DNA of 64,000 bases from Spirosoma endbachense (lineage in GTDB: Bacteria > Bacteroidota > Bacteroidia > Cytophagales > Spirosomataceae), in the NCBI RefSeq assembly GCF_010233585.1, contig NZ_CP045997.1:5620065-5684064 (forward strand), in the 5' to 3' direction. This document shows positions 1 to 64,000 of the stretch, one piece after another. The position numbers and the translations under genes are program-made. How positions within the stretch are numbered: the stretch's first letter is position 1; every line of letters begins with the position of its first letter. The notes under the pieces were generated by a model that ran no database searches, had not been told where the DNA came from, and saw only the letters and a program-made list of their open reading frames with translations.

Positions 1-92
1 TAAGACGGCAACTTTTTAGACTGGGCGATGGATAAATCACCTTGTGCAAAGAGCCATCCAATAAGGCAGGCAGAAAGAAAATACGTTTTCAT
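1..92 (-). CDS. Partial secreted protein, N-terminus only
   Basis: An ATG at 92 on the minus strand opens a frame that runs off the left edge of the window. The visible 30 residues begin MKTYFLSACLIGWLFAQG and continue DLSIAQSKKLPS. This is a typical Sec signal peptide: one Lys near the start, a hydrophobic core, then a likely cleavage near Ala-Gln-Ser. It lies 44 bp downstream of the susD stop on the same strand, so it is probably the third gene of the susCD operon. In such operons this place is often taken by a surface glycan-binding protein or a secreted hydrolase, but nothing visible here says which. The function cannot be named. Confidence 0.6.
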   Translation of the reverse strand, partial: MKTYFLSACLIGWLFAQGDLSIAQSKKLPS

Positions 93-136
93 TGAATTAA
101 AAATAAGTTGATAATAGAACAGTATCCTGCATTGAT

Positions 137-1621
137 CTACTCCCAACCAGGATTCTGTGTCAATTTCGGATTGGCCTGAATTTCTTCCAGCGGAATGGGG
201 TAATACCGGTGTTTTGCCAGCGGAGTACGAGTGGGATAAACATCGTTTACTGCTTTAGGAATTACGGTCAGGAAGGTGTTCGTCCGGGTCAGATCGAACC
301 AGCGGTCAGCCTCGGCAAACAGCTCCCACGAACGCTCCTGGAGAACTGCGGCAATAAAAGCATCTTTGCCCAGGCCCGGAGTCAGGTCGCCCAGCCCCGC
401 CCGTTTCCGAACCGTATTGATGTACCCGTACGCTGCGGCTGTCGCTCCATTCTGACGCGCTTCAGCTTCAGCCGCAACCAGGTATACGTCGGCCAGTCGG
501 ATAATGGGAAAATTGCAGTTGTTGGCTTCAGCGATGGAGTTCGGATCGCGGTATTTACGAATCAAAACACCTTTTGGCGTTACTGGCGTGATATCCCGCT
601 GTGGAACGATCTTACCCGACACATCACGATAGGTCGTGTCCAGCAACTGCCGTCGTTTATCGCTGGGCGAAAATGAGTCAAAGAAACCCTGATACGCAAA
701 CCAGGACCCGAAGGACACTTTGGCATAATCCGGGCCAGAACTGTTGCGGGGACCGGCAATACCCATAACGGTTAACCAGCGGCTGGGCGTTACCCGATCC
801 GCTTCAACGGCCCACATATTCTCGATACGGGCCGCATCTTCTTTGTCCACATCGAATACGTCAAGCACGTTTGGCATCAGCGCGTATTTGCCCGAATTGA
901 TAGTCGCCTGCGCCATCTGTACCGCCTTTGCCCAGTCTTCATTATACAACGCCACCTTAGCATAGAGGCCTTGAATAGCTTCCTTGGAAGGCCGACCTTT
1001 TACTAAACCGGCTGAGTAGGAGGGTAATCCGGCAATAGCCTGCTCTAAATCACTGTAAATCTGCTTATAGATATCGGCCCGTGAACTTTTGGTGACGAGC
1101 GCTTCGGTTTCGCTGCTGCTTGCTCTGGTCTTTACCGGGATCTCGTTAAACGTTTTGGTGAGCGTCCAGTGGTATAGTGCCCGTAGCGCATAAGCTTCGG
1201 CAACGATTTCCGTCCGGCGCTGGGCATCCATCTGAATGGCAGGGACTTTCTCAATGACCCAGTTGGCATTTTCGATACCCTTGTAGCTAAATCGCCAGAC
1301 ACCCTGCGGCCCCTCGGTTTCATGACGTCCTGAGTTACGCTGGGCTGTGTAATAGGGGTCATACGAAAACAGCGTAATGGTATTCCGGCCCACAACGGCA
1401 CGAGGATAAGCCTGATCGGCCGCGAAATCCGACGCGGCAACTAACGGAAAACCATACAGATTGATCAGTGAACCCGACACCGACGCGATTCCCGCTTCGG
1501 CATCAGAGGCCGTTTTGTAAAAGTTGGTCGTAAAAATGGATGAATACACCGATTCATCCAGTTCGCTGCACGAAATCGTCAGGCCCGACAAAGCCATCAA
1601 CAGCAGAATTTGTTTCTTCAT
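137..1621 (-). CDS. SusD/RagB-family nutrient-binding outer-membrane lipoprotein
   Basis: A 494-residue SusD-like lipoprotein, which caps its SusC barrel at the cell surface and binds the glycan or other nutrient to be imported. The start is set at the ATG at 1621, because it gives a clean lipoprotein signal (MKKQILLLMALSGLTISC, lipobox Cys18). A longer open frame to 1720 would add only residues encoded by the spacer repeats. The protein shows the family's helical TPR-like body with a long Ala/Tyr-rich middle. It ends in the hallmark RYYPIPLEEIQANPKL...QNPGWE tail. It lies 102 bp after susC and must be co-transcribed with it. The substrate cannot be read from the sequence, and no clear polysaccharide-specific enzyme is adjacent. 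Confidence 0.93.
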   Translation of the reverse strand: MKKQILLLMALSGLTISCSELDESVYSSIFTTNFYKTASDAEAGIASVSGSLINLYGFPLVAASDFAADQAYPRAVVGRNTITLFSYDPYYTAQRNSGRHETEGPQGVWRFSYKGIENANWVIEKVPAIQMDAQRRTEIVAEAYALRALYHWTLTKTFNEIPVKTRASSSETEALVTKSSRADIYKQIYSDLEQAIAGLPSYSAGLVKGRPSKEAIQGLYAKVALYNEDWAKAVQMAQATINSGKYALMPNVLDVFDVDKEDAARIENMWAVEADRVTPSRWLTVMGIAGPRNSSGPDYAKVSFGSWFAYQGFFDSFSPSDKRRQLLDTTYRDVSGKIVPQRDITPVTPKGVLIRKYRDPNSIAEANNCNFPIIRLADVYLVAAEAEARQNGATAAAYGYINTVRKRAGLGDLTPGLGKDAFIAAVLQERSWELFAEADRWFDLTRTNTFLTVIPKAVNDVYPTRTPLAKHRYYPIPLEEIQANPKLTQNPGWE

Positions 1622-1723
1622 GGGAGGAAAATGAATGAGTGAAAGTGTGAATGAGCGAATGAGTGAAAGAATTAATGAGTGAGCGATGAATGGGTTGGCG
1701 AGAGTTTTTTGCTCATTCACTCA
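1622..1723. repeat. Degenerate AATGAGTGA repeats in the susC-susD spacer
   Basis: The 102-bp spacer between susC and susD is mostly short direct repeats built on AATGAGTGA. AATGAGTGAAAG occurs at 1634-1645 and again at 1658-1669 (24-bp step), and related units lie around 1674-1685. An inverted copy lies at about 1710-1724, where GCTCATTCAC pairs with GTGAATGAGC at 1647-1656. The spacer mRNA could therefore fold upstream of the susD start. Such simple repeats could also grow or shrink by slippage. Any role in setting the SusC:SusD ratio is inference. Confidence 0.6.
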
Positions 1724-4700
1724 TTATAAAGTAATTTGAAGGCCACCCAGAAACGAACGGGCAATTGGATACGTACCATTGTCGACAAACTGCGTGGTGG
1801 CATTGCCGAAGTTGTTGACTTCCGGATCGAAACCCGAGTACTTCGTGATCGTAAACGCGTTGTTGGCGCTGACATAGATCCGAATCTGGTTAATGCCTTT
1901 CATTTTAGGGAGCGTGTAGCCCAGTGAAACATTTTTCAGCCGAACAAACGACGCATCCTCCACGTATCGATCTGAAATGGGTAACCGTCCGCCCTGAAAT
2001 CCACTGGCATACTCATTGTTCGGGTTCGTCGCCGACCAGCGATTCGCAAGGCCTGCCAGCACATTCTGCTGACCCAGCGCCGTTTCGAATGTATACCGGA
2101 ACAGGTTCATGAGTTTATTCCCCTGTACGCCCTGAACAAACAGATTCAGGTCGAAGCCCCGGTAGCGGAACGAAGAAGAGAAGCCAAAGATGTATTTGGG
2201 TTGTGAGTTACCCACAATGAGCTGGTCAGCCGCTGTTATCGTGCCATCGCCGTTAATGTCTTTCACCTTCTGGCCACCAAGACGGCCGTCATAGCCGGGT
2301 AGAATTGTCTCACCAGTTTGACTAATCCCATCGAAGATATAGGTTCGGTAAAGACCCATTGGATAGCCGATTTTGAGCAGCGCGAAAGCCGACCGGGGTA
2401 GCTCATCCAGAATACCGTCGAGCGCCAGCACCTCGTTTTTATTGAAGGTAATATTTGCCGATGCATCCCATTGAAGCCCTCTTCTGCCACCGGGTAAAAT
2501 CCGGCCATTGACGGCCAGTTCAACGCCCCGGTTTTGTATCGAACCAAAGTTGCCGGTGATGTAGGTGTAGCCCGACGACATGGGTAATACTTTCTGAAAC
2601 AAAAGGTTATCGGTCCGTTTGTTGTAATAATCGGCCACAACAGACAGGCGGTTATTGAATAAACTGACATCGATACCCACATCGACCTGCGTAGATCGCT
2701 CCCATTTCAGATCCGGGTTTGGAATGGCGTTCGGATTGATACCGGTAACCGGATTGTGGTTGTAATTGTAATTCAGGCCCGATGCGCCGACTGTGGCCAG
2801 CGATTGGTAGGGGTCAATAGCACCCGCGTTCCCGGTAATGCCCCAGCTACCGCGTAGTTTCAAATCAGAAACAACCGAAATCGACTTCATAAACGGCTCT
2901 TCCACTAGTCGCCAGGCACCAGCAATAGCGGGAAAAAAGCCGTATTTGTTGTTCTCCCCAAATTTGCTGGACCCATCGGCCCGTGCCGTCAAATCGAGGA
3001 AATATTTGTCTTTATAGCCGTAGTTGATCCGCCCCAGGTACGAGTCCAGTCTGGATTTGCTTTTGTCGCTGCCAAGGCGCTGATTCACAGCCAGGCCAAC
3101 GGAATTATTTTCGGTTATATCGTTCGGAAAGTTAGACGCTGTCTGTGTATAACTCTGATTTACATTGGCCTGGGTGGCTAAAACCGCTGTGGCCGCCAGC
3201 GTGTGATGCTCCGCCAGGCGGGTTCGGTACGTAAAAATACTTTCGTGCAGGAGCGTTCGGCCGTATGATGTAATATTGGATGCACTACCACCCCCCGACG
3301 CTAACTGTGACTGACTCAGGAGCGACAACGGCGAGTAAAATTCTGACAATGTGTTACCCAGATCGACATTGAAACTAGGGCGGTAGGTGAAGCCTTTGAA
3401 CAGGGTAAAGTCGACGTAGATATTGGCCAAAATCCGCTGGCTCGTCTGCCGATTGATGGGCGTGATGAAGTTCAGCGGGTTCGTTACTTCCTGATATTGC
3501 CCATTCATCTGGTCCTGAAACGGATATACACTGCCATCGGCCCGATAAGGTATCAGCGTTGGCGGAGCCGCAACGGCCGCTCCCAGCACACCCGCCCGGC
3601 TGCTGGTTACGTCGGAGCCTGTGCCGCCCACACTTACACCATTATTAACCGAATAGCCATAGTACAAACTGGTACCAATCTTGACCCGGTCAGTCAGTCG
3701 ATGATCGATGTTTGAGCGAAACGAGTAGCGATCAAAGCTAGAGTTTTTAATGATCCCATCCTGATTGAAGTAATTCAGTGAAAGCGCCAGTTGGGTTTTC
3801 TGATTACCACCCGTAACAGAAAGCTGGTGGCTCTGGATGGGCGCTTTTCGGAAAATCAGGTTCTGCCAGTTGGTGCCTTCGCCCAGGCTCGAAGGATCAG
3901 CATAGATCGATCGTTTATAGACTTCATTTTCCAGCTGGGCAAACTGCCGGGCATTCAGTACGTCCAACGTTTTGTTGACCTGCTGCACCCCACCGTAGCC
4001 ATCGTAGCTAATGCGGGTTGCTCCATCTTTACCACGTTTGGTGGTGATCAGAACGACGCCGTTTGCTGCTCTTGCCCCATAAATGGCCGTCGATGAGGCA
4101 TCTTTCAACACTTCAATCGACTCAATATCATTCGGATTGATCTGCGAAAGCGGACTCACATCGGTGATGCCCCCCGAGTTGGCAATCTGAATGCCGTCAA
4201 TGACATACAGCGGTTCAGAGCTGCCATTAATCGAGTTTGTTCCACGAATACGGACGCTGACATTACCGCCCGGAGCACCCGAATTCTGCGTGATCTGTAC
4301 ACCAGCCACCCGCGCCTGTAACCCCTGCGCTACGTTAGCAACGGGTGTTTGCAACAGATCGGCGGCCTTGACCGAAGCAATGGCGCCCGTTGTTTCAATT
4401 TTTCGCTGTGTTCCATAACCCACAACAACAACTTCTTCCAGTGCTTTCGTGTCGAGTGCCAGTTGTATGTCAACCGTTGACCGGCTGCCAACAACAATTT
4501 CCTGGGTCAAATACCCGACAAAGCTTACAACCAGCGTGGCTCCATCTGGCACCGTTAATTGAAACACCCCTTTTGCGTCCGTAACGACTCCGCGTTGCCG
4601 AACCGTCGGACCGGTCCCTTTCAGCAGCACACTCACACCCGGAAGCGGGGCTCCTTTTTCATCGGTGACGGTTCCCGTAATAAGTCGCTCATCAACCTGA

Positions 4701-4888
4701 TGTTGATTGATCTTCGTTAGTTGGGAAAGCTCTTCTCCAGTACCCTGTTTCGTACCTTCAACGATGGTGCTGAAAAGACCTTCTGACGTTTTGCCTGGAC
4801 TATAACCACTCCTCTGCCGGCCCTGTGTCAACAGAGGTGACAGAGACCCTGACAAAACGAGGTAATACAGTAAAAGCTTTTGTCGCAT
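1724..4888 (-). CDS. SusC/RagA-family TonB-linked outer-membrane transporter
   Basis: A 1054-residue TonB-dependent transporter of the SusC class. It is an outer-membrane barrel that imports oligomers delivered by its SusD partner, using energy from TonB/ExbBD. Domains in order: an N-terminal signal region (about 1-22), a linker, and a carboxypeptidase-regulatory-like beta-sandwich at about 68-145 (ITGTVTDEKGAPLPGVSV, then SFVGYLTQE). A TonB-box-like EEVVVVGYG follows at about 151-159. The plug domain carries the SusC signature GARAANGVVLITT near 270, and the rest is beta-barrel. The N-terminal extension of about 45 residues before the regulatory domain is longer than in many SusC proteins. 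It is the first gene of the operon, with susD 102 bp downstream and a divergent putative regulator 173 bp upstream. Confidence 0.95.
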   Translation of the reverse strand: MRQKLLLYYLVLSGSLSPLLTQGRQRSGYSPGKTSEGLFSTIVEGTKQGTGEELSQLTKINQHQVDERLITGTVTDEKGAPLPGVSVLLKGTGPTVRQRGVVTDAKGVFQLTVPDGATLVVSFVGYLTQEIVVGSRSTVDIQLALDTKALEEVVVVGYGTQRKIETTGAIASVKAADLLQTPVANVAQGLQARVAGVQITQNSGAPGGNVSVRIRGTNSINGSSEPLYVIDGIQIANSGGITDVSPLSQINPNDIESIEVLKDASSTAIYGARAANGVVLITTKRGKDGATRISYDGYGGVQQVNKTLDVLNARQFAQLENEVYKRSIYADPSSLGEGTNWQNLIFRKAPIQSHQLSVTGGNQKTQLALSLNYFNQDGIIKNSSFDRYSFRSNIDHRLTDRVKIGTSLYYGYSVNNGVSVGGTGSDVTSSRAGVLGAAVAAPPTLIPYRADGSVYPFQDQMNGQYQEVTNPLNFITPINRQTSQRILANIYVDFTLFKGFTYRPSFNVDLGNTLSEFYSPLSLLSQSQLASGGGSASNITSYGRTLLHESIFTYRTRLAEHHTLAATAVLATQANVNQSYTQTASNFPNDITENNSVGLAVNQRLGSDKSKSRLDSYLGRINYGYKDKYFLDLTARADGSSKFGENNKYGFFPAIAGAWRLVEEPFMKSISVVSDLKLRGSWGITGNAGAIDPYQSLATVGASGLNYNYNHNPVTGINPNAIPNPDLKWERSTQVDVGIDVSLFNNRLSVVADYYNKRTDNLLFQKVLPMSSGYTYITGNFGSIQNRGVELAVNGRILPGGRRGLQWDASANITFNKNEVLALDGILDELPRSAFALLKIGYPMGLYRTYIFDGISQTGETILPGYDGRLGGQKVKDINGDGTITAADQLIVGNSQPKYIFGFSSSFRYRGFDLNLFVQGVQGNKLMNLFRYTFETALGQQNVLAGLANRWSATNPNNEYASGFQGGRLPISDRYVEDASFVRLKNVSLGYTLPKMKGINQIRIYVSANNAFTITKYSGFDPEVNNFGNATTQFVDNGTYPIARSFLGGLQITL

Positions 4889-4956
4889 ATTATTTAGATA
4901 TTTATAGATTATAGGAATATTGGTCCAGTGCAGTGCTCACATCAAATGCGAGTATA

Positions 4957-4964
4957 CAAAGGTA
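4957..4964 (-). promoter_or_regulatory. Candidate Bacteroidota -7 element for susC
   Basis: On the minus strand this reads TACCTTTG, a full match to the Bacteroidota -7 consensus TAnnTTTG, about 70 bp before the susC start. No good -33 TTTG lies at the expected distance, so it is only a candidate. The 173-bp gap between susC and the divergent gene at 5062 must hold promoters for both. Confidence 0.35.
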
Positions 4965-5061
4965 ATTTTGCATTATACGGCGAAGGCATGCTACGCCTGA
5001 CCATTTTGTTTGACAAAATTCTGGATAACTTAATCAACAGATTTACAGACTATTACGCTGA

Positions 5062-6414
5062 ATGATCACGGAGAATGGACAACCCGGCAAGGCCGAAGTT
5101 TTCGCTTTTTTAGACATCAGCTGTCGAAGGGTTAGCGAAACGTACGGCAAGCCTGACTGGGACACGTGGACTAACAGTGACTACGTTAGTCTAAGTCATA
5201 TACTTTTCAGGCAGACCCGCGTACGGATTAGCCCGAATACGCTGAAACGTATTTTTGGTAAGATTAAAACCGATTCCCGGTATTACCCTCAGAAAGCCAC
5301 CCGGGATGCGCTGGCTGTATACATTGGCCATCCCGACTGGGACCATTTTGTGAAATTGCAGGAATGGACGGCCCGGCATACCGAGCGGATACCCGATGGG
5401 TTTATCCGGGACGAGAATCTGCCACATCCATCAACGCCTGCTGATCCGCCAACTCTTTCTTCCCGGAAAAATACGAAGCGTAGCCGGCGATTGCCTTTGC
5501 TGGTCGGAGGTGTCCTTTTACTTGCTGTTCTCCTTTTGGTTGTACAGCAGCGAAGCGCGAGTCGGGAATCTGCTCAGCTTATTTGTCGAAACCCCCTGGG
5601 TGAAAACCCGCACTCAGCCGTGTTTCAACTCAAGCACCCAGATTCAAAGGGAGAAGCGGGCGCTTATACCATTCTGTTTGGTGATGGCAAACGGGAGCGA
5701 CTCAACGCAAATGACAGCCTTGCCACGCACTATTATGAACGGCCGGGTCGCTATTTCGCCATCCTGCAACGGGATGGTGTAAATATCGATACGTCGACGG
5801 TTTATTTACGGACAAAAAGCTGGACCGTTACCGGCAACATGATGCACGATACCAGCCGGGTTTACCCCATTGAGGTCGCGGATCTGTTTACCAAAAGACG
5901 CCGTAGTGTTAGCGCCCCTGAAGCTGCCCGCGCCGGTATTGACACGAATCGAACGTTCTTTATGGAGTTTATCAATAGCCATCCTACCAGGATTGATGGG
6001 GATAACTTTGAACTGACGACTCGTATAAAAACCTCTCCTGACCGAGCAGGTGTTCGCTGTTCGCAGGTCGGAATTACGGTGTGGGGTGAATCGTCACAAC
6101 ACATGTTTGAAGTGATGAGGCCGGGTTGTGCTCACTGGATTTTGATACAGAATTCAGATATCCAGAAAAGTGGGCTGCGGGATGATTTGAGTTTTATGGG
6201 CGCAGATTTGCGGTTGGGTGGAACGTTAACGCTGCGAATTATCGACAAACAGGCTGTTATTTTGATTAACAATCGACAAGTCTACAAAACGAGTTACACA
6301 CAACCACTCCACAAAATTTATGGTGTCAAAATCCGTTTTGCCGGAGTTGGAACCGTTGATTCATTCTCGTTGAAAGATCTTAAAACAGGCTCTATGTTCG
6401 ATGGAAGCTTTTAA
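5062..6414 (+). CDS. Membrane-tethered HTH-like protein with PKD-like and LamG-like periplasmic domains
   Basis: A 450-residue single-pass protein. Residues 1-140 look cytoplasmic. A segment at about 43-96 (ISPNTLKRIFGKIK, then ATRDALAVYIGHPDWDHF) matches a helical, HTH-like N-terminal pattern common in Bacteroidota, where a TLKRIFG helix precedes a conserved LAxYxGHxDWxxF. A basic stretch (KNTKRSRR) precedes one transmembrane helix at about 144-162. Outside lie a PKD-like fold at about 185-250 (ILFGDGK, then HYYERPGRYFAIL) and a C-terminal beta-sandwich (about 285-445) resembling LamG or glycan-binding domains. It is divergent from susC with 173 bp between them. I infer a one-component, ToxR/CadC-style regulator that senses ligand outside and binds DNA inside. 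DNA binding is not proven by sequence alone. Confidence 0.6.
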   Translation: MITENGQPGKAEVFAFLDISCRRVSETYGKPDWDTWTNSDYVSLSHILFRQTRVRISPNTLKRIFGKIKTDSRYYPQKATRDALAVYIGHPDWDHFVKLQEWTARHTERIPDGFIRDENLPHPSTPADPPTLSSRKNTKRSRRLPLLVGGVLLLAVLLLVVQQRSASRESAQLICRNPLGENPHSAVFQLKHPDSKGEAGAYTILFGDGKRERLNANDSLATHYYERPGRYFAILQRDGVNIDTSTVYLRTKSWTVTGNMMHDTSRVYPIEVADLFTKRRRSVSAPEAARAGIDTNRTFFMEFINSHPTRIDGDNFELTTRIKTSPDRAGVRCSQVGITVWGESSQHMFEVMRPGCAHWILIQNSDIQKSGLRDDLSFMGADLRLGGTLTLRIIDKQAVILINNRQVYKTSYTQPLHKIYGVKIRFAGVGTVDSFSLKDLKTGSMFDGSF

Positions 6415-6532
6415 CGTACTGACTAGCAAAGCGCCGTAGAGTTCCGAAATCCACTCGGTTTAAATGCGGATGTCCCAATGCAGGCGATGCGTATTTTGCC
6501 GGGAATACCCAACGCCTGAGATGGGTCTGATA

Positions 6533-7522
6533 TCAACGAGCGCGGTCAGTGTTGTTGAGGATTAGAGCCGCTAGTTGATCAAGCCAGGGCTCTGCAATCA
6601 GATGGCCCATCCCCTCGATGAGTTCAAACCGGGCATTCGGAATGTTGGCCGCCACATTACGTCCCGCATCAGGGACCACCAGCGGGTCGTCGCTACCATG
6701 AATGACGAGGGTAGGAACCCGAATTGTTTGTAGTTGTTGCTCACGACCTGCATAGAAACCGGCCATTGATGCGGCTCCCTGTCGTTCGTAACCATCCGGA
6801 TAAAACGACCGCTGAATGTCCGCTTCGACCTGCCTCCGGATTTGCGTAGAATCGGCTTTGTATGCCTGACCTCCCAGAGCCCGGAACACCTTGATTTCCC
6901 GCTGAGTGTAAGCGGCCGTATCAGCAGGTAGCGCTGGCGGGGGAATGCTGGCCAGCACAGCGGGCTTGGCAAGGAGTGGGAAATCTGCCTTACCACCCCC
7001 GGCCATGATGCTAACCAACGACAGCACCCGGTTTGGATGTCGGTAAGCTACCCGTTGCGCAATCATGCCCCCCATGGATACCCCGACAATATGCGCTTTG
7101 TCAATGCCCAGGTAATCGAGTAGACCAGCCGCGTCGTCGGCCATGTCATCCAGGGTATACAGTAATGGAATAGGCTTTTTGGCCTGTATCGCCTGACCAA
7201 TTGCTGCCCAGTCCGGACGCGTAGCCTGCGTAAATTTGGTTGACAGGCCGGCGTCGCGGTTATCGAAACGAATCACCTGATACCCTTTACGCGCCAACTG
7301 TTCGCAAAAAGAGACCGGCCAGGCGGTTAGCTGGTTATTGGTGCCCGCGATTAACAGGATCGCTTTGTTTTTGGGTAGGCCAAACCGTTCATAAGCTATG
7401 GTTATACGATTGGAACTGGCCAGCCCACTTTGTCTGGATATGGCCTGGCGACTTATCCGTTGCGCGCTACAGGCCCATAATCCCACTATCAGACAGAAGC
7501 AAATTACAGTTTTCATAGACAT
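6533..7522 (-). CDS. Alpha/beta-hydrolase lipoprotein
   Basis: A 329-residue alpha/beta hydrolase with a lipoprotein signal: hydrophobic run FCLIVGLWAC, lipobox Cys18. An ATG two codons further in (7516) is an equally good start. The nucleophile elbow is GVSMGG (Ser149). The acid is probably in HGSDDPL and the catalytic His in GMGHLI near the C-terminus, so the triad appears complete. The lid region (about 100-130 and 190-240) is like those of small-molecule esterases and aclacinomycin-methylesterase-type hydrolases. It is anchored in the cell envelope. The gene is convergent with 5062-6414 and ends 118 bp from it. The next upstream gene on the strand ends 15 bp before it, so it may be part of the sigma-factor transcript. 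The substrate is unknown. Confidence 0.8.
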   Translation of the reverse strand: MSMKTVICFCLIVGLWACSAQRISRQAISRQSGLASSNRITIAYERFGLPKNKAILLIAGTNNQLTAWPVSFCEQLARKGYQVIRFDNRDAGLSTKFTQATRPDWAAIGQAIQAKKPIPLLYTLDDMADDAAGLLDYLGIDKAHIVGVSMGGMIAQRVAYRHPNRVLSLVSIMAGGGKADFPLLAKPAVLASIPPPALPADTAAYTQREIKVFRALGGQAYKADSTQIRRQVEADIQRSFYPDGYERQGAASMAGFYAGREQQLQTIRVPTLVIHGSDDPLVVPDAGRNVAANIPNARFELIEGMGHLIAEPWLDQLAALILNNTDRAR

Positions 7523-7537
7523 AACGTTGTTGATTGG

Positions 7538-8158
7538 TTATTGGTCAAACTCACTAAGCAGTTCCCGCAGTCCTTCAATGGGCCGTTCGAACTGGTTACG
7601 GTTCTCCCGCCGGATTGCCCACCCGCACGACAAAAGGGTAAGCACAAAGAGCCAGATCGCCGGGGTTATATGTTGCTCAAGGCCGCCAGGTACATACAAC
7701 TGGAAAAGGAGAACGATGCACAGGGCGGTGCTCGCCGGAATCAGCATGAATTCATACCGTTTCTTGAACTGATAGAACGATACCAGATTCAGATATTGAT
7801 ACTCGATTCGTTTCTGAACTGAATCGTCCGGCACTTTCCGGCCAGGGCTGGCCAGGGCGATCTGCTTAAATTTCTTCAACAGCATCACCGTAAACGGCAG
7901 GTAGAGAAGTATACCTGCCAGGCAGAGCCACTGGTTACGAGGCTCTCCCCAGGATCGTAATAAAACATGGCTAAACAGGGCATACACGATGATTTGAAGC
8001 GTCAAAGCGCCCCAAAAATAGTGCATCGCCCGGCTGACCTGATGACGAGCTCTCGTCCGGGCAATGCCCGCAAGAGCCGATCGGTCGTACGTTGGTAAGA
8101 CGGAAGGCGTGTGATTGCCTTCGTTCCATTGGTTCTTCAAATCGTCGATAACTGACAT
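7538..8158 (-). CDS. Four-helix membrane protein, partner of ECF sigma factor
   Basis: A 206-residue protein with a short polar N-terminus (MSVIDDLKNQW) and about four transmembrane helices (about 46-67, 78-96, 137-153 and 166-181). Between helices 2 and 3 lies a charged cytoplasmic loop. It starts 17 bp after the ECF sigma gene and is surely co-transcribed. Bacteroidota often pair such small membrane proteins, beginning with a DDLKxxW motif, with a stand-alone ECF sigma factor. A role as anti-sigma or modulator follows from this position only. No zinc-binding anti-sigma (ZAS) HxxxCxxC motif is present. Confidence 0.65.
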   Translation of the reverse strand: MSVIDDLKNQWNEGNHTPSVLPTYDRSALAGIARTRARHQVSRAMHYFWGALTLQIIVYALFSHVLLRSWGEPRNQWLCLAGILLYLPFTVMLLKKFKQIALASPGRKVPDDSVQKRIEYQYLNLVSFYQFKKRYEFMLIPASTALCIVLLFQLYVPGGLEQHITPAIWLFVLTLLSCGWAIRRENRNQFERPIEGLRELLSEFDQ

Positions 8159-8175
8159 GGTTACACGGTTTTAAT

Positions 8176-8664
8176 TTATTTCTTTAAGCGAACTTCCAAT
8201 TCCTTCCTGATCCGTACTAATCGTACGCTCACGTTCGAGATGGTTATGCCCATGACTGTGGCGATCTCTTCATAACTTAGCCCATCCAGATAGAGGATGA
8301 TAACGGCTTTGTTGAGGGGCGCCAGGTCGGCAATTGCTGCTAAAAGCTGCAAAGAAGCATCCTCCTTGTCACTGGGAGCCGAGTCTGGTAACTGTTCGTG
8401 GGCAGGCATCAGCACTTCGTGTCGCCATCGTTTAGCATTGCGATGGTAGGTAAGGGCCGTGTTGAGACAAACGCTGTACATCCAGGTGGAAAATTTCGAC
8501 TGTCCGCTGAAAGAAGGATACGCTTTCCATAATTGATAGATCATTTCCTGGACCAGATCAGCCCGCTCATCGGCATCTGGTTGATAAACACGGCTGATTT
8601 TGTGAGCAATCGCCACATGCTGATTTAGTTGCTGAAGAAACGTCTCTTCCGTGGAGGTACTCAT
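8176..8664 (-). CDS. ECF-type RNA polymerase sigma factor
   Basis: A 162-residue sigma-70 family factor of the extracytoplasmic-function type. Region 2 spans about 15-80 (DLVQEMIYQLWKAYPSF, then KFSTWMYSVCLNTAL), and region 4 lies at about 108-160 (LDGLSYEEIATVMGIT as the HTH, then VSVRLVRIRKEL). There is no region 1.1 or 3. The start chosen is the ATG at 8664. An upstream in-frame TTG at 8691 would add nine residues and is less likely. It is followed within 17 bp by a membrane protein that is probably its modulator. The stimulus and regulon are not visible. Confidence 0.88.
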   Translation of the reverse strand: MSTSTEETFLQQLNQHVAIAHKISRVYQPDADERADLVQEMIYQLWKAYPSFSGQSKFSTWMYSVCLNTALTYHRNAKRWRHEVLMPAHEQLPDSAPSDKEDASLQLLAAIADLAPLNKAVIILYLDGLSYEEIATVMGITISNVSVRLVRIRKELEVRLKK

Positions 8665-8847
8665 TTCGGTTGTCTGGATGCTCTTTTTCAATAAGTAGCA
8701 GAAAGGAGCAAAAAACTACAGGCAATCGCGAAAATTGTTATAAAAGTTGCGGCCATGCGCGATTGAGCCCACCTACCAGCCGCTCTCTGATCTGTTTTTG
8801 AAGAGTCCTACTGAAAGAAGACGAACCGCCTGTACCTTGGTACTGGT

Positions 8848-8899
8848 GTGAGGTCAGGTTCTTCAACCTGACCTCTGCGGTTTTGAGAAACCGCTTCAC
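8848..8899. repeat. Double-hairpin palindromic repeat, copy A
   Basis: Two hairpins sit side by side: GAGGTCAGGTT - CTTC - AACCTGACCTC (8850-8875) and GCGGTTT - TGAG - AAACCGC (8877-8894). An outer GTGA/TCAC pair encloses both. The reverse complement of the first hairpin and its flank recurs without change over 33 bases at 19127-19159, so this is a dispersed element and not a private terminator. It lies between the divergent sigma-factor gene and the gene at 8953. No transposase is adjacent. It resembles REP-type palindromes. Confidence 0.65.
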
Positions 8900-8952
8900 A
8901 TTTTAGGCTGAGTAGCTATTGACTAGTGAAAGCTCTTTACTACGCACCCAGT

Positions 8953-9237
8953 ATGAAAAGTAAATCTACCACAGGTATATTGGCCTTCTTTCTGGCCATT
9001 GGCATGCTGTTTACAACAGTTGCCTTCAGGCAAACACCTTCAGCTCGCCCCTATCACGATAGACATACTAACAAACGGCCAGTCGTTGCGACTGTACTAA
9101 TCTGTGGAAGCCGGAGTGCGTATGCTTATCACAGCTCCGAATGTCATGGTCTCGCACGTTGCCGGTCAGAGGTAAGCAGGGTGAGTGTTAGTGAAGCGCG
9201 AAATATGGGGTATCGACCCTGCAAGATATGTTATTGA
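8953..9237 (+). CDS. Small exported Cys/His-rich protein
   Basis: From the ATG at 8953 this gives 94 residues. A GTG at 8926 would add nine. The N-terminus (KSKSTTGILAFFLAIGMLF) is a signal peptide or a single membrane anchor. The C-terminal half has the pattern CGSRSAYAYHSSECHGLARC, then VSVSEARNMGYRPCKICY: paired Cys and His residues spaced like a small metal-binding knuckle, as in Ada-like or zinc-ribbon pieces. This YHxxxCxGL...C...A...G.xxCxxCY pattern is common in short Bacteroidota proteins, often as a C-terminal domain. The function is unknown; metal binding is inferred. It converges with the gene at 9248, whose stop is 10 bp away. Confidence 0.65.
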   Translation: MKSKSTTGILAFFLAIGMLFTTVAFRQTPSARPYHDRHTNKRPVVATVLICGSRSAYAYHSSECHGLARCRSEVSRVSVSEARNMGYRPCKICY

Positions 9238-9247
9238 GGCCCACCCC

Positions 9248-10771
9248 TCATTTATAAATAGCGGGAAAAGATGATCCGGGCTGTTGCTTAACGGCCTGGG
9301 TAGAGCCTGATTCTTTTGCAAAAAGACGAAAGAAAAATGAATCGGGTTTGCCGATTCGCTGCTCAGTGACGTAATATTGGCCGTAATCCCGGAACTCATG
9401 AGGGACCACGTGCACATTGATCGAAAAGCTTTGAAGGGCAGCCAGCAGTTCTTCTCCTCCGGTAAAGGTCGATATGAATAGGAGTACAATCGATACGAGC
9501 TGTTTCCAGGGAGGTAGACCATTGCTTACGGCATTTTTTGTGGCCAGAAAGCTAACAACAAACAACGCTGCCATCGATGTTTTACTACACCAGTCATTCC
9601 AGATACCAAGACGGACAAACGGAATAAGCAGAAGCAGGGAGTAGGCCAACAGGATGAAGCGCGTCTCCCGGCTCGTATTTCTCGACTGAGTCAACAGGAA
9701 AACACCAACCGTGGTGATTAATTCTGTGCCTAGAAATAGCAGGTACTTTACGGTAAAACGAGGCAACCAACTGGCCGTTGGTAACCACTCTACCGGAAAG
9801 GTGAATGAATTTGAGGTGATAAACGTGGCTAAAAGAAGACCCGTAACTATAGACAGGCCTACAGACCAACGATCGAATAGATTCGATTTCTGCTGGCTCG
9901 TGCTTAGTAATAGATAAAGCACACAGAACGGTACTACCCCAATTAAGCCAATGGGCGTCCAGATTAAAACCGATACTAAAGCCGGGCCCAGGAGTTTGGT
10001 TTGCCCCGTTTCGGGTACATTCTCCAGCAACAGGGCCATCAGTAACCAAACCGGTAGGCTATTGTGAGATGACCAGTAGAGTAAACGGGTATTAGAGAGA
10101 AATAGAAAAGGAACGTCCCATAATTCTGCCCGTTCTGTGGTTGCGTGGAGCCAGGAGTTGGCCCACCAATCTAATCCACCATATAAACAGAACAAGAACA
10201 GAAACAGGCCATACAGGTAGCTCTTTGGATAAATCTGTTGCTGTTTAATGTAAAGCAGTGAGTGCAAAACCACTAGAAAGGTGCACAGCCAGGTCCACAA
10301 AAAAAGGCTGAGTTCGCCCAAGGTCCAGCCCAATAATTTACCCAATAGGGCTGCGGGCAAATAATAGCCAATATAATAGACAAAGGGCCTGGATTCCTGG
10401 TAAGAAAATTTATCGCCTAAGTACTCGGGGGTAAACCAGATTGGCCAATCATCATGAATCAAGTGATAAAACGTCGTGTTGGTCATGTTGGCATCATGAT
10501 GAATATAGCCAATTCCACCAATGCCTGATGGCCAAAGCCAGAGAGTAGTGGCCAGTACAGCTATCGTTAATTCAGGAAAATACCGTTTAATGGCATTTAT
10601 CTTTTGCCTGAATGGCCTGTACTGTTTGAGCAGTTGATGAAACTGAATGCCTAGCCAGTAAGCATAAACAATCAGAACCGGAATGGAGATAACAGGTTTG
10701 GTAAAGCCCGCGATGAAGATGAGCGCAGGGAGTAGTAAAATAAAGCAGGTGATAAACTGAATACTAGCCAT
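9248..10771 (-). CDS. Polytopic membrane protein, possible GT-C-fold glycosyltransferase
   Basis: From the ATG at 10771 this is a 507-residue protein with about eleven to thirteen predicted transmembrane helices and a short soluble C-terminal tail. A TTG two codons upstream is less likely. Between the second and third helices is a loop containing HHDANMTNTTFYHLIHDDWP and a nearby ESRPFVYYIGYYLP. The layout, with acidic residues in the first large extracytoplasmic loop and many aromatic residues near membrane faces, resembles GT-C glycosyltransferases that use lipid-linked sugars. I see no sequence signature that proves it. The gene stands alone, convergent with 8953-9237. Cell-envelope sugar transfer is a guess. 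Confidence 0.55.
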   Translation of the reverse strand: MASIQFITCFILLLPALIFIAGFTKPVISIPVLIVYAYWLGIQFHQLLKQYRPFRQKINAIKRYFPELTIAVLATTLWLWPSGIGGIGYIHHDANMTNTTFYHLIHDDWPIWFTPEYLGDKFSYQESRPFVYYIGYYLPAALLGKLLGWTLGELSLFLWTWLCTFLVVLHSLLYIKQQQIYPKSYLYGLFLFLFCLYGGLDWWANSWLHATTERAELWDVPFLFLSNTRLLYWSSHNSLPVWLLMALLLENVPETGQTKLLGPALVSVLIWTPIGLIGVVPFCVLYLLLSTSQQKSNLFDRWSVGLSIVTGLLLATFITSNSFTFPVEWLPTASWLPRFTVKYLLFLGTELITTVGVFLLTQSRNTSRETRFILLAYSLLLLIPFVRLGIWNDWCSKTSMAALFVVSFLATKNAVSNGLPPWKQLVSIVLLFISTFTGGEELLAALQSFSINVHVVPHEFRDYGQYYVTEQRIGKPDSFFFRLFAKESGSTQAVKQQPGSSFPAIYK

Positions 10772-11228
10772 GACCAAACGGATTTCGAGCTTCGAGTTGA
10801 CGTAAGTGAGGGCTTGAAAGTCAGTTGGACAATTCGCTGTTACGCATGCTGCCTGTTAGCAGGGGTCGCCTTAAGGCTATATAAAAGTAGAGGGAATTTT
10901 AATCAGGAATTGGTCAAAAACTATCAAATTTGGGTCATTACTGGCTGATAGTCAGTGCATAAAGACTTGTCTGTATGTGAATGGAATCCTTTATAGTAAG
11001 GTAAACACTTTCCTGGATACTCTCTACAAGCGTCGACGAGCGGGTTCAAGATTCGTACCACACGTCGAGTTTAAAGCAACGTACGGTGTCGTTTCAGAGC
11101 CATTGCCTCATCTATTCATCGTACTGTAAGTGACTTTAATCTTTTTTTACTTTTGTGTTAATAACGGCTGGGTTGCAGCCAACAACTCTCCTTAACGGGG
11201 CTCACCTTACCATCTATCCAGAAATACT
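10772..11228. other. 457-bp divergent intergenic region
   Basis: This region holds the promoters of the divergent genes at 10771 (minus) and 11229 (plus). It contains a 10-bp palindrome GCCTTAAGGC near 10870 and a candidate -7 box at 11148-11155. No open frame of interest, tRNA or repeat copy was recognised. Confidence 0.5.
11148..11155 (+). promoter_or_regulatory. Candidate Bacteroidota -7 element for the K+ channel gene
   Basis: TACTTTTG matches TAnnTTTG and lies 73 bp before the ATG at 11229. The region upstream is T-rich but has no clear -33 TTTG, so this is a weak prediction. Confidence 0.3.
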
Positions 11229-12038
11229 ATGCAGACTCGTTGGCAACGCATCCGCAATCGGCTGCATACTATTGTCTTTGAAAATGATACATGGGCAGGA
11301 CGTCTCTTCGATATAGCTCTACTGTTACTCATTCTGCTAAGCGTAGCCGCCGTTATTGCCGAAAGTGTTCCTGCTCTAGCCAACAGAGAAATCTTCCAGA
11401 TACTGGAGTGGGGCTTCACCGCTGTGTTCACCCTGGAGTTTATTCTTAGACTGATTTCCGTACGTAACCCCCTTCAATACCTGTTCAGCTTCTTTGGGGT
11501 GGTTGATTTTCTGGCTATTCTACCCGCCTATCTAAGTCTGTTTTTATTCGGCTCCCATGAGCTGGTGGTGATCCGAATTCTTCGGCTATTGCGCATTTTT
11601 CGCATATTGAAATTGCAGGAATACACCTCGGCGGCCGACTTACTAGCGGCCTCACTGCGGGAAAGTCGGGCTAAAATCACCGTGTTCTTCGTAGCCATCT
11701 TTACCCTGGTCATTACGCTGGGAGCCATGATGTATGTTGTTGAGGGTCACAGTAATGGCTTTAAAAGTATTCCGTCTAGTATTTATTGGGCTATCATAAC
11801 GATCACCACAGTAGGTTACGGCGATATCGTACCCATTACCTGGATGGGGAAACTGATTGCCAGCCTGATCATGCTGTTGGGTTACGTGATTATTGCCGTT
11901 CCGACAGGCATCGTTGCCGTCAGCTTAACGGGAATAGCAAACCGCCGGGAAATTAACCCGCAAGCCTGTCCCAATTGTGGCCGTCAGGGGCATGATTCAG
12001 ATGCTACGTATTGCAAGTACTGTGCTGAAAAGCTATGA
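11229..12038 (+). CDS. Voltage-gated-type potassium channel with C-terminal zinc ribbon
   Basis: A 269-residue six-helix cation channel. S1 is at about 27-45, S2 at 58-76 and S3 at 86-107. S4 is arginine-rich at about 113-129 (RILRLLRIFRILK, Arg every third residue), the mark of a voltage sensor. S5 is at about 150-171, and the pore loop carries the K+ selectivity filter TVGYGD (194-199). S6 is at about 207-233. After a short linker comes a C-terminal CPNC...CKYC (Cys247, 250, 262, 265), which should bind one Zn2+ as a cytoplasmic zinc ribbon. It probably forms a tetramer in the inner membrane that sets or senses membrane potential. It is a single-gene unit. Confidence 0.92.
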   Translation: MQTRWQRIRNRLHTIVFENDTWAGRLFDIALLLLILLSVAAVIAESVPALANREIFQILEWGFTAVFTLEFILRLISVRNPLQYLFSFFGVVDFLAILPAYLSLFLFGSHELVVIRILRLLRIFRILKLQEYTSAADLLAASLRESRAKITVFFVAIFTLVITLGAMMYVVEGHSNGFKSIPSSIYWAIITITTVGYGDIVPITWMGKLIASLIMLLGYVIIAVPTGIVAVSLTGIANRREINPQACPNCGRQGHDSDATYCKYCAEKL

Positions 12039-12149
12039 GGCATGACAGATACAGGAGTAATCTGAAATAGCCAGAATGAAATAAGAGATTCAGCTTATAA
12101 ACAGCTTTCGTGGCAACCCTTGTAACATTGACTATCATAAGTAGATCGT

Positions 12150-12710
12150 ATGCTCAACAACAGCTCATTTAACTTTGATATTAATTGGGAGAAATGGAAT
12201 CATTTGGTTGAAGAGGTGAAAATCCCGGCCAAAACAACATTGTTACATGAGGGCGAGGTATCTAAAAATACTTAATTAATAAAAAAAGGGTGCCTTCGTC
12301 TTTGGTTTAACAACAACGGGAAAGACATAACATTTCAGTTTTTTTTTGAAAATCAGGGCGTTTCGTCGATCGAAAGTTTTCAGTCAGGACAACCTAGTTT
12401 GTTCAGCATTGAGAGTATCGAACCGTCAACGCTGTTAGTGGTGTCAAAAGCAAACCTGGATCTAATGATAGAAGACCTCTCAGATTATCAGATGTTTATG
12501 CAGGAGCATCTTCTAAAGCGGATGCATCACTATTCAAAGCTGTTTCTATCCCGTATTAAAAATAATCCGCTGGAGCGATACCTCGAACTATTGGCCGACA
12601 GTCCACACATTATTCAGCGGGTACCCCAACATTATATTGCCTCTTATCTGGGGATCACACCCGTGTCGCTGAGCCGAATCCGGAATAAAGTACTGATCGA
12701 CAAAAAATAA
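12150..12710 (+). pseudogene. Crp/Fnr-family regulator interrupted by one in-frame stop
   Basis: An ATG at 12150 opens a frame that reads MLNNSSFNFDINWEKW and reaches HEGEVSKNT, then meets TAA at 12273-12275 (codon 42). Beyond that single stop the same frame continues without a shift: LIKKGCLRLWFNNNGKDITF, then SFQSGQPSLFSIESIEPSTL, to a stop at 12710. Together this makes a standard 186-residue Crp/Fnr protein with a cNMP-type beta-roll, a long helix, and a C-terminal HTH (QHYIASYLGITPVSLSRIRN). A Tyr or similar codon is expected at the stop position. It is either a recent nonsense mutation or a base error. Its likely target is the dehydrogenase gene 86 bp downstream. Internal initiation would give only the C-terminal part. 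Confidence 0.8.
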
Positions 12711-12739
12711 ACGTAGCTGACGATCTGTGCAGCATTTCT

Positions 12740-12793
12740 TAACAATTGTTATCGTGTAACGGGAGTGGCTATCGGACCTTTGTTTAAAACAAA
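12740..12793 (+). promoter_or_regulatory. Palindromes in front of the dehydrogenase gene
   Basis: Two perfect palindromes lie between the broken regulator and the dehydrogenase: TAACAATTGTTA at 12740-12751 and TTTGTTT-A-AAACAAA at 12779-12793. The second ends three bases before the ATG at 12797. Either could be an operator for a Crp/Fnr-type dimer, given the neighbour gene. Their spacing differs from the classic TGTGA-N6-TCACA site, so the assignment is inference. Confidence 0.35.
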
Positions 12794-12796
12794 TAC

Positions 12797-13777
12797 ATGA
12801 TAGCCATGAAAGCTGCAGTAATTCACCAATTTGGCGAAATACCCCGTTACGAAGACTTCGCCGATCCAATTCCTCAAACAGAAGATGATCTGATATTAAC
12901 GGTAAAGGCCGCATCCATCAAGAACATTGACAAGTACCAGGCCAAAGGATCGCATTATGACCGGTATAAGAATTTGCCTGCCGTAGTGGGTACTGACGGC
13001 GTTGGCATATTGCCGGATGGTACCCGCGTGTTTGCCTTCTATGCAGGCGCTACCATGGCCGAAAAGGCGTTGGTACGATCGGGTGCTTATGTAGTTTTAC
13101 CCGATGCCATTGACAGTATAACTGCTGCCGCTTTGCCCAATCCGGGTTTATCGGCCTGGTTTTCGCTTTATTATCGCGCTGGTTTACGACCAGGAGAAAC
13201 TGTTCTTATAAACGGGTCAACCGGCGTTACTGGAAAAATGGCTATTCAACTGGCTAACTATTTCGGTGCTGGAAAAGTGATTGCTACAGGTAGAAACCCA
13301 CAAACGTTGGCCACGCTTCCCAATTTAGGGGCTGATGTCGTCATTTCACTCGCCCAATCCGATGCCGATTTGCAGGCAGCCTTAAAAACTGAACTGAAAA
13401 AAAAACCAGTCGATGTCATTATCGACTACACATGGGGGCATCCCGCCGAAATTTTACTACGCACACTTACGGGCAATGACTTTATGGCCGAAGCGCATCG
13501 GACACGTTACGTGACGGTTGGAGAAATGGCTGGACCTACTATTCAACTGGCCTCGGATACCTTACGAAGTGCAGCCATTGAGTTATATGGCGTTGGAGGA
13601 GGTAGTATTCCGAAGGAGGTTATGAAAAAAGTACCAACCGAATTGCTGCCAAAATTATTTGACTTAGCCGCGAGAGGTCTATTGACAATAGAAACTGAAA
13701 TTATCTCGCTGAAAGATGTTGAACAAGCTTGGGAACAGGGCGAAACCGCTGGTAAACGATTCGTACTTGTACCGTGA
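12797..13777 (+). CDS. Medium-chain dehydrogenase/quinone-oxidoreductase-like protein
   Basis: A 326-residue member of the zinc-independent medium-chain dehydrogenase/reductase (MDR) superfamily. A GroES-like N-terminal domain is followed by a Rossmann domain with an NADP-binding turn at about 139-165 (INGSTGVTGKMAIQLANYFG, then VIATGRN). There are no structural zinc cysteines and no catalytic Cys-His pair, which points to a quinone or enone reductase type. An ATG three codons in (12806, MKAAVIHQFG) is a very plausible alternative start. It follows the interrupted Crp/Fnr gene with 86 bp between them, a pairing often seen where a Crp-like protein controls an oxidoreductase. The substrate is unknown. 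Confidence 0.82.
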   Translation: MIAMKAAVIHQFGEIPRYEDFADPIPQTEDDLILTVKAASIKNIDKYQAKGSHYDRYKNLPAVVGTDGVGILPDGTRVFAFYAGATMAEKALVRSGAYVVLPDAIDSITAAALPNPGLSAWFSLYYRAGLRPGETVLINGSTGVTGKMAIQLANYFGAGKVIATGRNPQTLATLPNLGADVVISLAQSDADLQAALKTELKKKPVDVIIDYTWGHPAEILLRTLTGNDFMAEAHRTRYVTVGEMAGPTIQLASDTLRSAAIELYGVGGGSIPKEVMKKVPTELLPKLFDLAARGLLTIETEIISLKDVEQAWEQGETAGKRFVLVP

Positions 13778-13928
13778 TATCAGGATTCAAATTTCCCTCC
13801 TGTCGTCGCTTTCTGTCAGAAGGTGTCAGGGCCGTTCATACTCAGTATAGCTGGCTGGAAGTTACATGATCGGCGTATTTAGCTAACTGGGCAATCGGCA
13901 TGTGTACGGACTAAGCGAATAAAAACAG

Positions 13929-14807
13929 TTAATTGACTGGCTGGCTTTGCAAAATATTCCACTGCACTTGTCCCGGTAATAAACGATAAACGGGGATTTG
14001 AATCTTATACTGCTGGCAATACCGTTTGATGGCCGAATCGATCTCTTCGGCTGAGTAACGGGAAGAAAAGTGACCCAGAATTAGGGTGTCGATCTTCAAT
14101 TGAGCCAAATCCCTTAACACCTCTTCCAGGGTACTGTGACGATTACGGGTCGGGTCAACCTCTTTGATGTCCTGACGGTTCAAAAAAGTGGCTTCATGGA
14201 TTAGGATACCCGTGTGGTTCCATTGTGCCAACTGGTCTGCCGGAGTATCGCCCGAATAACCTAATAGATTCGATCGGATCTCCTCTAACATTATTTCCCG
14301 GCCGCCCGCCAGAGCCATCTGAGTCAACTGCTCCTGGGGTAGACCTGCCAACTCGGCTTTGAGTTTGTGTTTGAGTTGATAGAGTTGATAGCTCACGCTT
14401 TTTATCTGCTGCGGTTGGGCATTAGCCACATGGTTGTTGCGGAGAGCCTGCACATACATGTCTTTTTGAATCGCTACGCTTTGCTGATGGGCCAGACCCT
14501 GCCAGCTGGTTTGACTGACACGAGCATCAAATTGCTTGGAAAATACCTCCAGCGCCGAAATTGACCGTGCGTCAGTCGGGAAATAAAGGTGTGGGAGCCC
14601 TTCTCGGGCGATGAGTTCATTGAGCCGCAACAAACCGGTCAGGTGATCCCGATCGGCGTGCGAGAGAAATATGTGGTCAATTTTACGGGATTTTTGCAGC
14701 AGTGTAGGGGCCACACCGTCTCCGGCATCGAACAGCAGTCGGAGTTCTTCGATGAAATACCAGGTAGAGAACAGAGCCGTCGAATAGCCTGTGATGGTTA
14801 GATTCAT
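13929..14807 (-). CDS. Metallo-beta-lactamase-fold protein of the RNase Z-like group
   Basis: A 292-residue metallo-beta-lactamase-fold hydrolase. The metal motif reads SHADRDHLTG (His50, Asp52, Asp54, His55), so the second His of the usual HxHxDH is replaced by Asp. Further ligands are suggested by HEATF near 205 and LGHFSSRYS near 245, the latter typical of RNase Z-like enzymes. The start LTITGYSTALFSTWYF lacks the GTGxxxP signature of true tRNase Z. It may process RNA or a phosphodiester, but a different small substrate is equally possible. It is last in a run of minus-strand genes, with a 256-bp gap to the next MBL gene that holds no other recognised feature. Confidence 0.75.
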   Translation of the reverse strand: MNLTITGYSTALFSTWYFIEELRLLFDAGDGVAPTLLQKSRKIDHIFLSHADRDHLTGLLRLNELIAREGLPHLYFPTDARSISALEVFSKQFDARVSQTSWQGLAHQQSVAIQKDMYVQALRNNHVANAQPQQIKSVSYQLYQLKHKLKAELAGLPQEQLTQMALAGGREIMLEEIRSNLLGYSGDTPADQLAQWNHTGILIHEATFLNRQDIKEVDPTRNRHSTLEEVLRDLAQLKIDTLILGHFSSRYSAEEIDSAIKRYCQQYKIQIPVYRLLPGQVQWNILQSQPVN

Positions 14808-15063
14808 AGGTTAGCTGAAATGCTCCTTTAGTCAGGGTTAGTTCCTTAACTACTGAAAGTGGAGGTTTGTGCCATGACCATAAACAAAAATAGGGCTACA
14901 GTTCAACCGTTTATGGTCGCTCTCAGGAAAGTAGCAGATATAGACGTGCTGGCGGCTTCAAAGGCATTCATGGTAGGGCAGTAGTAGTTTTGAACATATT
15001 GACGAGTTCGGTGTATTTCGTTGCCAGACCTGATTTTGCCTGATCGTTTTTTGCGGCAATTCA

Positions 15064-15840
15064 TCAACCAGGCAGGGCAGTGGGCACACCTGGTGGCAAA
15101 AAAAGAAGCTGGTCAGCAATGCCCAGTGTGGCAAATGATTGCTGGAGAACCTCTTTGTTTTCGGTATAATGCGACCAGCCTTCGTAATGAACGGGAATGA
15201 TTTTCGATTCAGGAAAGGCGGAAGCTGTATCGAGGGCGTCATTCGTACCCATCGTGAGATTAAAGGGCCCTCTGGGTTTGGCAGCTCCGGCAAAGATGAA
15301 TACGTAGTGCGGCCTGAATTTTTGGGCAACTTCCTGGACGCCATCATAAAAGACCGTATCGCCCGTCAGGTAAATCTCAATCGGTGTATTGCCCGAGAGA
15401 GACAGCAAAAAACCAGTTACGTCCCCGGTAATGGGCTCAATTCCGGCTGGTCCGTGCCGGGCGGGCGTGCTGGTAATGGTCAGTACATCGCCTTCAGGTG
15501 TGGGTAGCACAATGTTTTCCCAGGGAGATAAACCAATGGCAGTCCCTCCTAATCGTTCGGCTGCTATATTGGTGGTTAGCGTTTTAGGAACTCGTTTCAG
15601 TAATTCACGACCCGCCCGATCTAAATTATCGCCATGTTGGTCATGACTTAACAAGACCACATCAATGCGACCAATGTCCTGAATCGCCGGTCCTTCCAGT
15701 TTCCAGTACATCGGTTTTTCTGGGGTCGGGAATGCTGCGCCTGCCGGATCCAGTGTTGGATCGGTCATAAGCCGTAGTCCACCCACTTCTAAAATGACCG
15801 TTGGACCGCCCAGATACGTAGCAGTGATTGTATTTTTCAT
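15064..15840 (-). CDS. MBL-fold metallohydrolase, UlaG-like
   Basis: A 258-residue metallo-beta-lactamase-fold protein with the start TATYLGGPTVILEVGGLRLMTDP that is usual for the UlaG-like branch. The metal motif is SHDQHGDNLD (His66, His69, Asp71, Asn72), a recurrent variant of HxHxDH. Later ligands are probably the His of ARHGP, the Asp of LTGDTVF and the His of IPVHYEGWSHY. Family members cleave lactones, phosphodiesters and similar bonds, and the substrate here is unknown. It is encoded 93 bp after the nitronate monooxygenase gene on the same strand. The cytoplasm is the likely site, as no signal peptide is present. Confidence 0.8.
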   Translation of the reverse strand: MKNTITATYLGGPTVILEVGGLRLMTDPTLDPAGAAFPTPEKPMYWKLEGPAIQDIGRIDVVLLSHDQHGDNLDRAGRELLKRVPKTLTTNIAAERLGGTAIGLSPWENIVLPTPEGDVLTITSTPARHGPAGIEPITGDVTGFLLSLSGNTPIEIYLTGDTVFYDGVQEVAQKFRPHYVFIFAGAAKPRGPFNLTMGTNDALDTASAFPESKIIPVHYEGWSHYTENKEVLQQSFATLGIADQLLFLPPGVPTALPG

Positions 15841-15933
15841 CGTTTCAGGGTTTAATGGTACTTGTTTGTCATTAGGTAATCCAGGTAGTTATCAAATAAT
15901 TGATACTAAAAATGCCCCGGCCAATACATTTAC

Positions 15934-17019
15934 TCACCTACTTAATTGGTCGAAATAAGCCGTTGTTTCTGCCAGAATAGCCTGCATCAGTTCGCCTGCT
16001 TTCCGGTGCTTCAGCACAGGTGCAATCTGCCCACCCCAAAACAGGATCATGTCCCATTTCTCCTGATCAATAGCCGCTTTTCGCAGGGAAGACATGAACT
16101 GGGTTTGCAGCGGAAACGGCAAAAATTGCTTCTCTTTGCCGAGTAAATCGCTGGCAATCCGGCTGGTTATGCCACGGCCGAGCCTGCCCGTAAATGCCCG
16201 CGTCAGAGAGGTATACCTGGCTGCATCCGAGAACAGCATCTGCCGGTGAATCGGCGTAGCATTCGATTCTTCGCAAGCCAGAAAGGCGGTTCCAATCTGC
16301 GCGGCACTGGCGCCCAATGCCATCGCAGCAGCCACTCCTTTTCCATCAGCAATGCCCCCAGCCGCTATAATGGGCGTCTTCACCTTTTCCCGGATTAACT
16401 GGAGTAGTACAAACGTACCCGTAATCGACGATTCTGCCGACGCTAAAAACGAAGGTCGGTGGCCACCCGCTTCAAAACCAGAAGCAATGATCAGATCAAC
16501 CCCGGCGGCTTCTAAAACCAGAGCCTCATCCAGCGTAGTTGCTGCCCCGATTGTCACGATGCCCAGCTTTCGGCATTGATTCAAGATCTCTGGGGAAGGA
16601 ACGCCGAACATAAAGCTAAAGACCGGCGGACGCAGATGCAGCAGCGCATCTACCTGATTCTCGAATCGGGAAGCAAACGGAGCAGGCTTGTCGGGCAGGG
16701 GAATACCCAGTTGATCGAAGTACGGTTTGAACAGTTGTTTAGCCTGCTCAAAGGGCTCATCCGCGGTCGTCCCGTTAGGCGCGTCCGTATCTGAAACCCA
16801 TAAATTGATATTATAAGGCTGATTGGTAGCGGCTTGTATCTGTTGGCCCACGCTGATGATTTCATCCGGACTTAACGTATAGGCACCATAACCACCGAGT
16901 CCGCCCGCATTCGAGACCGTGGCGACCAGATCAACCGATGAAAGATTACCGCCGAATGGTCCCTGTAGTATTGGATATTGAATACCGAGCCGCTCAGTTG
17001 CTTTTGTGTTGTACCACAT
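15934..17019 (-). CDS. Nitronate monooxygenase-family FMN oxidoreductase
   Basis: A 361-residue TIM-barrel flavoprotein of the nitronate monooxygenase (2-nitropropane dioxygenase) family, which oxidises alkyl nitronates with O2 through FMN. Family marks are an N-terminal GIQYPILQGPFGG, the motif ASGFEAGGHRPSF with the active-site-region His, and the phosphate-binding GGIADGKGVAAAMALGASAAQIGTAF region near 220. The length fits the family. It sits in a tight run with the NTF2-like gene (11 bp), the tautomerase and YceI, which suggests one transcript concerned with small electrophiles or oxidative chemistry. The natural substrate is uncertain, because many proteins of this family are enoyl or propionate-3-nitronate enzymes. 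Confidence 0.86.
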   Translation of the reverse strand: MWYNTKATERLGIQYPILQGPFGGNLSSVDLVATVSNAGGLGGYGAYTLSPDEIISVGQQIQAATNQPYNINLWVSDTDAPNGTTADEPFEQAKQLFKPYFDQLGIPLPDKPAPFASRFENQVDALLHLRPPVFSFMFGVPSPEILNQCRKLGIVTIGAATTLDEALVLEAAGVDLIIASGFEAGGHRPSFLASAESSITGTFVLLQLIREKVKTPIIAAGGIADGKGVAAAMALGASAAQIGTAFLACEESNATPIHRQMLFSDAARYTSLTRAFTGRLGRGITSRIASDLLGKEKQFLPFPLQTQFMSSLRKAAIDQEKWDMILFWGGQIAPVLKHRKAGELMQAILAETTAYFDQLSR

Positions 17020-17030
17020 ACCGATAGAGG

Positions 17031-17408
17031 TTATTCGTTAACGTGCGTAATCATTTTATTGACAATGAGCCAATGGCCGTCCAGCTTATGAAATGACAGA
17101 AACTCGTGGTAGTTGAAGTCATACATCTTCACCCTGACTTTGGCCATCGCGATGGAATGGATCACATCAATAGAGATAATTTCACCTTTAAATGGCTTCC
17201 CGGATTCTTTTGGGCTTTGTCGATTTTTTACTCCGTCCAGATATTGATCCAGGATTCTGGCATAAGGCTGTCCGTTCACATCCCCAAAAAGTAGTGTTCC
17301 GGGGTTAAACGTACCACCTAAAAGCACAACATCGCCTTCATAAATGCCGTTAAAATAACTGTTCAGCATAGTTGTAATCGCTGCTATTGCTTCCTGATTG
17401 GTTTCCAT
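17031..17408 (-). CDS. NTF2-like protein, putative lumazine-binding family
   Basis: A 125-residue alpha+beta protein of the NTF2/SnoaL-like superfamily, closest in pattern to the putative lumazine-binding group. It begins with helix NQEAIAAITTMLNSYFNGIYEGD and has the central GTLLFGDVNGQPYARI and the closing strand LDGHWLIVNKMITHVNE. Such proteins bind or act on small hydrophobic molecules in a cone-shaped pocket. No catalytic pair can be assigned with confidence. It lies 11 bp before the nitronate monooxygenase gene, so the two are translated from one message. A 114-bp gap separates it from the tautomerase gene upstream. Confidence 0.75.
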   Translation of the reverse strand: METNQEAIAAITTMLNSYFNGIYEGDVVLLGGTFNPGTLLFGDVNGQPYARILDQYLDGVKNRQSPKESGKPFKGEIISIDVIHSIAMAKVRVKMYDFNYHEFLSFHKLDGHWLIVNKMITHVNE

Positions 17409-17522
17409 GGTTGTTCCGTTAAGCCGTGACTATTTTTTCAGACCAGCCTATTGATGGTAAAACAGGTTTGACGTCACCAGAATGACCTGAAAAAATAGTT
17501 GCCAGAAGTGTTTTTATCGGTT

Positions 17523-17741
17523 CTATTTTTTATCCGCCGTTATTCCATTTTCCCGTAGAACGGATACCTGTTCGCCCGCATAACCCCAGTCGTCGAGGTC
17601 TATTTCCTGAATGACCACGTGCGTGAGGTGCGGATCTTTGTTCAGTACATTCGTGATGAGTTCGGTTACGCCTTTGATTAGCGCCTGTTTTTTCTCCCGC
17701 GAAACGCCTTCGCGGGTTACTTCGATCTTTACGTAAGGCAT
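17523..17741 (-). CDS. 4-oxalocrotonate tautomerase-family protein
   Basis: The start is set at the ATG at 17741, giving MPYVKIEVTREGVSREKKQ. After Met removal this leaves Pro1, the catalytic base of the tautomerase superfamily. The 72-residue length and the pattern QALIKGVTELITNVLNKDP, then VVIQEIDLDDWGYAG fit the 4-oxalocrotonate tautomerase group. An upstream in-frame start at 17786 would bury Pro1 and is wrong. The enzyme should act as a small oligomer on enol/keto or related substrates. It is 10 bp after yceI and clearly in the same transcript. Confidence 0.88.
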   Translation of the reverse strand: MPYVKIEVTREGVSREKKQALIKGVTELITNVLNKDPHLTHVVIQEIDLDDWGYAGEQVSVLRENGITADKK

Positions 17742-17751
17742 GGCTGTATTA

Positions 17752-18306
17752 TTAAGCAAGGAGAGTTTCGTGAGCAAACGTCGCAACCAGATCGACGGTC
17801 AGATCAATCTGGTTGTAGATAAGCGTATCGCCCAAATCCTTGAAGAAATTGCCAGAGCGAAACTTCATCCCGTATTTGGTACGATCGATCACGATCTTGC
17901 CGGATGCGTCGATGGTATCGCCGTTAGTCGTCACATCCGCATCGAAATCAATTGGGTGCGTAATTCCTTTGATGGTCAGATTGCCCTGAATATGATACGT
18001 TGTGTCGGCAGTGCGATCGGTTGACGTAATCTCAAACGTAGCGGTAGGGAATTTTTCGGAAGAGAAAAAATCTTCCGAAGCAAGGTGGCCAGCAAATTGA
18101 GCATTGGTAGCCGGATCGGCAATGTCCAATATCCGAATCGACGTTGTGTCAATACTGAACGTTCCACCAATAAGCTGGCCGCTTTCGTTAAGAAAAAGCG
18201 CCCCTTCTTTAAGCGAAATTGTACCATTGTGTGATCCGGTAACCTTGCGACCGATCCACTCAATCTGGCTTTGTGCTCCGACTATATTAAACTGTTTCGT
18301 TTCCAT
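17752..18306 (-). CDS. YceI-family lipid-binding-like protein
   Basis: A 184-residue YceI-family beta-barrel (lipocalin-like), a fold that holds isoprenoid or fatty-acyl chains. The pattern is NIVGAQSQIEWIGRKVTGSHNG, split by a turn, then GGTFSIDTTSI, DFFSSEKFPTATFEITS, GNLTIKGITHPIDF and a closing LTVDLVA. No signal peptide is present, so this copy appears cytoplasmic, unlike periplasmic YceI. It is the first gene of the run yceI - tautomerase - NTF2-like - nitronate monooxygenase - MBL. The Crp/Fnr gene lies just upstream on the same strand, with two palindromes in the 88 bp between. Cytoplasmic YceI proteins in Bacteroidota are often stress-linked. Confidence 0.86.
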   Translation of the reverse strand: METKQFNIVGAQSQIEWIGRKVTGSHNGTISLKEGALFLNESGQLIGGTFSIDTTSIRILDIADPATNAQFAGHLASEDFFSSEKFPTATFEITSTDRTADTTYHIQGNLTIKGITHPIDFDADVTTNGDTIDASGKIVIDRTKYGMKFRSGNFFKDLGDTLIYNQIDLTVDLVATFAHETLLA

Positions 18307-18308
18307 GT

Positions 18309-18383
18309 TTTGTGCTACTTAGCTTTTTAAGTACAGCACAAAGGACGGAGTGAAATTTCAGCCGGTTACGTGATCTACATCAC
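18309..18383 (-). promoter_or_regulatory. FNR-like palindrome and inverted repeat before yceI
   Basis: GTGAT-CTAC-ATCAC at 18370-18383 has the TGAT-N4-ATCA form of an FNR-type site and lies 64 bp before the yceI start. Closer to the start, TTTGTGCT at 18309-18316 pairs with AGCACAAA at 18335-18342, with further ACTTA/TAAGT pairing inside. The Crp/Fnr gene just upstream is the natural candidate to bind the first site. The second could be an operator or a 5-prime hairpin of the message. Confidence 0.5.
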
Positions 18384-18394
18384 TATTACAGGGG

Positions 18395-18973
18395 CTATTT
18401 ATGAGCCAGATAAAGTCGACTCAAAGTTTCTCTGGATACACCCAGATAAGCAGCTATCAGGTGTTTAGGGACGATGTCGTATAACTGAGGATACTGCGCC
18501 AGCAACTCTTCATACCTTTTTTGGGTATTCTTGGTCATGAGCGATACAAGCCGTTTTTGCACGGCGATGTAGCCTTTGTTGGTTCGCCAGCGAAAGAAGT
18601 GTTCCACCTGATGCAGTTCCTGGCAGACTTTTTCCCGATCCTGATTCGAGATGGAAAGTACCTCGGCATCGGTAATACAGTCAATATTTATCGTAGCTCT
18701 GGATTGATTGTACAATGCATCATAGTCCGACGTCCACCAGGTTGGCATGGCGAACTGTAGAATGTACATTTTCACTTCATCATTGATAAAAAAGGCTTTC
18801 AGACACCCCGACAGCACAAAGAATTCATTTTCGACACGTTCCCCTTCACTAACAACCACCTGCCCTTTCCGGAAGGAATGGCGTTTAAAGTGCGAAAAAA
18901 AGTAGTCGAACTGGTCATCGGTCAGGGTAGCCGTTTTGGCAATATGTTGTTTAATGATCGTCTGGGCTTCCAT
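18395..18973 (-). CDS. Crp/Fnr-family transcriptional regulator
   Basis: A 192-residue Crp/Fnr protein. The N-terminal beta-roll spans about 25-110 (FRKGQVVVSEGERVENEFFVLSG split by a turn, then TWWTSDYDALYN). A dimer helix follows near 115-140, and the HTH lies at about 165-188 (IVPKHLIAAYLGVSRETLSRL). No cysteine cluster for an iron-sulfur centre is visible, so it is not a classic oxygen-sensing Fnr. The ligand is unknown. An ATG at 18985 would add four residues (MCFR). It sits directly upstream of the yceI run on the same strand, with an FNR-like palindrome between, so control of that run is likely. Confidence 0.87.
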   Translation of the reverse strand: MEAQTIIKQHIAKTATLTDDQFDYFFSHFKRHSFRKGQVVVSEGERVENEFFVLSGCLKAFFINDEVKMYILQFAMPTWWTSDYDALYNQSRATINIDCITDAEVLSISNQDREKVCQELHQVEHFFRWRTNKGYIAVQKRLVSLMTKNTQKRYEELLAQYPQLYDIVPKHLIAAYLGVSRETLSRLYLAHK

Positions 18974-18985
18974 CCTAAAGCACAT

Positions 18986-19368
18986 TTTTCGATTATAGAT
19001 CCTTGAATTAGCCTGAAAAGAAGTCGATGCGGTGGCGATTACTTAAAGAAGTGGTGTCGGTTTCTTCAAACCGACACGGCGAGGTTTTTCAAAACCTTGT
19101 CGTTCATGCCGATGCCGTTTCTCCAGCCGCAGAGGTCAGGTTGAAGAACCTGACCTCACGTCAATACCCGCTAACCGCTATCAAAGTGAAAAGCCATTTC
19201 GTCAACTTTACGGAGTTAATTAACCCCGGTGGCTTCATGGCCAGAAGATCATCAGTTTCTGGTAAAAATCGACCTGCATAATCCTGACACAGAGTCCTTT
19301 CAGAATTCACTTCGCCGAAATGTACAATCGGCGTTTCAGTGGTAACTTCGTTTTTGCCGCCAAGAGTG
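18986..19368. repeat. Intergenic region with palindromic repeats, copy B
   Basis: This 383-bp gap contains a chain of hairpins. GTGTCGGTTT - CTTC - AAACCGACAC lies at 19054-19077, followed by an imperfect CGAGGTTTT/AAAACCTTGTCG. GAGGTCAGGTT - GAAG - AACCTGACCTC at 19132-19157 comes next. Bases 19127-19159 are the exact reverse complement of part of 8848-8880, so this is a second copy of the dispersed element. The four-base loops CTTC/GAAG are shared by different stems, which suggests one family with varied arms. No credible gene was seen in the gap. Confidence 0.6.
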
Positions 19369-20388
19369 CTAGCGAGCGTTGATGCGGGGGATAACTTCCT
19401 TACCGATCAGGTCAATCGAGGCCATTAGCTGATCATGCGTTAATCCTGCATTGTCCATTTGAAAGGTAAACCGATCGACGCCACCCAATGCCTGACTGTG
19501 CCGGAGCAATTTTTCGGCGACCTGCTCGGGGCCGCCAAGCACCAGTACACCCGTCGGTGACATGAGCGAATCGAACTGAGCCTTCGTAACGGGTGGCCAG
19601 CCGCGCTCGCGACCCAGTTTCGTCCACAACTCCGCGTAGCCGGGGTAATATTCGGTAATTGCCTGTTCAGTAGAGTTGGAGACGTAGCCGGGAGAGTGTA
19701 AGCCTACTGTCAACTGATCAGGCGTAAACCCGGCTTTCCGGCCAGCCTCCCGGTACAGATCGACCAGTGGACGGAACCGGGCCGTATGGCCGCCAATAAT
19801 GGCTACCATCAGCGGCAGGCCCAACTGCCCCGCCCGAATAAACGATTCGGGTGTGCCACCTACGCCGAGCCATATCGGCAGTTTAGGTTGCACGGCTCGC
19901 GGATATACCGGCAGATTCGGAATGGCAGAACGGAACCGACCCGACCAGTTAACGAACTCGTTATCCCGTATTTTTAGCAGCAGGTCCAGTTTCTCCTGAA
20001 ACAGGGCATCGTAGTCGTTCAGACTAAATCCGAACAGCGGATAGGCTTCTACCGACGAGCCGCGCCCAACGACGAGCTCCGCCCGCCCTTTGGAAATCAG
20101 GTCTACGGTGGCAAAATTCTGATAAACCCGCACAGGATCGGCGGTGCTCAGTACGCTTACGGCGCTGGTCAGACGAATGCGTTTTGTCCGACTGGCCGCT
20201 GCGGCCAGAATAACCGCCGTTGCCGAATCCAGAAATTCTTTTTTATGATGTTCACCAATGCCGAAGACGTGTAACCCCACTTCATCAGCCAAACTAATTC
20301 GGTCGAGTAGTTGCTCCATCGCATCCACGCTACTCAATGAATGGCTTCCGTACAGAGCCGAAGCAAAGCTGTCAATTCCTATTTCCAT
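19369..20388 (-). CDS. LLM-class flavin-dependent oxidoreductase
   Basis: A 339-residue luciferase-like monooxygenase (LLM) family TIM-barrel protein. Family marks include an N-terminal MEIGIDSFASALYG, then VGLHVFGIGEHHKKEF (the GEHH motif at about 45-49), SAVSVLSTADPVRVYQNFAT and RAELVVGRGS, and a C-terminal GGPEQVAEKLLRHSQ. Such enzymes use reduced FMN or F420 to oxidise aldehydes, alkanes, sulfonates or drugs. Nothing marks the substrate here. It is a single gene, with a repeat-filled gap downstream and 257 bp upstream to the antiporter gene. That upstream gap holds an imperfect GAGTAG/CTACTC inverted repeat near 20428-20457 and no other gene. Confidence 0.85.
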   Translation of the reverse strand: MEIGIDSFASALYGSHSLSSVDAMEQLLDRISLADEVGLHVFGIGEHHKKEFLDSATAVILAAAASRTKRIRLTSAVSVLSTADPVRVYQNFATVDLISKGRAELVVGRGSSVEAYPLFGFSLNDYDALFQEKLDLLLKIRDNEFVNWSGRFRSAIPNLPVYPRAVQPKLPIWLGVGGTPESFIRAGQLGLPLMVAIIGGHTARFRPLVDLYREAGRKAGFTPDQLTVGLHSPGYVSNSTEQAITEYYPGYAELWTKLGRERGWPPVTKAQFDSLMSPTGVLVLGGPEQVAEKLLRHSQALGGVDRFTFQMDNAGLTHDQLMASIDLIGKEVIPRINAR

Positions 20389-20645
20389 TAGTATTTCCTG
20401 ATTGAGTAAACTATGACAAGGCCTGCGGAGTAGAATGACCGACTGGCCGACTACTCAGTACAGGAGGTGACGAATTTGGTCCTTTTTTGAATTACCCACA
20501 TTTGTTTCCCCATAGATTTAACGGGCTGCGAATGCCATAACAAATACGGCTTCAACTCTAAACTTGTTAAACCAGTTCCAATTGTAAAGTCGAGATCGAT
20601 ATGCCTGGGATTTCCGGGGAATATGCTGGTGGGGGAAATAAGCGT

Positions 20646-21890
20646 TCAGGAAGCTTGTTTCTTCGCGACCGAATTTACGACTTTTTTCAGGGTAAGTCCC
20701 TGGCCAATGATGGAGAAAATAACGATGCAATAACAACTCGCCAGAATCAATTCCCGGTAAGGCGAATCGGGGAGCGATAGGGCAAGGGCTACGGAAATGC
20801 CTCCCCGTAGCCCTGCCCAGGTGAGAATACGAAGACTGCCCGGTTTGAGCCTTGATAATTGAAACTGAAGCAGATAGGGCAGGAGAATGCTCAGGCTTCG
20901 CGCTACGATAGCCAGCACTACCGTAGCCAAACCGATTAACAGGTAGTTGTTCAGAAAAGGTAACACAACGATTTGTAAGCCGATCATTACAAACAAAATC
21001 GTGTTCAGAATCTCGTCTATCAAGTGCCAGAACCGATCCAGGTAAAATTTGGGCGAATTGATTTTGTCGGCGCCTGGTAGTCGACTTCCTAACAACAGCC
21101 CAGCCGAAACTTCGGCCAGCGGAACCGACACGTGCAGCGCATTGGCGACTACCGAAAGGATCATGACCAGAGCCAGCGACAGCAGAACAACGGTGTGGAA
21201 ATCATCGGAGACCTTGATAAGCCGATAGGCGACAAATCCCATCAGCAGCCCTATTGATATGCCACCAAATACTTCACGGCAGAACAACAGGATCGCGTCA
21301 GACAGAAAAAAATTAACGCTGGGGTCGGCTACTTCCTGTAACGAAATGAACAGTACAAGGCCAACGCCATCGTTGAACAGCGATTCGCCGGTAATGATCG
21401 TTTCCAGCCGCCGGGGAATGGGCGAGTCCTTGAGTACGGCGCCAACGGCTACCGGGTCGGTAGGTGAAATCAGCGCACCAAACAGAAAGCAATAAACAAG
21501 TGGAACGGGAAAGCCAAAAGCATTCGTCAGAAAATAGAATCCAATGCCGAATAGGGCCGTGGAAAACAGTACGCCCACTGTACTCAAAATCAATACCGGA
21601 CGAAACTGCTGCTTCAGATCGTCGAGGTCGAAATGAAGGGCAGCTGCAAAGAGCAGAAAACCCAGCATTACGTCGAGCAGCGTTTTCGAAAAGTCAATCT
21701 GTTCTGTAATGCCGATCAGCATTCTGGCAAAACCCGAAGAGACATTGCCAACGATCAGCACTAAAACGATTAAGACTAGTGTCAGCACAACAACCCCGAT
21801 CGTTCCGGGTAGTCGCACAAAGCGGGCATTGACGTAGGAGAGTAACGCACTGATTCCAACCAGCGCACTGGCAGCGGTGAAAATATCCAT
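20646..21890 (-). CDS. CPA1-family Na+/H+ antiporter
   Basis: A 414-residue inner-membrane cation/proton antiporter with about twelve helices. The core shows the family's ISPTDPVAVGAVLKD (about 140-154) and ESLFNDGVGLVLFISL (about 168-183). The Asp residues of these unwound helices bind the exchanged ion. Later marks are EVSAGLLLG and RGGISVALALSLP, typical of NhaP-like CPA1 members. There is no long cytoplasmic regulatory tail. It is expected to extrude Na+ (or K+) for H+ and to act in pH or salt balance. It is a single gene, and the 368 bp upstream hold two large hairpins instead of a neighbouring operon. Confidence 0.9.
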   Translation of the reverse strand: MDIFTAASALVGISALLSYVNARFVRLPGTIGVVVLTLVLIVLVLIVGNVSSGFARMLIGITEQIDFSKTLLDVMLGFLLFAAALHFDLDDLKQQFRPVLILSTVGVLFSTALFGIGFYFLTNAFGFPVPLVYCFLFGALISPTDPVAVGAVLKDSPIPRRLETIITGESLFNDGVGLVLFISLQEVADPSVNFFLSDAILLFCREVFGGISIGLLMGFVAYRLIKVSDDFHTVVLLSLALVMILSVVANALHVSVPLAEVSAGLLLGSRLPGADKINSPKFYLDRFWHLIDEILNTILFVMIGLQIVVLPFLNNYLLIGLATVVLAIVARSLSILLPYLLQFQLSRLKPGSLRILTWAGLRGGISVALALSLPDSPYRELILASCYCIVIFSIIGQGLTLKKVVNSVAKKQAS

Positions 21891-22008
21891 GTAGTGTAGT
21901 AAGTAAAACGATCGGGCTGGGGGTATAAACTCAACGACCAGCTATTAATTCTAAGTATACCGGCGTATCTGCTAGAGGAACCGCCCATTTCTGCCGGGTG
22001 TTTGCGTT

Positions 22009-22087
22009 TAGGATTTTGGCTTCGAGCCGTGCCACGGTTTCTAATCGTGCTCTTGTAACCGTGGCACGGCTCGAAGCCAAAATCCTA
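22009..22087. repeat. Large perfect palindrome (31-bp arms)
   Basis: A 31-bp arm (22009-22039, starting TAGGATTTTGGC and ending GTGCCACGGTT) is repeated exactly in inverted orientation at 22057-22087, around a 17-base loop. It lies in the divergent gap between the antiporter and sulfatase genes. The arm core GAGCCGTG-CCACGGTT is almost the same as the core of the second hairpin at 22159-22220. It is too long and not T-tailed enough for an ordinary terminator, and its position upstream of both genes argues against one. It is probably a REP-like mobile or structural element. Confidence 0.7.
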
Positions 22088-22158
22088 GTGTTAAGGTAGG
22101 TGTTGTATTATCGAACCTGAAATTTTTGTTCTTTCGTAGCCTAATGCTTCGTCAGCTG

Positions 22159-22220
22159 TTTGTCAGAGTCGGGAGCCGTGTCACAGTTGCAACCGTGACA
22201 CGGCTCTCGACTCTGACAAA
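22159..22220. repeat. Second large palindrome (30-bp arms, 28 paired)
   Basis: Bases 22159-22188 pair with 22191-22220 at 28 of 30 positions around a two-base loop, giving a near-cruciform. The outer arm TTTGTCAGAGTCG differs from the first hairpin's arm. The inner core GAGCCGTGTCACGGTT nearly matches the first hairpin's inner core. It ends 38 bp before the sulfatase ATG, so it would form in the promoter or leader of that gene. Confidence 0.7.
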
Positions 22221-22258
22221 TAGGTGTTCTGGCTACTTTTTGGACCTGAGAACTACGT

Positions 22259-23716
22259 ATGAGATACCTGTATTGCCTGTTGGGATTGATTTTTCTGGCT
22301 GTTATTGGCCTGTTTTCCTGCGAAAAAGACGCAGTGCGCCCGAATATTCTCTTCATTCTGGCAGATGACTGGAGTTATCCATATGCCAGTATTTACGGAG
22401 ACAAATCGATCAGAACACCTAATCTCGATCGTCTGGCCGCGAACGGTACTGTTTTTACCAACGCTTATTGTGCATCTCCATCCTGCACGCCATCGCGGGC
22501 GGCCATGTTAACAGGGCGTTATCCGCATAATCTGGGCGAAGGAGTAAACCTGTGCGGCAGACTCGAACACCGGATTCCAACATACGTGCAGCTTTTAGAA
22601 AAAGAAGGTTACGCCGTTGCTTTCGATCGGAAAGGCTGGGCTCCGGGCGATTTCCATAAAATGGGCTATACCGAAAATCCGGCGGGAAAACCGGCTGTAT
22701 TTGCCCCTTTTATTGACAGTATACCGAAAGGTCAACCGTTTTTCTTCTGGTTTGGGACGAATGATCCACACCGCCCTTTTGACCTGAATAATGGTAAAAA
22801 AGCGGGGATTGATCCTCAAAAAATCAATCTGCCAGCCTTTTTGCCGGATGTGCCGGAAATCCGGGGAGACGTTGCCGATTATCTGTCGGAGGTGGAGCGA
22901 TTTGACCGCGAGATCGGTGATTTGCTCAGGAAACTGGAAAGCTCCGGCCAGCTCGAAAATACGATCATTGTTGTGGCATCTGACAACGGGATGCCGTTTC
23001 CTCATGCGAAAGCCAATCTGTATGATTATGGAACGCATGTTCCGCTGCTGATCAGCCGCTTTTCTAAAAGCGGAAGTTTGCCCAAACGCAACGATTCATT
23101 TGTGAACCTAATCGATTTGACGCCGACGTTTTTAGATTGGGCTGGGGTTAAACAACGGCCTGAGATGGACGGCATTAGCCTGTTGCCGGTGCTGAATGGG
23201 GAGAAAACAGTTCATCGGCCAGCGGTTTTTCTGGAACGCGAGCGGCATTGCCTGTGTCGGGCCGAATTTGAGTACGGAGCGGGTTATCCGATGCGGGCCA
23301 TCCGAACGAAGGGCTATCTGTACATCCGCAACTTCCGGCCTGATCGCATGCCTGCGGGCGATGAGACGATTCCGGGCACCCCTTCCGTATTTGGCGACGT
23401 CGATGGTGGTCCAACCAAAGTGTATATGATGGATCACCGCAACGACGCAGCCGTGAAACCGTTGTTTTCACTCGGCTTCGGCAAGCGCCCGGCCGATGAA
23501 TTATACATCCTGAAAGATGATCCCTATACGATTCGTAACCAGGCCACTAATTCGGCATATGCAGACATCAAAAAGGATTTACAGAAACGATTAGACCAGT
23601 GGATGAACGAGGAAAATGACCCCCGCCGAAATGGTGGTGGCGACCAGATCGACAAGTACGAGTCGACAACCCACGCCTGGATAACCCGCACCGGTATTAT
23701 TTTTCTGGATGAGTGA
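22259..23716 (+). CDS. Sulfatase lipoprotein, type I
   Basis: A 485-residue arylsulfatase-type enzyme of the alkaline-phosphatase superfamily, anchored by a lipoprotein signal (LIFLAVIGLFSC, Cys21). The N-terminal metal site is ILADDWS (Asp36, Asp37). The sulfatase signature is SCTPSRAAMLTGR with Cys76-Thr-Pro-Ser-Arg80. Cys76 must be changed to formylglycine by a maturase encoded elsewhere. The second metal site is VVASDNGMPFPHAKANLY. The overall pattern resembles heparan N-sulfatase (SGSH-like) enzymes. It would remove sulfate from glycans at the cell surface or in the periplasm. It stands alone, behind a gap with two large hairpins. Confidence 0.9.
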   Translation: MRYLYCLLGLIFLAVIGLFSCEKDAVRPNILFILADDWSYPYASIYGDKSIRTPNLDRLAANGTVFTNAYCASPSCTPSRAAMLTGRYPHNLGEGVNLCGRLEHRIPTYVQLLEKEGYAVAFDRKGWAPGDFHKMGYTENPAGKPAVFAPFIDSIPKGQPFFFWFGTNDPHRPFDLNNGKKAGIDPQKINLPAFLPDVPEIRGDVADYLSEVERFDREIGDLLRKLESSGQLENTIIVVASDNGMPFPHAKANLYDYGTHVPLLISRFSKSGSLPKRNDSFVNLIDLTPTFLDWAGVKQRPEMDGISLLPVLNGEKTVHRPAVFLERERHCLCRAEFEYGAGYPMRAIRTKGYLYIRNFRPDRMPAGDETIPGTPSVFGDVDGGPTKVYMMDHRNDAAVKPLFSLGFGKRPADELYILKDDPYTIRNQATNSAYADIKKDLQKRLDQWMNEENDPRRNGGGDQIDKYESTTHAWITRTGIIFLDE

Positions 23717-23735
23717 AAAGGAAGAATAACTTCAC

Positions 23736-23769
23736 CTCGTTTGGTTTAGTTTGCACTACGCCAAACGAG
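23736..23769. terminator. Bidirectional terminator-like hairpin
   Basis: CTCGTTTGG at 23736-23744 pairs perfectly with CCAAACGAG at 23761-23769 around 16 bases. It lies between the convergent stops of the sulfatase gene (23716) and the fibre-like gene (23794). There is no strong T-run, so efficiency is uncertain. Confidence 0.5.
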
Positions 23770-23793
23770 CTGGAATCGTTAATTCATGAAGGC

Positions 23794-25155
23794 TTATTTG
23801 ATATCCTTATTTCGGAGATTAATTTTCATTTCCAAGTGATCGATTCGTTTCTGCTGTTCAATGGCATATAAGGTCAATTTTTCTATTTTCTGGAGCAGCT
23901 TTGCATTCATGTCTCCCAGATTTATACCGTTTGCTTTGACTTCGTCGGCTGATGGAATGTTTGGTAAATGTTTCTCGGCTTTAATGTACAATTCAACGGT
24001 TTCTAATGAAGGCAGTTTATACGCTTTGGCGAAGACGAAATCAGCCCAGCTTCCTGTTTTTACTTCCACCTCACGGGCTCCAATCTTGCCTTCAACCGCT
24101 AATTTATAGGTGCCTGGGTCAGTTGTACCAATGCCAATGTTCCCATTTTCTAAAACTTTCAGCCTACCTCCAATTACCCCCGGCGCATCAATGTTAAAAT
24201 CACCTATACCGCCTTGACGAAAGGAGCCATTTAAGTGAAGGCGAGCTACAGGATTTGTTTCTCCAATGCCCACATTACCGTTTGAATTCCAAACACCGCT
24301 GGGTAGACCAATGCTTGCTGGTCCCCAACCACCATCGTAACCTAATTGAATTGTACCATTGCCAGAACGAATAAAATCAACCCGATTGCCTGAATCATGA
24401 AAGCCTATGGAAGTATAGTCTTGAGCATTAAGCAGTAAAGTTGTTCCAATTCCCCACGTTTGTTGAGTGGGTGAAGAATTTGTCTGAATGTCGCCTAAAC
24501 TTAAATTACCGTCTGTGTTTTGCTGAACAGCATTCGTACCTAAAACAAGACCTCCTCCATTGATATGGAGTTTAGATACTGGATTTGTGGTCCCTATCCC
24601 AACATTACCATCTCCTCTCACATACGCTAAAAAACGCTTTGAATTAGCTCCTGTCATTTGCCAGAACGTAAAGCCTCCTCCCGATGGATTGGCAATATTG
24701 CTGTTAATTAGTGATAAGTCTGACAGGCCACCCGTCCAGTTGGCGCCAATTGACAATTGGGCATCCCCAGGTGAATTGGCCGAGTTATTGGGATAGATAC
24801 CATCCGTATTCTGAGAATAAATGCTACTGAATCGGCCAGTTGTTGTTCGGAAGTCACCATATACTTCGAGTTTCGAGGTAGCTGGCGTATTCGTAGATGT
24901 ACCGACTGCCATATTACCCGAAAAGATGACATCACCATTGGAGCGAAACTGGGTTTGGGCCCCAAAATCCCAGAACTGTGTGCCTGTGTACCAGGGTGCG
25001 ATAAATAAGGTTTTACGACTGTCTTCTGGGTTGTGAAGTATCCACTTGTTTGTTGGCGATCCGCTATCAATAATAGTGCCCTGACCCCAGGCTACCGAAC
25101 TGCTTATGAGGCAGCTTATCAGAATAGTTGTATAAAAATTGAGCGATAGTTTCAT
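23794..25155 (-). CDS. Secreted tail-fibre-like protein with GIGTT repeats and coiled-coil C-terminus
   Basis: A 453-residue exported protein with signal peptide NFYTTILISCLISSSVAWGQ. The body has recurring GNVGIGTTNPVSKLHINGG-type units near 185-200, 290-305 and 335-350, a motif found in phage tail fibres and in many secreted Bacteroidota proteins, where it forms beta-helical trimers. The C-terminus (about 405-450) has heptads (LLQKIEKLTLYAIEQQKR) that fit a coiled coil. It lacks the catalytic Ser/Lys of the S74 intramolecular chaperone, so it is probably not self-cleaving. It is the last gene of a minus-strand run with two RHS-type proteins, 31 bp from its neighbour. An adhesin or surface fibre is likely. 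Confidence 0.65.
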   Translation of the reverse strand: MKLSLNFYTTILISCLISSSVAWGQGTIIDSGSPTNKWILHNPEDSRKTLFIAPWYTGTQFWDFGAQTQFRSNGDVIFSGNMAVGTSTNTPATSKLEVYGDFRTTTGRFSSIYSQNTDGIYPNNSANSPGDAQLSIGANWTGGLSDLSLINSNIANPSGGGFTFWQMTGANSKRFLAYVRGDGNVGIGTTNPVSKLHINGGGLVLGTNAVQQNTDGNLSLGDIQTNSSPTQQTWGIGTTLLLNAQDYTSIGFHDSGNRVDFIRSGNGTIQLGYDGGWGPASIGLPSGVWNSNGNVGIGETNPVARLHLNGSFRQGGIGDFNIDAPGVIGGRLKVLENGNIGIGTTDPGTYKLAVEGKIGAREVEVKTGSWADFVFAKAYKLPSLETVELYIKAEKHLPNIPSADEVKANGINLGDMNAKLLQKIEKLTLYAIEQQKRIDHLEMKINLRNKDIK

Positions 25156-25186
25156 TACAGTGGTTGGTAAAATGGTAGTAGTTTAA

Positions 25187-28100
25187 TTAATTACAAGGCC
25201 CGTTATAAGCCCGGAAGGTAGCCCCCGGCTTAATGGTGAAGCCCGGTTTAAGTTGAATAAGTTGTCCGGCTTTTAACTGTACGGTTGCTTCTGGGTTGAT
25301 CGTAACAGGCTGACTCGCATCAGTCTCCATCTGATTTATGGCATTGAGTGATACCGGTGTAGACGACGAAAACGTACCCGTTACGATGTAGGGATCGATG
25401 CCTGAACAGTTGCTGACGGTCAGAAAAAAGCTTGTACTGCTGGACAAACCGTCTGAGTCGGTAGCGGTCAATGTAATCAGGAAATCACCCGGCATGGTAG
25501 TTGTACCAGTAATGGCACCATTAGTAAATGATAAGCCATTTGGTAAACCATTGATGGAATAGGTTAGGGCTTCTCCTTCGGGATCAGTGAACAAATTGGT
25601 TGGAATCGTATAAGTAAAAGCCTGATTCAAACTGATCGTTTGATCTGGGATACTTCCTGATTGGGAAGGTGGTTGATTGCCGGTTTCATCATTGTTAGGA
25701 AGCGTGTTGGGCTCTCTGTAGGCATAGGCATATTCTTTGATGATGTCATGATTGTTGTTACGGATTCGTTCCAGACGCGCTAATTTGTCATATTCATAAT
25801 AAGTTGTTAAACTCGCTGGAGTCGTCGTTGATTCTATACCAATATGTGGGAAATAAGTGTAGCCTGTTACTAAAGCTTGAGACAATTGGCTTCTTAATCT
25901 ATTAAGGACATTGCGAATTGTGGCTGCATCGCTCAGAGTACCATCAGTACTTAGTTGAGCCTGCACTTCAGAAGCCGTTGCATTTTGAATTTCGGCAATG
26001 GGTAAGGCTGCGTTATAACCCCAAACGTAGGATGTGTATCGATTGCCTTTCCGCTTGGCTTCTACAATATTGGCAGAGCTATCATAACGAAATGTTTGTT
26101 GTTCTTCGTAAACAGGGGCACTTGAGCTGGGACTGTTTAATTCTGTTTGGCTGACACTCTGCAATACCACTCTTGAAACGGCTCCAGTGTTGGTAATCGT
26201 AGCATAGGTATTCAGCGTGCCTTGCAGTAATTTTTCGCTATCGCCCGACCGCTGTACTTTATCCAACTTCTCCACAACACTGTTCTGCATGTTCCGGCTG
26301 CCTCTCATTTCCGCTAATGCGCCAGTTGCGGTTGGGTAATCCGCCGGATATTTAAGTTCTGTTATGTATACTGTCCCATCGCTATTGATCCCGGTTTGCT
26401 TGATTAGCTGGAGATGATTGAGTCCATACACATTTGCCTGCTGACTCTGAGTGTAATTAGCAGACTCAGAATCATAAATACGGTGCTGGGATGTTTCTAA
26501 GTATAACCAATTTGTTTGTTCTTCAAATTCGCCAAGAGCGTAATTTTCGGACAGATCTTGATTATAGCCTGTGTTCCACCCCTCTAATCGATACCCAACT
26601 TTCAAACCTGAGATTTTTGTCGGGGCAAATGCATCTGTTTTATAGTTGTTTTGTATATCGTCTACTGGGCTGAATATGCTGTTGTTTTTTTTATAAACCG
26701 TTTTTTGCTGTTCAAGCCCACGTAAGTGATCGAATGTAGTTGATGGGCCGAAAGGAAACCCCCCTGTGATCAAATCAGGATAGAACGAGAAAAAGTGGCT
26801 TTCCTGGCCATTTTCCGCGTTTTCACCATTAGCTACAATAACACTTGTGTAGGAAACAGTACTCCCGGCTGCTGTTCCTAGTGTGACATTTGATGACGAC
26901 GAATTAACAATATAGTCGAATGTACCACAAGTGCCGTTTTTATCGCAGGCATAGACTTTAGTGGGATAACTGTAAAGAGGAACGGATAATACCTTACCCG
27001 TTGATATGCCACTGCTGTTGCGATAACTATAGGTTTTAATAATGGGATTAAGATCTGAAGCTGATGCAACTGTCGATATTTTTTTGATTCGTAATCCTCC
27101 AACTTTCTTATTAGGCAATGCCGTGCCGTCAATAGCAAACTCAATTTCTTTATCATAATACGACAAGTTAACAGTATAATGACCACCATTGCCTCCGTTT
27201 ACTTTTAATCGATACCGGCCGTTCGCCAGGGCAATAGAGTTACAGGTTAGGTTTTTAAAGTAGCCAGTTAATATAATTGGCTGACCCCAGAGTGTACATG
27301 AATTAGTTGGAAAACCGGGGAAACCTGTGCTCGGATTAGACGTACTGAGGCATTTTTCAATAATAACCTGAGTACATCCAGCCGGGAAACCAGATGCTCC
27401 TCCACAATCGCTCACTGTGCTATTATTACAGGGCGGAGTCGTCATGTTAAGACTAATAAACGTCTGTGTATTGGTGTCTCCGGAGTTAATCTCAAATTCT
27501 CGAGGGGTAGGGTTATTGTCTGATATTGAAAGTGTTGTAGGTGTTGCTTTATTTGTAAATGGTAGTCCCGGTTCAACAACATCGTGTAGTTCATATGTAA
27601 AATCAGTATAACCCCCGGTAGGATAATTGAGTCGCTTTAAAGTAAATGTCTGTGAACCAGCTAATGTAGGATTACGATTCGCGCCGGGAAAAGTGATTGG
27701 TGTACCTTTGGTATTGGTCAGCTGGCGCTCTGGCACAAACGTAGTTAGTGGATTATCAATACCATTGTAAAAGCCCCAATGATCCTGAGCGTATCGGTTG
27801 TGTGTATTTAATGAGGTCCCTTTGTCAAAATACTCGAACGTGTAGGCTGGCAAAGAAGCCAAAACTGCGACCGCAGGACGAGGGAAAGTTGCCTGTGGAT
27901 TGAAATTACTACGCTGCTCCTGCACTTTGGTTAACTTGAGTTTGGTGAGCCCCGTTTCATAAATGAAATAGTTTTGCTCTAGAATAAACTCTTTAATCTG
28001 GTTGTTCTGACTATCATATAAGCCAACTCGTTTCAACGTTTGGGCACCTGGCAAATCACTTCGTGACCCTAGAACGTAATCGAAATCTATGTAACCGTTA

Positions 28101-29032
28101 CTAAAGGTGATTCGACCTAAGACCCTCGTGTCTGTTACGAGCTGATTATCGCAATACGTTTGGCTGGAGGAGGGTGCTGCTGAAGAATTTCCTTGTTCGT
28201 CTTTATCCCGAATGTACTTTGTCTCTGAACCCATCACTTTATAGATGACTCGCGATGAAGGCCCATAAGTAAAAGTAATTTGATCTGACAGGTCGGGCGA
28301 TATGATTTTGGTTAAATGCCAGGTTGAAATGTAGCTAGGCGGTGTGCGTAGGTTCATGGAAAAACCAGTACCATTGCTACAAATATTTGTTGAGGTCTGA
28401 TTTTCAGTTGCTTCGAATATGTATTCGGTTCCATCTTCGGTAATGACTGACCAGCCACCAGAGCGCATATTCTGTCCAAAAGGCGGTTTAATGAGGAATT
28501 TGTTTAGAAAACTTGAATGGACTACGCCAGCCTGGTCAAAGTAAAACTTACCCGAATAGCCTCCAAAATTAAAACTGAACAGGTCGGGTTGGGTGTCAAT
28601 TAGGCCGTCGGCTGCCTGCCTTAATTTTTGGACATCGTTATGCACCTGAGCGATATGAGGAGCCCCATTAAAGTAGCCATTAGCTTGCTCGTCGGGTAAA
28701 CCACGCATACTACGCGTAATAACCCCGCCTGCTATCAAACTCCAACCTAACCCAACAGTACTAGCCTGGTCTTCTAGTTTATGCCCTCCGGCATGATAAG
28801 ACAGACCAACCGATAGACTCAAGCGCTTGGTCTTGATCTCAAACATTGGTATGCTGATATTGGGAACACCGGTGAACAAACTAACCGGTACATCGCCATA
28901 TTTTGCTAGAGCTGCGGCATTGGGCGAGGGCGGGAATACATCTGGCAAAACCGCCGGTTTTATTTGTGCCAGGGTTGTGGTATACCCATTCGTGAGTATG
29001 ACAAAAAGCGTTACAAATAGTAGTTGCTTCAT
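25187..29032 (-). CDS. RHS-like secreted protein with putative-Ig and 3-coathanger-type C-terminus
   Basis: From the ATG at 29032 this gives 1281 residues with a signal peptide (MKQLLFVTLFVILTNGYTTTLAQ). A longer frame to 29068 adds 12 unlikely residues. The N-terminus (GDVPVSLFTGVPNISIPMFE, then LSVGLSYHAGGHKLED and GLGWSLIAGGVITRSMRG) is the Bacteroidota RHS/SpvB-like start. A few YD-type units appear near 1080-1110 (TYYEYDKLARLERIRNNN). There is no RHS core and no toxin tip. Instead come a He_PIG/cadherin-like domain (PEGEALTYSINGLPNGLSF) and a C-terminal repeat (INPEATVQLKAGQLIQLKPG) like the 3-coathanger stack. It is a large surface protein, perhaps an ancestral or tip-less RHS shell. 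Its start is 121 bp from the lipoprotein stop. Confidence 0.7.
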   Translation of the reverse strand: MKQLLFVTLFVILTNGYTTTLAQIKPAVLPDVFPPSPNAAALAKYGDVPVSLFTGVPNISIPMFEIKTKRLSLSVGLSYHAGGHKLEDQASTVGLGWSLIAGGVITRSMRGLPDEQANGYFNGAPHIAQVHNDVQKLRQAADGLIDTQPDLFSFNFGGYSGKFYFDQAGVVHSSFLNKFLIKPPFGQNMRSGGWSVITEDGTEYIFEATENQTSTNICSNGTGFSMNLRTPPSYISTWHLTKIISPDLSDQITFTYGPSSRVIYKVMGSETKYIRDKDEQGNSSAAPSSSQTYCDNQLVTDTRVLGRITFSNGYIDFDYVLGSRSDLPGAQTLKRVGLYDSQNNQIKEFILEQNYFIYETGLTKLKLTKVQEQRSNFNPQATFPRPAVAVLASLPAYTFEYFDKGTSLNTHNRYAQDHWGFYNGIDNPLTTFVPERQLTNTKGTPITFPGANRNPTLAGSQTFTLKRLNYPTGGYTDFTYELHDVVEPGLPFTNKATPTTLSISDNNPTPREFEINSGDTNTQTFISLNMTTPPCNNSTVSDCGGASGFPAGCTQVIIEKCLSTSNPSTGFPGFPTNSCTLWGQPIILTGYFKNLTCNSIALANGRYRLKVNGGNGGHYTVNLSYYDKEIEFAIDGTALPNKKVGGLRIKKISTVASASDLNPIIKTYSYRNSSGISTGKVLSVPLYSYPTKVYACDKNGTCGTFDYIVNSSSSNVTLGTAAGSTVSYTSVIVANGENAENGQESHFFSFYPDLITGGFPFGPSTTFDHLRGLEQQKTVYKKNNSIFSPVDDIQNNYKTDAFAPTKISGLKVGYRLEGWNTGYNQDLSENYALGEFEEQTNWLYLETSQHRIYDSESANYTQSQQANVYGLNHLQLIKQTGINSDGTVYITELKYPADYPTATGALAEMRGSRNMQNSVVEKLDKVQRSGDSEKLLQGTLNTYATITNTGAVSRVVLQSVSQTELNSPSSSAPVYEEQQTFRYDSSANIVEAKRKGNRYTSYVWGYNAALPIAEIQNATASEVQAQLSTDGTLSDAATIRNVLNRLRSQLSQALVTGYTYFPHIGIESTTTPASLTTYYEYDKLARLERIRNNNHDIIKEYAYAYREPNTLPNNDETGNQPPSQSGSIPDQTISLNQAFTYTIPTNLFTDPEGEALTYSINGLPNGLSFTNGAITGTTTMPGDFLITLTATDSDGLSSSTSFFLTVSNCSGIDPYIVTGTFSSSTPVSLNAINQMETDASQPVTINPEATVQLKAGQLIQLKPGFTIKPGATFRAYNGPCN

Positions 29033-29153
29033 GAGCGCAATTGGTAAGATACGGTCAATATTGAGCAATTCATTAGTGAGTTAGGCACTAATAAGTTAGA
29101 CAAACCAATCGACAGGTTTGCGGGGTCAGCTTTTTAGCAAAAACAGAAAGTCG

Positions 29154-29642
29154 CTAACGACGTAAAAAGTAACGTGTATTATGATACAGATAGAAGTTCC
29201 AAAATATGAGCTCAGGAAAGATTAGGCTATCACCACGGCACTGCATTTGGTATGTTCTGCGATAATCAAAAACGTTGATAGTCGGCAGATCTCCCAGCCA
29301 ATCGAAGGAGATCTCATTATTAGCAACACGATACTTGAAGCGGATTAGACCGTCGTAATATTTCTTATTCTGGCAATCATAAAGATTGAAATAGCCGGTG
29401 CTATCCGTTTGAAAAACCAGCTTCATTTCCTGTGCGTTTCGATCAGCGATCGCTCCTGTGCCTTGTGTGAGGGTGCTACTGATTGGGCAGGTAGCATAAT
29501 CATTTCCCCATCTCCCCATATAGCAAGCATCAGTTGAGAGTGGTTGTAGACCGCCGGACCCCGTTCCCCGGCAGGATAACATACACAACCAAACGGCGAA
29601 CAACAATAAGGTAAGAATTGGTTTACGTTTAAGGTCAATCAT
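29154..29642 (-). CDS. Lipocalin-like lipoprotein
   Basis: A 162-residue lipoprotein: signal TLLLFAVWLCMLSC, lipobox Cys24 after Leu-Ser. The mature part opens with Gly/Ser and then CYMGRWGNDYATCPI. Alternating strands follow (EMKLVFQTDSTGYFNLYDC, then RFKYRVANNEISFDWLG), ending in FLRR. The strand pattern and the GRW motif resemble the lipocalin-like domains common in Bacteroidota lipoproteins. Several Cys could pair (CYM/CPI and DCQ/QCR). No function can be assigned. It lies between the RHS-like gene and an AT-rich 569-bp gap. Confidence 0.6.
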   Translation of the reverse strand: MIDLKRKPILTLLLFAVWLCMLSCRGTGSGGLQPLSTDACYMGRWGNDYATCPISSTLTQGTGAIADRNAQEMKLVFQTDSTGYFNLYDCQNKKYYDGLIRFKYRVANNEISFDWLGDLPTINVFDYRRTYQMQCRGDSLIFPELIFWNFYLYHNTRYFLRR

Positions 29643-30211
29643 TGTTTGGTGGGTTTATTGATTTTGAAATCAATTCTTAGTACTTAAAAAAGCAAATGCT
29701 ATTGCAACAGGGTCTTAGGTTGGATGGCTAGAAGCTTACTCTCTTTGTAATTAAACCTGCTGCCTGTAACACCACACGGAGTTAAAATAAAACCATATGG
29801 TAGTTAGCCCAGCGAACGATTTATGGGCAGCTCTATTCCTAAATAAACTAGCTTCTTAGGTTGTGAGTCAGTTGAGTAATGCTTGAGTTTGTCAATAATA
29901 GTATAGCAATATTTATACCAAAAATGATTATTTGTATATAAATATTGATAAAAGAATAACCTACCACTTTGCCGGCGAATACGGATTAGCCCGTTAGACT
30001 TTCCTGAATGACATCCCGATTAAATACTGCAATGAAGGATCGCGGCTCAGCAATCCATCCCGTTTATTGTCAGTAAGTAGGAGCAGCTGGATCTAGAGTT
30101 TGATGGGTCGCTTCTCTATTGATAAATTACTGCTTGCTAAGAATTAGAACACCATATAAGACCAAATAACGCCCAGTGTTGTGAATACTACGCCCAATGG
30201 AGAGTTCTCTT
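29643..30211. other. AT-rich 569-bp gap with a possible gene remnant
   Basis: This gap separates the lipoprotein gene from the small AT-rich gene. It holds an inverted run TTGATTTTGAAATCAA near 29658. On the minus strand, about 30085-29994 reads IQLLLLTDNKRDGLLSRD, then PSLQYLIGMSFRKV and a stop, preceded by a stop and no start codon. That looks like the C-terminal tail of a decayed gene, perhaps left by exchange of the RHS tip. Nothing else was recognised. Confidence 0.35.
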
Positions 30212-30730
30212 CTATTTCGGTATTGAATCGAAAAATATATATTCGCCAGAATAGTCATCTTGTGTAATAAGATAATTGTTCTCTGCCATTATCAATAAAA
30301 TTGTGTCTTTGTATTGTGGCATAATGTTATTGAGTTTAGCTAAACCATCTACACGTTTAGTATAGTTTTTTATTATAAATTGAATACCTTTCAGAATATA
30401 AAGCTGGTACAATTTCTTATTTATATTTAACTTATTGAAGTTTTTACAATTACAAAACTTAAATGCCAGTTTTTTTTCATGGACAATATACCGATATAGA
30501 AATTGAGAATAAGATAATTTTAAAGGCGATTTTTTATAAGTAAATAAGTACAGTGCATAATTGCTAGTAAAAAGATTCTCTATTTTTCCATCTTTTTCTA
30601 CGGATAAAACTACCCAATAGTCATTATTAGAGTAATTTTTAGATAAAAAATCACAATATTCTTTGTCGCTCAAAGGTTTTACAAATGAGCTAAATAAGAT
30701 AGCTAGTAGGTACGTGGAAAATATATTCAT
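30212..30730 (-). CDS. Small AT-rich exported protein, putative immunity partner of the RHS giant
   Basis: A 172-residue protein of no family I recognise. It starts 2 bp after the stop of the 4552-residue RHS gene, so the two are surely translated from one message. The N-terminus MNIFSTYLLAILFSSFVKPL looks like a signal peptide. The mature part is Lys-, Asn- and Tyr-rich and mostly helical, with Cys in KEYCDF and KFCNCKNF. The DNA is strongly AT-rich: bases 30361-30420 have 12 G or C in 60, far below the RHS shell. Position, size and composition fit an immunity gene acquired with the toxin tip. A periplasmic site is implied by the signal. Function is inferred from context only. Confidence 0.55.
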   Translation of the reverse strand: MNIFSTYLLAILFSSFVKPLSDKEYCDFLSKNYSNNDYWVVLSVEKDGKIENLFTSNYALYLFTYKKSPLKLSYSQFLYRYIVHEKKLAFKFCNCKNFNKLNINKKLYQLYILKGIQFIIKNYTKRVDGLAKLNNIMPQYKDTILLIMAENNYLITQDDYSGEYIFFDSIPK

Positions 30731-30732
30731 GA

Positions 30733-33700
30733 CTATAAATCTTTAGGGTCATTGGTTGGATCTTCAAGTTTACTCTTTTCAATAGGAATACCGTCGTAAG
30801 TTATTCTTAAAGGAATTCCAGCATCATATTTTCTTATTCTATTTTCAAAATTAACAGCTCTAATTTCAGCCGGATCACTTGCTGATGAACGTTTACCAAA
30901 CTCGCCTGCCATTTTGCCTTGGTCATAATCATATGAGTGGCGTAACTCATGTCCTAACGCTGTTTCAAGGGTTGCTTTTAATTTTCCATTTTCCAAATTC
31001 TTTTGTATACCTGTAAATCCAATAAAAGACCCTATTGGTTTACTATTTTCAGACATAAATGGCATTTCGGATCCGGAATCGTTCTTGTATTTATTTTGTA
31101 TCATGTGAATATTTTTACTATTCTCTAATACGTCAAATACTTTTCGGACAAATTTGTCTTTCGAGTTCTCAATCTTTGATAATGTTTTTTGAACAGCCAA
31201 AGCGAATGCATCCTTACCAGTATATAGTTTTCCACTTTTTCCATACAAGCTGCCGTTCTTGTACCTTAGATATTCAACTTTCCTCTTATCTTCTCCCGTA
31301 GTAATACTTATTATTATTTCCCTACCATCAATATCTTTATAAATGATAGGATTCGCAGCCGAAAATAAATAAGTACTTGAAGACAAATACTTTTCCGCCA
31401 ATGGATCTACTCCATTCCAGCGTCCAATGGCGGGATCATACATCCGGGCACCGTAATCTATCCAGCCTAACCCTTGCTGCTCCTCCTTGCCATTAAACTT
31501 AAACCGACTCATCGTTAACCCCGGTTGGCTATTCAAACCCGTCAAATCCAGCCCAAACGGATCATACTGGTTTTCTTGCACCACCAAGGGCGTTTGAGTG
31601 TCAGACGGATCGGTCTCCACTTTCTTCTCCCCACACCGACAGGCGATGCGCAAGTTCCCTAAATGATCCTTGAGGTGATACTCATAGCGGTAAAATGCAT
31701 TTTTAGCCGTATCGGCAATGCCCGCCGTTAGGGTGGTGCTGGCCCGACCTGGCGGTAAAAGGCGCCCTTCCGCCGTAGGAATAAACTCCAGACCGTCCTT
31801 GTCATACACCAGCCCCGCTACGTAGTTATAGACCTTACCACTGCCAAAGTCGGCGTTGAGTTTCTGGCCACTAGCCGAGTAGGTGTAGGTTATATCGCCA
31901 CCCGTTTTATGGATGGTGCTGGGCAGGTTGAGGTAGTTGTAGTCGATACCAGTAATGCCTTTGCCCGAGTCGGTAATTAAGTTGCCATTAGCATCATAGG
32001 TGTAGTTGGCCGTTCCATCTTTGAAGAAGGCGTTCGGTGTACCGGGGTTGCTACCGGCATCGGTCACGCCACCTAACTGATTGGAGTTCCCGCCATTTTT
32101 GTAGGTGTAGGACAGATTATCGACCAACGCCCCCTGGAAGGTTCGTTTGAGGCTGGTGATGTTGCCGTTTTCATCGTAGGTGAGCCCATCGAGGGCAAAT
32201 ACAGCCTGGCCTTGTTGGGTTAATTTACCCGATTGGATTCGGTTGAGATTGTCGTAGGTAAACCCATAGGAATAGGGCTGTTTCGACTCAATTTCGTAGG
32301 GGATGGTGTCATCGCCTTTGCGTTGGGCTGTGCGGTAGTCCCACTGATTGATGTTGCCGACAGGGTCATAAGTCAGCTTCATGCCAAAATAATGCTTGTC
32401 GGCTGGCAGGAATCCGATGTTGAGGTCAGCGGGATCGTTGATTTTGGTGAGCCAGCCCCGCATCTGGTAGGTGTAGTCGATATTCTGAATACTACAGCCC
32501 AGCGTTTTGCGGGTCAGCTCACCAATGCCATTGTAGCGATGACGAGCTATGGGTTCCCAATATTGGCCTACACTGCCATCCGTAGCTGTAACGCCATCGG
32601 TTACGCGCTGGCAGATAGTTTTGATACGACTCCCGGCATCATACGCCGTTCGGTTCTCAATCAGCAGGTCGTTGAGGGTGGAGAGTTTATTCTCAATGCT
32701 GCGGCCAATGTAGTCGAGCTTAGAGGACGACCGGTCGAGACCTTCTTTGTGGTTCTCTGAAACGGTCTGAATCACCCGCCCCAGGTTATCGTAGTACGTG
32801 CTACTGATTAGGTAGGTACCTGTTCCCGACGTGGATTCGCCGAGAATCAGTGTTTTCGTACTAGTTGCCATACCTTTCAAATGGTCAGTTTTGTTGGCTA
32901 TACTATAGGCATGAGCTGAATCGAAGCCTTTTGCTTCGCCCCCATAGGTATCGTAATACGTCTGGGTCTGGATAACTCCCCCCTTTTTCGTGGCGATAAC
33001 CCGGTCCAAATCGTCGTAGTCAGTCGTAATTGTTGTGCCGTTTGCATCGGTAGAGGTAATTAGACGATCTCGGGCATCGTAAGTCATAATCATAACCCCA
33101 GCTCCCGGCACTTTCTTTTGGGTCATGCGGCCCCTTGTGTCGTAGTCGTAACCAAACAGCAGGTCGCCCGCAAACGGATCGAAACTACCATTAAGGGCTG
33201 CACTAGATTTAGGCGGTACAACGCAACGCAGCCAGCCAAAGTCGTCAAAAGCATAGAGTGTCGTGCGACCTGATGCCACTTTGCCCACTACGCGCCCTTC
33301 CTTATCTTTATACTCAATGATTTTGTCGCCGTTTTCATCGGTACTTTCGGTCACGTACAACTGACCGGCCGCATAGTTCGATACGCTGATGGTTTTCGAG
33401 CTAAAATCATAGGTTAGCAACGGTAGTTCGCCCGCCGAATTGGTTCGGTAAGCCATCTGCATCGCCGTATTACCACCCGGTGCAGTTTTGGTAAGCACAC
33501 GATTCAGCGGGGAAGCTTCAAACGTACTGGTGGAGAAGGCATTACCAGCCTTATCGGGTAAACCAGTATAATAGCCACTGACGCTACCTACAGCCGAAGG
33601 GCGGAAAGCTCCATTGTTAGTCGGGTCGGCATAAGGCATGTATTTTATCGGTTCGCGACCAAAGGCATCATAGGCTATCGGCACAACAATGTCGGCCACG

Positions 33701-36700
33701 GGTGTTCCAGTGGTTTTACCCCCTGTTGCCACATTAACCTTCTGAATCGGTCGGCCCAGGCCATCGAAGTAGGAAATGGTTTGTGAAACACTGCTGCCGC
33801 CCGCATCCAGATAAACACTCTCCTGCACAAAATTCTGCCCGGAACTACCCCGGTTACTGGCAGCAACGGGCGGGTTTTCGGTATCTTTTACTGCTGGCAA
33901 GTCGCAATCCTGGCACGTACAGGTAAAGGAACTAGGTACTACTGACAATGATAGACTGGCACTGATTGTACAACCACTGGGTATGGTAGCCACTACTGTA
34001 TAGGAGCCAGCCATAGCTGTGGTAGCTTTGGGAACTGTTACCTTTGAGCCCGTACCCGTATAGCTGTTCGGGCCCGTCCAGTCGTAAACAATTGGCCCAG
34101 CCACCGTCGATGACATAGCCGCTGTCAGTGTCAGACTTTCACCCTCCCGGTAAATAGCTTGTGGAGAGCTGACTGTCAGGCTAGGGGCACCCGTCAGTAC
34201 CACACTTACCGAACCACTGGTCGTGCAGAAGCCCTGCGTAGCCGTGACGGAATAAGTGGCTACACTCGATCCCGATGTTGCTACCGTCGATATGCCCGTT
34301 GTTGAGGTATAAGTGGTCGAAACACCGGCGCTTGTTGTGGCAGATGCCGGAACTGTTGTGAAACTCTGACCACTTTGTGTGAAGGACATCAGACTGTCAG
34401 GGCCCGGACCACTCCATGCATATGTAATCGTACCCGCTGTAGCGCTTACTGGCCCAGTTGGTGCCACCGACAAGCTAACCGGGCTTCCGCACGAAAGCGA
34501 CGTTGGTGTAGCACTGGCCACCAGTGAGAACGAACAGGGGAGAATACCTACCGAGATTCCCACACTGGTTGTACAGGTCGGATTACTGCTCCGACTTACT
34601 ACATAGGTCGTGCTTTTAGCGGGTGTAACAGCAATGGTGTTTCCAGTGAAGGTTTGCCCACCCGGCAATGCTGTCCAGCTCACCACATCCGTTTGGATAG
34701 CAGTCGCGGTATTGACGCCTGTTACCAGCTTATAACTATCGGACGATCCACCCAATGCCGCCGAAAGCGCAGCTGTGCCGGTTGTCTGGGTTTTGTTATC
34801 GGCAATCGACTCGAATTGCCAGTAGGAGAGTAATCCTGCTTCCTGACCCGTCAGCAGTCGTTTGTAATCGCGGGCAATGTCGGTCGTTGAGCGAGCCGTG
34901 TTCCAGAGTCGTACTTCATCGACAGCCCCCCAGTAGCGACCATATTCGCCATCGGGGACCCCTGTGATGTAGTTATAGGGGTAAATAATCTTGTTCTGAG
35001 GGGGACTCACGTTGCTCACCTTAGCTACGCCATCGATGAGCAGTGTTGCCACATTATTCTGGAAGACAACAGCCACATGGGTCCAGTCCGTGATGGGTAT
35101 ACGGTAGTCGAGAATCTGTTGAAGATAATTGGCGGTGTGCCCCACTAGCCGAATCCCATCTTTACCGGCTGCCACGCCCAACCCGGCATAGTTCGAGTTA
35201 TACCTGGCCCCGTCGTAGCGGGGATACAGCACATAGCGTTCGTTGGTATTATCGCCCGAGAGATTAACCTCGGGTTTGACCCAGGCCTCCCAGGTAAACG
35301 TTCCTGTCAGGCTTTGCGGTTGGCTGGACGGCGTAAAAGTAAGCCCTTGATTCGTATAGAGAGCATTACTGCTATTGAAGGGTGTACCTTCGATCCACAA
35401 TGAAACGGGGCTACCGGCCACAATACTATATGAACTGGCCACGGCTGTCAGAGTACACGGTGCCTGAACGACGCTTATCGCTATGGGAATAGAGCAGGCC
35501 ATGTCTGACCGGGTAACGGTATACGTTGTACTTTGGGTCGGCGAAACAGAGATGCTATTGCCCGTATAGATCTGACTACCGGGCATGGCTGTCCAGGTAA
35601 CGACACTCGTCTGAGCGGTAGGATCTGTGCTGATGCCCGTAACCAACGCATGCGTATCTGGATTGCCTCCTACTGTCGCCGATAAGCCAGAGTTGCCTGT
35701 GGCCGGGGTGACACCAGCCCCATTAACGGATTCAAAACGCCAGTAGGCAAGTAATCCTGTTTCCTGCCCGCTCAGGACCTGTTTGTAGTCGCGGGTAATC
35801 TCGGTCGTTGAACGAGCCGTATTCCACAACCGAACTTCATCGACCGCACCTTTGTAGCGACCAAAATCTCTGGACCAGGGCAAACCGGTGATGTAGTTGG
35901 AAGGGTACATGATTTTACCCTGAGGAGGAGTCACATTACTGGCTTTAACCTGTCCATTGATCAACAGAATTGCTACATTATTCTGAAACACAACGGCAAT
36001 GTGGGTCCAGTCCGTGATGGGTATACGGTAATCGAGAATCTGCTGAAGGTAGTTGGCGGTGTGCCCAACCAGCCGAATCCCATCTTTACCAGCTGCCACG
36101 CCCAACCCGGCATAAACTGATGAGTAATTTGCTCCATCAAACCAGGGATAGAGTACGTAGTTTTCGTTGGTGTTATCGCCCGAGAGGTTGTTGTCGGGTT
36201 TAACCCAGGCTTCCCAGGTAAATGTATTGGTAAGCCCCTGTGGTTGACTGGAAGGGCTGAAGGTAGTCCCTTCATTGGTCCAGATGGCATTGCCGCTGTT
36301 GAAAGGAGTTCCTTCTACCCACAATGAGACAGGGCTGCCCGAAGTAGTGCTATACGAACTGGCCCTGGCAGACAAGGCGTCGATACGGATCGATTTTGTA
36401 ACAAGCCCACAACTAGTCGTTGGCTCTGGAACGTCCTGATTGACTCCCCGCACTGATAAACGGTACTGACCAACCGGTAGATTAGTCAGTGTTGCAGTGC
36501 TACTACTCCACGGGCTAACGACCGAATACGAGCCAGGAGCCTGTTGACTTTCGAGCTGATACTGAACAACGAGCTGATTCGGTTGGCTAAGCGTAGTGCT
36601 GACTACGATGCTTCCGGTAGCTGCCGTACTGCTTGACGTGCAAATGACCAGTGGTTCTCCAATGGTTAGTGAACCAATAGTCGTTAGACTAACTGACGCC

Positions 36701-39700
36701 GGTAAGCTGACGCAGTAAGAAGATTGTTCGCACGTTGCACTATAGCTTTGATTGCTGGTAAGCGCCGGGGTGATCAATACCGGTCCTGTATCATTGGTAG
36801 ACCAGCGGACAGTACCCGCCGAACAAGTGGCCGTCAAGGTAACGCTTGTTCCAGAGCAAACCTGTGTACCTGAAGTCGTTAGCGTAGGCGCCGTTGGGAG
36901 TGCATTTATAGTTAACACAGTTGGACTAACTTCGCCTTCAGTTAGTGGATTACTACTGATAACCCGAATCCGATAGCCATTGCCTGGTGGTACACTGGCT
37001 GGGAGCGTTGCGCTAATAGGGCTACTAGTGTCGCTGCCTGGTGTGGTTTCGCCGATGGATAGAGGTGAACTAAAGCTGCCACTACTATCAGATAACTGGG
37101 CAGTGAATTTATTTCCTGAACCAAAATCACCGGTTGTAGAGAACGGTATGCTCAGAACAGATCCAGGGCACACAATGCTGGGAGTAATAGTCAGAGTCTG
37201 AATAACAGGGCCATTTACCGTTATAATTACCTCTGTTGACGGCGAGCAACCCCCTTCAGCATAACTGGCTACGACCGTATAAGAACCGCTCATGTTGGTA
37301 TTGGCACCAAGAATGCTCAATTGAGCACCAGTCGACGTGAAGCCGGCCGGGCCATACCAGATGTAGCTTGTAGCATCAGCCGCTGTTGCGGTTAAGGATA
37401 TTGTCTGGCCGGTCGTATAACTCCGTATGCCGCTCACCGTTGGGCCAGGACGAACCATGATCTGAACCTGATTGGAGTTACTACTTTCAGCACAGTCTAG
37501 TTGACAGATTGCATAATAGGTGGCTGTAGTTGCTGGATTGAAGGTGATTGATGATCCGGTCATACCATTCGACCAGTTGATCGTAGTTCCGCTTTCGCAG
37601 CCGCTAGCCGAAAGGGTGACGGATTCACCACTGCAAATTGCTAGTGCTGAGGTAGCAACAGTTGGGGCCTGTAGATTTAGAAAATGAACGGTCACTGCGG
37701 CCGTATCGCTTTGGCAATTTGCTGCATTGGTGCAACGAACCCCAAAGGTTGTTGTCTGACTTACATGTACGACTACGGTTGGCCCTGTCAATGTACCAGA
37801 TGGCAACTCCCATTTTACCATATCTGAGCAGCCACTGGCTGTCAGCGTAACACTGCGGGCCGTTGATACGGCACCACAGGATGCTGTGACCACTACTGGT
37901 TTAGCCGGTGTGGGTATGATCTGATAGAATAGCGTTATGGAGTCGCCGGTACAATCGATACCCGAATCATACTGGTTATTCCCATTGGCATCAACATAGG
38001 GAGTGAAAGACTGTATGATTGTTCCCTCTATTCCTGTAGTGGCTACTGTATAGGGGCCGTGACGTTGATTGAAGATCGATGCCGCCGTGGCAGCATTAAG
38101 ATCATTCATTGGCCTGGTTGTGGGTAAATCCGCCACGCCATTCGACGTTAAACGTTCTATGAGCCGGACGTGTGACGAAGGCCAACTGAGGTCACTTAAT
38201 GTCAGATAGTCTCCTGAACAGATAATAGCTGTCAGATTAGTTGGCCCATTAGTCGTGGATGCGGCTACAGGAATGAGGTTTGACCCAGCGGCCGAGAATC
38301 CAAAAACAGGTCTTTGAATAACTACAACAGTGGCCGTCGCCGATGGTGATAAGCACCCCTCTGCATTACAATTGGCTATGTAGCTAGTCGTTGCCGTTAA
38401 ATTGCCAGTAATAAGTACATTACCTGTGCCACCGTTCGACCAGACAACATCGCCAGTGGTACAGCCAGCTGTTAGGGTGGTGGATTGTCCAGCACAAATA
38501 GTAGTGGAAGTAGGCGTTAAAGTAGGTGCATCTGCTCCGAAGAACAACGGATGAGAGGAGAACTCCCAGTTACCTGTTGTATCGGTTACACGAACCTCAT
38601 GCCGTCCCTGTGCGAAAACTGTCGGAACAGGCCAGTTAAATTCAAACTTGTCGTATGTACCCGTTGCGCCGTGTACCTGATTTATATATGCCCTAACATC
38701 TGGGCGGGGGCCATCAGCCCAAACTGTTGCCTGAAGAACGCCATCAATATAAATTCTGACTTTTTGCGACTGTTCGTCATTATTCACATCCACCAGCCAG
38801 CCCCGGATTCGTGTACAGGTTGCTTCATCGACAGTACCTGTCAAGACAATTGGTTCCTGACAACTTACCGTGATTTGAGTTGTTGCCTGTACCGTGTTAA
38901 AACAGCCAGATTTGCCTAATGTAAGCGTGTATTCATACGTCCCGGTCGTAGCTGGAGCAGTTAGTGTTAAACTGGACCCAGTTTGTTCGGTTACTCCGTG
39001 CCCCGACCATGTGTAAATGACGTTTCCGCAGCCAATTCCCTGACAACTCCCAGACAAGTTTACTGATTGGCCACAGCTAACAGACTGTGGTGATGCCGAG
39101 GCTGATGCTGAGAAGGCACAGGGGTCGTTTGTGGGGGTACAGCTATCAAGGGTGACCGAGGTCTGGGTATAATCACAACTCAGACCGGAGGAGCCGTAAC
39201 AGAAAGCGGTATAAGTCCCTGCTTGATCGACTTGCCGGCTGTCATACCCGTTGAAGTTGGGGGTATTGTAAGGGCTATCGGCCCAGGCGATGGCGCCCGT
39301 GCAGCCCGTCAGGGTTAGCGTGACGCTGCCATTACAGAGCGAGTAGCTGGAAGGGGTGATGGTGATGGGGCTGGCTGTGGAACTGATGGATAGCCACTGC
39401 TCCTGATACTGACCACAGTTGGTGGCAGTTTGTTTCTGCTGAAGCTGATTATCGGTGCACTGGTAAGTGTTGGTCGTTTCCCAGAGGGGGCTACAATCAT
39501 CCCCACAGGTGATGTTGATCTCCATGGTGGCGATGTAGGCTGGGCTTGAACAGCCGTCTTTGGATAAGGTGAAGGAATAGTTGTAGAGCTGGTTGACCTC
39601 GGGTGCCGTCACATAGAGGATGGGTGGATCAGTCTGATCGGTCCACCCAGTAGTAGTCCAGGCGTAGGTGGTTCCTGGACAATCAGGCCCCAGACAGCCT

Positions 39701-42700
39701 CCGGTGAGCATAATCTGATTTCCGCACCTTGTGGCTGTCGTGCTGGCTGAGATGGTGGCGGTGAAGTTACATCTGGCGGGTTGGGTGCAGTGGGTAGTGA
39801 TTAGGGCTGAGGCTTGCGGGGTGTTTGGGCAGCCGTCTTTGGCGAGCGTCAGGGAGTAGGTCTGGGAGCCTGCTGAAGAGGGGGCTGTTAGCGTTATGGG
39901 CACGGTGGTCAGTCCGTCGGCTCCGGGTCCAGTCCAGAATATAGTTATGTCCTCACAGCCCGTTCCCTGACATCCCCCCAGGCTGAAGGCAGTGCCACAG
40001 CCGAGACTTTGGTTAGTCATGTTGGTGATGGAGAAGTCACAGGGGTCATTTGTGGGGGTACAGCTATCGATGGTGACCGAGGTCTGGGTGTAATCACAAC
40101 TCAGACCAGAGGAGCCGTAACAGAAAGCGGTATAGGCGCCAGCTTGATTGACTTGTCGACTGTCATACCCGTTGAAGTTGGGGGTATTGTAAGGGCTATC
40201 GGCCCAGGCGATGGCGCCTGTGCAGCCCGTCAGGGTTAGCGTGACGCTGCCATTACAGAGCGAGTAGCTGGAGGGAGTGATGGAGATGGGGTTGGCCGTA
40301 GGGTCGCTGTTCCGCCACTCATCAGTATAGGTGGGGCAATCGAGGTTAGTATTCGTCCATTTTCGTTGGAGTTGTCCCTCTTCACAGCGGTAGTCAGCAG
40401 TTATCTCCCAGGTGGGATTACAGCCACAGGAGACATTTAGTTGAGCGGTCGTGGTGGCTACATGGGTGCAGCCGAGTTTACGAATCGAGAAGGTATAGAC
40501 GAACGTCCCGGCCGTGTTGGGCGTCAGGGTGAGGTCGGCATTGGTTTCTCCATTGAGGTTGGGGCTCTCCCACTGGTAGGACACCCCCCCGCACTCCCCG
40601 GTGCAGACTCCCTGCAACGTGATGGTACTGTTACAGAGAATGGAGGAGTTGGCCGGGTTTACTGATGCTGAGAAGGCACAGGGGTCAGAAGTTGGGGTAC
40701 AGTTAGATCCATTGGTTATGGTAATAGATTGTGTGGTGGTATTGCAGGAGCCGATGCAGCCAGCCGTGTAAATGCCTGCACTGACCTGTCTGGGATTGGT
40801 GGTAGACCCATCCTCAACCCAATAAAAATAACCGTTGCAATTAGTTGCCTGTAGGGTGGCGGTCTCCGTTCCACACAAATCTGTTTTGTCGGCAACCACA
40901 CTTACCGGGGTTGTCGGTCCACTCAATATGCTTCCTGGCCGCTCATCCCCAAAGGTTGGCGAGCATGGTTTATTGTCCTGTTCATACCAGCGGTAGTTAT
41001 TTAATTCGTCACAATCCTGGCGGTAGTTTTCCCAGAGAGGGGTACAATCCTCACAGTTAACCTCGACTGCTGTGGTAGTACGTTGGTTCTCGCAGCCAGC
41101 TTTAGATATAGTCAGGGTGTAGCTGTAAGTGCCTGATGCACCAGGTGTGGTGATCGTGTTGTTAACATTTGATCCCGAGATACCATTTCCCGACCAGCTA
41201 TAGGTGACTCCGTCACAACCAGCACCTGAACAACTTCCGGTTAGGGTGATGGAGGAGTTACAGAGGGCCGTGGCTGGATTTGATGCGACTGGGGTAAAAT
41301 CGCAGAGGTTGGCAGGAGGAGTACTGCTAATGGTAATGGCGACTGAAGTAACATCTTCGGCCTCATTGGGGCAACCGTCTTTAGTCAGTCCAAGCTCATA
41401 GTAGAGGGGTTGGTTGACATTGGGGGCAGTTAAGGTGAGACTGGCCTGGCCAGTAAGATCGGTCCATCCGGTGGTCGACCACCGGTAGACAACTCCGTCA
41501 CAACCGGTACCCTGACAGCCTCCTGTGAGGGTGATGGTCTGACCACAAGTAACGGTTTGGGGTGTTGCTGATGCGGTTGGCGCGAAGTCGCAGGGGTTGG
41601 CGGGTGGCGTACAACTGACATCGAGTTGAGCGGTCGTGGTGGCTACATGGGTGCAGCCGAGTTTACTAATCGAGAAGGTATAGACGAACGTCCCGGCCGT
41701 GTTGGGTGTCAGGGTGAGGTCAGCATTGGTTTCTCCATTAAGATTGGGTCCATTCCAGTTGTAGTAGACCCCCGCACATTCTCCGGTACAGATTCCCTGA
41801 AAAGTAGTTGTATTGGAGCACAGGACGGAAGATCGGGCCGGGGATACTGATGCTGAGAAGGCACAGGGGTCGTTTGTGGGGGTACAGCTATCGATGGTGA
41901 CCGAGGTCTGGGTGTAATCACAACTCAGACCAGAGGAGCCGTAACAGAAAGCGGTATAGGCGCCAGCTTGATTGACTTGTCGACTGTCATACCCGTTGAA
42001 GTTGGGGGTATTGTAGGGGCTATCGGCCCAGGCGATGGCGCCCGTGCAGCCCGTCAGGGTTAGCGTGACGCTGCCATTACAGAGCGAGTAGCTGGAGGGA
42101 GTGATGGTGATGGGGTTGGCCGTGGAGCTGATGGATAGCCATTGCTCCTGGTACTGACCACAGTTGGTGGCGGTTTGTTTCTGCTGAAGCTGATTATCGA
42201 TGCACTGGTAAGTGTTGGTCGTTTCCCAAAGAGGGGTACAATCACCACAGGTAACATTCACTGGTGCGGGTGCGGTGTGATTGGATTGGTTGGGGCAATC
42301 GGGCTTCGAGAGAGTGAGTTCGTAATAAACGGTCTGGTTGAGTTGGGGGGCTGTGACCTGGATGGTGCTTTGGCCGTTGGGGTCTCTCCAGTCTGTGGTT
42401 GTCCATTGGTAGCTGACATCTGCACAACCAGTCCCCTGACAGCCGCCCGACAGGGTGATTGATTGGCCACAACTGACAGACTGCGGGGATGCTGAAGCAG
42501 TAGGGGCGAAGTCGCAGGGATCATTTGTGGGGGTACAGTTAGATCCATTGGTTATGGTAATAGATTGTGTGGTGGTATTGCAGGAGCCGATGCAGCCAGC
42601 CGTGTAAATGCCTGCACTGACCTGTCTGGGATTGGTGGTAGACCCATCCTCAACCCAATAAAAATAACCGTTGCAATTAGCTGCCTGTAGGGTGGCGGTC

Positions 42701-44391
42701 TCCGTTCCACACAAATCTGTTTTGTCGGCAACCACACTTACCGGGGTTGTCGGTCCACTCAATATGCTTCCTGGTCGCTCATCCCCAAAGGTTGGCGAGC
42801 ATGGTTTATTGTCCTGTTCATACCAGCGGTAGTTATTTAATTCGTCACAATCCTGGCGGTAGTTTTCCCAGAGAGGGGTACAATCCTCACAGTTAACCTC
42901 GACTGCTGTGGTAGTACGTTGGTTCTCACAGCCTGCTTTAGCCATCGTCAGGGTGTAGGAGTAAGTACCCTGCGTGGAGGGGGTGTTTCCAGTCCCATCG
43001 GCACTGATGCCATTGCCCGACCAACTGGGAGTGATACCCGTACAGTCGCTGCCGGAGCAGCTACTGGTAAGAGTAATTGGGGTACTGCAATTTGCTGTGG
43101 CGGGAGCCGATGCGGTCGGAGTAAAGTTGCAGGCGTTAACAACGGGACAGTCTTCTTTTATTTCTACTCCGTTACTCGAATCATGTGTGTTGGGACAATC
43201 TTGGGACAAGCACTGAGCATAATATATTCCGCTTGACGATACTGAAATTTTTGATACATCATCTTCATTATAGATATAGCTATTTTTATACCAGGTTATG
43301 TCGCCACTACAGCCCGTCACAGAAAGCGTAACGGTAGATCCTACAGTCGGGCAAACCTCATTAGAACTTGCGGTAACTGTAATGAAATTGGCTATTTCGC
43401 AATGGGGTGCATTGGCGTCTGCTGTAATTGCAGTTGTAATTGGATTACTTGCCCTGTACGCTATTTTGCGGTAGTAAGCTGTCGATCGTTCATCCCGAAT
43501 GAAGACAAATCCACTCTGGCTGTTGGTTTCAGTAACTGAATCGGGGCTAAAAGAAAGACTATCAATGCTGTACTGATACGTTGGTAATGCATTCTGAACA
43601 TGGATTTTTAGAGCGATAATTCCCTTACTTGGATGACCAATTTTGATTTTGAGTGGCTTTTCAAACAGTTGGCGATTTATGTCTGATAATGTATATGGGC
43701 TATTTTTAGTAGGGCGGGTAATGGAATTACTAAAAGCTCGTATGTTTAATCCCTGCTTTTTCTCAAAAAAGCTGTTTGAGGTTCCTTCCCTTGGGCCTCT
43801 TAGCAAGGTGAAAGAGGCATCCTCAAATGGCTTGGTAAATCGGCCCTTGAGGGTATAACTAACTGAAGGGGTAGTATTTATAGTAAGCTCCTTGCCAATG
43901 TAATCATAGTAATTACCACCCGTCTGCTCAAAACCTTCGGGCATAAGAACCTTTAAGCTGAATGATCGCTGCGACTCAAAAAAGAACAGTTGACCAGGCA
44001 GAATCGGCAGTAATTCGGCAATGATTGTTATCTCAAGCTCTTCTCCGATGCTCACACTCGTTTTATTGGCCCGCATCGAAAAGCGGATTGGGTCAGGCCC
44101 GGCTAGTTTCTGAATAGGAAGAGACCCTGACATTGGTAAATGCCCAATTATAGACAGGCTATGAGGTGTATTCGTAATAAGCTTAGCTGGTCCTTCTATT
44201 GATTTCAGCGCCCCCTTATTCTCCATTGGTTTTCGAAAAACACGCTTAACGTTAGTGCGCAAGGTTGGAGGACGAACAGGTAATTTAGCCGTGAGCGGAG
44301 GACGGCGCTTCGCTTCATCTATAAAGTGTATTGTAGAAAATAATGAAACGCTGCATCCTAAAAGTGTAAACAGAAGTAAAAATTGTTTCAT
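30733..44391 (-). CDS. Giant RHS polymorphic-toxin-like protein with Ig, LamG and zincin tip
   Basis: A 4552-residue secreted protein. Order: signal peptide (1-20); an N-terminal Ig-like region (to about 400); nine Cys-rich Ig-like repeats (about 418-1850); a domain with GTVDEATCTRIRGWLVDVNN (about 1850-1955); further Ig-like units (about 1955-2670); and two LamG-like domains in tandem (about 2675-3285). More Ig-like sequence follows. A Bacteroidota RHS start (YFDGLGRPIQKVN, about 3520) leads into YD repeats and the RHS core (GARMYDPAIGRWNGVDPLAE, about 4305). The tip (about 4358-4552) holds GHELRHSYDYDQG, an HExxH with His4481 and His4485, and Glu4509 in AEIRAVNFENRIR, which fits a gluzincin-type metallopeptidase. 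An AT-rich partner gene follows after 2 bp. A cell-contact toxin is the best reading; adhesion by the long stalk is likely. No type IX C-terminal signal was seen. Confidence 0.85.
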   Translation of the reverse strand: MKQFLLLFTLLGCSVSLFSTIHFIDEAKRRPPLTAKLPVRPPTLRTNVKRVFRKPMENKGALKSIEGPAKLITNTPHSLSIIGHLPMSGSLPIQKLAGPDPIRFSMRANKTSVSIGEELEITIIAELLPILPGQLFFFESQRSFSLKVLMPEGFEQTGGNYYDYIGKELTINTTPSVSYTLKGRFTKPFEDASFTLLRGPREGTSNSFFEKKQGLNIRAFSNSITRPTKNSPYTLSDINRQLFEKPLKIKIGHPSKGIIALKIHVQNALPTYQYSIDSLSFSPDSVTETNSQSGFVFIRDERSTAYYRKIAYRASNPITTAITADANAPHCEIANFITVTASSNEVCPTVGSTVTLSVTGCSGDITWYKNSYIYNEDDVSKISVSSSGIYYAQCLSQDCPNTHDSSNGVEIKEDCPVVNACNFTPTASAPATANCSTPITLTSSCSGSDCTGITPSWSGNGISADGTGNTPSTQGTYSYTLTMAKAGCENQRTTTAVEVNCEDCTPLWENYRQDCDELNNYRWYEQDNKPCSPTFGDERPGSILSGPTTPVSVVADKTDLCGTETATLQAANCNGYFYWVEDGSTTNPRQVSAGIYTAGCIGSCNTTTQSITITNGSNCTPTNDPCDFAPTASASPQSVSCGQSITLSGGCQGTGCADVSYQWTTTDWRDPNGQSTIQVTAPQLNQTVYYELTLSKPDCPNQSNHTAPAPVNVTCGDCTPLWETTNTYQCIDNQLQQKQTATNCGQYQEQWLSISSTANPITITPSSYSLCNGSVTLTLTGCTGAIAWADSPYNTPNFNGYDSRQVNQAGAYTAFCYGSSGLSCDYTQTSVTIDSCTPTNDPCAFSASVSPARSSVLCSNTTTFQGICTGECAGVYYNWNGPNLNGETNADLTLTPNTAGTFVYTFSISKLGCTHVATTTAQLDVSCTPPANPCDFAPTASATPQTVTCGQTITLTGGCQGTGCDGVVYRWSTTGWTDLTGQASLTLTAPNVNQPLYYELGLTKDGCPNEAEDVTSVAITISSTPPANLCDFTPVASNPATALCNSSITLTGSCSGAGCDGVTYSWSGNGISGSNVNNTITTPGASGTYSYTLTISKAGCENQRTTTAVEVNCEDCTPLWENYRQDCDELNNYRWYEQDNKPCSPTFGDERPGSILSGPTTPVSVVADKTDLCGTETATLQATNCNGYFYWVEDGSTTNPRQVSAGIYTAGCIGSCNTTTQSITITNGSNCTPTSDPCAFSASVNPANSSILCNSTITLQGVCTGECGGVSYQWESPNLNGETNADLTLTPNTAGTFVYTFSIRKLGCTHVATTTAQLNVSCGCNPTWEITADYRCEEGQLQRKWTNTNLDCPTYTDEWRNSDPTANPISITPSSYSLCNGSVTLTLTGCTGAIAWADSPYNTPNFNGYDSRQVNQAGAYTAFCYGSSGLSCDYTQTSVTIDSCTPTNDPCDFSITNMTNQSLGCGTAFSLGGCQGTGCEDITIFWTGPGADGLTTVPITLTAPSSAGSQTYSLTLAKDGCPNTPQASALITTHCTQPARCNFTATISASTTATRCGNQIMLTGGCLGPDCPGTTYAWTTTGWTDQTDPPILYVTAPEVNQLYNYSFTLSKDGCSSPAYIATMEINITCGDDCSPLWETTNTYQCTDNQLQQKQTATNCGQYQEQWLSISSTASPITITPSSYSLCNGSVTLTLTGCTGAIAWADSPYNTPNFNGYDSRQVDQAGTYTAFCYGSSGLSCDYTQTSVTLDSCTPTNDPCAFSASASASPQSVSCGQSVNLSGSCQGIGCGNVIYTWSGHGVTEQTGSSLTLTAPATTGTYEYTLTLGKSGCFNTVQATTQITVSCQEPIVLTGTVDEATCTRIRGWLVDVNNDEQSQKVRIYIDGVLQATVWADGPRPDVRAYINQVHGATGTYDKFEFNWPVPTVFAQGRHEVRVTDTTGNWEFSSHPLFFGADAPTLTPTSTTICAGQSTTLTAGCTTGDVVWSNGGTGNVLITGNLTATTSYIANCNAEGCLSPSATATVVVIQRPVFGFSAAGSNLIPVAASTTNGPTNLTAIICSGDYLTLSDLSWPSSHVRLIERLTSNGVADLPTTRPMNDLNAATAASIFNQRHGPYTVATTGIEGTIIQSFTPYVDANGNNQYDSGIDCTGDSITLFYQIIPTPAKPVVVTASCGAVSTARSVTLTASGCSDMVKWELPSGTLTGPTVVVHVSQTTTFGVRCTNAANCQSDTAAVTVHFLNLQAPTVATSALAICSGESVTLSASGCESGTTINWSNGMTGSSITFNPATTATYYAICQLDCAESSNSNQVQIMVRPGPTVSGIRSYTTGQTISLTATAADATSYIWYGPAGFTSTGAQLSILGANTNMSGSYTVVASYAEGGCSPSTEVIITVNGPVIQTLTITPSIVCPGSVLSIPFSTTGDFGSGNKFTAQLSDSSGSFSSPLSIGETTPGSDTSSPISATLPASVPPGNGYRIRVISSNPLTEGEVSPTVLTINALPTAPTLTTSGTQVCSGTSVTLTATCSAGTVRWSTNDTGPVLITPALTSNQSYSATCEQSSYCVSLPASVSLTTIGSLTIGEPLVICTSSSTAATGSIVVSTTLSQPNQLVVQYQLESQQAPGSYSVVSPWSSSTATLTNLPVGQYRLSVRGVNQDVPEPTTSCGLVTKSIRIDALSARASSYSTTSGSPVSLWVEGTPFNSGNAIWTNEGTTFSPSSQPQGLTNTFTWEAWVKPDNNLSGDNTNENYVLYPWFDGANYSSVYAGLGVAAGKDGIRLVGHTANYLQQILDYRIPITDWTHIAVVFQNNVAILLINGQVKASNVTPPQGKIMYPSNYITGLPWSRDFGRYKGAVDEVRLWNTARSTTEITRDYKQVLSGQETGLLAYWRFESVNGAGVTPATGNSGLSATVGGNPDTHALVTGISTDPTAQTSVVTWTAMPGSQIYTGNSISVSPTQSTTYTVTRSDMACSIPIAISVVQAPCTLTAVASSYSIVAGSPVSLWIEGTPFNSSNALYTNQGLTFTPSSQPQSLTGTFTWEAWVKPEVNLSGDNTNERYVLYPRYDGARYNSNYAGLGVAAGKDGIRLVGHTANYLQQILDYRIPITDWTHVAVVFQNNVATLLIDGVAKVSNVSPPQNKIIYPYNYITGVPDGEYGRYWGAVDEVRLWNTARSTTDIARDYKRLLTGQEAGLLSYWQFESIADNKTQTTGTAALSAALGGSSDSYKLVTGVNTATAIQTDVVSWTALPGGQTFTGNTIAVTPAKSTTYVVSRSSNPTCTTSVGISVGILPCSFSLVASATPTSLSCGSPVSLSVAPTGPVSATAGTITYAWSGPGPDSLMSFTQSGQSFTTVPASATTSAGVSTTYTSTTGISTVATSGSSVATYSVTATQGFCTTSGSVSVVLTGAPSLTVSSPQAIYREGESLTLTAAMSSTVAGPIVYDWTGPNSYTGTGSKVTVPKATTAMAGSYTVVATIPSGCTISASLSLSVVPSSFTCTCQDCDLPAVKDTENPPVAASNRGSSGQNFVQESVYLDAGGSSVSQTISYFDGLGRPIQKVNVATGGKTTGTPVADIVVPIAYDAFGREPIKYMPYADPTNNGAFRPSAVGSVSGYYTGLPDKAGNAFSTSTFEASPLNRVLTKTAPGGNTAMQMAYRTNSAGELPLLTYDFSSKTISVSNYAAGQLYVTESTDENGDKIIEYKDKEGRVVGKVASGRTTLYAFDDFGWLRCVVPPKSSAALNGSFDPFAGDLLFGYDYDTRGRMTQKKVPGAGVMIMTYDARDRLITSTDANGTTITTDYDDLDRVIATKKGGVIQTQTYYDTYGGEAKGFDSAHAYSIANKTDHLKGMATSTKTLILGESTSGTGTYLISSTYYDNLGRVIQTVSENHKEGLDRSSSKLDYIGRSIENKLSTLNDLLIENRTAYDAGSRIKTICQRVTDGVTATDGSVGQYWEPIARHRYNGIGELTRKTLGCSIQNIDYTYQMRGWLTKINDPADLNIGFLPADKHYFGMKLTYDPVGNINQWDYRTAQRKGDDTIPYEIESKQPYSYGFTYDNLNRIQSGKLTQQGQAVFALDGLTYDENGNITSLKRTFQGALVDNLSYTYKNGGNSNQLGGVTDAGSNPGTPNAFFKDGTANYTYDANGNLITDSGKGITGIDYNYLNLPSTIHKTGGDITYTYSASGQKLNADFGSGKVYNYVAGLVYDKDGLEFIPTAEGRLLPPGRASTTLTAGIADTAKNAFYRYEYHLKDHLGNLRIACRCGEKKVETDPSDTQTPLVVQENQYDPFGLDLTGLNSQPGLTMSRFKFNGKEEQQGLGWIDYGARMYDPAIGRWNGVDPLAEKYLSSSTYLFSAANPIIYKDIDGREIIISITTGEDKRKVEYLRYKNGSLYGKSGKLYTGKDAFALAVQKTLSKIENSKDKFVRKVFDVLENSKNIHMIQNKYKNDSGSEMPFMSENSKPIGSFIGFTGIQKNLENGKLKATLETALGHELRHSYDYDQGKMAGEFGKRSSASDPAEIRAVNFENRIRKYDAGIPLRITYDGIPIEKSKLEDPTNDPKDL
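34540..36365 (-). repeat. Tandem duplication of LamG-like domains inside the RHS giant
   Basis: Two LamG-like (concanavalin-fold) units lie in tandem with a 924-bp (308-residue) step. The protein units share long stretches such as TFTWEAWVKP, GVAAGKDGIRLVGHTANY, LQQILDYRIPITDWTH and AVDEVRLWNTARSTT. Each ends in an Ig-like cap with TTYTVTRS or TTYVVSRS. The DNA is close but not identical. Such domains commonly bind sugars, so they may give the stalk surface affinity. Confidence 0.75.
38850..43140 (-). repeat. Nine cysteine-rich Ig-like repeats with near-identical DNA blocks
   Basis: Nine units each begin with a C(N/D/A)F motif and carry a middle such as GGCQGTGC and a Trp. Five CxPxWE-type modules of two kinds are interspersed. 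At DNA level, 40694-41091 and 42530-42927 are nearly identical (two differences seen by eye; 1836-bp step). Blocks 39102-39488 and 41847-42233 also match closely (2745-bp step), with a partial third copy around 40047-40300. All steps are multiples of three. The near identity implies recent duplication or gene conversion. Confidence 0.8.
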
Positions 44392-44823
44392 ACGGCGGTA
44401 AGAAAAGCTGCTTATGCAGGATTGCCTGACTGAATAGGGACAGAGTATCGTAAGCCGTTAGTTATCTGGTAGGCCCGTCCAATGGGATCGGGCAATAGAT
44501 AAAACAGCTTTAATAAATCCTTAAGTAGCCAATTATTATACCAAAGTAATTTTTTATATATATTAATATAATAAAATTTTATATATAATCCTGTTGGTAT
44601 TCAAGTGAAAAATACATAAGTATTTCATATATAGACACTTAACTAAAAGGCGGCCATAAAAACATGGCCGCCTTTTAGTTAATAATAATACTAAAATATA
44701 TTTGACTTGACGATTGTGATTTGTGTACTTATTAATATTCTAAAATGGAATAATTGTTGATATGTGAATTAAAAGAAAATCTATTCTTTCCACAAGAAAG
44801 AATCCATGTCAGGATTGTGGTCG
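44392..44823. other. 432-bp AT-rich gap before the RHS giant
   Basis: This gap contains the promoter and leader of the RHS giant (minus strand). It includes a very AT-rich stretch around 44546-44590 made mostly of TATA-like runs, and a strong hairpin at 44641-44680. No open frame or repeat copy was recognised. Confidence 0.5.
44641..44680 (-). terminator. Strong terminator hairpin
   Basis: AACTAAAAGGCGGCCAT at 44641-44657 pairs perfectly over 17 bp with ATGGCCGCCTTTTAGTT at 44664-44680 around AAAAAC. It lies 144 bp downstream of the stop of the 44824-46062 gene and upstream of the RHS giant. It should isolate the RHS unit from readthrough. Confidence 0.75.
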
Positions 44824-46062
44824 CTACTTATCGAATAATTGCAAAAACATCTCGGCTGCGTGCCAGCTGTGTGGGAAGGCTAATTTTTGTTTAACAAACC
44901 CTTTGTCCAGTACGGTCAAGCCGGGGTAGTGGGCCTGGCTGGCTTTCTGCTCCCAGCTGAGTGGATAATCAATTGTGCCCAGCATACCGCGCTTCTCCGG
45001 TTTTTCTGTCCGGCTGTAAAAATGATCTTCGGCCCAGGTCAGATACGGATAATTCATGCTGGATTCCTCGCCGAACTTCTTGCCCGCAACGTGTTCGGCC
45101 GTATAATCCCACCAGAACAGTGAAGAATAACTGTCATACTGATTGGGTATGACATACGTATCGGGGAGCCCGAGTGATTTTAACCCGTATTTGAGCCATT
45201 TGGTCTGAAAAACAGGATGTTCAGCCCCATCGGTTTTGCCGATGATATAATTCTCCCGCTTAAATTGCTTGAGCGAATCCAGGGCCGATTGAACTACCGG
45301 ATGGTTTTGATCGGCAACAAGCGATACCAGAAACAGAACCTGGCCAGGATTGTCCGCTTCGGCAATGCCAGCGTTGTTGCGGTCGAATGGGTCGCGGATA
45401 GTCATGATCCAGTCACGAATGAGCCGAAGGTTCCCCGTTTCACGCATGACCATGGCCATTAATGCAGCATCGCGATACCAGGGTTTTTGATAAACTAAGA
45501 GATTCGGAACGGGGCGTCCGATTCCATCGGTACCGGTTACGACATTGATGAGGATTTCGTGGTGAAGTACCCGAAGAACCAGCCCAAATGTATGATCGGC
45601 AAAACGGGGTAAATTCAGGACGCTTCTGGTTGCCCCTACGCGTCTTGGCTTAGGCATTTTAGCTACATTTCTGGCTTTGGCCGGGGGCGTTTGTAGTATC
45701 CAGACGCCGGTTTCATCTTCCCGAATCTGTATCGTAACACCTTCATCCAGCGTCAGGTGCACTAAGTATTCTGACGGTACAATGATCTCATTTTTAACTA
45801 CCCATTGTTCTTCAATATTACCCGTCAATGCGTTAATGAGTCGTCCGTTTCGATAAATGTATTTGGTTCGGTCGCCCATGCCAAACAGAAAGAATTTCAG
45901 ATCTGGAAGGTCGCGATGATTCGTGTATTCCTGTCGAAGCCTCAGTAGCGTGCTTCTGTACAATTGTAAAGCTGCTTCCGGATTGGGATAGAGGGTAGGA
46001 GGTGGTATTGATTGTGCCCAGAGGGTCGGTGTAAGAAGCAGAAAGAGGAAAAGTTGTTTCAT
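44824..46062 (-). CDS. Secreted protein of unknown function
   Basis: A 412-residue exported protein, signal peptide MKQLFLFLLLTPTLWAQ. An N-terminal part (about 20-150) is strand-rich, with FFLFGMGDRTKYIYRNGRL and EGVTIQIREDETGVW. A helical part follows with PWYRDAALMAMVMRETGNLR, GIAEADNPGQVLFLVSLVA and SSLFWWDYTAEHVAG. The helical half, with Trp/Tyr/Asp clusters and a spaced RDAALMAMVMRET helix, recalls alpha/alpha-barrel glycan enzymes, but I see no signature that names a family. It is separated from the ADP-ribosylglycohydrolase-like gene upstream by a strong terminator, so it is probably transcribed separately. Confidence 0.7.
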   Translation of the reverse strand: MKQLFLFLLLTPTLWAQSIPPPTLYPNPEAALQLYRSTLLRLRQEYTNHRDLPDLKFFLFGMGDRTKYIYRNGRLINALTGNIEEQWVVKNEIIVPSEYLVHLTLDEGVTIQIREDETGVWILQTPPAKARNVAKMPKPRRVGATRSVLNLPRFADHTFGLVLRVLHHEILINVVTGTDGIGRPVPNLLVYQKPWYRDAALMAMVMRETGNLRLIRDWIMTIRDPFDRNNAGIAEADNPGQVLFLVSLVADQNHPVVQSALDSLKQFKRENYIIGKTDGAEHPVFQTKWLKYGLKSLGLPDTYVIPNQYDSYSSLFWWDYTAEHVAGKKFGEESSMNYPYLTWAEDHFYSRTEKPEKRGMLGTIDYPLSWEQKASQAHYPGLTVLDKGFVKQKLAFPHSWHAAEMFLQLFDK

Positions 46063-46083
46063 TTTTTCAGGTAGAGGACAAAA

Positions 46084-46112
46084 AATGGCGCAGCTACCGG
46101 AGCTGCGCCATT
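46084..46112 (-). terminator. Rho-independent terminator of the ADP-ribosylglycohydrolase-fold gene
   Basis: A 12-bp perfect stem, AATGGCGCAGCT at 46084-46095 with AGCTGCGCCATT at 46101-46112, has a five-base loop. Read on the minus strand it runs straight into TTTTTT. This is a classic intrinsic terminator 120 bp after the stop at 46232. Confidence 0.85.
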
Positions 46113-46231
46113 AGACCGGTTGCCCGGTAAATTTACTTACACATTGCTTAAGCAGTATCCTGTTAGTCGAGTAATTTGATGATTCAGTAAATAAGGGTAA
46201 TACCCAGTTTCCCAATAAGCGACTTACTCAA

Positions 46232-47788
46232 CTATAGTTTGGACTTTACGGGCTGATCGTTATAGACCAGCAAGTCCGAAATATAAACAACGTGTTCCGG
46301 GTCTGGGTTCAGGAGCTTAACTCGTACCGTATGCTTGCCTTTGGGTAGCTGATATTTCCAGAACAGTTCATGGCGACGATGCGTAAAATCGACGGGAAGT
46401 TTCGCTGTTTCGATTTTCTTATCGTCGACATAGAGTTCGGCATTAAAGGCGAAAGCGCTTTCATAACCCCAGCTGGATCGGTTTTTAGGTTTGGCTTCTC
46501 CCTTTACTACAAACCCAATACCCTCGAATTCCGCCGTATAGTCATTCTCCAGGTTTTTACGAACGTGGGTGACCTGCACCGGATAATGACCCGTAAAAGC
46601 TTGTTCGAGCCTGACCGCTTTGGGTGTCTGAACGGCAATGGTTACCTGATCGCCAGTAATTTTGCCGCCGTTTCGTTCAACCACCTGAAGGGCGTGTTTC
46701 ATCCCCATGGCATACACATCGTTGAGCGACATGGTCGTGTATTTGAAATCAATATCTTCGGCTTCTTTTAAGCCCTGTTTCCAGTAAGCTGGTATTTTAT
46801 CGTAACCAAGCATTGTGCCCAGAATACCGCCCGCCGAAGCCGGGTTGCAATCCGAATCCTGGCCGGCGCGGGTGCTGATCTCCATCGTTTTGGTAAAATC
46901 ACCTCCGCCATAAAGCAGACCAAGCACGATATAGGCCGAATTGATCTTCGCATCGATGTTGAATGCGCGAAATACGCCTTCCGGACAACCGATCTCATCC
47001 GACCATTTCTTCTGAATCTCGAACCAGTTTCGTTTCCAGTCTGCGGGATACTGATCATGCCACTTGATAACATCGGCGATGCACTGATAAAAGGTACTCT
47101 GGGGCGGAATTGTCTTTAGGGCTTCCCTGACAATGTAATTGACATCACTGGAGACAAATGCGAGTGAATACATGGCACCTACGTAAGCGCCACCATACCA
47201 GCCATCCCCGTAATTCATGATATGACCAATGGGGTCACCGATCTGAACGGCCGTGTTTGGCATTCCGGGGGCCATCAACCCCGAAAAGTCGGCCTCGATC
47301 TGGAAGTCGATGTCATCGGCATGAGGGTTGTTAAGCCAATGGCCCGACTCGGGCGCTTTCATGCCGTTCAGGATGTTATATCGACCAGCCTGGTTGGCGT
47401 GCCAGAGCATATAGCTCGCCGTAGCATAGGCTTTGGCATGCTCATCGACGGATGCATCGAGCCCCTTCTTTTCGAACACATCGACGAACGTCAGGTCCAT
47501 ATAAATGTCGTCATAGAGACCTGGATTGTTAAGCATCGTATGCTTCATATAACCGTCATACCACGGAATAGGCTGATAGTCATTGAGCATCGTGCCATTA
47601 AACTGAAACTCGGTTGGACCGCCAAAGGTGCAGCCAATCAGTTGACCCGCCCAGCCGCCTTTAATCTTGTCCTGAATGGCACTTTTTGCCATCGTTACCG
47701 ATTTGGGCGCTGTTTTGGGTGGCTTAGTCGGTGGAATAGCCGCCAACAATAAAGCCATAGCAATGCCTGATAAAAGTATTTTTTTCAT
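46232..47788 (-). CDS. Secreted ADP-ribosylglycohydrolase-fold protein
   Basis: From the ATG at 47788 this gives 518 residues with an N-terminal hydrophobic segment (MKKILLSGIAMALLLAA). A TTG three codons upstream is less likely. The catalytic part (about 35-370) has the ARH marks KIKGGWAGQLIGCTFGG, then GLYDDIYMDLTFVD and TRAGQDSDCNPASAGGILG, whose Asp residues bind the two Mg2+ ions. A C-terminal beta-sandwich (about 390-515: FEGIGFVVKG, then FAFNAELYVDDKK and KGKHTVRVKLLN) looks like a carbohydrate-binding or jelly-roll domain. True ARH enzymes release ADP-ribose from proteins. An exported relative with a binding domain may instead cleave an N-ribosyl or other glycoside. It lies 71 bp after ribokinase on the same strand. 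Confidence 0.82.
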   Translation of the reverse strand: MKKILLSGIAMALLLAAIPPTKPPKTAPKSVTMAKSAIQDKIKGGWAGQLIGCTFGGPTEFQFNGTMLNDYQPIPWYDGYMKHTMLNNPGLYDDIYMDLTFVDVFEKKGLDASVDEHAKAYATASYMLWHANQAGRYNILNGMKAPESGHWLNNPHADDIDFQIEADFSGLMAPGMPNTAVQIGDPIGHIMNYGDGWYGGAYVGAMYSLAFVSSDVNYIVREALKTIPPQSTFYQCIADVIKWHDQYPADWKRNWFEIQKKWSDEIGCPEGVFRAFNIDAKINSAYIVLGLLYGGGDFTKTMEISTRAGQDSDCNPASAGGILGTMLGYDKIPAYWKQGLKEAEDIDFKYTTMSLNDVYAMGMKHALQVVERNGGKITGDQVTIAVQTPKAVRLEQAFTGHYPVQVTHVRKNLENDYTAEFEGIGFVVKGEAKPKNRSSWGYESAFAFNAELYVDDKKIETAKLPVDFTHRRHELFWKYQLPKGKHTVRVKLLNPDPEHVVYISDLLVYNDQPVKSKL

Positions 47789-47859
47789 GGTTAACAAAAA
47801 GGAATAGATGGTTAGAGTAGGCAGTAGGAAATAAGCCGGATCGCACCGCCAAAAACTGC

Positions 47860-48801
47860 CTACTGAGAACTGAAGACCGAAGACTCCAGCTCATTTCGAT
47901 AGGGCACCGACGCCTGAGCGCCCATTCGGGTAACCGAAACAGAAGCTGCTTTACAGGCAAAAGCTACAGCATCGGGTAATGGCTTGCTTTCCGAGAGCGC
48001 AACCGAAAGAGCCCCATTAAAACAATCACCGGCGGCCGTAGTATCGACGGCTTTTACGGGGGGCGCTTCAATTACCTGACCTTTTTGTTCAGCGGTATAC
48101 AGATAGGCTCCTTTAGAACCGAGCGTAATCACAACGTTTTTGACGCCCATGTCACGTAATTTTCGGGCAGCCTGTTCGGCGGTGGCGGGGTCTGTTACAC
48201 GAATACCGGTCAGTAATTCGGCTTCGGTTTCGTTGGGCGTAATCAGAAAAAGATGCGGAAACAGATCAGCCGGAAGTGGCTGAGCAGGAGCCGGATTCAG
48301 AATGACCCGGCAACCGCGCCGGGCAGCTTCCCGAATAACGTACTCGACAGTCGGCAACGGAATTTCTAACTGGAGCAGTACCAATGCATCGGACTCCGTA
48401 GCCTGTAATGCCGCTTCAGTTTCGCCCGGTTGCAGGTTTGCATTGGAGCCGGGTGCGACAGTAATGCAATTTTCGCCGGAAGCGTCAACATTGATGAGTG
48501 CAACGCCCGATGGGTAATCAGCATCCGTTAATACGTAGGATGTATTAATACCTTCACGCTCGAAACCGCTGAGCGCCTGCCGCCCAAAAATATCATTGCC
48601 GACTTTAGCCACAAACGTTACGGATTTTCCAGCCGAGGAATCGACAAGACGGGCGGCTGCAACGGCCTGGTTGGCCCCTTTTCCGCCCGGATTCATCAAA
48701 AACGTGCCACCAATGACGGTTTCACCCGGTGCGGGTAATTTTTCGGCCTTGACGACCATGTCGGTATTGGAACTACCAACCACCAGAATCTGACTTGGCA
48801 T
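47860..48801 (-). CDS. rbsK: Ribokinase
   Basis: A 313-residue PfkB-family sugar kinase that fits ribokinase. Marks are the N-terminal GSSNTDMVVKAEKLPAPGET, then NPGGKGANQAVAAARL (substrate loop), and the C-terminal VDTTAAGDCFNGALSVAL with the catalytic Asp and anion hole. It phosphorylates ribose to ribose-5-phosphate with ATP in the cytoplasm. The gene after it, 71 bp on, encodes a secreted ADP-ribosylglycohydrolase-like enzyme. The pair suggests a small ribose- or ribosyl-scavenging unit. A 10-bp inverted repeat (AGTAGGCAGT at 47816-47825 with ACTGCCTACT at 47855-47864) overlaps its stop codon. Confidence 0.9.
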   Translation of the reverse strand: MPSQILVVGSSNTDMVVKAEKLPAPGETVIGGTFLMNPGGKGANQAVAAARLVDSSAGKSVTFVAKVGNDIFGRQALSGFEREGINTSYVLTDADYPSGVALINVDASGENCITVAPGSNANLQPGETEAALQATESDALVLLQLEIPLPTVEYVIREAARRGCRVILNPAPAQPLPADLFPHLFLITPNETEAELLTGIRVTDPATAEQAARKLRDMGVKNVVITLGSKGAYLYTAEQKGQVIEAPPVKAVDTTAAGDCFNGALSVALSESKPLPDAVAFACKAASVSVTRMGAQASVPYRNELESSVFSSQ

Positions 48802-48997
48802 TCGAAAGAAGAGTTAAGGGACAGGTACAAATTTATCCGGTAAAAGGTATATTGCAAGTCCAAGCCTGAACCCTTTTCAGACAAGGCTATTCCTGATCCG
48901 GTTTAACAAAAACAGGGTTCTTTCTAGCGACGTTTAGGCTGGTGGCCATTTTTCTGGTCGAAATACTTTGTATAACGGATAAGCCTACCCTAAACCT

Positions 48998-50509
48998 ATG
49001 TTTTCAATTGATCAACTTCATACACTCGTTCAGACGCTGACGAAATCGGAAAAACGATATTTCAAGCTCGTATGTAGCCTGCAGGATGGCGATAAGGCCT
49101 ATCTGCTTTTATTTGATCTTCTGGAGAATCAGCTGGAGGGAGGAGGAGCTTTGTATGAAGTATTGGAAAAGAAATTTCCTGGTTCATCGATCGAACCCGT
49201 TCGGAAACACCTTTACCGGGTATTGATGAAAGCGCTGCGGCTCTATGAATGCGAGAAAACAACGGAGAACAAACTCGCATCGCTGATGCAGGATGCCCGG
49301 ATATTATTCGCTAAAGGGCTTTCGGAGCTAGGTTTCGACCAGATCGAAAAAACGAAGCGGCTGGCCATGCGCAACGAAAAACATCTCTACTACCTGATGG
49401 CTGCCCGGCTGGAATTACAACAGCTCGTCAGGATTCAATTCTCGGCGGTCGACGAGACGCTGTTGCTCCGTAAACAACAGCAGTGGCAAACGATCATGCA
49501 GCGTGAACAGACCAGCCACCAGCATTCGGCACTCTACGAAATTCTGCTGTGTCGGTACTGGAAAAACGGTCTGGTTCGTAACCTTGGTGAACAAACCCGG
49601 TTGAATGACCTCTTACTGGAAGAACACCAGATCGTGAGCCGAAGCCAGCAAAAAAACTCGTTCGACGCACAGCGACTCCACCTGCATTTTCAATCCGTCT
49701 ATTTTCTGATGACCAATGATTCGGAGGGGAGCCTGAAGGCGTTTTATGATCTACATAATTTATTTCAACGCCACCAGGACCTTTGGACCGACACGCCGAT
49801 TTATTACATCCATCTGCTGGATGGTATCTTAACCGATCTGCGTGGTCTGCAACGATATACCGATATGGACTATTTTCTGGATCAACTGTCGGCTCTGACT
49901 ATTTTGCCGGAGGGTGTTTCGTTACAGGCGCGATACCTGACGTTACTCCATCGGCTGGCTCGTCTCAATGATACCGGACAAACGGAGAATGCGCTGGTTC
50001 TGATTCAATCGGTCACTCCCGTTCTTGAGCGCGAACTGCCCGGTTTGCCCGCAAATGTGCAGTCGCTGGTTCGGTTAAGCATTGCCAGAACGTACCGTGA
50101 TGCCGGGAAGCCGACAATGGCGCTTAAGCAGGTTAATGCGGTGTTGAACGATAAGCTGACAGCCGGGCGAACTACCGTGCAGAGCCAGTTATGGTACAAT
50201 CAGGCCCGGTTGCTGAACCTGATGGTTCATACGGATCTGGGCAATCTGGACTATCTGCGGTATGAGCTTCGTTCTGTAGAGCGGAAGCTAAAGGCCGACA
50301 AAAAACTATATCGGGTTGAGCGGGCTATGCTTGCTTACCTGAAAGGGTATCTGAACGGAAAGCCAGATTATTCATTTATTCCAACCGTACAGCAACTGGT
50401 CGATGAACCTACCGAACGACAGCTAGTACTGGCCTTGGGATTAACGCGATGGGCTGCCGAAAACTGCCGGAGGGCAGGCGTCGAAACGCTCAGTCAGGCC
50501 GCTTCGTAG
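48998..50509 (+). CDS. Helical-repeat protein of unknown function
   Basis: A 503-residue, almost wholly helical cytoplasmic protein beginning MFSIDQLHTLVQTLTKSEKRYFKL. The TPR-like middle and end have helices such as GQTENALVLIQSVTPVLERE and AGKPTMALKQVNAVLNDK. The LTKSEKRYFK start is a frequent opening of a Bacteroidota-specific family of unknown role. There is no signal peptide, membrane segment or catalytic motif. It is divergent from ribokinase with 196 bp between them. A scaffold or protein-interaction role is the only inference. Confidence 0.7.
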   Translation: MFSIDQLHTLVQTLTKSEKRYFKLVCSLQDGDKAYLLLFDLLENQLEGGGALYEVLEKKFPGSSIEPVRKHLYRVLMKALRLYECEKTTENKLASLMQDARILFAKGLSELGFDQIEKTKRLAMRNEKHLYYLMAARLELQQLVRIQFSAVDETLLLRKQQQWQTIMQREQTSHQHSALYEILLCRYWKNGLVRNLGEQTRLNDLLLEEHQIVSRSQQKNSFDAQRLHLHFQSVYFLMTNDSEGSLKAFYDLHNLFQRHQDLWTDTPIYYIHLLDGILTDLRGLQRYTDMDYFLDQLSALTILPEGVSLQARYLTLLHRLARLNDTGQTENALVLIQSVTPVLERELPGLPANVQSLVRLSIARTYRDAGKPTMALKQVNAVLNDKLTAGRTTVQSQLWYNQARLLNLMVHTDLGNLDYLRYELRSVERKLKADKKLYRVERAMLAYLKGYLNGKPDYSFIPTVQQLVDEPTERQLVLALGLTRWAAENCRRAGVETLSQAAS

Positions 50510-50760
50510 CCTATTTTGTCATGGATACTTACCGGACTTTCAGCCTGATCGTTCTGTAAATCGGTGGAAAAACCTACGGTTCTATTCTTAACAAAATGAT
50601 AAACACAGGTTTTATCACTACTATGCCCTTGATTTATAGCTTCTAAAGTTCGTGAATTCGGTAAATTTTCGGTAACCACTTATGACCGCTCATTGGCGCC
50701 TTGAGTAAGGAGACTATATTTCCGCTCTTTTCCTGAATGTTCATTAATCAGAACCACGTT

Positions 50761-51798
50761 ATGGTCAAATTCCGCATTCTTACACTCACCTGTCTTTTTA
50801 CGACCTGTCTGGGGTATTTATCTACTACTGCTCAACCCATTTTATCGCTCTCCAATTATACCTATTCGCCCGGAAAGACGGCCATTGGTACGCTTCGTGT
50901 AACAGGAACAGGAAGCCGATTTAAACTTCGCGGGCCGAATGCTTCGTTGTTTTCGTTGGACAAAGCGAACCAATTATCGATCCAGCCCACCGCAGCAAAA
51001 GCATCACAACCCTGGTACGATCTGATCGTAGAAGGGCAGATGGCCAGCGGCAGCGTACGTGATACGTTTCGGATCGTGAAAGACGAGTTTATTCGGAATC
51101 AGGTAATAGCGCACCGGGGCGCGTGGAAACAGTCAGGAACGAGTGAAAACTCAATCACTTCCTTACAGAATGCGGTCAAACTGGGGTGCATGGGTAGCGA
51201 ATTCGACGTGCATATGTCGGCCGACTCGGTATTGGTTGTTAACCATGATGCCGCTATTCAGGGATTGGCCATCGAAAAAACGACGGCAGCTGAATTGGCT
51301 AAACTCAAACTTAGTAATGGCGAATCGTTTCCGACTTTAGAAGCCTACCTGACTGAGGGCATGAAGCAAACCCATACCCGGTTAATTCTGGAGATTAAAA
51401 CGTCGACGATGGGCAAAGAGCGGTCAATGGCGCTGACAGAACGCGTCGTGAAATTAGTCCACCGGATGAAAGCCCAGGCTTGGGTCGATTATATCGCGTT
51501 TGACTATGACGTCTGCAAAAAAGTAAAAGCGTTAAATCCTGATGCTAAAGTTGCTTATCTGAATGGGGATAAATCACCGGAACAACTGGCTGCCGATCAG
51601 CTGTATGGCCTGGATTACCACTTTAATGTACTCAGAAAGAATGAAGCATGGATTAACGACGCGAAGCAGCGTAAGCTAACGGTTAATGTCTGGACCGTAA
51701 ACGATAAGGAGTCGTTAGCGTGGTTTCTGGAACGGCAGGTTGAATTCATTACCACCAACGAGCCCGAATTACTATTGACGATGATTGCCAACAAATAA
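50761..51798 (+). CDS. Secreted glycerophosphodiester phosphodiesterase
   Basis: From the ATG at 50761 this gives 345 residues with signal peptide MVKFRILTLTCLFTTCLGYLS. A start at 50737 adds eight residues. Residues about 25-110 form a cadherin-like beta-sandwich (LSLSNYTYSPGKTAIGTLRV, ending DTFRIVKD). The GDPD TIM barrel follows with catalytic marks VIAHRGAWKQSGTSENS, then GSEFDVHMSADSVLVVNHD, and a C-terminal NVWTVNDKESLAWFL...GDPD-type FITTNEPELLL. It should hydrolyse glycerophosphodiesters to glycerol-3-phosphate and alcohol outside the inner membrane. The extra N-terminal domain is longer than in simple GlpQ. It converges with the uronate reductase gene. Confidence 0.87.
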   Translation: MVKFRILTLTCLFTTCLGYLSTTAQPILSLSNYTYSPGKTAIGTLRVTGTGSRFKLRGPNASLFSLDKANQLSIQPTAAKASQPWYDLIVEGQMASGSVRDTFRIVKDEFIRNQVIAHRGAWKQSGTSENSITSLQNAVKLGCMGSEFDVHMSADSVLVVNHDAAIQGLAIEKTTAAELAKLKLSNGESFPTLEAYLTEGMKQTHTRLILEIKTSTMGKERSMALTERVVKLVHRMKAQAWVDYIAFDYDVCKKVKALNPDAKVAYLNGDKSPEQLAADQLYGLDYHFNVLRKNEAWINDAKQRKLTVNVWTVNDKESLAWFLERQVEFITTNEPELLLTMIANK

Positions 51799-51801
51799 GG
51801 A

Positions 51802-51871
51802 GATCGGTCTGTCGGTATGACAATACTTTTTTCTCCTTATGAGATAGTATTGACACACCGACAGACCGATC
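51802..51871. terminator. Long bidirectional hairpin between convergent genes
   Basis: Bases 51802-51827 pair with 51846-51871 at 24 of 26 positions, with arms beginning GATCGGTCTGTCGG, around an 18-base loop rich in T. It fills the 78-bp gap between the convergent phosphodiesterase and reductase stops. It probably terminates both, but the arm length is close to that of the palindromes at 22009-22220. Confidence 0.65.
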
Positions 51872-51876
51872 TTGTC

Positions 51877-53382
51877 TTATGATACAGCTTTTGTAAGCAC
51901 GGCCTCGGCTCCAGATTTCAGGAGTGCATTGAGGTAATCAGCTACTGCTTCGGTGAAGCCTGGTAGCTCTGTGAGATCTGTTTGCCAGAGCGTTTTATCG
52001 GACAGGACGCTTTTTACGAATGCAAAAACGGTGGCAGCGTCTTTTTCCTTAACTGTCTTCCAGTCACCGTAAAAATAGCCAGCCCGTTCATCGCGGATGG
52101 GATAGGTGAGTATACCGCCACCTACGGAAATTTCGCCAAAGAACTGGCCTTCTTCCTGACGAATTGCTTTCATAAAGAGCAGATAGGCGGCAAAACCCAG
52201 GGCGGTAAGTTTCGGAACGGTCTTGAACTGCTCGTAATAGCGCTGAATAGTTGCTACGTTGCGAGCCTGCATTTTGGCCGTTTCCTGAAGCGAAATATTG
52301 AGCAGGAGGTGATCCAGATAAGGATTCCGGAATCGGTCCAGCACATCAAGGGCAAACTGTTTAACTTCGGCCTTGTCCATGCCCGGAACGCCGTAGTCAG
52401 GTACCGTCGGCACAATTTCGTTGAGCATCAGCGACTCAATAAATTTGCTCATGGCCGGGTGCTTCATCTCATCGGCTACGGTTTCCAGGCCGAGCAGATA
52501 ACCCAGCGGCATGGTGAGCGTGTGCGTTCCGTTCAGCACCCGAAGCTTGCGCTCCTTATAAAAATTGATGTCCTCGTCAATGATGACTTGTGGTGTGCTG
52601 CTGTCGGCAAAGCTGAGTGTTTCCCGAACACGGTCATCGCCCTCAATAGCCCAGAGGTGATACGGTTCCGTAAATGTCAGCAGCTCATCTTCATAGCCAA
52701 GCTCCTGTTGGAGTGCCTGTTTGGCTTCATCAGTTGGACGCGTGACAATCCGGTCAACCAGCGAATTGCAGAAGCGAACGTGGAATTTAAGCCATTTCGT
52801 GAACAGCTTGCCCAGTTCATTGAATTTTGCCAGTTTCTCGACGGCGTCGCGAAGTTTAAGCCCATTGTCGGTGACAAGTTCGGTTGGAATTACCACCATA
52901 CCTTTGGCCTTCGAGCCGCCAACGCTCCGGAAACGCTCATACAGAAACGCCGTCAGTTTTGCCGGAAATGACTGGGGTGGATGCTGAAAAATACTTTCTT
53001 CCGTATAATTCAAGCCAACTTCGGTTGTGTTGGAAATGATGATCTGCAGTTTTGGATTTCTGGCCAGTTTCAGAATCTCATTCCATTGAGTCTGGGCAGC
53101 CAGGACACGGCTAATCGCTGAAACAACCTTTGTTTCCGATACGTTTTCGCCCTGCTGAATTCCCCGAACAGCTACAGTATATAAATTATCCTGATCTGAA
53201 AATTCATTGGTCTGACTGTCAGTTGATTTAACGACTACAATCGATCCGTTGAATCGGCCTTCGGCGTTGGCTTTCTGCACCAGATAATCGGGCAGGCCAC
53301 GCAGCAGGACGCCTGTACCGAACTGCAATACCTTTTCGGGGAAAACAGGTGCGGGATGTGTAGAGCGGGTAAGTTTAGACAT
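51877..53382 (-). CDS. uxaB: Tagaturonate/fructuronate reductase, mannitol dehydrogenase family
   Basis: From the ATG at 53382 this is a 501-residue NAD-dependent polyol/uronate dehydrogenase. A start at 53415 adds 11 residues. The Rossmann part opens with EKVLQFGTGVLLRGLPDYL, as in UxaB. The catalytic region has VIPTELVTDNG, then FCNSLVDRIVTRP and KLRVLNGTHTLTMPLGYL, with the catalytic Lys in the KLRVLNG area as in the family. It reduces tagaturonate to altronate. In this cluster a mannonate dehydratase is present but no altronate dehydratase is seen, so it might act on fructuronate instead. It is downstream in the minus-strand uronate run, 83 bp after kdgA. Confidence 0.82.
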   Translation of the reverse strand: MSKLTRSTHPAPVFPEKVLQFGTGVLLRGLPDYLVQKANAEGRFNGSIVVVKSTDSQTNEFSDQDNLYTVAVRGIQQGENVSETKVVSAISRVLAAQTQWNEILKLARNPKLQIIISNTTEVGLNYTEESIFQHPPQSFPAKLTAFLYERFRSVGGSKAKGMVVIPTELVTDNGLKLRDAVEKLAKFNELGKLFTKWLKFHVRFCNSLVDRIVTRPTDEAKQALQQELGYEDELLTFTEPYHLWAIEGDDRVRETLSFADSSTPQVIIDEDINFYKERKLRVLNGTHTLTMPLGYLLGLETVADEMKHPAMSKFIESLMLNEIVPTVPDYGVPGMDKAEVKQFALDVLDRFRNPYLDHLLLNISLQETAKMQARNVATIQRYYEQFKTVPKLTALGFAAYLLFMKAIRQEEGQFFGEISVGGGILTYPIRDERAGYFYGDWKTVKEKDAATVFAFVKSVLSDKTLWQTDLTELPGFTEAVADYLNALLKSGAEAVLTKAVS

Positions 53383-53465
53383 AGTTGGGTGGGTGGCAGT
53401 CTGCTCTGCAGTCATCTAAGTATTCGTTTACTATTGCGTAAAAATGAAAATGGATAGTTGATTCT

Positions 53466-54128
53466 TCATAATCCGGCAATAATACGCACTACATCGCTAA
53501 CTGTAGCTTCTATTTTATCAAATGCACGATTTGCGAGTACATCTTTAGGAAATAGCTGAGAGCCCATGCCCACAGCTACCGCGCCTGCACCAAACCATTT
53601 GGACAAACTTTCCTGGTTTGGTTCAACGCCCCCGGTTACCATAGCCGTGGCAAAGGGAAGTGGTCCGCTCAGGCTCCGGATAAAGTTTGGCCCCAGCACT
53701 TCGCCCGGAAACACCTTCACAATCTCGACACCCCACTCGTGAGCGGTTGTGATTTCAGTCAGTGTGGCACAGCCGGGCATATAAGCTACCTTTCGGCGAT
53801 TACACAGGCGGGCAATTTCCTCACTGAATGTCGGACCGACAATAAAATCGGCTCCGAGCTGAAGGTAAAGGCCAGCGGTTGGTGCATCCAGAACAGTACC
53901 GGCACCAAGTGCCAGACCCGGAAACTCTCGTGAACACACTCGGCTGAGGTTGGCAAATCGCTCATGCGCAAAATCACCCCGGTTCGTAAACTCAAATGCC
54001 CGAACGCCCGCTTTGTAGCAGGCCGACACGACACCAAGACAAATTTCATCGTCGGGGTGATAAAAAACGGGGACAAGGGGCACCTGGCGTATGGTCTGAT
54101 AAAGTGCCAATCGGGAAATACGGGCCAT
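53466..54128 (-). CDS. kdgA: KDPG/KHG aldolase
   Basis: A 220-residue class I aldolase of the KDPG (Eda) family. The pattern is PLVPVFYHPDDE, then AGVRAFEFTNRG with the catalytic Glu46, GLALGAGTVLDAPTA, and EWGVEIVKVFPGE with the Schiff-base Lys138. It cleaves 2-keto-3-deoxy-6-phosphogluconate to pyruvate and glyceraldehyde-3-phosphate, the last step of uronate breakdown. It lies 51 bp after the kdgK gene, which makes its substrate, on the same strand. The gap holds an 8-bp stem (GTGTGCAG at 54145-54152 with CTGCACAC at 54167-54174). Confidence 0.92.
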   Translation of the reverse strand: MARISRLALYQTIRQVPLVPVFYHPDDEICLGVVSACYKAGVRAFEFTNRGDFAHERFANLSRVCSREFPGLALGAGTVLDAPTAGLYLQLGADFIVGPTFSEEIARLCNRRKVAYMPGCATLTEITTAHEWGVEIVKVFPGEVLGPNFIRSLSGPLPFATAMVTGGVEPNQESLSKWFGAGAVAVGMGSQLFPKDVLANRAFDKIEATVSDVVRIIAGL

Positions 54129-54179
54129 TATTTTTTAGTTTATAGTGTGCAGTAGACTACTGTAAGCTGCACACCTATT

Positions 54180-55172
54180 TTATCGTCTCAATTTTCCAGA
54201 ACTATCACCGGCCTCCAGTGTTTCGATTTCGGTTACGGTAGCCAGGTTGACATCGCCAGGAATCGTATGTTTCAAAGCTGACGCTGCTGACCCAAATTCA
54301 ACCGCTCGTTGCGGGTCATTGAAGGTTAGCAGGCCATAAATTAGTCCGGCCATATAGGCATCGCCAGTGCCGATTCGATCCACAATAGGCTGTATATCAT
54401 ACACTCTTGACTTATGAACGGTGCTGCCATCATACAACTTAGCCGATAGCTGGTTGTGTGATGCGCTCAACGAATTGCGTTTGGTGTCCGTTACATATTT
54501 AATCGTTGGAAACCGGCGCATCATAGCCCGTCCTGCTTCAATAAAAGTACTGCCGACAACCCCGTAAAGTTCCGAAAAGAGCGATTTGTTGCCTAAAATC
54601 AGCGTACAGCCTTCCGTTAATGCGGGCATGATCTCCTGAGGGCTTCGACCATACTGCCAAAGGTTACTGCGGTAGACGATATCGCCTGAAACCGGAACCC
54701 CCAGCCGATTGGCGGTCTGTATGCCCGCTAACAGGCTATCAGCAGCTCCCTGTGAGAGTGCAGGCGTAATACCCGTCCAGTGGAACCAGTCGGCACCGGT
54801 CAGTATGGACTCCCAATCAATCTCAGTTGAGGTAATGCGCGAGAAGGCGGAGTCGACCCGGTCATAGACAATCTGACTGGCCCGGCTCCCGGCACCGGTT
54901 TCGAGAAAATACAAACCCAGGCGGCCATCGCCATAACGAACGTGCTGCGTACCAACGCCATAGCGTCGCAGATAGCCGGTTGCCGATCGCCCAAGAGCGT
55001 GGTCAGGGAAGCGGGTAACATGGGCCGTTTCGAGGCCTAATTGGGCTAATGAGACGGCTACGTTGGCTTCGGTGCCACCAAAGTGCATGGTCAACGAATC
55101 TGTTTGTACAAAACGCTCAACACCCGGTGGACTGAGCCGGAGCATAACTTCGCCGAAAGTGATGACTTTCAT
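54180..55172 (-). CDS. kdgK: 2-keto-3-deoxygluconate kinase
   Basis: A 330-residue PfkB-family kinase. It starts MKVITFGEVMLRLSPPG and has the substrate region MHFGGTEANVAVSLAQLGL. It ends with DRIGTGDAYMAGLIYGL, which carries the catalytic Asp and anion hole. The context (exuT upstream, kdgA downstream) and the GEVMLRLSPPG start identify it as KDG kinase and not a fructokinase. It makes KDPG from KDG and ATP in the cytoplasm. It is 65 bp after exuT. Confidence 0.9.
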   Translation of the reverse strand: MKVITFGEVMLRLSPPGVERFVQTDSLTMHFGGTEANVAVSLAQLGLETAHVTRFPDHALGRSATGYLRRYGVGTQHVRYGDGRLGLYFLETGAGSRASQIVYDRVDSAFSRITSTEIDWESILTGADWFHWTGITPALSQGAADSLLAGIQTANRLGVPVSGDIVYRSNLWQYGRSPQEIMPALTEGCTLILGNKSLFSELYGVVGSTFIEAGRAMMRRFPTIKYVTDTKRNSLSASHNQLSAKLYDGSTVHKSRVYDIQPIVDRIGTGDAYMAGLIYGLLTFNDPQRAVEFGSAASALKHTIPGDVNLATVTEIETLEAGDSSGKLRR

Positions 55173-55237
55173 GTATGGTAACAGGGAGTTAAAAGAAAAT
55201 GCAAGTTACTGGCATCCTGTGAAAAATAGCGTAGTAT

Positions 55238-56599
55238 TTATTTTGTACTCAATATGCTCCACTTGCCAATTTTTTCAAGTTCTTCAGCTTTTACTGGTTC
55301 AAGTTTGGGTAAAATTAAATGGATGAGTACCAGCGCAATCAGGTAGGCGCAACTGGCAACGATAAACATGGGCAAATATCCAAATGCTGTAATAATACGT
55401 CCCGAAAGCAAGGCCAGCAGAATGCCTCCCACCGCTCCGAACATACCACCAATACCCGTTACCGACGCAACGACATTTCTTGGGAACAGGTCTGATGCAA
55501 ACGTGTACATATTGGCTGCCCAGCCCTGGTGTGCGGCTGTTGCCAGCGAAATCAGGGCGATAGCTACGGTCAGACTATTGGTTTGGGCAGCAAAAAATAT
55601 CGGAACGACGCACAACGCGCAGATCAGCATGGTGGTTTTTCGGGCGCGGTTTGCCGACCAGCCAAGGCTCATAAATTGTGTACTGAGCCAGCCGAAAAAA
55701 ATGCTCCCTGCATCGGAGACAACGTAGATAATCAGGAACGGAACACCAAAGCTTTTAAGGTCAAGCTTCTGATCGAGAGCGTCGTTGGAGTTGAAAAAAT
55801 CGGGTAGCCAGGTCATATAAAACCACCAGATCGGGTCGGCCATAAACTTGCCGACGGCAAAGGCCCACGTTTGTTTATAGCCCAGTAATTGACCCCAGGA
55901 AGGTTTTACGGGAACTCGTTTTTCCTCGTCGCTGCGAATGTAAGCCAGTTCAACGGGCGAAAGCTTTGGGTTTCGTTCGGGTTTACTGTAGGTAAACCAC
56001 CACAATACCGATAACGCAAAGCCCAGCAAACCCGTCACAAAAAATGAACTTCGCCAGCCAAGTTGTAAAATCAGATAAGGGATGAAGAGGGCTGTCAGAA
56101 TGATTCCGACATTCGTGCCTGCATTGAACAGACCGTTGGCAAATGAGCGTTCGCGTCGGGGAAACCATTCCGATATGGTTTTGACCGCCGAGGGAAAATT
56201 GGCTGATTCGCCCAGGCCTAAAATGGCTCGCGTCCAGCGAAGCCCGGCCATATTCTGGACGAATGTCGTTAAGGTAGCCGCAATGCTCCAGACAATAATA
56301 CCTAATGCGAATCCGCGTTTGGTGCCGATCCGGTCAATCAGCCAGCCGACCAGTAGAAAACCGATCGCATAGGCAAATTTGAAGGCGGCATCAACGTCAC
56401 TATACAGAATTTTAAATCGGTCAATAGCCTCCTTCGTAAGCTCTTTATCAATGGGTAAATCAAGCATTTCCTTCCTGAATACTTCATCGGTCATTGTAAA
56501 GGAAAGTACCTGTCGGTCGATGTAATTTATGGTCGTTGCCAGGAATAAAAGGGCAACTATTCGCCAGCGAAAACGACCTGATTTTGTGAGCGTCTGCAA
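55238..56599 (-). CDS. exuT: MFS hexuronate transporter
   Basis: A 453-residue major-facilitator permease of the anion:cation symporter group with about twelve helices. Marks are ATTINYIDRQVLSFTM in helix 1, then GWLIDRIGTKRGFALGI in loop 2-3, RAILGLGESANFPSAVKTISEWFPRR (split: GLGESANFPS, KTISEWFP) and FANGLFNAGTN, as in ExuT. A long cytoplasmic or periplasmic insertion near 40-65 is slightly unusual. The only start is a TTG at 56599, since a stop lies five codons upstream and the next ATG is 35 codons in. It imports glucuronate or galacturonate with H+. It is first in the run exuT-kdgK-kdgA-uxaB and divergent from uxuA. Confidence 0.88.
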   Translation of the reverse strand: MQTLTKSGRFRWRIVALLFLATTINYIDRQVLSFTMTDEVFRKEMLDLPIDKELTKEAIDRFKILYSDVDAAFKFAYAIGFLLVGWLIDRIGTKRGFALGIIVWSIAATLTTFVQNMAGLRWTRAILGLGESANFPSAVKTISEWFPRRERSFANGLFNAGTNVGIILTALFIPYLILQLGWRSSFFVTGLLGFALSVLWWFTYSKPERNPKLSPVELAYIRSDEEKRVPVKPSWGQLLGYKQTWAFAVGKFMADPIWWFYMTWLPDFFNSNDALDQKLDLKSFGVPFLIIYVVSDAGSIFFGWLSTQFMSLGWSANRARKTTMLICALCVVPIFFAAQTNSLTVAIALISLATAAHQGWAANMYTFASDLFPRNVVASVTGIGGMFGAVGGILLALLSGRIITAFGYLPMFIVASCAYLIALVLIHLILPKLEPVKAEELEKIGKWSILSTK

Positions 56600-56653
56600 A
56601 ACAAATGGTGGCTATTTGGTGAGAAAAGTAGGGGTTCAGGCTTTTTTACCTAA

Positions 56654-56699
56654 AATTAGTCACTAAATAACTTATACACGTTATACTTGCTGACTAATT
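56654..56699. promoter_or_regulatory. Nested palindrome in the exuT-uxuA divergent promoter
   Basis: AATTAGTCA at 56654-56662 pairs perfectly with TGACTAATT at 56691-56699. Inside this, ATAAC at 56667-56671 pairs with GTTAT at 56680-56684. The inner site, with TTATACACGTTATA around it, looks like an operator for a LacI/GntR-type dimer. The 125-bp gap must serve both directions, so one regulator could control both arms. No regulator gene for it lies in this window. Confidence 0.5.
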
Positions 56700-56724
56700 A
56701 ACCTGCCAATTTACTGACTCTATA

Positions 56725-57906
56725 ATGCTTGAACAAACCTGGCGATGGTTCGGTCCGAATGACCCAGTATCGCTTAACGACGTACGACAGGCTGGTGCTA
56801 CCGGGATAGTGACTGCCCTGCATCATATTCCCAACGGCGAGGTCTGGCCGATCGACGAAATTCGGAGCCGAAAAGCACTGATCGAAAGTACAGGACTGAC
56901 CTGGTCGGTGGTCGAAAGTATACCCGTTCATGAGGGAATTAAGACTCGATCGGGTGATTTCCTTCGGTATATCCAAAACTACAAGGAATCCATTGGTAAT
57001 CTGGCGGAGGCTGGTATCGACACGGTCTGTTATAATTTCATGCCCGTGCTCGACTGGACCCGAACCGACCTCGATTACCCCATGCCCGATGGCTCGACGG
57101 GTCTTCGTTTCGATGCGACCGAGTTTGCTGCCTTTGAATTGTACATTCTGCAGCGTCCGGGCGCTGAATACCTCTATAACGACGAACAAAAACAACGGGC
57201 GCGTACCAAGCTGGATTCAATGACCGATGCACAGGTCAAACGCCTGACCCGAACCATTATCGCCGGATTGCCTGGCTCCGAAGAAAGCTATACCGTTGAG
57301 CGGTTTCGCGATGCGCTGGACGCTTACAAAGACATTAGTGACCACGATCTTCGCCAGAACCTGTATACGTTCCTGCGTGAGATTGTGCCGGTCGCTGAAT
57401 CGGCTGGCGTACGACTCGCCATTCATCCCGACGATCCGCCGTATCCGATTCTGGGACTTCCGAGGGTGGTCAGCACCGAAGCCGATGCTCGGGCACTACT
57501 GGCAGCGGCCAATTCGCCTGCCAATGGCATCTGTTTTTGCACCGGTTCCTATGGTGTCCGGTCCGACAACGATCTGGTAGGAATGGTCGAACGGCTGGGC
57601 CCCAAAATTCATTTCATACATCTTCGTAGTACAGAGCGCAGCGCTGATGGGAGCTTTCAGGAAGCCAACCACCTTGAGGGTGACGTACCGATGGCGGGTG
57701 TGATGCGGGCATTATTGGCGGAACACAAGAGAAGGGTGGCCGAAGGGCGTACCGACTTACGAATGCCGCTTCGGCCTGACCACGGCCACCGAATGCTCGA
57801 CGACCTGACCTCAGGAAAACGTACCAATCCGGGTTACACGGCTATTGGTCGGCTGCGGGGCCTTGCCGAGTTACGCGGGCTGATGGTGGGTTTGTCGACT
57901 CAATAA
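56725..57906 (+). CDS. uxuA: Mannonate dehydratase
   Basis: A 393-residue TIM-barrel enzyme matching UxuA in length and pattern. It starts [20 protein letters not shown], then [16 protein letters not shown] and [14 protein letters not shown]. The metal and active-site region has [14 protein letters not shown], then [30 protein letters not shown] and HFIHLRSTE. It removes water from mannonate to give 2-keto-3-deoxygluconate, with Mn2+ or Fe2+. It opens the plus-strand arm of the uronate locus, followed by a Uma2 gene and uxaC. Confidence 0.93.
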
Positions 57907-57975
57907 TCGATATATATGCCCTGGTCGCTGGTCGAAATTATTTGTTTATCTTGCATTGACGAACTAGTGTAGACT

Positions 57976-58611
57976 ATGGAAACTGTCAGCAAACCGAACC
58001 GATTTCCTCTTACCCCTGAACAGAAGCAGCGTCGTGCCGATCGTGCCCAATTGCGTAAATCCCTGATCTATGAAATGTGGGACGGTAAGCCGGTCTATTA
58101 TGCTGGTTATGAGGATGTGTTGGACGGAACGAAAACTGTTGAACAACTAATGAGTTCGAGTATTTTGCAGAGTTTACTGGCCAGTCGATTGATTATTCAT
58201 ATCGCTTCCCACCTCGACATGGATGTCTATGCCATATTAGGTAACGAATTAGGGATTCAATTCAAAAAGGGCGATTGGCGGGCTTGTGACTTGGCTATTT
58301 TTGAGTTAGCTGTTTTGGCTGATCAGGATGAAACGAAATACGCCTGGGTGCCTCCTAAAGTTGCTATTGAAATTGATACCAAAGCCAATATGAGCCACGT
58401 TGATTCGGAGTTCGATTATTATGAGCAGAAAACAACGCAGCTTCTAAAATTCGGTGTCGAAAAAGTAATCTGGCTATTCACAAAATCCCGCAAGGTATGG
58501 ATAGCTGAATCGGATAAAGACTGGATTATTCGTGACTGGAGCCAACCGGTTGAGGTATTGCCCAATTGCCAGTTCGTTCCTGATCAAATCGTTGTACCAT
58601 CAAAAAAATAA
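57976..58611 (+). CDS. Uma2-family PD-(D/E)XK nuclease-fold protein
   Basis: A 211-residue Uma2 (DUF820) protein. The fold's active-site residues are visible: Asp105 in RACDLAIFE, Glu132 in KVAIEIDTK with Lys136, and a helix with YYEQKTTQLLKFGVEKVIWLF carrying Lys152. Uma2 proteins are restriction-endonuclease-like and very numerous in some bacteria, with unknown biological role. The N-terminal 40 residues are charged (PEQKQRRADRAQLRK). It sits between uxuA and uxaC, 69 bp after the former, with a terminator hairpin just behind it. It is probably an inserted passenger and not a uronate enzyme. Confidence 0.8.
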   Translation: METVSKPNRFPLTPEQKQRRADRAQLRKSLIYEMWDGKPVYYAGYEDVLDGTKTVEQLMSSSILQSLLASRLIIHIASHLDMDVYAILGNELGIQFKKGDWRACDLAIFELAVLADQDETKYAWVPPKVAIEIDTKANMSHVDSEFDYYEQKTTQLLKFGVEKVIWLFTKSRKVWIAESDKDWIIRDWSQPVEVLPNCQFVPDQIVVPSKK

Positions 58612-58615
58612 CAGG

Positions 58616-58641
58616 AAAGCCGGGAGAAACCGCCCGGTTTT
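58616..58641 (+). terminator. Intrinsic terminator after the Uma2 gene
   Basis: CCGGG at 58620-58624 pairs with CCCGG at 58633-58637 around an eight-base loop. Flanking A/T pairs and a TTTTT run follow. The uxaC ATG lies at 58655, so this hairpin sits in the uxaC leader and could act as an attenuator. Confidence 0.6.
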
Positions 58642-58654
58642 TGCTTTTACCCGC

Positions 58655-60067
58655 ATGAACTCACTCTTGCTCTCCCCAGCGTTTCTGTCCGACGATTTTC
58701 TGCTCCAGACCGAAACCGCCCGGCGACTCTATCACGATTATGCCCGGCCAATGCCGATCATCGATTACCATTGCCATCTGCCGCCCGATCAGATTGCCGC
58801 TGATAAACAGTTTGAGAACATGACCCAGCTCTGGCTCTATGGCGATCATTACAAGTGGCGGGCTATGCGCACGCACGGGATCAACGAACGCTATTGTACG
58901 GGCGATGCAACTGACTGGGAGAAATTCGAGAAATGGGCTGAAACGATTCCGTATACCGTTCGTAATCCGCTTTATCACTGGTCCCATCTGGAACTTAAAA
59001 ATCCATTCGGTGTGACGGATGTGCTTAACCCGACTACGGCCCGTTCGGTCTATGATACCTGTAACGAACAGTTGCCGGGCCTCTCGGCGCGCACCCTGCT
59101 CCAGCATTTCGACGTTCGTGTGGTCTGTTCAACGGACGATCCGACCGACTCGCTCGAACACCACCGGGCTATTACCAGCGATGGTTTTGGCGTAAAAGTT
59201 CTACCAACGTTCCGGCCCGATAAAGCAATGGCCATCGATGATTCGGTGGTGTTCCGGGCTTATGTTCAGAAGGTCGCTGCCGCAACGAACAAGGAAATAC
59301 GGACACTATCTGATTATCTGGATGCCCTCAAATTGCGGCATGATTACTTTAACGAGATGGGCTGCCGGTTATCGGACCACGGCCTCGAAACGGTCTATGC
59401 CGAACCGTATACAGAAGGGGAGGTGCAGCTTATATTCGATCACCTGTTGCGGGGAGCGGCCGTTGACCCGATAAATATCCTCAAATTCAAGTCGTTTATG
59501 CTTGTGCAGTTTGCCGAGTGGGATCACGAGAAAGGCTGGACACAACAGTTTCACCTGGGTGCACTCCGCAACAACAACATCCGCCGATTGCGTGAACTTG
59601 GCCCTGATACGGGCTGGGATAGCATTGGCGATTTCCCGCAGGCAGTTGCTTTGTCGCGCTTTCTGGGTGGCCTTGATGATCGTGATCAACTGGCTAAAAC
59701 AATACTTTACAATCTGAACCCGGCTGATAACGAAGTAATTGCGACGATGATCGGCAATTTCAATGATGGCTCGGTTCGCGGAAAAGTGCAGTTTGGTTCG
59801 GGCTGGTGGTTTCTGGATCAGAAAGACGGTATGGAAAAACAGATCAATACCCTGTCGAACATGGGCTTGTTGAGTGCCTTTGTCGGCATGCTGACCGATT
59901 CGCGGAGTTTCGTATCCTACAGTCGTCACGAATATTTCCGGCGGATTCTCTGCAATATATTTGGCAACGATGTTGAAAACGGCGAACTGCCAAATGACGT
60001 CGACTGGATAGGGCAGATCGTGCAGGACATCTGTTACCGAAATGCCGAGCGGTATTTTGGGTTTTAA
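58655..60067 (+). CDS. uxaC: Glucuronate isomerase
   Basis: The ATG at 58655 gives 470 residues, the usual length for UxaC. The upstream part of the frame overlaps the Uma2 gene and is not used. The start NSLLLSPAFLSDDFLLQTET is followed by PIIDYHCHLPPDQIAADK (metal-binding HCH), LWLYGDHYKWRAMRTHG, VVCSTDDPTDSLEHH and a C-terminal GMLTDSRSFVSYSRHEYFRR. It is an amidohydrolase-fold enzyme that converts glucuronate to fructuronate and galacturonate to tagaturonate. It ends the plus-strand arm of the uronate locus and is closed by a terminator. Confidence 0.95.
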   Translation: MNSLLLSPAFLSDDFLLQTETARRLYHDYARPMPIIDYHCHLPPDQIAADKQFENMTQLWLYGDHYKWRAMRTHGINERYCTGDATDWEKFEKWAETIPYTVRNPLYHWSHLELKNPFGVTDVLNPTTARSVYDTCNEQLPGLSARTLLQHFDVRVVCSTDDPTDSLEHHRAITSDGFGVKVLPTFRPDKAMAIDDSVVFRAYVQKVAAATNKEIRTLSDYLDALKLRHDYFNEMGCRLSDHGLETVYAEPYTEGEVQLIFDHLLRGAAVDPINILKFKSFMLVQFAEWDHEKGWTQQFHLGALRNNNIRRLRELGPDTGWDSIGDFPQAVALSRFLGGLDDRDQLAKTILYNLNPADNEVIATMIGNFNDGSVRGKVQFGSGWWFLDQKDGMEKQINTLSNMGLLSAFVGMLTDSRSFVSYSRHEYFRRILCNIFGNDVENGELPNDVDWIGQIVQDICYRNAERYFGF

Positions 60068-60090
60068 GTAGGATTTTGGTCGTTATGTAT

Positions 60091-60140
60091 ACGGGTAATT
60101 AGGGCAATTGGCTAACTCAGTTGCTTTAATTACCCGTTTT
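60091..60140 (+). terminator. Terminator after uxaC
   Basis: ACGGGTAATTA at 60091-60101 pairs perfectly with TAATTACCCGT at 60127-60137 and is followed by TTT. It closes the uxuA-uxaC unit 24 bp after the stop. Confidence 0.8.
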
Positions 60141-60163
60141 ACACTATTGACCCATGTAGTGCA

Positions 60164-61006
60164 ATGGAGCATACATTTATTGAAACAGGTGGTTTACGAC
60201 TGCATGTCGTTCAGGCGGGACCAGTTGATGGGCCGCTTGTGATTCTGTTGCATGGCTTTCCGGAGTTTTGGTATGGATGGCGTCACCAGATAGATGACCT
60301 GGCAGACGCTGGCTTCCGGGTTTGGGTACCTGACCAACGGGGCTATAACCTTAGCGATAAGCCAACGGATATAGGCTCGTATGCTATTGATACCTTAGCC
60401 GCCGATGTGATTGGGCTGATTGAGGCAGCAGGTCGGCAAAAAGCAATTCTCGTCGGTCATGATTGGGGAGCCGCCGTTGCCTGGTGGACAGCCGTCGTGT
60501 ATCCGGAACGGATTGAACGACTGGTTGTCATGAATGTTCCACATCCAGTTGTGATGAAGAAATTTGCCCGTCGTGATTTAGGGCAGATGCTACGAAGCTG
60601 GTATATCGGCTTCTTTCAATTGCCCTGGTTACCGGAACAGATACTTCGGTTTGATAACTGGCATTTCCTGGAACGAACCCTGCGAAGTAGTAGCCGGACC
60701 GGAACATTCACCGGGGAGGAAATTCAGCAGTATAAAGCAGCCTGGTCGCAACCTGGTGCAGCCAAAGCGATGATTAACTGGTACAGAGCGTCATTGCAAA
60801 GGCCAATGTCACGTCGGCCTACCATTCACGTTACTGTTCCAACGTTACTCATCTGGGGTTGTCAGGATCGATTTCTAAAACGGGAAATGGCCCAGTTGAG
60901 CATCGATCTCTGCACGAATGGTCGTGTCGAGTTTCTCGAAAATGCTACGCACTGGGTTCAGCATGAAGAAGCGAACCGGGTGAATGAGTTGATAAAAACT
61001 GGGTGA
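60164..61006 (+). CDS. Epoxide-hydrolase-like alpha/beta hydrolase
   Basis: A 280-residue alpha/beta hydrolase in which the nucleophile is Asp: LVGHDWGAAVAW, with Asp100. This is the mark of epoxide hydrolases and haloalkane dehalogenases. The oxyanion HGFPEFWYGWRHQ lies at 30-41. A cap domain with two probable Tyr donors follows (about 140-215). The general-base His is in ENATHWVQHEE near 262, and the acid is in WGCQDRFL. The HGFPEFWYGWR wording favours epoxide hydrolase. The substrate is unknown. It is a single gene after the uxaC terminator, and its stop lies inside the next hairpin. Confidence 0.88.
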   Translation: MEHTFIETGGLRLHVVQAGPVDGPLVILLHGFPEFWYGWRHQIDDLADAGFRVWVPDQRGYNLSDKPTDIGSYAIDTLAADVIGLIEAAGRQKAILVGHDWGAAVAWWTAVVYPERIERLVVMNVPHPVVMKKFARRDLGQMLRSWYIGFFQLPWLPEQILRFDNWHFLERTLRSSSRTGTFTGEEIQQYKAAWSQPGAAKAMINWYRASLQRPMSRRPTIHVTVPTLLIWGCQDRFLKREMAQLSIDLCTNGRVEFLENATHWVQHEEANRVNELIKTG

Positions 61007-61044
61007 GCATCAGGAGAGCAATAAATGCGTCTGATGCTCACCCA
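61000..61044. terminator. Bidirectional terminator between convergent genes
   Basis: TGGGTGAGCATCAG at 61000-61013 pairs perfectly over 14 bp with CTGATGCTCACCCA at 61031-61044. The TGA stop of the hydrolase gene (61004-61006) is within the left arm. The amidohydrolase gene converges from 61065. Confidence 0.75.
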
Positions 61045-61064
61045 ACTTACTTCTGACTAAGCCT

Positions 61065-62342
61065 TTATTGCTTATATACCTTCCCGTCTTTCATCACAAA
61101 CTGGACGGTTTGCAGGGCTTTGATGTTCTGAATCGGATTTTCACCTACCGCAATGATATCGGCCATTTTTCCGGTTTCGATGGAGCCAATTTGCGCGTCC
61201 ATACCCAGCAATTTGGCGTTGGTCATCAGAGCCGATTTGATCGCTTCTACCGCGGGCATACCTGCTTCAACCATGTATTCAAATTCTTTGGCGTTATAGC
61301 CGTGGATATAAACCCCGGCATCAGTACCGAAAGCAATTTTTACGCCCGCCTTATACGCCTTGGCAAACGTAGCCTGAATTTTTGGGCCAATGGCCAACGC
61401 TTTGGGAGTTACCAGGGCCGGGTAATAACCGAACATCCGGGCTGAGTCAGCTACTGTCTTACCTGCAATGATGGTTGGAACATAGTAGGTGCCATATTTT
61501 TTGAACAGCTCAATCGCTTCGTCATCCATATAGGTACCGTGCTCAATGGTTTGTACACCCGCTCGGATGGCGCGTTTCATCCCTTCAGCACCGTGTGCGT
61601 GGGCGGCTACGGCAAAGCCATAATCTTTCGCTGCATCGACAACGGCTTTCACTTCTTCTTCCGTAAACTGAGGGCCGGAGCCATCTTTTGCGTTACTCAA
61701 CACACCACCCGTTGCCGTGATTTTTATTAAGTCAGATCCATCTTTGTAGCGTTGACGAACCGCTTTTCGGGCATCTTCGGGGCTGTTAATAACGCCCTCT
61801 GCCGGTCCTGGGTCGCCCATTAAATCCTTACGATAGCCGTTTGTTGGGTCAGCGTGGCCACCGGTTGTGGCAATGGATTTGCCAACCGTTAAAATGCGGG
61901 GGCCTTCTACCAGTCCTGCATTGATGGCGTTACGCAGCGATATATTCACGCCCGACCCGCCCAGATCCCGCACAGTTGTAAAGCCAGCCAAAAGGGTTGT
62001 TTTGGCATATCTGGATGCCTGGTAGGCAACATCAGGAACATTTTTGGTGAAACCATCGATAGCGCCACCCCGTCGGGTCTGGGTTTCGAGGTGAACGTGC
62101 ATATCGATCAGCCCCGGCAGTACGGTTTTAGACTTTAAATCGAGAACAACATCTTTTCCGGCTGGAGCCGTATAACCTTTCTGAACAGCAGTAATCTTGT
62201 TCCCTTCAACCACAACCGTCATCTGAGGTTGTAATGCATTTCCGACGCCATCGAAGAGATTTCCGCAGTGAATAAGTGTACGTTGGGCAAACAGAGGAGC
62301 GGCCAGCAGGGACAAACCTGCCAACAGGTATACTTTTTTCAT
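61065..62342 (-). CDS. Secreted amidohydrolase, Xaa-Pro dipeptidase/imidazolonepropionase-like
   Basis: A 425-residue metal-dependent amidohydrolase with signal peptide MKKVYLLAGLSLLAAPLFAQ. Metal ligands are visible in GLIDMHVHLETQ (HxH), then the Lys region SDLIKITATGG, AAHAHGAEGMKRAI, TIEHGTYMDDEA and FGTDAGVYIHG (Asp). This is the pattern of the subgroup that includes prolidase-like (Xaa-Pro or Xaa-Arg) dipeptidases and other secreted amidohydrolases. The substrate is probably a small peptide or N-acyl amino acid, but this cannot be read from the sequence. A strong terminator upstream (62365-62392) separates it from the lipoprotein gene. Confidence 0.87.
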   Translation of the reverse strand: MKKVYLLAGLSLLAAPLFAQRTLIHCGNLFDGVGNALQPQMTVVVEGNKITAVQKGYTAPAGKDVVLDLKSKTVLPGLIDMHVHLETQTRRGGAIDGFTKNVPDVAYQASRYAKTTLLAGFTTVRDLGGSGVNISLRNAINAGLVEGPRILTVGKSIATTGGHADPTNGYRKDLMGDPGPAEGVINSPEDARKAVRQRYKDGSDLIKITATGGVLSNAKDGSGPQFTEEEVKAVVDAAKDYGFAVAAHAHGAEGMKRAIRAGVQTIEHGTYMDDEAIELFKKYGTYYVPTIIAGKTVADSARMFGYYPALVTPKALAIGPKIQATFAKAYKAGVKIAFGTDAGVYIHGYNAKEFEYMVEAGMPAVEAIKSALMTNAKLLGMDAQIGSIETGKMADIIAVGENPIQNIKALQTVQFVMKDGKVYKQ

Positions 62343-62364
62343 AAAAGATTGTTGGTTGGGTACA

Positions 62365-62392
62365 AAAAAGGCTGCAACGATTGGTTGCAGCC
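62365..62392 (-). terminator. Rho-independent terminator after the 143-residue lipoprotein gene
   Basis: GGCTGCAAC at 62370-62378 pairs with GTTGCAGCC at 62384-62392 around GATTG. On the minus strand it is followed by TTTTTT. It lies 32 bp after the stop at 62424. Confidence 0.88.
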
Positions 62393-62423
62393 CTTAAAGT
62401 ACAAAAAAGACACCGAACAACTT

Positions 62424-62855
62424 TTATAATTTGGTGACCTGAACGACTGCCGTTCGGGGTTGGTCAGCATTCGACGAGGTTGGGAATGGATTTACTTCCC
62501 GCAGAATGACCTTGTAGGTCGCATTGCTAAGCGAAACATTGGTTGAATCCAGTCGCTTAGAATAGCCTTCCTTAAGGTCGGGGCCTAATGTTAAACGGAC
62601 TGTCGTTGAGTCGCTATCTTTCGAAAGCAGTAATTTTACCTTAGCCTGCCCGGCCCAGATGCAGGTAACATCTTTCGGGCAGCGGCTGTCCTGAATGGAA
62701 TCGGCACGAACGGTAACGTCGGCTCCCACTCGGGCTGATTGATGCAAACTAAGTGCGACACGGTCGGTCGGCGTTGTTTCGGATGAATTGCAGGCTGAAA
62801 AGAATACGGCTCCAACGATGAGTAAACCAGCAAGCTGCTTTGTGAAATCGAACAT
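62424..62855 (-). CDS. Small lipoprotein of unknown function
   Basis: A 143-residue lipoprotein, signal QLAGLLIVGAVFFSAC with lipobox Cys22. The mature part is beta-rich: VALSLHQSARVGADVTVRAD, then SRCPKDVTCIWAGQAKVKLL with two Cys that may form a disulfide, and ATYKVILREVNPFP near the end. The C(P)xxVxCIWAGxAxV pattern occurs in short envelope proteins of Bacteroidota. No enzyme motif is seen. It is 58 bp after the DUF4920 gene, so the two may share a transcript, ending at the terminator at 62365-62392. Confidence 0.72.
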   Translation of the reverse strand: MFDFTKQLAGLLIVGAVFFSACNSSETTPTDRVALSLHQSARVGADVTVRADSIQDSRCPKDVTCIWAGQAKVKLLLSKDSDSTTVRLTLGPDLKEGYSKRLDSTNVSLSNATYKVILREVNPFPTSSNADQPRTAVVQVTKL

Positions 62856-62913
62856 AATCCCTGGTATTTTTATACAAGGATTCCTGAGCTGGAAAAAAGG
62901 TTGGATTGCGCCT

Positions 62914-63369
62914 TTATTTTTTCACAATAACGCCATCGGCCACAAAGGTCAGGGCTTTTTCGGGTTCGGTGATTTTGGCAATTTCCTCCTTCGATTTTCC
63001 GGCATCTTCAGCGTAATGGCGCAGTTCGTCAACGGGCGTTGTTGTGCTTTCGGCGGTGCCTGCAACGACAACTGTTTTACCAACGATGTCTTTGGGAACG
63101 AAGAAACCGTAGTCTTTGAACGTCACCCGCATGAACTGTCCATCGCCGGTTTTAACTTTCATCCAACAGCCTTTCACTTTGCAGACCGACTCGACCGTAC
63201 CTTCTACTTTGGCAGGCATCTTGTCTTTGCCGTTCATTTTGGTCGTTAGTTCCGTAGCCGGAATGGCGCCTTTTTCGGTAATTTTTTTGCCGTGATAGCT
63301 AAGTTCGCTCTGAGCAAAGGCGCCGAAAGAGGCTCCCACGAGCAAACTGACAATGAACAGTTTTTTCAT
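62914..63369 (-). CDS. Exported DUF4920-family protein
   Basis: The start is set at the ATG at 63369, giving 151 residues with signal peptide MKKLFIVSLLVGASFGAFAQ. A start at 63390 adds seven residues. The domain shows VEGTVESVCKVKGCWMKVK, a Cys pair in a CxxxGCWM motif typical of DUF4920, then MRVTFKDYGFFVPKDIVGK and a C-terminal TFVADGVIVKK. The OB-like strand pattern and the two Cys suggest a periplasmic metal- or thiol-related role, as inference only. It is divergent from the M13 peptidase gene. Confidence 0.85.
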   Translation of the reverse strand: MKKLFIVSLLVGASFGAFAQSELSYHGKKITEKGAIPATELTTKMNGKDKMPAKVEGTVESVCKVKGCWMKVKTGDGQFMRVTFKDYGFFVPKDIVGKTVVVAGTAESTTTPVDELRHYAEDAGKSKEEIAKITEPEKALTFVADGVIVKK

Positions 63370-63543
63370 GATCGTAAAGGAATTGAACACAACAATAGAC
63401 GAAGATACAGAAAGATTATGGGTTTGCCTTAACTACTTCGTTTACGGATAATTACCAAAGTGCAGCCGGTTTTCAGTATGTTTTTTAATCCTGGCCTTTA
63501 TCGTTCATATTGGATCACAGATTTAACAATCGACAAACGGGTT

Positions 63544-64000
63544 ATGACAGGAACGAATCGGGTTTTGGCTGTTGGCTTGTGCATGCTGGTAGTGACGGCA
63601 TGCCAGAAAAAGGAAAAAGATGAAACGCCGGTACGCACATCTTTTTTTGATAAATCGGGGATGGATACAACGGTTTTGCCGGGGAACGACTTTTTTACCT
63701 ATGCCAACGGAGCCTGGGTAAAGAAAACGAAAATACCCGACGACCAGACAGGCTGGGGATCATTCTACCTGATCTACGAAGAAAATCAGAAGAAAACCCG
63801 ATCAATTCTTGAAGAGGCCGCAAAGGCCGATGCTAAATCGGGCAGCGTCGAACAGAAAGTGGGCGATTTCTATGCCAGTGGCATGGATACAGCTACCATT
63901 AATAAACTTGGTTACGAGCCGGTAAAAGCCGAACTCGCTAAAATTGCGGCCCTAACCGATTATAAACAAGTTCTGGATTATATTGCCGCCGACGAAACCA
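63544..64000 (+). CDS. pepO: Partial M13-family metallopeptidase lipoprotein, N-terminus
   Basis: An ATG at 63544 opens a frame that runs off the right edge after 152 codons. It has a lipoprotein signal (VLAVGLCMLVVTAC, Cys21). The mature part is of the M13 neprilysin/PepO type: GNDFFTYANGAWVKKTKIPD, split before DDQTGWGSFYLIYEENQKK, then VGDFYASGMDTATIN. The zinc motif HExxH lies beyond the window and cannot be checked. It would be a cell-envelope endopeptidase for small peptides. The gene symbol follows the usual name of this family and is tentative. Confidence 0.85.
   Translation, partial: MTGTNRVLAVGLCMLVVTACQKKEKDETPVRTSFFDKSGMDTTVLPGNDFFTYANGAWVKKTKIPDDQTGWGSFYLIYEENQKKTRSILEEAAKADAKSGSVEQKVGDFYASGMDTATINKLGYEPVKAELAKIAALTDYKQVLDYIAADET

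Follow-up and report, generated by a model that had tools for sequence, protein, structure and literature searches.

How do Bacteroidota that lack a T6SS deliver RHS toxins? The question bears on a locus of Spirosoma endbachense, considered here within a 64,000-nucleotide stretch (the window) of its complete 10.3 Mb genome, in which a single open reading frame of the minus strand (30733-44391) runs from an ATG to one terminal stop codon and encodes a giant RHS protein of 4552 amino acids. We propose that the locus probably encodes a secreted RHS polymorphic toxin with a very long stalk and with a capsule split over two genes. Judged by its sequence it appears to be a variant of the known RHS polymorphic toxins, the split capsule on a giant stalk being the candidate novel part. 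Literature searches found no paper on DUF6443 or on Rhs together with Spirosoma, and none since 2022 on the combination of teneurin-like, YD repeat, toxin and bacterial; among the matches listed, no title or opening of an abstract dealt with a split Bacteroidota RHS protein or a comparable stalk.

Domain organization of the giant protein

The length of the frame is more than a product of chance, because another species of the same genus (G001; the genome of the window is G000) harbors a 4418-residue orthologue at the same locus with the same flanking genes. The initial annotation had described a signal peptide followed by nine Cys-rich Ig-like repeats, a GTVDEATCT domain, two LamG domains, an RHS shell and a C-terminal tip, with a stalk of roughly 3500 residues ahead of the shell; this layout was borne out, with ~3,497 residues of stalk, ~859 of shell and 196 of tip. 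The stalk (residues 1-3497; 33901-44391, minus strand, like all features of the giant gene below) was delimited by Pfam, by a search for Ig-like units and by comparison with G001. Its signal-peptide-like start (44332-44391) was judged by eye on the giant and its relatives. A segment at residues ~88-222 is common to many proteins of the genus, and the N-terminal 330 residues find a match in 22 of 36 genomes (own included).

The nine Ig-like units occupy residues 421 to ~1845 (38857-43131) and start near residues 421, 626, 843, 934, 1030, 1238, 1451, 1541 and 1758. They are followed by the GTVDEATCT domain (residues ~1852-1955; 38527-38838), by more Ig-like parts, and by the first (residues ~2690-2890; 35722-36324) and second (residues ~3000-3200; 34792-35394) LamG-type domains, the limits of these three domains being set by eye. 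Pfam gives two Laminin_G_3 stretches, the best at 2718-2865 and the other in the second LamG-type domain, and Ig_7 slightly below the cut-off. The RHS shell (residues 3498-4356; 31324-33900) is defined by Pfam, with DUF6443 at 3529-3643 and one RHS repeat, by the NCBIfam model Rhs_assc_core at 4276-4356 (E 3.4e-13), and by its fold, which matches solved RHS, TcC and teneurin shells. Within the own genome, DUF6443 rises above the cut-off in the giant only, and frames of at least 110 aa at loci L012-L017, which were compared with the giant only, gave no listed match. TRF detected no tandem array in the DNA of the giant gene, and PADLOC returned no match.

At L090 (G000:C1:7148000-7160000) the own genome carries a stalk paralogue (386-7739) in two overlapping frames of 1377 and 850 aa, the second without an RHS match and followed by a 229-aa exported-looking gene, so that the stalk perhaps carries other, non-RHS ends too. 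At L084, in a genome (G016) of 94% completeness and 5% contamination, the stalk lies in two overlapping frames (1374-8629) and the partner described below in three (10970-14789).

A capsule block exchanged behind a conserved stalk

Comparison with G001 makes the locus a natural experiment, in which the same stalk is combined with an exchanged capsule block. A segment at 25414-33953 has no DNA match in G001, while the DNA on both of its flanks is 89-96% identical; within the stalk, identity is 94% over 33953-39375 and 91% over 40058-43131. At the protein level, calculated per 100 residues, identity amounts to 73-99% over residues 401-3500, save for ~300 residues absent from G001, falls to 38-57% over residues 3501-4300, and is near chance in the tip. 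Residues 201-400 (43192-43791), at 29-30% identity, form a second variable segment inside the otherwise conserved stalk, and may co-vary with the capsule block.

The exchanged block comprises the shell, the tip, the candidate immunity gene, a 162-aa lipoprotein-like gene (29154-29642, minus strand) and all of the partner gene except its last ~75 residues; the changed unit is therefore larger than the tip. Support for a weapon had been expected in the form of the same stalk and shell with different tips, and the comparison came out in its favor: at this one locus the common stalk carries a different tip, and a different shell as well, the whole stretch from shell to partner having been exchanged. 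With its stalk thus shared by a related species whose capsule and toxin differ, the giant is likely a weapon against rival bacteria. The tip of G001, which has no Pfam match, is by its motif presumably ADP-ribosyltransferase-like. The product of the 162-aa gene has no Pfam or NCBIfam match, and its place in G001 is taken by an unrelated 213-aa gene (L086 16826-17467).

The partner gene and a probable split capsule

The partner gene (25187-29068, minus strand) encodes 1293 aa with a GCX_COOH tail and is likely the first half of the RHS capsule. In two other species, G036 and Runella, the partner is fused to a shell; it adjoins a shell in all eight genus genomes that have it, and of the 36 genomes these eight are also the ones in which the shell match extends to the end of the shell. 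Both limits of the exchanged block lie within genes, one in that of the giant and one in that of the partner, and in solved capsules the counterpart of the giant's shell is confined to the later portion (1318-2154 of TcdB2-TccC3). Because the partner is fused to the shell, lies beside it and is swapped together with it, its product probably supplies, on this comparative evidence, the missing half of the RHS capsule, and the arrangement resembles a Tc-like capsule that is split and borne on a stalk. The reading of the giant as an RHS weapon stands, with the addition of two features that the initial annotation had missed: the capsule apparently split over two genes, and an exchanged unit that extends from shell to partner instead of being confined to the tip. 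The locus thereby names a candidate second capsule chain, annotated so far as an RHS protein in its own right.

The annotation could be correct, in that the partner might be a separate RHS-like protein and the shell of the giant might close alone. G018 and G035 also possess second shell loci that lack a neighboring partner, which counts against a split capsule unless the partners at other loci of these genomes act in trans, as they could; moreover, Pfam at E up to 1 gave no SpvB match in the partner, and comparison with solved structures gave no useful relative. Nevertheless, a separate role accounts poorly for the fusions in G036 and Runella, for the joint presence of partner and end-reaching shell in the same genomes, for exchange limits that lie inside both genes and for a shell that has no counterpart to the earlier portion of solved capsules, and we consider it rather unlikely. 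The GCX_COOH tail is found on the partners of the window and of G016, and its sequence also on that of G001; the partners of G018 and G005 end, as judged by eye, without it. The fused partner-shell protein of G036 (L079 6390-12854) has an end that reads like what we take to be an M23 peptidase, and cassette frames stand in a row behind it.

The tip and its diversity

The tip (residues 4357-4552; 30736-31323) is predicted to fold alone as a zinc metallopeptidase of the M91/HopH1 type. It contains HELRH at 4481-4485 and EN at 4516-4517, and residues H126, E127, H130, E154, E161 and N162 are invariant across 21 aligned tips. Peptidase_M91 matches the giant weakly, in the tip; against a PF14891 gathering score of 25 bits the tip alone reaches 24.9 and the whole giant 17.9, and six of 15 close relatives of the tip carry PF14891. 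The first Foldseek listing placed the tip in no family, and the second look covers only the families listed there. The tips of L051, L052, L098 and L087 have HExxxH, with one extra residue, in place of HExxH, and the tip of L084 matches alpha/beta-hydrolase families.

Shell and tip meet at PIIYKDIDG (residues 4348-4356; 31324-31350), a likely self-cleavage motif formed by the last invariant columns of 12 aligned shells; beyond residue 4356 no column is invariant or nearly so. The G+C content is 0.51 in the shell, drops to 0.34 in the tip and reaches 0.26 in the gene that follows. At each of the five stalked loci compared it falls between shell and tip, and at all four loci where the next gene was taken it falls again between tip and next gene; at L084 there is no frame of at least 110 aa directly behind the tip.

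Unrelated tips were found behind the same shell family, as had been anticipated for a common shell with different tips. A query of tip plus junction found matches, mostly via the junction alone, in 18 of 59 genomes, a count that includes the own genome; in G036 and G054 it revealed short cassette frames arranged in rows. Upon scanning 28 loci, some of which had been picked for their tip, 41 junction-bearing frames were obtained in 22 loci, and their ends form 32 sequence clusters. From 1,356 scored candidates, 13 giant proteins (~2,500-8,000 residues) carry the shell at E up to 1e-20. In 12 of them the alignment extends to shell position 856-859, with 180-384 residues behind it; the thirteenth (P0029), in which it stops at 773, was excluded from the comparison of ends. 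Among the thirteen ends of the window and these 12 relatives, no pair matches at E 1e-3. Taken together, the sequences indicate that the tip is an exchangeable module. Small RHS-repeat matches elsewhere in the genome were considered as stored tip cassettes and rejected, since within its own genome only the giant was matched by the tip-plus-junction query.

Stalk segments are common to six of the 13 giant relatives at E 1e-10, and the precomputed Pfam lists of five (P0019, P0020, P0021, P0025 and P0028) contain lectin- or adhesion-type domains, including LamG; we take the other such accessions in these lists to be PA14, ricin-lectin, GLEYA or MAM. A protein of this kind could serve mainly as an adhesin or as a teneurin-like surface protein with a tip that is no toxin, a role that would suit the very long Ig/LamG stalk, the shell fold common to teneurins and the stalk paralogue of the own genome, whose second frame has no RHS repeats. 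An adhesin, however, has no need for unrelated ends behind the same shell, for a drop in G+C at the border or for an immunity-like neighbor, and we regard such a role as very improbable.

The candidate immunity gene

A 172-aa gene (30212-30730, minus strand) starts 2 bases past the stop codon of the giant and is likely the cognate immunity gene. Besides the window, tip loci with open frames are L050, L051, L052, L053 and L062, L054 having been excluded for stops inside its match. In four of these five, the tip is directly followed by sequence encoding a protein of 166-179 aa that looks exported. The exception is L052 (G308; L052/L075), without a candidate immunity gene behind the tip on that strand, which counts against our preferred explanation. 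Two of ten further loci (L098 and L100) were added, chosen by eye for similar neighbors, the remaining loci of those ten having other neighbors behind the tip. At L053 (1321-2574) and L098 (1006-2034), in two distant genomes, tip and immunity-like stretch share one open frame with no stop between them, which is either natural fusion or a sequencing matter.

The candidates share a C-terminal motif. With a score table built from six C-termini without that of the window, the window protein scores 18.7; none of 20,000 shuffles reaches this value, and the highest score among 422 other frames is 5.3. The motif itself had first been spotted by eye in a set that contained the window protein, and the anchor pattern and two of the six members (L098 and L100) were chosen by eye. 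When each of the six members was left out in turn, its score was reached by 0-2 of 3,000 shuffles in every case but L050, where 43 of 3,000 did so. Whole-length leave-one-out profiles, which contained a wrong L053 piece that is corrected in the C-terminal table, were strong for L051 (E 8.7e-8), L098 (3.9e-6) and L100 (0.0024) and weak for the window (50), L050 (56) and L062 (1.7). Searched alone against 395 genomes, the 172-aa protein matched its own genome and gave six unconvincing matches (five with stops, the sixth inside a 1387-aa frame); an alignment built on it recovered only the protein itself and that of L051, and pairwise alignments reached z values of up to 3.9, so that over the whole length homology is unproven for the window protein, which likewise counts against our explanation. 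Most of the related genes are, by eye, lipoprotein-like, which suggests protection outside the cytoplasm.

The initial annotation had named two findings that would speak against a weapon, identical tips with no immunity gene and a tip that folds as part of the RHS shell; what we observe is an immunity-like gene directly downstream, and a tip predicted to be a domain of its own. A 2012 survey records Tox-HopH1 both in Bacteroidetes and as a part of RHS proteins, and its table gives no immunity family for it (PMC3482391). The locus therefore supplies a candidate for such a family, in a type of metallopeptidase toxin that lacks one in that table.

The shared fold gives no information on the target, and a toxin aimed at eukaryotes (protists, nematodes, plants or fungi), with another role for the next gene, has to be weighed. 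We consider it improbable, given the motif-sharing gene directly behind several such tips, the rapid change of tips behind the same shell, and the DUF6443 genes on two named plasmids that are followed by annotated immunity genes. Immunity-like neighbors and fast-changing tips are as expected for weapons against bacteria. The weapon reading accordingly gains from the exchange at the locus, the unrelated tips and the immunity-like neighbor, as well as from a tip that is modeled to fold separately.

Proposed mechanism

In the mechanism that we favor, the giant and its partner would leave the cytoplasm via their signal peptides, by a route for which the T9SS is a candidate. SprA of the T9SS is present in the genome; NCBIfam found no T9SS C-terminal sorting domain in the giant, which counts against our explanation. 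PMC7073777 proposes T9SS export, as yet unproven, for polymorphic toxins of Bacteroidetes that belong to another class. Delivery as a T6SS Rhs effector, for which the shell fold shared with T6SS Rhs proteins might speak, has almost no probability in our estimate, for the giant has a signal-peptide-like start and no PAAR match in Pfam, and no VipB sheath was matched in the complete genome by a search whose E. coli control was positive.

Outside the cytoplasm, the two chains would build a single RHS cocoon that encloses the tip, begun by the partner and completed by residues 3498-4356 of the giant. The Ig/LamG stalk, ~3,500 residues long, would tether the toxin or, upon contact, bind sugars on a neighbor. 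In PMC3482391 it is suggested that such toxins are fixed to the producer by their laminin-G parts, and if this applies here, the stalk need not reach outwards, as the initial annotation had supposed. The tip would then be freed by a cut at the conserved Asp where shell and tip meet. According to PMC8636562, a conserved Asp self-cleaves at a PxxxxDPxGL border; the border of the giant reads P-x4-DIDG, in which P, Asp and Gly are kept and DPxGL becomes DIDGR, and the replacement of the P and L within DPxGL counts against our explanation. The freed zinc metallopeptidase would exert its toxicity by cutting a protein of a competing bacterium, from which the exported 172-aa protein would protect the producer. 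In its fullest form, that of a surface weapon of Bacteroidota independent of a T6SS, with a lectin-bearing stalk of thousands of residues, with a two-chain Tc-like capsule whose halves, cargo and immunity gene are exchanged as a block behind a constant stalk, and with a new immunity family that neutralizes the metallopeptidase outside the cytoplasm, the proposal is tentative and falls somewhat short of an even chance.

Comparison with known systems

The RHS shell fold of the giant is shared with teneurins and SGS1, from which the giant differs in its exchangeable tips and immunity-like neighbors. The tip resembles Tox-HopH1/M91 proteins (HopH1, NleD) in its HExxH and [DE]N motifs; relative to Tox-HopH1 as tabulated in PMC3482391, the exported-looking, motif-sharing gene behind several tips is the difference. 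With TANFOR toxins (PMC7073777), the giant shares the occurrence in Bacteroidota, an apparent signal peptide, variable C-terminal toxins, likely immunity genes and a suspected T9SS route, whereas its N-terminal domain appears to differ and TANFOR is absent from its NCBIfam matches.

T6SS Rhs toxins (Photorhabdus Rhs1, RhsA and Tse15) are like the giant in their shell fold, Rhs core, variable C-terminal toxin and neighboring immunity gene, for which the giant has a likely candidate (PMC8636562). In contrast, the giant has a signal-peptide-like start and a 3,500-residue Ig/LamG stalk in place of PAAR, its genome has no T6SS sheath gene, and its capsule is apparently split. In this last respect it approaches the Tc toxin pair TcB/TcC, a two-chain capsule whose second chain bears the variable toxin, as the fold alignment indicates; unlike in the Tc toxins, the partner has neither an SpvB match nor a solved relative, and a stalk sits on the TcC-like chain. 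CdiA, the protein of contact-dependent inhibition (CDI), is a giant surface stick with an exchangeable tip and an immunity gene. CDI proper was rejected as an identity for the giant, in which Pfam at E up to 1 detected no two-partner secretion or haemagglutinin-repeat domain. The giant appears to work like CdiA in being a stick with an exchangeable tip, and differs from it in that its stalk is made of Ig and LamG domains (see also PMC3150448).
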